Position numbers and translations under genes: made by a program. The notes below the pieces were generated by a model. That model was not told where the DNA came from, searched no databases, and saw only the letters and a program-made list of their open reading frames with translations. Below, in pieces: positions 1 through 19,506 of a stretch of DNA of 19,506 nucleotides. Positions within the stretch are counted from its first letter, which is position 1. Each line of letters opens with the position of its first letter. The DNA is from Candidatus Latescibacterota bacterium (GTDB lineage: Bacteria; Latescibacterota; UBA2968; UBA8231). The DNA is taken from the NCBI GenBank assembly GCA_021295675.1, contig JAGWBY010000113.1, positions 5,523 to 25,028 on the forward strand, written 5' to 3'.

Positions 1-183
1 CGGCGTCTGCGACCCAGACAGGTCTCCGATGTCCAGCATAATATCCCACTCGAACGGTGGACCGCCTTCGGTGCCGCCCCGTTCGGCCTGCAGGATCACA
101 TCCGCAAGGCTACGGCGATTGGCACGCGCCAGATCCGTGCCCACGTGCGCATCCCCGCCCGCCCACAGCTTGAACGTTCTCAT
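1..183 (-). CDS. Metallophosphoesterase, N-terminal part (cut by window edge)
   Basis: Reading the minus strand from an ATG at 183 gives 61 residues that run off the left edge. The start shows a calcineurin-like phosphoesterase pattern: Asp11-Ala-His13 after a short beta strand (the family DxH metal-binding motif), then a hydrophobic strand ending in Gly53-Asp54 (the GD metal-binding motif) followed by LSGSQTP. The family binds two divalent metals and hydrolyses phosphoesters; the substrate cannot be read from this fragment. It lies 53 nt after the small membrane protein gene and is co-oriented with it, so it may be the last visible gene of the hflX operon. Family assignment is reasonable, but the His, Asn and further metal ligands are outside the window. 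Confidence 0.6.
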   Translation of the reverse strand, partial: MRTFKLWAGGDAHVGTDLARANRRSLADVILQAERGGTEGGPPFEWDIMLDIGDLSGSQTP

Positions 184-236
184 TTTTACGACGCGCCTCA
201 CTTTATACGGCCCCTAGAATACATTGCCTGCTATCG

Positions 237-485
237 CTAGAAAATGCCCCCACCTAGCGCGAGTCGAATGATGCCAAAAAACAGGGCTACAATGCAGCAT
301 ACCAAGCCAGCGATGCCGCCGCTTTTGGAACTGTCGCCCGCCGTAGCCAGCGCGATGCCGCTGACGATGATGCCAACACCTGCAAAAGGTATGTTGAGCC
401 AGTTTAGCGAACCGAGACACGGGAAAAACCCCACGACCATTCCAATGATAGCCAGAATTCCCCAAAGCAAACTAAGCACCTGCAT
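237..485 (-). CDS. Small integral membrane protein, unknown function
   Basis: An 82-residue protein with three hydrophobic stretches (roughly residues 3-21, 31-48 and 57-78) separated by short loops; the loop before the last helix is GDSSKSGG. This resembles small bacterial membrane proteins with repeated Gly-rich helices (DUF4190-like in style), but I do not recognise a specific family. Its ATG at 485 lies inside the end of the DUF2752 gene (14-nt overlap), so the two are probably translationally coupled and may work together in the membrane. It is real on grounds of overlap, hydrophobic pattern and orientation; function is unknown. Confidence 0.65.
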   Translation of the reverse strand: MQVLSLLWGILAIIGMVVGFFPCLGSLNWLNIPFAGVGIIVSGIALATAGDSSKSGGIAGLVCCIVALFFGIIRLALGGGIF

Positions 486-807
486 GATGGCATCTCCTTT
501 TGTGCATTCGATGTAGCAAGAAAAAGGCGACCACTAGCTGATTGGCGAACAACGCTCCATAAAAGACGACCGCTCCTCGATTGTAGATCAGGGCCGTGGC
601 AAAGTCGCCACGTGCAATAGCAGCAAATGCGCGCGTCATGCCGCACAAAGCGCACGTTTCCCCGCTGCGATGTGGCACCTTAAAAGCCTCGCTCGCGTCA
701 AAAAGCGTTTTCTCTGGTACAAAAGAGAGCGCGATCAACCAAAAAAGCAGCAGCGCTGAGGCCACCAACCACGCCGCCGTAAAGGTCCTCTTGGCATGGC
801 GATCCAT
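472..807 (-). CDS. DUF2752 family membrane protein
   Basis: A 111-residue protein with an N-terminal transmembrane helix (about residues 10-30), then ETCALCGMTRAFAAIARGDF, which matches the DUF2752 hallmark C-x-x-CGMTRA with two cysteines, and a second hydrophobic segment near residues 80-97. The C-terminus is basic (HKRRCHH). DUF2752 proteins are small membrane proteins of unknown biochemical role. It starts 12 nt downstream of the solute-binding lipoprotein gene and overlaps the next small membrane gene, so all three appear to be one transcript. The ATG at 807 is the only good start. Family call is firm; function is not known. Confidence 0.82.
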   Translation of the reverse strand: MDRHAKRTFTAAWLVASALLLFWLIALSFVPEKTLFDASEAFKVPHRSGETCALCGMTRAFAAIARGDFATALIYNRGAVVFYGALFANQLVVAFFLLHRMHKRRCHHAGA

Positions 808-819
808 TGCGCCGACTCC

Positions 820-2523
820 TCACACCTGCGGCCGCAAGTTTAGCAGCACCAAGAGCCAAGTGCGGCTCCAGTAGGCGCTGTTGATATAGGGGTTTTCCTC
901 ACTGGGCCAGTTGGTCCAATAGGTCTCGTTGTGTGGGATGCGGTGCGGCCATTGGACGATGGGGATGGAGGGCAGTTCGGCAAGCCAAAGGTCCATGGCC
1001 GGGGCGTCGGTCGGGGTCTGACCCATCTGGTCGATCAGCGCGTCGTAGGCCGGGTTTTGCCAGCGCCACGGCATGTCGGCTGGTTCGCCGGTGGGCTGGA
1101 CAAAGCGGCTGTGGTACTGGCGCAGCACAAAATAGGGGTCGCGCATGGAGCTGAAGTTGCCGATTAGGTACGCTCGGGCCGTGCCCTGGCGCAGGCGCGT
1201 GGTGAAGTCCGAGGTCATGCGGAAGGAGGCGTTGATGCCGGCCTTTTTGAGTTGCGCGATGAGCACCGGCGTCAAGTCCTGAAAGTGGGAGAAAATGTCG
1301 ATAACCATGCTCAGGGGTTGCCCGTCTTTTTCCCAGAAAACTCCGTTGCGTACGTAGCCTTTGCGGGCGAGTATCTCCGCGCTCTTTTCCAAGTCAAAGA
1401 CGCCGACTTGGTGTTTGGCGACCAAATCCTCGGAGAGAGTAAAATACCGATGCATCTGCGGCAGATCGGGCAAGGGCAGCAGAGTCCACGCACCTGAGTT
1501 TTGCCAGCCTATGGCTACGAGTTGTTCGCGGTCGATGGCGTAGTTGACCGCGCGGCGCATCTCTGGATCGGACCAAGGGGCCTCCAACCCATTGAACCCC
1601 AGTGAAATGGGCCACCAAGTGATGTAGCTGTACGGCGGCTCGCGGCCCGTCCAAGTCGTGATGTTGCGATTGCGCTCCAATAGGGAGACCATGTTGGCCG
1701 GCCGCAGCTCCAAGCAGGTGTCGATGTTGTTGGCGATCAGGTTTTGCACCCGCTTGTGCTCTTCCATGTAGGTCAGGTAGATCAGCCGCTCGACTTGGGG
1801 TAGCTTCTGAAAGCCGATTTTCTCAGCCCACCAGCCTTCGCGCAAATCCCAAATCCGCTGGGCCGGTTCTGAACGTACAATGCGATAGGGGCCGGTCAGC
1901 ACCGGCCAGCCTTTTTGCAGATCAAAGTTGGAAAAAGTCAGCGGGTCTTTGCCTTCCCAGATGTGCTTGGGCACAATGGGGACGCCTTGGTCGCCGCTGT
2001 GGACGAAGTAGCTGAAAAGGAAGCGCGGGTTGGGTGCCTTGAGCGCGATGCGCGCCGTCAAGCTGTCGAGGGCGACTGCCTCTTCGACCCAAGTCGCCAT
2101 ATCCGTCGAGTACATGAGCTGTGGGGCGTGCTCCACGAGCATGTTGACGGTAAAGGCAAAGTCGTGCGCTGACCAAGGATGCCCGTCGCTCCACTCGACG
2201 CCGGGACGAATTTTGACCACGAGTTCGGTGTAATCCTCGTTGAAATGGTGGCTCTCGGCGATCCAAGGTATTAGCTCGGAATCTTCCTCGTAGGCATTGA
2301 AGAAGTAAAGCGGCTCGTAGAGGAAATTATATCCTATCCGCGAGATGCCGCCTGGGATGAAGGGATTGAAGGAGTTGTAATCCTGGATCTGGCCAGAGCA
2401 GGTATTGGCCTCGGAGCAATCCATGATCAAGGTCCGGTTGCGCGGCACCTTTTTGAGGGCACCCTCGTCGCCACTACAGGCAATGAAGGGCAAGGTCGCT
2501 AAAAGCAGGATATAAATAGGCAT
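820..2523 (-). CDS. ABC transporter solute-binding lipoprotein, family 5 (SBP_bac_5)
   Basis: A 567-residue protein of the oligopeptide/nickel/glycoside-binding family 5. The N-terminus is hydrophobic and reaches a lipobox-like LPFIAC at Cys16, so it is probably a secreted lipoprotein. The n-region lacks Lys/Arg, and a stop codon lies directly before the ATG, so no longer start exists. Family features include a YNFLYEPL strand, VVKIRPGVEWSDGHPWSAHD, a LTGPYRI segment and a C-terminal hinge ending LAELPSIPIVQWPHR. No permease or ATPase genes are adjacent, so it is an orphan or serves a transporter encoded elsewhere. Around residues 505-512 the sequence TDAPAMDLWLAELP looks some 8-9 residues shorter than relatives I remember, a possible in-frame loss near 994. 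Ligand unknown. Confidence 0.88.
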   Translation of the reverse strand: MPIYILLLATLPFIACSGDEGALKKVPRNRTLIMDCSEANTCSGQIQDYNSFNPFIPGGISRIGYNFLYEPLYFFNAYEEDSELIPWIAESHHFNEDYTELVVKIRPGVEWSDGHPWSAHDFAFTVNMLVEHAPQLMYSTDMATWVEEAVALDSLTARIALKAPNPRFLFSYFVHSGDQGVPIVPKHIWEGKDPLTFSNFDLQKGWPVLTGPYRIVRSEPAQRIWDLREGWWAEKIGFQKLPQVERLIYLTYMEEHKRVQNLIANNIDTCLELRPANMVSLLERNRNITTWTGREPPYSYITWWPISLGFNGLEAPWSDPEMRRAVNYAIDREQLVAIGWQNSGAWTLLPLPDLPQMHRYFTLSEDLVAKHQVGVFDLEKSAEILARKGYVRNGVFWEKDGQPLSMVIDIFSHFQDLTPVLIAQLKKAGINASFRMTSDFTTRLRQGTARAYLIGNFSSMRDPYFVLRQYHSRFVQPTGEPADMPWRWQNPAYDALIDQMGQTPTDAPAMDLWLAELPSIPIVQWPHRIPHNETYWTNWPSEENPYINSAYWSRTWLLVLLNLRPQV

Positions 2524-2536
2524 CTAATATTCTCTT

Positions 2537-3298
2537 TTAGCCGCATTGCAGAGCGCAAGCGCGGCTTTGGGCCAAGGCAGCTACAGGATCGGAAAGTTGG
2601 GGGCTAAGCTCAATGCTCGCTGGGCCGGCGTACGGGCTTAGGGCGAGGGCGGCGAACGTCGCGGAGAGCACCTCCTCGGTCAGCACGCCCGCTAGCAGAG
2701 GCCAGTGCAAATCACCTTCCCCGTCGTTGTCATCTAAATGCACATACCCAAGCCGGTCTCCGGCGGCAGCTATGACCGCGGCCGGGTCTTCCTTGGACAT
2801 CTGTAGGTGGCCGATGTCGAGGAGCAAGTAGAGGTTGGGGTGGTTTAGGCGAGACAAGTACTCCAAGGTCCCGGCAGCCGTCGGCAGCGCCTTGCCGGGG
2901 AAATGCTCAACCCCAACGCGAATCGCGCGCGCGGCCGCGAAGTCCGCCACTTGCCCCAAGGCGTCACCAAACTGGGGCAGCGCGACTGGGTCAGTCCCTG
3001 GGACCACATACGCGGTGCCAACACCAAGGGCTGCGGCGTGGTCCAGAGCCTCCCGGCAGTGGTCGAGGGCGGCTTGTTGTGCGGCGGGCGCGCCGTCGAG
3101 GGCTGTGCCGTCTTCCATGTTAAAGCACAGCGCGAGGCAGGACACCGACAGGCCGAGATCGTCAATGCGCGCACGCGACGCTGGACTAACAAAGGTCTTC
3201 GCCTGCACGTCAATGGAGCGGAAGCCGATAGCGGCTAGCGCAGTGAGGGCGTCTTCTTCCGAGCCGGTCAGGGCCCAAGCACAACAGGATAGGTTCAC
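2537..3298 (-). CDS. Sugar phosphate isomerase/epimerase-like TIM barrel
   Basis: A 253-residue AP-endonuclease-2-type TIM barrel (xylose-isomerase-like). The barrel strands carry the usual metal/catalytic ligands: GVEHFPGK with Glu, LLLDIGHLQMS with Asp and His, YVHLDDNDGEGDLHW with His and Asp, and ASIELSP with Glu near the C-terminus. Members isomerise or epimerise sugars and related ketoses, or act on inositol derivatives; the substrate cannot be assigned. Translation starts at GTG (3296-3298), with GGAAGGA about 7 nt upstream on the minus strand. It sits between the RsmJ-like methyltransferase (34-nt gap) and the binding lipoprotein (13-nt gap), so it is co-transcribed with a putative nutrient-uptake protein, which fits a carbohydrate role. 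The ORF looks complete. Confidence 0.82.
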   Translation of the reverse strand: MNLSCCAWALTGSEEDALTALAAIGFRSIDVQAKTFVSPASRARIDDLGLSVSCLALCFNMEDGTALDGAPAAQQAALDHCREALDHAAALGVGTAYVVPGTDPVALPQFGDALGQVADFAAARAIRVGVEHFPGKALPTAAGTLEYLSRLNHPNLYLLLDIGHLQMSKEDPAAVIAAAGDRLGYVHLDDNDGEGDLHWPLLAGVLTEEVLSATFAALALSPYAGPASIELSPQLSDPVAALAQSRACALQCG

Positions 3299-3332
3299 GA
3301 TTCGTTCCTTCCGGTCGGCGAATAAAACGTTT

Positions 3333-4112
3333 CTACCAAGCGGGCAACACGCCGTAGCACACGCGGCGGCCCTCCTCGACTTTGGCGAAACCGAGGCGAG
3401 CGAGCAAGCGACCGGGCCGGCGGTCCTTCATCACCACTCGGCGGCGAGCGACGCGACGGGCCTCGCGTAGGTCTGCGGGTGTGGGGCCGCCCGGCTGCGC
3501 CAAGCAGCGGACCAAGTCCAAGCCCCGCGCATGGGCAATGCTCTCGTCGAACATGGGGTCGAAGTAAACCACATCCCAAGCCGCGTCGGCTTCCTCGCGC
3601 AAATACGTCGCAAAGTCGGCGCGACACACTTCGACTCGTCGCATGGCCAAACCGAGGTCTGGATCGTCGGCGAGCGGGTACGAAGCCATGCCGCGCTCGA
3701 CTATGAGCGCCAACAGCGGCGCGGCTTCCAAAGCGCGTACGCGGCCCTCGGGCCCAGCTGAGTACGAGGCCACGACCGCATCGGCCCCTAGTCCGCAGGT
3801 GCAGTCGAGGACGCTGGCCCCCGGTGCGATTTGCAGAGCCTCTATCAAAGCATCTTTTCTCTGCTGCCGCAAAGCGAGCACCCGCAGTTTAGCCATGTTG
3901 GGATGGTAGCAAAAGCGCTGCCCGGCAATCCACAGAGCCAAATTTTCGCGCTCGACCACGAGCAGACCGTCGAGGTCGGCGCAAGTTTCGGCGAGTGCGT
4001 CCCGAGGCCAGTAGGGGCAGTCCATTTCAGCGGCAATGCGGCGTGCGGCCGCGCATTCCTCGGGCCGAGGCCGGGCCACCGTGGTCGTGGCGAGTGCTCG
4101 GTTAGTTTGCAT
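3333..4112 (-). CDS. Class I SAM-dependent methyltransferase, RsmJ-like (DUF548)
   Basis: A 259-residue protein. SAM-binding motif I is VLDCTCGLGADA (residues 101-112), the acidic strand-2 position follows in RALEA, and VVYFDPMFDES (residues 181-191) is the DPMF signature of the RsmJ/DUF548 group, whose E. coli member methylates 16S rRNA G1516. The N-terminal half contains DGLLVVERENLALWIAG and YHPNMAKLR, typical of the longer Firmicutes-type relatives of RsmJ rather than the E. coli form. The C-terminus (RRVVMKDRRPG...LGF) is also family-like. The gene begins 18 nt after the hflX stop codon. Both are translation/ribosome-linked, which supports an rRNA methyltransferase role; the exact target is inferred. 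Confidence 0.78.
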   Translation of the reverse strand: MQTNRALATTTVARPRPEECAAARRIAAEMDCPYWPRDALAETCADLDGLLVVERENLALWIAGQRFCYHPNMAKLRVLALRQQRKDALIEALQIAPGASVLDCTCGLGADAVVASYSAGPEGRVRALEAAPLLALIVERGMASYPLADDPDLGLAMRRVEVCRADFATYLREEADAAWDVVYFDPMFDESIAHARGLDLVRCLAQPGGPTPADLREARRVARRRVVMKDRRPGRLLARLGFAKVEEGRRVCYGVLPAW

Positions 4113-4130
4113 GCTGAGCCGTTGGGCTTG

Positions 4131-5423
4131 TCAACCAGCCTCTGTCGGACTAGGTGGGACAAAGCGCTCCAGCCGCCAGCGCTTGGCCCACGTCTTTTCC
4201 AAGCGCACGCACAAGCACACGTCGTTGCCTTTGTAAGTTTCCGCGAGGACCTGGCCCTGCTGATGTAAATGGGCCAAGAGCCGGCCTTCGGCTTGGGGAA
4301 CCTGCAGCTCCAAGGTGATGTCTCCAGCGACGCTGTACGCGCGGATTTTGTCGCGCAGCGCGTCGAGGTTGATGGCTTGGCTAGCTGAGACGGCGATGGC
4401 ATCTTCGCGGTCTGCGTACGCGGCCGCGATCCGCTCTTCTTCGCCGGGGGCTACTTGGTCGATTTTGTTGTACACCCTCAGGGTGGGGCTGTCGGCAAGT
4501 CCGAGGTTGTGGAGGACTTGCTCGACCGTGGCGATTTGCGACTCGTAGTACGGAAAACTCAAGTCGATCACGTGGAGCAGCAAGTCGGCCTCCACGGCCT
4601 CTTCGAGCGTGGCGCGGAAAGAGGCAAACAGGTGATGGGGCAGGCGGTTGATGAAACCGACCGTGTCGGTGAGCAGGATCTTGTGGTTGCGGTCGAGGTC
4701 AACGGCGCGGGTGGTCGAGTCCAAGGTGGCAAAGAGCTGGTCTTCGACTAGCACATCCGCGCCGGAGAGCCTCTTCATCAAAGTGGACTTGCCAGCGTTG
4801 GTATAGCCCACGAGGGCCACCTTAAAAACATCCGCGCGATTTTTGCGGTTGGTCGCCATCTGCACGCCGATCTTGTCGAGCTTGGCCTCTAGGGAATTGA
4901 TCTGACGGCGAATCAGGCCGCCCGGGCCGCGGACGCCGGCTGCTCCCATGCCGCGGATGGCCCCTCCACCTGCTTGGCGCGACAGGTGGGTCCAGTAGCG
5001 AGTCAAACGCGGCAGGAGGTAGTTGAGCTGGGCTAACTCGACTTGGATCTGAGCCGTGTGGGTGCGAGCGTGGCGCGCGAAAATGTCCAAGATCACGGCG
5101 CTGCGGTCGATAATGCGGAGTTTGGTGATGCTCTCCAAGTTGCGCATCTGGGCTGGCGAGAGGTCGTTGTCAAAGACGATCACGTCGGCTTGACACTGGG
5201 CCGCAAGCTGCTTGAGAGAGGCGGCCTTGCCCTTGCCGACGTAGTGGGCCGGATCGATGCGGTCGCGCCCTTGGATCTGGCGCGCGGCTTCGACGAGGCC
5301 AGCGGTGGCGACTAAGCGGCCGAGTTCGTCGAGGGAGTGTTCGGCCTCCCAAGCGGGCATCTTGGGCAAGGCGACGCCGACGAGGATGGCCCGTTCTTGG
5401 TGCAGCGTGTGATTTGCTTCCAT
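4131..5423 (-). CDS. hflX: Ribosome-associated GTPase HflX (probable internal in-frame loss)
   Basis: HflX rescues or splits stalled ribosomes using ATP/GTP. The N-terminal domain has YVGKGK and VIVFDNDLSPAQMRNLE, then IIDRSAVILDIFA. The G domain has the P-loop GYTNAGKST (about residues 206-214), FATLDSTTR, the G3 motif DTVGF followed by INRLPHHL, and G4 as NKID. I chose the ATG at 5423 (430 aa), not the in-frame ATG at 5465: AGAAGG lies 4 nt upstream of 5423, and a TTGACA promoter element places 5465 inside the promoter. The linker reads RGPGGLIRRQI, whereas HflX proteins almost always have RGPGETQLE(T/V)D before the arginines. About 7-8 residues appear to be missing in frame near 4914-4925. 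Confidence 0.93.
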   Translation of the reverse strand: MEANHTLHQERAILVGVALPKMPAWEAEHSLDELGRLVATAGLVEAARQIQGRDRIDPAHYVGKGKAASLKQLAAQCQADVIVFDNDLSPAQMRNLESITKLRIIDRSAVILDIFARHARTHTAQIQVELAQLNYLLPRLTRYWTHLSRQAGGGAIRGMGAAGVRGPGGLIRRQINSLEAKLDKIGVQMATNRKNRADVFKVALVGYTNAGKSTLMKRLSGADVLVEDQLFATLDSTTRAVDLDRNHKILLTDTVGFINRLPHHLFASFRATLEEAVEADLLLHVIDLSFPYYESQIATVEQVLHNLGLADSPTLRVYNKIDQVAPGEEERIAAAYADREDAIAVSASQAINLDALRDKIRAYSVAGDITLELQVPQAEGRLLAHLHQQGQVLAETYKGNDVCLCVRLEKTWAKRWRLERFVPPSPTEAG

Positions 5424-5458
5424 TCGACCTTCTTTGGATTTGGTGGCGCAGCGCATCA

Positions 5459-5487
5459 AACACAAACAGAGCGCATCACTTTGTCAA
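5459..5487 (-). promoter_or_regulatory. Candidate hflX promoter
   Basis: On the minus strand a perfect sigma-70-type -35 TTGACA (5487-5482) is followed by a 17-nt spacer and a weak -10 TGTGTT (5464-5459, 3 of 6 consensus). Transcription would start about 25-30 nt before the ATG at 5423, and the element excludes the longer in-frame start at 5465. It is a pattern match only; the -10 is poor. Confidence 0.35.
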
Positions 5488-5534
5488 TACCGCAAGGACG
5501 AGTTTGCGCCTCCAATGCGCGGGCGAGCCGTTTG

Positions 5535-5551
5535 CGACAAGAGAATTGTCG
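5535..5551. repeat. Short hairpin in the hflX/kinase divergent region
   Basis: CGACAA (5535-5540) and TTGTCG (5546-5551) form a perfect 6-bp stem with the 5-nt loop GAGAA. A further CGACAA copy follows at 5565-5570. There is no adjacent T-run, so it is not a convincing terminator. It could be a protein-binding site or a leader hairpin; function unknown. Confidence 0.3.
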
Positions 5552-5628
5552 TTTGTAGGGACACCGACAATTTCGCCTTCACTACGGGCAAACGGGGAAA
5601 ATCGCGTGTCTCTAACTCGTCTTTATCC

Positions 5629-5657
5629 TTGACTTTTTGAAAAATTATTTGTGGTAT
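5629..5657 (+). promoter_or_regulatory. Candidate promoter of the histidine kinase gene
   Basis: TTGACT (5629-5634, 5 of 6 matches to the -35 consensus), a 17-nt AT-rich spacer, then TGGTAT (5652-5657, 3 of 6). TATTAC at 5655-5660 is an alternative -10 with a long spacer. The stretch is clearly more AT-rich than its surroundings and lies 50-80 nt before the kinase ATG. The location is plausible; the exact -10 is uncertain. Confidence 0.35.
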
Positions 5658-5670
5658 TACCCTATTGTTG

Positions 5671-5680
5671 CAAACGTTTG
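5671..5680. promoter_or_regulatory. Candidate LacI-family operator palindrome
   Basis: CAAACGTTTG is a perfect 10-bp palindrome centred on CG, the shape of many LacI/PurR-family operators (PurR boxes contain GCAAACGTTT). It lies just downstream of the candidate -10 for the kinase, a typical repressor position. The only LacI-family regulator in the window is at 7573-8607, beside gntK. A related 9-mer TTGTTGCAA occurs here (5665-5673) and before gntK (6933-6941). The link to that regulator is inference. Confidence 0.4.
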
Positions 5681-5706
5681 TTTGATGTCGAAACACGAGT
5701 CGTACC

Positions 5707-6930
5707 ATGGGCAAACACCGCGGCGGAAATGCTAACGAGGACTTGTTGCGCGACTTGCGGCTCGCGGTTTGGCGGCACAAAGAACCAGAGGGCGAATTCA
5801 TGATCCTAGCCCAGATCCGTCAGACCTTGGACCACGCTGGAGTCGCTTACGACGGCTGTCGGTTATACCGAGTGCACGCCGACAACGATGAGTGCACGAT
5901 GCGCGTCCATCCCTTGACAGCCGACGGGCATTGGTCCTCGCTAACCGAAGGACAGCAGTGGGTGCTGGGAGCGTGGAAATCAGCCGCGACCTGCTATCGA
6001 GCGCCGAGCCGCCACGGCGAATGTGCTTGGCTGGCCCAGCAGATGCGTTGCAATGTCAAAGCCATCCTCGAAACGACTTTTGATCAAGGCGTCCTAGCCG
6101 TTTATCGCAAAGAAGCCATCGCCTGTAGCGACGCGGACGTCGGCTTGTTCAAGGACTTAGGCGAAGTCCTTAGCGGGCTATACTACCGCCGAGAAGACCT
6201 AGCGCAGTTGCAGGTTAAAGAAGCGCAGCTACGCCAAGCGCAGAAATTGCGGGTGATGGGGCAATTGACGGCCGAGTTTGCGGGCGAAATTAACCAATAC
6301 TTAGAGGTGATCATCGGCGAGACCAGCTTGCTACGCGAAGGCGACTTAGCATCGGCAGTCGGCGAAGGCGTACAGGCCGTGTACGAGGCCAGCCTGCTGG
6401 CGCGCAGCACCAGCGAGCGGCTGTTGGCGTGTGCGCGCCAGCAGAAGGCCCGGAAGGACTGGGTCAACTTCACCCGCCTCTTGCAGGAAACAGCCCTGCT
6501 GATGCGCCGAACGCTCCTGACCGACCAGATCGAAATCGTCGAGGACCTAGCCCCGAATCTGCCCTATATCAAGGCTCATACCGGCCAGCTCCAACAGGTC
6601 GTCCTCAATCTCATCCAAAATAGCCGCGAAGCCATCAAGCAGGTGCGAGACGCAGGACGAATCGCGCTGCGGCTATCGACCCGCCAAGGCTGGATTGTAC
6701 TGGAAGTCGAGGACAACGGGCCGGGCATTCCCTCGGGAATGCGGGCCGATATTCTTGCGCCGTTCTTCACGACCAAGGCGTCGAGCCAGCACAGCGGATT
6801 GGGATTAAGCATATGCGCGGGCATTGCTCGCGAACACCACGGCCGCCTCTTCGTCAAAGACTGCGCCCAAGGGGCTTGTGTAGCCTTGGAACTACCCACC
6901 AATCCGCACGCCGCGTTAGTAAACAACTGA
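5707..6930 (+). CDS. GAF-domain histidine kinase homologue lacking the phospho-acceptor His
   Basis: A 407-residue cytoplasmic sensor-kinase homologue with no transmembrane segment. Residues ~1-160 form a GAF-like sensory domain (TFDQGVLAVYRKEA, then LFKDLGEVLSGLYYRREDL), followed by a short coiled coil (VKEAQLRQAQKL) into the dimerisation helix. The catalytic ATPase domain is complete: N-box with Asn301 and Asn305, G1 with Asp336 (EDNGPGIP), an F-box PFFTTK, and G2 GLGLS at 364-368. In the H-box MGQLTAEFAGEINQ the position normally held by His is Gly193 (codon GGC at 6283-6285). It could be a pseudokinase, phosphorylate elsewhere, or work as an ATPase switch. The ATG at 5707 was chosen as the first in frame after the promoter-like region. 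gntK follows after 66 nt on the same strand. Confidence 0.82.
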   Translation: MGKHRGGNANEDLLRDLRLAVWRHKEPEGEFMILAQIRQTLDHAGVAYDGCRLYRVHADNDECTMRVHPLTADGHWSSLTEGQQWVLGAWKSAATCYRAPSRHGECAWLAQQMRCNVKAILETTFDQGVLAVYRKEAIACSDADVGLFKDLGEVLSGLYYRREDLAQLQVKEAQLRQAQKLRVMGQLTAEFAGEINQYLEVIIGETSLLREGDLASAVGEGVQAVYEASLLARSTSERLLACARQQKARKDWVNFTRLLQETALLMRRTLLTDQIEIVEDLAPNLPYIKAHTGQLQQVVLNLIQNSREAIKQVRDAGRIALRLSTRQGWIVLEVEDNGPGIPSGMRADILAPFFTTKASSQHSGLGLSICAGIAREHHGRLFVKDCAQGACVALELPTNPHAALVNN

Positions 6931-6933
6931 CCT

Positions 6934-6943
6934 TGTTGCAACA
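6934..6943. promoter_or_regulatory. Palindrome upstream of gntK
   Basis: TGTTGCAACA is a perfect 10-bp palindrome just after the kinase stop codon. It overlaps TTGTTGCAA (6933-6941), a 9-mer also present at 5665-5673 in the kinase leader. It could be a second operator or a half-site of a common regulator. The evidence is sequence symmetry and repetition only. Confidence 0.3.
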
Positions 6944-6996
6944 GACGCGCTCCTATATGTTCAAGCCCGCAGCGCACAACGCGGGAGATCAAGCGC

Positions 6997-7482
6997 ATGG
7001 TCATCGTACTAATGGGCGTAACGGGTAGCGGTAAGACAACCGTGGGCGAACAGCTCGCCCAACAGCTCGGATGGGCTTATTACGACGCCGACGACTTCCA
7101 CCCAGAAGCCAACGTGCGCAAAATGGCCAGCGGCACGCCGCTTACCGACGAGGACCGCTGGCCCTGGCTGGAGATCCTCTCTGTGGCCATCGACCAGTGG
7201 CTCCATGCCGAGCAAGGCGCGATACTCGGCTGCTCCGCGCTCAAACAGAGCTACCGCGACATCTTGGTCAGCGGACGGGCCGGCGTGCAGATCGTCCATC
7301 TCAAAGGCCCAAAGGCACTCATCGCCCAGCGACTCAAGGAGCGGCAGCACCGCTATATGCCGGCCAGCCTGCTCGACAGCCAATTTGCGACCCTCGAAGA
7401 GCCGCGCAACGCGCTGAGCGTGGACATCGGCCCTTCGCCCGCCGCCATTGCCGCTACCATCCGCACGGCTTTGAGGCTCTGA
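6997..7482 (+). CDS. gntK: Gluconokinase
   Basis: A 161-residue P-loop kinase of normal GntK length. The Walker A is GVTGSGKTT (residues 7-15), the substrate segment YYDADDFHP (28-36) precedes NVRKMASGTPLTDEDRWPWL, and CSALKQSYRD, RYMPASLLDSQF and TLEEP complete the gluconokinase signature. It phosphorylates D-gluconate to 6-phosphogluconate with ATP, feeding the pentose phosphate or Entner-Doudoroff route. GGGAG stands 9 nt before the ATG; a CCCGC/GCGGG pair (6966-6970 and 6981-6985) could partly fold over that site. No gluconate permease or dehydratase is nearby. The convergent LacI-type gene downstream is a natural candidate regulator, as in other gluconate loci. The ORF appears complete. 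Confidence 0.95.
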   Translation: MVIVLMGVTGSGKTTVGEQLAQQLGWAYYDADDFHPEANVRKMASGTPLTDEDRWPWLEILSVAIDQWLHAEQGAILGCSALKQSYRDILVSGRAGVQIVHLKGPKALIAQRLKERQHRYMPASLLDSQFATLEEPRNALSVDIGPSPAAIAATIRTALRL

Positions 7483-7487
7483 TTGCG

Positions 7488-7539
7488 ATAGTTTCCCAAA
7501 GAAGGGTAGTGTATCCGTTGGAAAATTTAGGGGAACTAT
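7488..7539. repeat. Inverted repeat between convergent gntK and lacI-type genes
   Basis: ATAGTTTCCC (7488-7497) pairs with GGGGAACTAT (7530-7539) as a 10-bp stem with one G-T wobble, enclosing a 32-nt loop. It begins 6 nt after the gntK stop codon, in the 90-nt gap between two convergent genes. It may act as a two-way transcription end or messenger-stabilising hairpin, but it has no T-run and a long loop, so a standard intrinsic terminator is unlikely. Confidence 0.35.
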
Positions 7540-7572
7540 ATACCTGTTGTCCCGCTGGCTTCTGCGGTTGAC

Positions 7573-8607
7573 TTACTTTGGTCTATTCGCCCCGCAGGAT
7601 TCCCGCACGATCAGAGGCGTTTCCAAGGTTATTTGCCGAGGCGTCTCCTGCCCCTCAAGTTGTTCCAGCATCAGCTCTATCGCCGCTTGGGCAATCGCCT
7701 CACGGGGAGTTGCCAGGGTCGTCAGTGCCGGCGTCATATAAGCCCCCACTTCGATATCGCTGTACCCCACCACGGCCACATCCTCGGGAACGCGCAGCCC
7801 TGACTCCCGCAGCCCTCGACAAACGCCTATCGCCGTATAATCGCTCCGGCACACAAGGGCCGTAAACCGGTCGCCGAGCTTTTTGCCCACTTGATACGCC
7901 GGTTCTAAGAAAGCGGTTTTACCATGTATGCATTGCGGGGTCAGGTCGTGCTTTTGCATCGCCAGCAAATACCCCTTGCCCTTGTCTGAACCCAAGTTGT
8001 TCGTCTCCCAGTTCGTTCCGATAAACCCGATCCGCTCATGCCCCAACCGGATCAAATGCTCTGTAGCCTCGCAAAAACTCGTTATATTGTTCAGCACGAC
8101 CCCACTCAGATTTGGAAGCGGGTAGTGAAACGTCACCACCGGCACTAGTTCCCCCACAGCATGCATAATGACCTCTGACTCTCCTACGATGCCTCGCGCA
8201 TCAATCAAGAGTCCGTCTACGCCCCGGGAAAGTAACTTCTTGATATCCTTTATCTGGTCGTCCTCTGCCCGAGGAAACCGGTCGGTGGGCATGCCCACCA
8301 CAATCTCATAATCATGCCGTTTAGCCGCCGTCATAATATGAGCAGTCTGATCTGCGGACATCTCCCGAGAAATATGGTGGGTTAGCAGACCTAGGGTATT
8401 TGTCTTCCCTGTCACAAACCCCAGCGCCAGCAAATTGGGAGTATAGTTCAACTCGGCGGCTTTTTGCAGCACCCGTTTTCGGGTCTCCTCCGTCACCAAG
8501 GCCGACACCTTCTGATCCTTGGATAGAGCCCGAGAGATGGTTGCAATCGAAACCCCCAACTCCCGTGCAACATCTTTGATGGTAGCTCGCTTTTTTTTCA
8601 TTGACAT
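7573..8607 (-). CDS. LacI-family transcriptional regulator
   Basis: A 344-residue protein. The N-terminal helix-turn-helix ATIKDVARELGVSIATISRA and hinge-region NYTPNLLA are typical LacI/GalR. A periplasmic-binding-protein-like effector domain follows: GLLTHHI, DGLLIDARG, HERIGFIG, TALVCRSDYTAIGV, VPEDVAVVGYSDIEVG. Two ATGs are possible (8607 and 8601); the second gives MKKKRATIKDV, and neither has a clear Shine-Dalgarno. It is convergent with gntK, and a LacI-like palindrome lies before the kinase-gntK pair, so sugar-acid sensing is a reasonable inference; the effector is unknown. The segment GKKLGDRFTAL is short compared with the usual spacer before the TAL strand, which may be natural or a small in-frame loss. 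Confidence 0.9.
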   Translation of the reverse strand: MSMKKKRATIKDVARELGVSIATISRALSKDQKVSALVTEETRKRVLQKAAELNYTPNLLALGFVTGKTNTLGLLTHHISREMSADQTAHIMTAAKRHDYEIVVGMPTDRFPRAEDDQIKDIKKLLSRGVDGLLIDARGIVGESEVIMHAVGELVPVVTFHYPLPNLSGVVLNNITSFCEATEHLIRLGHERIGFIGTNWETNNLGSDKGKGYLLAMQKHDLTPQCIHGKTAFLEPAYQVGKKLGDRFTALVCRSDYTAIGVCRGLRESGLRVPEDVAVVGYSDIEVGAYMTPALTTLATPREAIAQAAIELMLEQLEGQETPRQITLETPLIVRESCGANRPK

Positions 8608-8895
8608 GCGTTCGGGTTAAGGGATCTCTAATGGGTAGGTGCGATAAGACCAACCCGTCGAACCTTTGCCTATTGGACAAGTCGGTGCTAGTGCCTGCGC
8701 TGGGGTGTACATACGGCCAACAGCGCTGAGACAAGAAAAAAATTCAGTACAAAGGCTTTGGCAATGCTGTAGACGGAATTTTAGGTCGTGTATTCGTTTG
8801 AAACTTAGACGGGGCAACAAGCAAGCTCAGGTTGGCCAGTTGACCTAATTTAGATGGAATCGAACCGCTTAACGCGTTGCTAGACAGAGGCGGAG
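8608..8895. other. Intergenic region, 288 nt
   Basis: This stretch separates the start of the LacI-type gene from the end of the Mrp operon, both on the minus strand, so it should hold the regulator's promoter and the operon's end. I see no strong sigma-70 promoter and no G+C stem followed by a T-run. Small symmetric elements occur: GTTTGAAAC near 8796-8804 and AACGCGTT at 8871-8878, the latter centred on CG. No coding frame with family-like sequence was seen. Confidence 0.4.
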
Positions 8896-10561
8896 TCATC
8901 CCAAGTACACAAACAAGTATACTGCCAAGAAAATCGTCACCAACAACACGCTGCTACTGATAGGCCACGCCCTCGCAAAGACGCCTGTCGGGCCGTGGTA
9001 CTGGCGCACCTGATCTATTAAAGCGAAGACCTGTCGCTTGCTCCAAGCGATCAGTCCACCCCACAGCGGCGCACCCACCTGCACGCACAACCGCGCTGCG
9101 CCGGGTAGCAGCTTTCGGTAGGTCCAGTCCACGTCGATATTGGCCGAGCGCAGCTCCGGCGGGTAGATGCCCGTCAGCTTGAGCGCGACAAAGGCCAGCG
9201 CCGAAAAGAACAACAACTGGAGTTGTAAAACTATGTGGGTCGCATCGTACGGCTCGTAGGCAACCGGGTAGGGCAGGAGTCTATACAAATAGTGCGGGAA
9301 CGAACCGATACCAATGCACAGCGCCGCCCCAATCCCCATTGCCAAGAGCATGTTGCGCGGTGCTTCGCGGCAGCGGATCCCCGCGTCGTGAGCGAAGAAG
9401 GCAAAGAAGGGAATTTTAATGCCGGCGTGATGGAAGACGCCAGCCGAGGCAAACAGCAACAGCAGCCATACCACGAGGTGTCCCTCGTTGGCCGCGGCCT
9501 GCATGACCATGGACTTACTGACAAAGCCACTAAAGAGCGGAAAGGCCGAAATCGACGCGGCTCCGATCATGCAAAAGCCACAAGTCCACGGCATGGATTT
9601 GTACAGGCCCCCAAGATCCGAGCCGTTGATCCTGCCGGTGCGATAGAGCACCGCGCCCATCGACATAAAGAGCAAGCCCTTGAAGAGCACATCGTTAAAA
9701 GCGTGGGCCACCGCGCCGTTGACGCCCATGCCCGGCCCCAAGCCGACGCCTACTACCATAAAGCCGATCTGGTTGATCATGCTGTAGCCCAACACGCGGC
9801 GCAGATCGTTTTCAATCACCGCATAGAAGATGGGGAACATCGCCATGGCCGCGCCTATGTAGAGCAGGAGTTCGGTACCGGCAAAACTGCGCGCCAGCAC
9901 ATAGACCGCGGTCTTGGTCGTGAAGGAGCTTGGACTCTGGGTAGGCATCCACTAGCCACGAGTGCAGGAATGGGAAGGCGCATTTAATGCCAACGCCGAG
10001 GAAGATCAGCCGCGTGGCCCAGCTATCGATGCCCAGATGCCCCAGCGCCAGCGAGCCGGTCTGCTGGTAGTGCCACGCCGTGCCGACCAAGAGCAGCAAG
10101 CCCGAACTGATGTGGATCAGCAGATAGCGCGTACCCGCGGCAATGGCCCTTTCACTTCGGCTGGCCCAGATCTGGAAAACCGAGCTAATCGCCAACAGCT
10201 CCCAGAAGATGAAGAGCACAATGAGATCGCCGGCAAAGACCGCGCCTACGGCCGCGCCCGCGTACAGGAAGCCTGTAGCCTGTTGCAAGCGGTCGCGCAG
10301 GTGCAGCGAAAAGAGCGCGGCAAGGAAGGCGGCCACGTGAAAGAGATAGCCAAAGAGCAGGCTGAGCTGGTCAACGCGCACCCAGTGCAGCTCGTACCCG
10401 GCTAGGGAGCTGACCTGACCGTCGCCTATCTGGTAGCCGAGGAGATTATAAAATCCCGCCAACGGCAAAAGGAGCAACGCCACCCGCCGCACCGCCAGCG
10501 GCAAAACGGGCAACAGCAGCCCGCCTAACAGCAGGAAGGCCGCCGGGTGCAGGCTAGTCAT
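8896..10561 (-). pseudogene. Mrp antiporter NuoM/MrpD-like subunit D3, frameshifted
   Basis: This is the last gene of the Mrp operon, a proton-translocating antiporter subunit of the NuoL/M/N family. The first frame (start 10561) has WELLAISSVFQIWASRSERA and ends conserved sequence at GIKCAFPFLHSWLVDAYPE. The second frame resumes at SSFTTKTAVYVLA and continues through ENDLRRVLGYSMINQIGFM, SAFPLFSGFVSKS and FHHAGIKIPFFAFF to the stop at 8896. Relatives read DAYPEA-x-x-TGTVFL-SAFTTKTA, so about 7-8 residues plus frame (20 or 23 nt) are missing near 9931. Both flanks are well conserved and free of stops. The start overlaps the 86-aa gene by 8 nt. As written the product would be truncated after about 210 residues. 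Confidence 0.85.
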
Positions 10562-10814
10562 AGTAATCCTCGCGGCGCATCAGCACCTTGCGCATCTGAG
10601 TGGCCGTCAAAACCAATAGCACGCAGGCGACAAACCCGTATATCGCGTAAAAGCCGAACCATCCCTCAACCGGGAAGACGCCCTCGGCAAAGTTCAAGTG
10701 CCGATGGAAGATCAGTTCCAAACCCAAGAGCAAGGCGCAGAGAGCGAAGAAGACCCATATCAAGCGGTGGACGTTACGCGGCTGGTCGAATAGATGTTTT
10801 TTTTCTGAGTTCAT
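10554..10814 (-). CDS. Small membrane protein of the Mrp operon
   Basis: An 86-residue protein with a basic N-terminus (NSEKKHLFDQPRNVHR), two transmembrane helices (about residues 18-36 and 52-70) and a charged tail ending MRREDYYD. I recall similar short proteins with an EGWFGFYAIYGFVACVLLVL-like helix between antiporter subunit genes in Mrp/Mbh-like operons, so it is likely an accessory subunit. It starts 4 nt after the D2 stop codon and its end overlaps the D3 start by 8 nt, which indicates translational coupling. The ORF is intact. No enzymatic motif is visible. Confidence 0.75.
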   Translation of the reverse strand: MNSEKKHLFDQPRNVHRLIWVFFALCALLLGLELIFHRHLNFAEGVFPVEGWFGFYAIYGFVACVLLVLTATQMRKVLMRREDYYD

Positions 10815-10818
10815 GGCT

Positions 10819-12232
10819 TTATCCTCCGATCTGGCGGCAGAGGTCTAGGAGCGGGTCGGGATAGAAGAAGAGCACCAGCCCGCCCAGCGCCGTGCAAATC
10901 AGCGGCAGGACGCAGGCCAGTGGGGCTTCCTGTAGGCCGCTTTCTTCATCGGGTGCTGCGTAGAAAAAGGCGTTGACGGCCACTGGTAATAAATAGGCGA
11001 TGTTGAGCAGTGAACTTACCAAGAGTACGCCAATGGCCACGTACTGCTCGGCGTCCAACCCAGCGAGGATGAGGTACCACTTGCTCCAAGCGCCTCCCAG
11101 CGGCGGCAAGCCGATGATGCTCAGCGAGCCGACGAGAAAGGCCGGCCGATGCCCTTCATCTCGCTGATCTCGGTCTTGTGCAGGGCAACCGCGATGGCCC
11201 CGGCGCAGAAGAAGAGCGTGATCTTGCCGAAGGCGTGCATGGCAATGTGCAGGCTGCCGCCGAGAACGCCCCAACTATTGGCCAGAGCCGCGCCGAGGAC
11301 GATGTAGGAGAGCTGACTGACAGTGGAATACGCCAAGCGGGCCTTGAGGTTGTCCTTGGTCATCGCCACCAGCGAGCCAATGAGAATCGTGGCGCAGGCC
11401 GCGTAGGCCAGATACGTGCCCAAGCCCGTGTCGGCGAGCAGGTCGATGCCGAAGATATAGACGACGACCTTAAGGATAGTGAAGACGCCAGCTTTGACTA
11501 CGGCCACCGCGTGCAGCAGGGCGCTGACTGGAGCCGGAGCCACCATAGCGGCAGGGAGCCAGCGGTGGAAGGGCATCAGCGCGGCCTTGCCCGTACCGAA
11601 GGTATAGAGAAAAAGCAAGACGCCGATGGTCCATGTCGGGGCCTTGCCAGCGAGGATACCGCCGGAAACGAAGTCAAGAGTCCCAGCGATGTAGTAGGTG
11701 GCGACCAAGCCTGTGAGCAGGAAACCGATCGAGGTCGCAAGCAGGATGCCCAGATAGACGCGGCCCCCCGCTTTGGCTTCCGCGCTGCGGTGGTGAGTGA
11801 CCAGCGGATAGGTCGAAAGCGTCAGCGCCTCGTAGCAGAAAAACAGCGTCAGCATGTTGCCGGCGAATGCCGCGCCCAAGGCCGCGGCGATCGCCAAGGC
11901 GAAGAAGGCGAAGAAGCGAGTTTGATTTTCCTCGTGATGGCCCCGCATGTAGCCGATGGAATAAGCCCCGCGGCGATCAGCGCAAAGAGCGCGCCGAGCG
12001 GCTCGACTTCAAAGGCCAAGGACAGACCTGGAAAAACCTCCACCAGATGCACCGACGGCCGGGCACCTGCGGCGACTTTGGGCACCAACGTGCAGACCGA
12101 GGCAAAAGTGCCTAGCCCGGCGAGCAGAGTCGCGGTCTCGCGCAAATTGGGACGGCGACCTAAAAGAGCAATCACCGGCGCGGCACCCAAAGGCAGGAGC
12201 ACAGCCGCGACAATGGCAGTCGAAGCACTCAT
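10819..12232 (-). pseudogene. Mrp antiporter NuoL/MrpA-like subunit D2, two frameshifts
   Basis: The family antiporter core is spread over three frames. Frame 1 starts at ATG 12232 (overlapping the D1 stop as ATGA) and runs to EPLGALFALIAAGL. Frame 2 resumes at YSIGYMRGHHEENQTRFFA and carries YEALTLSTYPLVTHH, LMPFHRWLPAAMVAP and PVSALLHAVAVVKAG, the typical channel segment with its lysine, up to EISEMKGIGR. Frame 3 resumes at AFLVGSLSIIGLPPLGGAWSKWYL and ends at 10819. Expected linkers such as WIVTSL (near 11964) and RMPLTMA (near 11143) are absent, implying losses of about 19-22 nt at each break. Everything outside the two junctions is conserved. The PVSALLH motif makes this the closest to MrpA/NuoL among the three large subunits. 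Confidence 0.85.
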
Positions 12233-13648
12233 GGCGCAATTCCCAAGAGCCAGTGCGCTGCCTTGTGGGCAACCCCAGCCGTCAGCGAGGTCTGCATCCC
12301 GAAACCAATGGTAAGCGCAATGAGCAGCCATACGGGGATCTGCATCGAGAGGGGGGCTTCGGCGATAGGCTCGGCATCTTCGGGTACCGGGCGGAAATAG
12401 GCGATTTCGACAAAGCGCCAGATATAGACCAGCGCCAGCAGTGAGCTTATCACCACCAGTGCGGCGACCGGCCACCAACCGCGCTCCAGCGCGCCCAAAA
12501 TCAAGTACCACTTGCTGATAAAGCCCACGGTAAACGGCACGCCGACTAGCCCCAAGCCAGCGAGGACAAAGGCGCACGAAGTCAGCGGCAGACGCTTGCC
12601 CAGCCCGCTGAGATCAGCCAATTGCACGGAGTTGATGCGGAGGAAGATGCAGCCAGCGGCCAAGAAGAGCGCCGCCTTCATCAGCGCGTGATTGAACAGG
12701 TGGACGATGCCAGCAGTCAGCCCAGTGGCCGATCCTAAGCTAACGCCGAGCATCACATAGCCGATCTGCGCCACGCTCGAATAGGCCAACAGCCGCTTGA
12801 GATCGGTCTGGTAGACCCAAGAGCACCAGCGGCAAGAGCAGGACATCGAGGTGCATGGTGCCAAAGGCGAAGTCCGCGCCAAAAATCGCGAAGACAAAGC
12901 GCAGGAAGGCGTACGCGGCAACCTTAGTCGCGGTTGCCGAGATGAAGGCAGTAACGGCCGAAGGCGCGTACGTGTAGGCGTTGGGCAACCAGATATGCAG
13001 CGGGAAAAGTGCCATCTTGAGGGTGAAGCCAACGCTTATAAAGGCAAAGGCCACGTGGATGGTGCGGGTATCGGCGACAGCTTTGATGCGCATGGCGAGA
13101 TCGGCCATGTTGAGCGTGCCGGTCATCGCGTACATCAGGCCGATGCCGATCAGGATAAAGGTCGCGCCAATCGTGCCCAAGATCAGGTAGTTATACGTCG
13201 CCATAAGGGCGCGGCGATCCCGGCCAAGACTAATCAGCCCATACGCCGAAAGCGACGAGATCTCCATAAACACGAAGACGTTAAAGGCGTCGCCGGTAAT
13301 GGCAATGCCCAGCAAGCCAGCCAGACAAAGCAGAAAGATCGCGCAGAAATACGGGCGGCGCTCTGCCTCGACTTCGCGCGCCGCACTCGCCGGTGCATAG
13401 GTCAGGACCACGGCCCCGATCAGCGCCACCAGTAAAATCAAATACGCATTGAGAGCATCTACTCGGAACTCGATGCCCCAAGGTGCGCTCCAGCCGCCCA
13501 ACGCGTAGGAGATGGGGCCGTCGGAGAGGACTTGCTGCAACAGTAGTACGGCCAGCGCCAGCGTACCCCAGCCGACGACCACGACAAACGGCCATAGCAA
13601 GTACCGCGGACGCAGCAATAGGCAGAGCGGCGCAGCGACCAGCGGCAA
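12229..13648 (-). pseudogene. mrpD: Mrp antiporter subunit MrpD-like (D1), frameshifted
   Basis: Frame 1 carries GDAFNVFVFMEISSLSAYGL, RALMATYNYLILGTIGATF, FPLHIWLPNAYTYAPSAV and TATKVAAY, reaching DVLLLPLVLLG. The second frame resumes at VYQTDLKRLLAYSSVAQIGY and continues with VHLFNHALMKAALFL, VPFTVGFISKWYLIL and the C-terminus to 12229. Relatives have a short hydrophobic stretch like AMFVGSLVA between the two, so about 20-26 nt are missing near 12816. Start is uncertain. TTG at 13648 is the first in-frame candidate, but a GTG at 13668 overlaps the mrpC stop (GTGA) in a neighbouring frame and would be the expected coupled start, which hints at a further small change near the N-terminus. Confidence 0.85.
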
Positions 13649-13664
13649 GACGATCTGGCGGCGA

Positions 13665-14021
13665 TCACGACCCCTCTTCCCGGCGTTGGATTTCGTCTTC
13701 TTCGATGGTCCCGTAGGCCGCGCGGATGCGCACCACCAGCGCCAACCCCACGGCGGTAGTGGCGATGCCTACTACAATGGCGGTGAGGATGAGAACGTGG
13801 GGCAATGGGTTGGAGTACGCCCTCACGCCTTCGGCGAGGATGGGCGCGGTCCCCCCCTCGACTTTGCCCATGCTGATGTAGAGCAAAAAGACCGAGGTTT
13901 GGAAAATATTGAGGCCGATCAGTTTCCGAATCAGGTTGCCGCGGGCGATGACATTGTAGAAGCCGGCCATCATCAGGAAAATGACGATCCAGTAGTTGTA
14001 CAGACCGAGGAACGAACTCAT
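13665..14021 (-). CDS. mrpC: Mrp antiporter subunit MrpC (NuoK-like)
   Basis: A 118-residue membrane protein with three helices, homologous to NuoK. Signature stretches are GFYNVIARGNLIRKLIGLNI, FQTSVFLLYISMGKV, and the highly conserved YSNPLPHVLILTAIVVGIA followed by TTAVGLALVVRIR; the tail YGTIEEDEI is also family-like. It forms part of the membrane proton/cation pathway of the Mrp complex. Its ATG at 14021 overlaps the MrpB stop codon (ATGA), and it is complete, one of the few intact genes of the operon. Length matches the family. Confidence 0.93.
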   Translation of the reverse strand: MSSFLGLYNYWIVIFLMMAGFYNVIARGNLIRKLIGLNIFQTSVFLLYISMGKVEGGTAPILAEGVRAYSNPLPHVLILTAIVVGIATTAVGLALVVRIRAAYGTIEEDEIQRREEGS

Positions 14022-14974
14022 GGCCGCTCCCGACCGCTGATTACGACAGCGGCCACGGTAATGCCAACCCCTAGCTCAATCAGCAGAATGCCATAGTGCT
14101 CGCCGTGGGTAGGATCGCTGGCCAACACCTTGTATTCGAGGAAATTGCCCCCGGCCAACAGGCAGGCCAAGCCCGTGCCGATGTAGAGCAGAAGCCCTAA
14201 GGCAAAAAAGACTTGGACGCGGCCAGCAGGGGCCACCCGGCGCGCCTCCTCGACCCCGTAGATCAGGGCGTACAAAATAAAGGCCGCGGCAAAGATCACG
14301 CCCGCTTGGAACCCGCCACCCGGACCAAAGTCGCCGTGGAACTGCACGTAGAGTCCAAAGAGCAAAATCAGCGGGATGAAGAGCTTGGAGGCGACGCGGA
14401 GGATCATCGCGTGTCGCATTGCTTGGTCGGCGGCCGCATCCAGTCTAGTGCCGCTGCCGCGCAACAGCAACAACACTGCTAGCCCAGCGGTGAAGATCAC
14501 CGTCACCTCGCCCAAGGTGTCGTAGCCCCGGTAGCTGGCCAACACGGAGGTGACCATGTTGGGAATGCCAATTTCCTCGGGGGACTCGGCGATATAGCGA
14601 GGAGCCACGTGCTGGTGGACCGGAGCGTTGGGGTCGCCCAAATGCGGCATATCCAGCGTGCCATAGATAAGCGCACCGCCGGTCAGGAGGCAGACGCAGA
14701 GGCCGCTCCAAGAGTGTTGGGGTTGGGTCTTTTCTCTAGGCCCGGTCAAGGTGAGCGCGGCCAAGAAGAGCACCGTTGCCAAGCCGGCACCCACCGCCGC
14801 TTCGGTGAAAGCCACATCGACTGCATCGAGCGAGGTAAAGATACAGGCCGAGAGCAAGCTGAAGATGCCGGTGAGCACTACCGCGGCAAAAAGGTCCCGC
14901 ACCTGGATAATAGCCACGGCGATAATGGCGAGGAACGTCATCAACACGACGTCGATGTCAATTAGCGCAGTCAC
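14018..14974 (-). CDS. mrpB: DUF4040/MbhE-like plus MrpB fused antiporter subunit
   Basis: A 318-residue membrane protein. Residues ~1-80 match the DUF4040 (MbhD-like) C-terminal part of MrpA (VVLTGIFSLLSACIFTSLDA, then DVAFTEAAVGAG). The middle (GIPNMVTSVLASYRGYDTLG) is MbhE-like. The C-terminal half is MrpB: VASKLFIPLILLFGLYVQFH, GDFGPGGGFQAGVIFAAAF and GEHYGILLIELGVGITVAA. MrpA is thus split, its tail fused to MrpB and its antiporter core coded separately (D2), an Mbh-like plan. The GTG start at 14974 overlaps the mrpG stop as GTGA. The end, AAVVISGRERP, lacks the hydrophobic IFYAF-like residues I expect, a possible in-frame loss of about 6-7 residues near 14035. Confidence 0.9.
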   Translation of the reverse strand: MTALIDIDVVLMTFLAIIAVAIIQVRDLFAAVVLTGIFSLLSACIFTSLDAVDVAFTEAAVGAGLATVLFLAALTLTGPREKTQPQHSWSGLCVCLLTGGALIYGTLDMPHLGDPNAPVHQHVAPRYIAESPEEIGIPNMVTSVLASYRGYDTLGEVTVIFTAGLAVLLLLRGSGTRLDAAADQAMRHAMILRVASKLFIPLILLFGLYVQFHGDFGPGGGFQAGVIFAAAFILYALIYGVEEARRVAPAGRVQVFFALGLLLYIGTGLACLLAGGNFLEYKVLASDPTHGEHYGILLIELGVGITVAAVVISGRERP

Positions 14975-15285
14975 TGTTCCTCCGGGGTGCCTTGGGGTAC
15001 AAGCCCACTGTGCCGCGCCGCGCGGGCGATGGCGTGGGTGGCGACGGGGCTAGCCAGCAATAAGAACAGCGCGATCATCACCAGCTTGACGGTCGCCAGC
15101 GACAGGCCACTCTGGAACATAAGCCCCAACAAGATCAAACCCGCGCCCAGTGTATCGGTAACGCCGCCGCCGTGCATGCGGCTGTAGAAGTCGGGCAAGC
15201 GCAGGAGACCCAAGCCGCCGACGAAGCAAAAGCCAGCCCCCAACAGCAGACAGGCCCAGCTAGCGTAGTAGAGTAGGGCTTCCAT
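14971..15285 (-). CDS. mrpG: Mrp antiporter subunit MrpG
   Basis: A 104-residue membrane protein with three helices. The diagnostic MrpG/PhaG segment is GLLRLPDFYSRMHGGGVTDT followed by LGAGLILLGLM; the last helix is VKLVMIALFLLLASPVATHA, ending AIARAA. It is a structural subunit of the Mrp complex. The ATG at 15285 overlaps the mrpF stop as TGATG, and its own stop overlaps the next start. It is complete and of normal length. Confidence 0.93.
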   Translation of the reverse strand: MEALLYYASWACLLLGAGFCFVGGLGLLRLPDFYSRMHGGGVTDTLGAGLILLGLMFQSGLSLATVKLVMIALFLLLASPVATHAIARAARHSGLVPQGTPEEQ

Positions 15286-15528
15286 CAGGCTTGAGCTTCC
15301 TCCTCACCAACGGTCGAGACGTACTTGAGGATGGCGATGGTGCCGATGAAGTTGATTAGCGCATAGACCAGCCCCAAGTCGAGAAAGTCGGGGCGGCCGG
15401 TCAAAAAGCCGATGACCGATAACAGCAACACGGTCTTGGTGCCAAACATATTGACGGCGAGCACGCGATCGTCGCACTAAGGCCAGCAGCATGGTGGCCA
15501 GTACCCCGATCATTGCAGCGGCGAACAC
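15285..15528 (-). pseudogene. mrpF: Mrp antiporter subunit MrpF, frameshifted
   Basis: From the GTG at 15528, which overlaps the mrpE stop by one base, frame 1 reads FAAAMIGVLATMLLALVR. The second frame then gives DDRVLAVNMFGTKTVLLLS, VIGFLTGRPDFLDLGLVYA and LINFIGTIAILKY, ending EEEAQA with a TGA at 15285-15287 that overlaps the mrpG start. Family members have a GPTV-containing loop (for example ALLGPTV) between the helix-1 arginine and DRVLAVN; it is absent, so about 20 or 23 nt are missing near 15474. Both halves are clearly MrpF, a three-helix subunit with the conserved DR in the second helix region. As written only a non-functional peptide with an out-of-frame tail would be made. Confidence 0.85.
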
Positions 15529-15988
15529 TAGCTCTCCCCTTCCATGTCGGTCACGCGGCGGTCCATGCCCCCAGAGCGCACGTCTTCAGCAGCTTCGCGG
15601 GTCAGGGCGTGGACATCAATGATACCTTCGTCGGTCTCAACGGAGACCGTGCCCGGCGTCAGCGTGATCGAGTTGGCGTAAATGACTTGTCCCAAGTGAG
15701 TCTTCTGGCTTGCCTCGACTCGGATTAAGCGGGGCGACAGCGGCATCCGAGGATGCACGATCCGCCGCACCACATCGAGATTGGATTTGACTATTGCCCA
15801 CAAGAACCAAGGCATATAGCGCAGCAAGCCGGGGATCAGGTGGATAGGATGCCCTTCGGGATCGACGATCTTCATGCGGCGGCAGAGCCGAAGCCCAAGA
15901 GCAGGCCCGTATAAATGCCCGACAAAAGCAGCCAACTCAAAAACAGCAGGACGAAAAGACTGAGCGTTCTGCGCAGCGCGTTTGACAA
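15528..15988 (-). pseudogene. mrpE: Mrp antiporter subunit MrpE, frameshifted
   Basis: The C-terminal part is unmistakable MrpE: RRMKIVDPEGHPIHLIPGL, YMPWFLWAIVKSNLDVVRRI, and TLTPGTVSVETDEGIIDVHAL. The true N-terminus lies in another frame: a TTG start at 15988 with GAGG 7 nt upstream gives LSNALRRTLSLFV, LLFLSWLLLSGIYTGLLLGF and GSA, the expected first helices. A TTG at 16001 opens a continuous frame into the C-terminal part, but its first 40 residues (for example VKRAAQNAQSFRPAV) are hydrophilic and unlike MrpE, so I reject it. Relatives have a VVWLA-like stretch before RRM; about 19-25 nt are missing near 15882. It is the first gene of the Mrp operon. Confidence 0.82.
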
Positions 15989-16110
15989 AATAAGTCCTCA
16001 ATTCTCCTTGCTAATGAACGGACATAATTTCTGCATTTGCAGGTTTGGATGCAAACTGCTTTGGCGGCGACCAGTAGCCAATTTCAGAGGCGTTTATCGC
16101 CTCGACCTGC
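15989..16110. other. Intergenic region upstream of mrpE with two inverted repeats
   Basis: This 122-nt gap separates the methyltransferase end from mrpE, both on the minus strand. GAGGCG (16087-16092) and CGCCTC (16098-16103) form a perfect 6-bp stem with loop TTTAT a few bases after the methyltransferase stop, a possible weak terminator without a T-run. CTGCA-TT-TGCAG (16031-16042) and TTTGCA/TGCAAA (16036-16041 and 16050-16055) are further overlapping symmetries in the presumed mrpE promoter area. I cannot fix a -35/-10 pair. Confidence 0.35.
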
Positions 16111-16905
16111 TCAACGATCGACGACCCAGTACGTCGTCCCGATCTCTTTTGCACCTGCGTACGGCTGGCCGTCGTGGGTGCCAAAAAGCTGCCAGCGGCT
16201 AAATCCTGCTAGGCGCAGCAATAGCTGAAATTCTTCTTTGTAGATCCACCGCGCCGTCATGGACTCTACCGCTGTTTCTCCGGCGTAAGTAAAAAACCAC
16301 TGGTAGTGCTCAGTCTGCTCGCCCAGATCGACGATCTTTTTGAACCGGACGCTGATTCGTCGGCCTGTTTCGGGGTGAGTGAATTCGCCAAATTCCTCCA
16401 GCGACGGGGACGGCCTGACGTGAGCCAGCAGATCGTCGGCAAGCGACGGAATGTAGAAGTTCATCAGCAACCGCCCGCCAGGCACCAGATGGGCGCGGAT
16501 GCGTTCGAGACAGGCGATTTGGGCTGCTTGGCTGGGCAAGAGCATGAACGAACTGGCCGGAATCAGGATGGCCGCAAAGGACTGGTCGTAGCAGAAGTCA
16601 ACCATGTCCTGACAGCAGACGCGGCGATCGATATCGTCCAGCCCCAAATCCGCTGCCTTGCGCCGCAAAACGGCCAGCATCCCTGCGGCGCAATCGAAAC
16701 CCCTGATGTCAACGCCTTGGCGCAAAAGACGGAGTAGAATCGAACCAGTGCCGCAAGCCGCTTCGAGGACCGGACCTGCCTCTCCGGCGAGCTGCATGCT
16801 GTAGAATTGGAACTCGTGCTCGTGCGTCTGCTGTCTGTCGCCCCGCTCGTTCCACTGGTCATATATCAGCGGCCACCAGGGATTGTCGTAATTGGCGTCA
16901 GTCAC
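16111..16905 (-). CDS. Class I SAM-dependent methyltransferase
   Basis: A 264-residue protein with the Rossmann methyltransferase motif I VLEAACGTGSILLRLL (from residue 46), strand-2 acidic position in IRGFDCAAGML, and motif-IV-like FAAILIPASSFMLL, followed by HLVPGGRLLMNFY (post-motif). The C-terminal half is a beta-rich domain with YQWFFTYAGETAVESM and GFSRWQLFG, resembling small-molecule methyltransferases rather than rRNA enzymes. The GTG at 16905, with GGAGGG 9 nt upstream, starts VTDANYDNPWWPLIYDQW; the longer frame back to 17055 covers the intergenic promoter and is not family-like. It is divergent from the PhyH pair and may belong to the same pathway; substrate unknown. Confidence 0.8.
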   Translation of the reverse strand: MTDANYDNPWWPLIYDQWNERGDRQQTHEHEFQFYSMQLAGEAGPVLEAACGTGSILLRLLRQGVDIRGFDCAAGMLAVLRRKAADLGLDDIDRRVCCQDMVDFCYDQSFAAILIPASSFMLLPSQAAQIACLERIRAHLVPGGRLLMNFYIPSLADDLLAHVRPSPSLEEFGEFTHPETGRRISVRFKKIVDLGEQTEHYQWFFTYAGETAVESMTARWIYKEEFQLLLRLAGFSRWQLFGTHDGQPYAGAKEIGTTYWVVDR

Positions 16906-17053
16906 AAGTGCAGGCCCTCCCTTTGGGTGCGTCCCAGTCGGCTGCTTGCCCCATCGTCCGGCAAGGAGCAATTTCTTGCTTTGCGTACCAACCGCCAGCG
17001 CACATTCAAATAAAGAGATGATAGGCAGCAATACCAGCAAAGGGAAACACATC
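16906..17053. promoter_or_regulatory. Divergent promoter region between methyltransferase and PhyH genes
   Basis: These 148 nt lie between divergent starts (GTG at 16905, ATG at 17054) and must hold both promoters if the genes are transcribed locally. AGGG stands 9 nt before the PhyH ATG and GGAGGG 9 nt before the methyltransferase GTG. I could not identify confident -35/-10 pairs or a clear LysR-type T-N11-A box, though the LysR gene downstream is an obvious candidate regulator. Confidence 0.35.
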
Positions 17054-17797
17054 ATGGACGCTCAACAGCAGTACCTCTTCGACCTGCAGGGCTACATCGT
17101 ACTCAAGGGCGTCGTGCCCGCAGCGGTGGTCGCCGCCTGCAATCAGGTTCTGGATCGCTTCGAGACTATGGACGAGGCCGATTACCCACCGCCGCTGTGT
17201 TTGGGCGACCAGCGCACGCAGCAGAACCTCTATATTTCAAACATTCTCGAAGGGGACGAAGTCCTCCGCGCGTTGATCGATATTCCCGCGGTCCTAGACG
17301 TCGTCGCCGCAGTCACCGGGGGGCCGTACCGACTCAATCACACCTATACCATCTATCGCTGGGGCGGCGGCTACACCGGCCTGCACATGCACGGCACGCC
17401 CATCATTCCCAAGTGTCAATATCACTGCCGCAACGGGCAGATGGTCTCGACCCTGACCAAGGCGGTCTTTCCCCTGCTCGACTGCGCCGAGCAAGACGGC
17501 TGTTTCGCCGTGATCCCCGGCGCTCATAAAAGCAACTTCCCTAGGCCCTGGGGCAATCACCCAGACGAAAATCCAGCGCTACAAGCAGTGCCGGCCGCCG
17601 CCGGGGACGCCATCATCTTTACTGAGGCATTGACCCACGGCTCGCTAGTCAATACTTCCGGTCGCCCGCGCCGGACCCTATATTATTGCTACAGTATAGG
17701 ATACATGCCCGACTGGGGCGGACAGCACCTGCGCTTCAGCAGCGAAATCTACGAGGCATTGCCCGAGCAACAACGCGAAATACTCAGGCTAAAATGA
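17054..17797 (+). CDS. Phytanoyl-CoA dioxygenase family protein (PhyH 1)
   Basis: A 247-residue protein of the PhyH clan of Fe(II)/2-oxoglutarate oxygenases (jelly roll). It opens with YLFDLQGYIVLKGVV and has GCFAVIPGAHKSNFPRPW, typical of bacterial PhyH proteins. His195 (EALTHGS) and Arg206/207 fit the distal Fe ligand and 2-oxoglutarate-binding arginine. The expected HxD proximal motif falls at His111-Met-His113 (LHMHGTP), so no acidic residue is seen there; relatives I recall have LHGG at this place. The ATG at 17054 was chosen over the upstream frame because it has AGGG 9 nt before it and family similarity starts there. PhyH 2 begins 13 nt after its stop, suggesting one transcript. Substrate unknown. 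Confidence 0.85.
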   Translation: MDAQQQYLFDLQGYIVLKGVVPAAVVAACNQVLDRFETMDEADYPPPLCLGDQRTQQNLYISNILEGDEVLRALIDIPAVLDVVAAVTGGPYRLNHTYTIYRWGGGYTGLHMHGTPIIPKCQYHCRNGQMVSTLTKAVFPLLDCAEQDGCFAVIPGAHKSNFPRPWGNHPDENPALQAVPAAAGDAIIFTEALTHGSLVNTSGRPRRTLYYCYSIGYMPDWGGQHLRFSSEIYEALPEQQREILRLK

Positions 17798-17810
17798 CGG
17801 AGAAATGTCC

Positions 17811-18686
17811 ATGCTAACTCAAGAACAAATCGCCAGCTACCACGAAAAAGGCTACCTCGGCGTCGAGGGAGTACTAGACGCCGGAGAGGTCGAGGCGCTG
17901 CGGCAGACCACCGACGAATTCGTCGAGCAGTCGCGCGCCGCGACCGAAAGCGATAGCGTATTCGACTTGGAGCCGGGGCACGCGCCCGACAACCCCAAGC
18001 TACGACGGCTCAAAAGCCCAGTCGCCCAGCACGAAATCTACCGCAGCACGCTGCACCACGAGCGGATTGTGGACATCGTCGCCGAGTTAATCGGCCCGCG
18101 CATCCGCACCAACGGCGACAAGCTCAACATGAAATCCGGCGAGTTCGGTAGCCCGGTGGAGTGGCATCAGGACTGGGCTTTTTATCCGCACACCAACGAC
18201 GACCTGCTCGCCGTGGGCGTGTGCATCGACGATATGAACGAGGCCAACGGCTGCTTGCTCGTCATCCCAGGGTCGCACAAGGGACCGATCTATAACCACC
18301 ACCTCGACGGCCATTTCGCCGGCGCAGTGACCACAACGGATTTCGACGACTCCACCGCTGAAAAGATCGAGCTAAAAGCCGGCGGCATCTCCATCCACCA
18401 CGTCCGCGCCCTGCACGCCTCCCTGCCCAACACCTCGCCCCATCCGCGCCGACTCCTGCTCTTGCAGTATTGCGCTGGTGACTCTTGGCCCTTGGTACCA
18501 GCGCCCGACTGGGAGGGCTATTGCCGCAGCTTCGTGCGCGGCGAGCCAAGCCGGCACATCCGCGTCGCCGACGTGCCCGTGAGCATGCCGATGCCCGGCG
18601 CCAAGGTCGGCGGCTCCATCTACGCTACCCAGACCGTATTGCGCCACTCGACCTTCGGATCGGCGAAAGCTGCGCAGCCCACCTAG
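17811..18686 (+). CDS. Phytanoyl-CoA dioxygenase family protein (PhyH 2)
   Basis: A 291-residue Fe(II)/2-oxoglutarate-dependent oxygenase. It begins LTQEQIASYHEKGYLGVEGV and has a complete metal site: WHQDW with His119 and Asp121, the distal His202 in ALHASLPN, and Arg213/214 in HPRRLLLLQY for 2-oxoglutarate. GCLLVIPGSHKG is the usual PhyH segment. Two ATGs are close together; 17811 has GGAG at the ideal 8-nt spacing, while 17805 would leave 2 nt. Bacterial PhyH enzymes hydroxylate varied small molecules or lipids; the substrate cannot be predicted. The sequence is only distantly similar to PhyH 1, so they probably catalyse different steps rather than being a recent duplicate. Confidence 0.9.
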   Translation: MLTQEQIASYHEKGYLGVEGVLDAGEVEALRQTTDEFVEQSRAATESDSVFDLEPGHAPDNPKLRRLKSPVAQHEIYRSTLHHERIVDIVAELIGPRIRTNGDKLNMKSGEFGSPVEWHQDWAFYPHTNDDLLAVGVCIDDMNEANGCLLVIPGSHKGPIYNHHLDGHFAGAVTTTDFDDSTAEKIELKAGGISIHHVRALHASLPNTSPHPRRLLLLQYCAGDSWPLVPAPDWEGYCRSFVRGEPSRHIRVADVPVSMPMPGAKVGGSIYATQTVLRHSTFGSAKAAQPT

Positions 18687-18696
18687 CGCTGCGCCC

Positions 18697-19506
18697 ATGA
18701 ACCTGCAACACCTGCGCTACTTCCTCGCCGTGGCGCGCACGGGCGGCTTTACCCCAGCGGCGCGCCAGATGAACGTGACCCAGCCGACGGTTTCCAGCGC
18801 GGTCTTGGAGCTGGAGAAGAGCATGGGGGTCCAGCTCTTCAACCGCGACAATCGGCACGTGGCCCTTACTACCGAGGGCCGCCTGCTACTGAGCTATGCC
18901 GTCCAAGTCGAGGACTTGCTAGAGGAGGCGAGCGAGCGGCTGCAGCGGAGCGACTTAGAGCCGGGAGGGGGCTTTCAGTTTGGGGCGGTAGATGCGGCCG
19001 TTATCTACCTCCTGCCGGAAATTCTCAAAGAGTACATGCGCCGCTATCCGGGCGTCGCGCTCAAGACGCAAGTCGCTCCTTCGCGTTACCTCATCGACGA
19101 TCTGCTAATGCAGCGCTCTGAATTCGCGCTGATCCACCTGCCCTATACCCATCCCAGAATCGACGCCGTGCCGATTTACCGCGACGACATGCCCTTGGTC
19201 GTCGGGCCAGCGCATCGCTTTGTCCAGTGCGAGTCTGTTGCCCTCGCCGAAGTGGTGGATCCTCTTTCACGCCGACTCGATTTCGCGCAAGGTGATTGAC
19301 GAGAAGCTCGCCGAAGCTGGCCTAACGCCGGGCGCGGTGATGGAACTGCGCAGTCCAGAGGCCATGCGCAAGTTGGTGGAGGCCGGCGTGGGCATTTCGT
19401 TTTTGCCGCGGCTGACCATCCGCGAGTCGCTGGCGAGCGGCGCGCTCAAAACAGTAGAAGTGCGCGGCGTGGCCTTTGAGCGCGAAATCGGCGTGGCTTG
19501 GCGGCG
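18697..19506 (+). pseudogene. LysR-type transcriptional regulator, frameshifted and cut by window edge
   Basis: The N-terminal winged helix-turn-helix is clear: MNLQHLRYFLAVARTGGFT, AARQMNVTQPTVSSAVLELE and FNRDNRHVALTTEG. The effector domain follows up to ESVALAEVV in frame 1. The next frame resumes at ILFHADSISRKVIDEKLAEA and continues with MELRSPEAMRKLVEAGVGIS and FLPRLTIRESLASGALK to the right edge. Relatives have only a few residues (like GQPF) between LAEV and ILF, so about 11-14 nt are missing near 19258. If the intact gene is real it would regulate the PhyH pair and perhaps the divergent methyltransferase; it starts 10 nt after the PhyH 2 stop on the same strand. Confidence 0.83.

What the first reader, a model, noticed from the sequence alone, without database searches (positions are those of the whole stretch)
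8896..19506. A recurrent lesion: short losses at one or two conserved spots per gene
At least seven frameshifts occur: MrpE, MrpF, D1, D2 (twice), D3 and LysR. Each is accompanied by the absence of a short conserved stretch. HflX, MrpB and the binding lipoprotein seem to have in-frame versions. The frame shifts require at least three different lengths modulo 3, so one fixed-length loss is excluded. There are no stray stops or single-base indels elsewhere, which argues against slow decay and for one mechanism. The simplest is technical: stripped ambiguous bases or scaffold gaps, or trimmed contig joins. A real burst of microdeletions would be remarkable.
Basis: partly seen in the sequence, partly recalled or inferred. 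Interest (0 to 1): 0.7.

Follow-up and report, generated by a model that had tools for sequence, protein, structure and literature searches.

The report
Assembly gaps mimicking broken genes
This stretch of bacterial DNA is missing eleven short pieces that its relatives carry, which makes healthy-looking genes appear broken; the pattern points to faulty joining of sequence fragments by software rather than to real mutations in the bacterium.

Summary
The lesions are real features of the string, but most likely not of the organism, a Candidatus Latescibacterota. Against eleven relative rows (perhaps ten genomes; 7-11 cover each site) the window lacks eleven stretches of 11-28 bases (24, 24, 23, 22, 19, 26, 16, 18, 23, 28, 11), of the same net length in every covering row except distant G009 at two sites. 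Eight shift the frame (MrpE, MrpF, LysR, MrpD-like 1, MrpD-like 2 twice, MrpD-like 3 twice); three are in frame (HflX, MrpB, solute-binding protein). Relatives mostly have these genes open. The broken genes show nearly the codon-position pattern of intact ones and no internal stops in the relative's frame. Lengths are peaked (mean 21, sd 5) and frame-blind; junctions lack microhomology or hairpin signal. Two fragmented relatives have contigs ending at two of the sites, one pair with a 55-base overlap spanning the lost 26 bases. Its claim that the lost pieces are conserved does not: conservation is average. Which program step removed them is unresolved; trimmed contig ends joined without filling fits the lengths. 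Source reads would settle it.

The parts
998..999 (.). Junction: 24 bases absent, in frame, in the solute-binding protein gene (820-2523, -)
   Evidence: 24 extra bases in 9 of 10 covering rows (G009 shows none within 8 bases); PF00496
4918..4919 (.). Junction: 24 bases absent, in frame, in hflX (4131-5465, -); 8 residues fewer than in all nine homologues aligned beside the window and P0001
   Evidence: 9 of 9 covering rows; alignment; a contig of relative G003 ends 24 bases away
9930..9931 (.). Junction: 23 bases absent, frameshift in MrpD-like gene 1 (8896-10561, -)
   Evidence: 11 of 11 rows; one open frame covers 63% of the G001 protein in the window, 100% in 9 of 11 relative rows, 98% in G006, 53% in G009
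11140..11141 (.). Junction: 22 bases absent, frameshift in MrpD-like gene 2 (10819-12232, -)
   Evidence: 11 of 11 rows (in two pieces in G006 and G009)
11963..11964 (.). Junction: 19 bases absent, second frameshift in MrpD-like gene 2
   Evidence: 11 of 11 rows
12815..12816 (.). Junction: 26 bases absent, frameshift in MrpD-like gene 3 (12229-13668, -)
   Evidence: 10 of 10 covering rows; two contigs of relative G010 end here with an exact 55-base overlap around the lost stretch
13656..13657 (.).
   Evidence: 9 of 10 covering rows (G009 differs); gene place
14034..14035 (.). Junction: 18 bases absent, in frame, C-terminal part of MrpB (14018-14974, -)
   Evidence: 9 of 10 covering rows at 18; G007 21 minus 3, net 18
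15472..15473 (.). Junction: 23 bases absent, frameshift in MrpF (15282-15530, -)
   Evidence: 11 of 11 rows
15886..15887 (.). Junction: 28 bases absent, frameshift in MrpE (15528-15990, -)
   Evidence: 9 of 10 covering rows at 28; G006 30 minus 2, net 28
19257..19258 (.). Junction: 11 bases absent, frameshift in the LysR-type regulator (18697-19506, +)
   Evidence: 7 of 7 covering rows

Best explanation
The eleven losses are artefacts of sequence assembly. Contigs of an intact Latescibacterota genome were joined end to end with 11-28 bases missing at each join, either because contig ends were trimmed and the gap closed without filling, or because short gap runs were dropped before gene calling. 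The organism itself most likely carries intact mrp, hflX, lysR and solute-binding protein genes. Shown: the losses are private to this sequence, frame-blind, narrowly sized and without visible decay. Inferred: the joining step itself, and the intact state of the real genome.
For: Same net missing length in every covering relative row except G009 at two sites, at 77-92% identity. Frames of D1, D2, D3, MrpF and LysR are broken only here, apart from G010 D3 (contig break) and G009 D1. In the broken genes, third-position share of changes 0.719 and nonsynonymous share of changed codons 0.252 against G001, versus 0.722/0.240, 0.734/0.231 and 0.748/0.218 for G008, G011, G002; only terminal stops in the G001 frame. 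8 of 11 lengths are not multiples of 3 and their CV is 0.23, far below an exponential (p 2e-5). Microhomology 0.91 against 0.73 bases by chance; folding energy at background (p 0.56). G010 contigs C8 and C508 end at junction 12815 with an exact 55-base overlap holding the lost stretch, and a G003 contig ends 24 bases from junction 4918. The closest database proteins other than the window's own are full-length: HflX P0002, 433 aa, and MrpD-like P0121, 562 aa.
Against: No reads and no copy of the window's own assembly were available, so no junction was tested directly. There is no N in the window, and the database holds the shortened HflX as contiguous sequence. The contig-end coincidence is 2 of the 6 end events I placed in two genomes, noticed after the fact. 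Private substitutions are not enriched within 10-50 bases of the junctions, so the flanks show no sign of poor contig ends. The nonsynonymous share in the window's broken genes (0.252) is the highest of the four compared and above its own intact genes (0.199); G002, G008 and G011 differ in the same direction by less (0.218/0.188, 0.240/0.236, 0.231/0.225), and I did not test the difference. The program step is unidentified.
Confidence: 0.93

Rival explanations
1. Real, very recent burst of microdeletions: an error-prone repair event or mutator state removed 11-28 bases at many sites in one lineage, too recently for decay to show.
For: The shortened HflX is contiguous in the database. End-joining repair can delete a few bases without microhomology (established knowledge), and junction microhomology is near chance level.
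Against: Eleven hits in the 16.9 kb comparable with G001, in genes on both strands and of unrelated function; no accompanying private small losses found in the scan; private substitution rate 0.0167, within the 0.0076-0.0423 of 8 relatives; lengths peaked, not spread.
Confidence: 0.03
2. Ordinary pseudogene decay of the mrp operon under relaxed selection.
For: Five genes of the operon, and lysR, have broken frames.
Against: Codon-position and nonsynonymous shares close to those of intact relatives; only terminal stops in the relative's frame; no private single-base losses found; hflX and the solute-binding protein gene are hit as well.
Confidence: 0.01
3. Technical variant: gaps at coverage drop-outs caused by the local sequence (hairpins, G+C), with the short gap runs removed later.
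For: Short losses; the corresponding G001 stretches have 0.50-0.70 G+C.
Against: Mean folding energy at the sites equals background (-9.1 against -9.2, p 0.56). Random drop-outs should give a wide, exponential-like spread of lengths.
Confidence: 0.03

Closest known systems
Trimming of contig edges at scaffold gaps, as in GapFiller (PMC3446322; passages seen)
   Same: By default 10 bases are cut from each side of a gap before filling; near-abutting contigs joined after such a cut would lack about 20 bases, as here (mean 21, range 11-28).
   Different: GapFiller, by the passages seen, closes a gap only with an overlap and an agreeing size; here the flanks meet without overlap. Nothing shows that this program was used.
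Contig ends at shared k-mers in de Bruijn graph assemblies (SPAdes-type; recalled)
   Same: In G003 and G010 three contig pairs overlap by exactly 55 bases, one of them around junction 12815.
   Different: Such contigs overlap, whereas the window lacks sequence. Exact matches to relatives beside the junctions are only weakly longer than chance (one of five measures at p 0.03).
Mrp (CPA3) multisubunit cation/proton antiporter operon
   Same: G001 frames match subunit B, C, E, F, G and three D-type models; the window is collinear with G001 here.
   Different: In the window D1, D2, D3, MrpF and MrpE are broken.

Membership tests
Assembly artefact (short loss at contig joins) | Losses private to one assembly, absent from close relatives | tested here: met
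Assembly artefact (short loss at contig joins) | Blind to reading frame and to gene function | tested here: met
   8 of 11 lengths not multiples of 3; genes of unrelated function on both strands
Assembly artefact (short loss at contig joins) | Junctions fall where assemblies break | tested here: inconclusive
   2 of 6 placed contig-end events in G003 and G010 lie within 25 bases of a junction; post hoc; the far end of G010 C118 was not placed
Assembly artefact (short loss at contig joins) | Source reads contain the missing bases | not testable with these tools
   own assembly not held; no reads
Pseudogene decay | Relaxed constraint in broken genes | tested here: not met
   shares close to three intact relatives; nonsynonymous share slightly the highest (0.252 against 0.218-0.240), difference not tested
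Pseudogene decay | Mixed spectrum of single-base indels and stops | tested here: not met
Microhomology-mediated or slippage deletion | Short direct repeats at the ends of the lost stretch | tested here: not met
   mean 0.91 bases against 0.73 by chance, maximum 3, judged with the G001 bases
Mrp (CPA3) antiporter operon | Adjacent genes for the Mrp subunits | tested here: met
   on G001 frames, several matches below the curated cut-offs; window collinear

The most novel reading that the evidence does not exclude
A Latescibacterota lineage has undergone a real, very recent, frame-blind burst of 11-28 base deletions without microhomology, hitting transport, GTPase and regulatory genes alike, as if a nuclease or end-joining system cut out pieces of about two helical turns.
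Probability: 0.03. Interest if true: 0.7.

Novelty: not a real feature. Interest (0 to 1): 0.08.

Why it matters
It matters mainly as a caution. Claims of gene loss built on this contig, such as a broken Mrp antiporter or an HflX without a conserved motif, would be wrong. The signature found here (the same missing lengths against all near relatives, peaked near 20 bases, frame-blind, no relaxed selection) is a simple test for the same fault in other metagenome contigs. If real instead, it would be an unfamiliar mutational process.

Tried and rejected
Losses at the most conserved DNA: not supported. Hairpins and microhomology: no signal. Exact-match runs to 8 relatives beside the junctions: one of five measures (largest two-sided minimum) at p 0.03, the others 0.08-0.38; not relied on. 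The longest exact run through the site among relatives was below the random mean (81 against 180, p 0.83); that measure is dominated by near-identical pairs and was not used. Poor sequence near junctions: no excess of private substitutions. Dropped before the count of eleven: 60 bases at 11768 (G001 alone) and the 4094/4112 differences (lengths vary among relatives). Relatives cut at contig ends are 'na' and left out of the k of n. The MrpD-like protein search did not list the window's own protein, presumably folded into a 90% cluster. Papers: two searches for this artefact gave no paper with the terms asked for; one listed GapFiller (passages seen). One search listed 12 of 16 papers on sponge Latescibacterota; of PMC12993501 I saw passages only. 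The idea that the lost length is 20 plus a true gap of -9 to +8 is arithmetic on the lengths, not a test.

Full report
The window encodes, on the minus strand, a family 5 solute-binding protein, a xylose-isomerase-like protein, a SAM methyltransferase, HflX, a LacI-type regulator, an mrp antiporter operon and a second methyltransferase; on the plus strand a histidine-kinase-like protein, a small AAA/kinase-like protein, two PhyH-type dioxygenases and a LysR-type regulator (the second dioxygenase and LysR are named from NCBIfam matches below the curated cut-offs, LysR on the G001 frame). Its own assembly is not held. The nearest genome, G001, is a single contig of 6,265,692 bases, collinear with the window except for three larger differences (5496-6908, 8635-8886, 16054-17028). 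That these are sponge symbionts is recalled and fits the papers listed; it was not tested.

Alignment to G001 and then to eleven relative rows (G004 and L045 have identical letters at the sites shown and may be one genome) gave eleven losses: 24, 24, 23, 22, 19, 26, 16, 18, 23, 28 and 11 bases after 998, 4918, 9930, 11140, 11963, 12815, 13656, 14034, 15472, 15886 and 19257. Of the covering rows, 9 of 10, 9 of 9, 11 of 11, 11 of 11, 11 of 11, 10 of 10, 9 of 10, 10 of 10 (net), 11 of 11, 10 of 10 (net) and 7 of 7 agree. The exceptions, at 998 and 13656, are both G009, one of the two distant genomes (78% identity). A reverse scan found one private gain of 6 bases. Two differences were dropped: 60 bases at 11768 (G001 alone) and the 4094/4112 stretch (length varies among relatives).

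In the window one open frame covers 63, 58, 55, 69 and 61% of the G001 D1, D2, D3, MrpF and LysR proteins, and 86% of MrpE (at 70% identity). In the eleven relative rows it covers 95-100% of these five, except G010 D3 (42%, contig break), G009 D1 (53%) and G007 LysR (not in the loci held). MrpE coverage is 80-100% in the relatives too, so by this measure MrpE is a weak example, though its 28-base loss is clear. HflX and MrpB are cut in G003 (43 and 17%) and MrpB in G010 (35%); both genomes have contig ends within this region.

The broken genes show no clear decay. In the G001 frame 71.9% of window changes fall at third positions and 25.2% of changed codons are nonsynonymous; G008, G011 and G002 give 72.2/24.0, 73.4/23.1 and 74.8/21.8%. 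The window's nonsynonymous share is the highest of the four and above its own intact genes (19.9%); the difference was not tested. Every stop of the window in the G001 frame of 12 genes is the terminal codon; G008 has one extra stop at the last residue of MrpG. The window's private substitution rate, 266 of 15,896 (1.67%), lies within the 0.76-4.23% of eight relatives.

The losses look mechanical. Eight of 11 lengths are not multiples of three. They cluster at 21.3 with sd 4.9; an exponential spread is unlikely (p 2e-5; p 0.0036 after shifting by the minimum). Microhomology judged with G001 bases is 0.91 against 0.73 by chance, and folding energy is at background. The lost stretches are as conserved as random ones (0.898 against 0.900, p 0.62; with 25-base flanks 0.915, p 0.19). 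Eight of 11 fall in 9.9-15.9 kb; this clustering was seen after the fact and not tested. In the control, eight relatives have 7 private coding losses of 8 bases or more between them, at most 3 in one genome, and 21 private out-of-frame runs, mostly short and not all checked; the window has 11 of 11-28 bases.

Other assemblies break at two of the sites. G010 contigs C8 and C508 share exactly 55 bases at their ends, and the 26 bases lost in the window at 12815 lie inside that overlap. A G003 contig ends 24 bases from junction 4918. Four other end events that I placed in these two genomes, at about 3683-3737, 4492, 8780 and 14114-14168, do not coincide with a junction; the far end of G010 C118 was not placed. 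This is suggestive only.

Where was the sequence lost? The protein database lists a 430-residue HflX, identical to the window across the shortened junction and without X, on a contig of 25,028 bases. The loss was therefore already contiguous when that protein was called. One process that gives about 20 missing bases is the cutting of 10 bases from each side of a gap, the GapFiller default (PMC3446322, passages seen). Whether this or any similar program was used is unknown.

Noticed in passing
8816-8893; G001 L021:7646-12982: A 26-residue leucine-rich-repeat-like fragment stands in the window where G001 has two leucine-rich-repeat genes (402 and 1359 aa, 72-base units); L042 (the G008 region) has only 21 bases between the flanks, so this looks like natural gene gain or loss.
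   Followed up: partly
5496-6908: A 407-residue histidine-kinase-like gene is present in the window and matched in L046, but G001 has only a few bases here.
   Followed up: no
16054-17028: A methyltransferase gene (16111-17055, -) is missing at this place in G001 and G008 but matched in G011 and G004.
   Followed up: no
11768 (window): G001 alone of the eleven rows carries 60 extra bases, a multiple of three, in the second MrpD-like gene.
   Followed up: no
P0009 (database protein): A metagenomic HflX with a short stretch of unrelated residues and one extra residue in the GTPase domain, as from two compensating frameshifts, perhaps sequencing errors.
   Followed up: no
8896-13668: The operon has three MrpD/NuoN-type subunits, and none of the G001 frames scanned has an MrpA model as its best match; D1 matches NF009310 above its cut-off, D2 and D3 match subunit D models below cut-off.
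   Followed up: no
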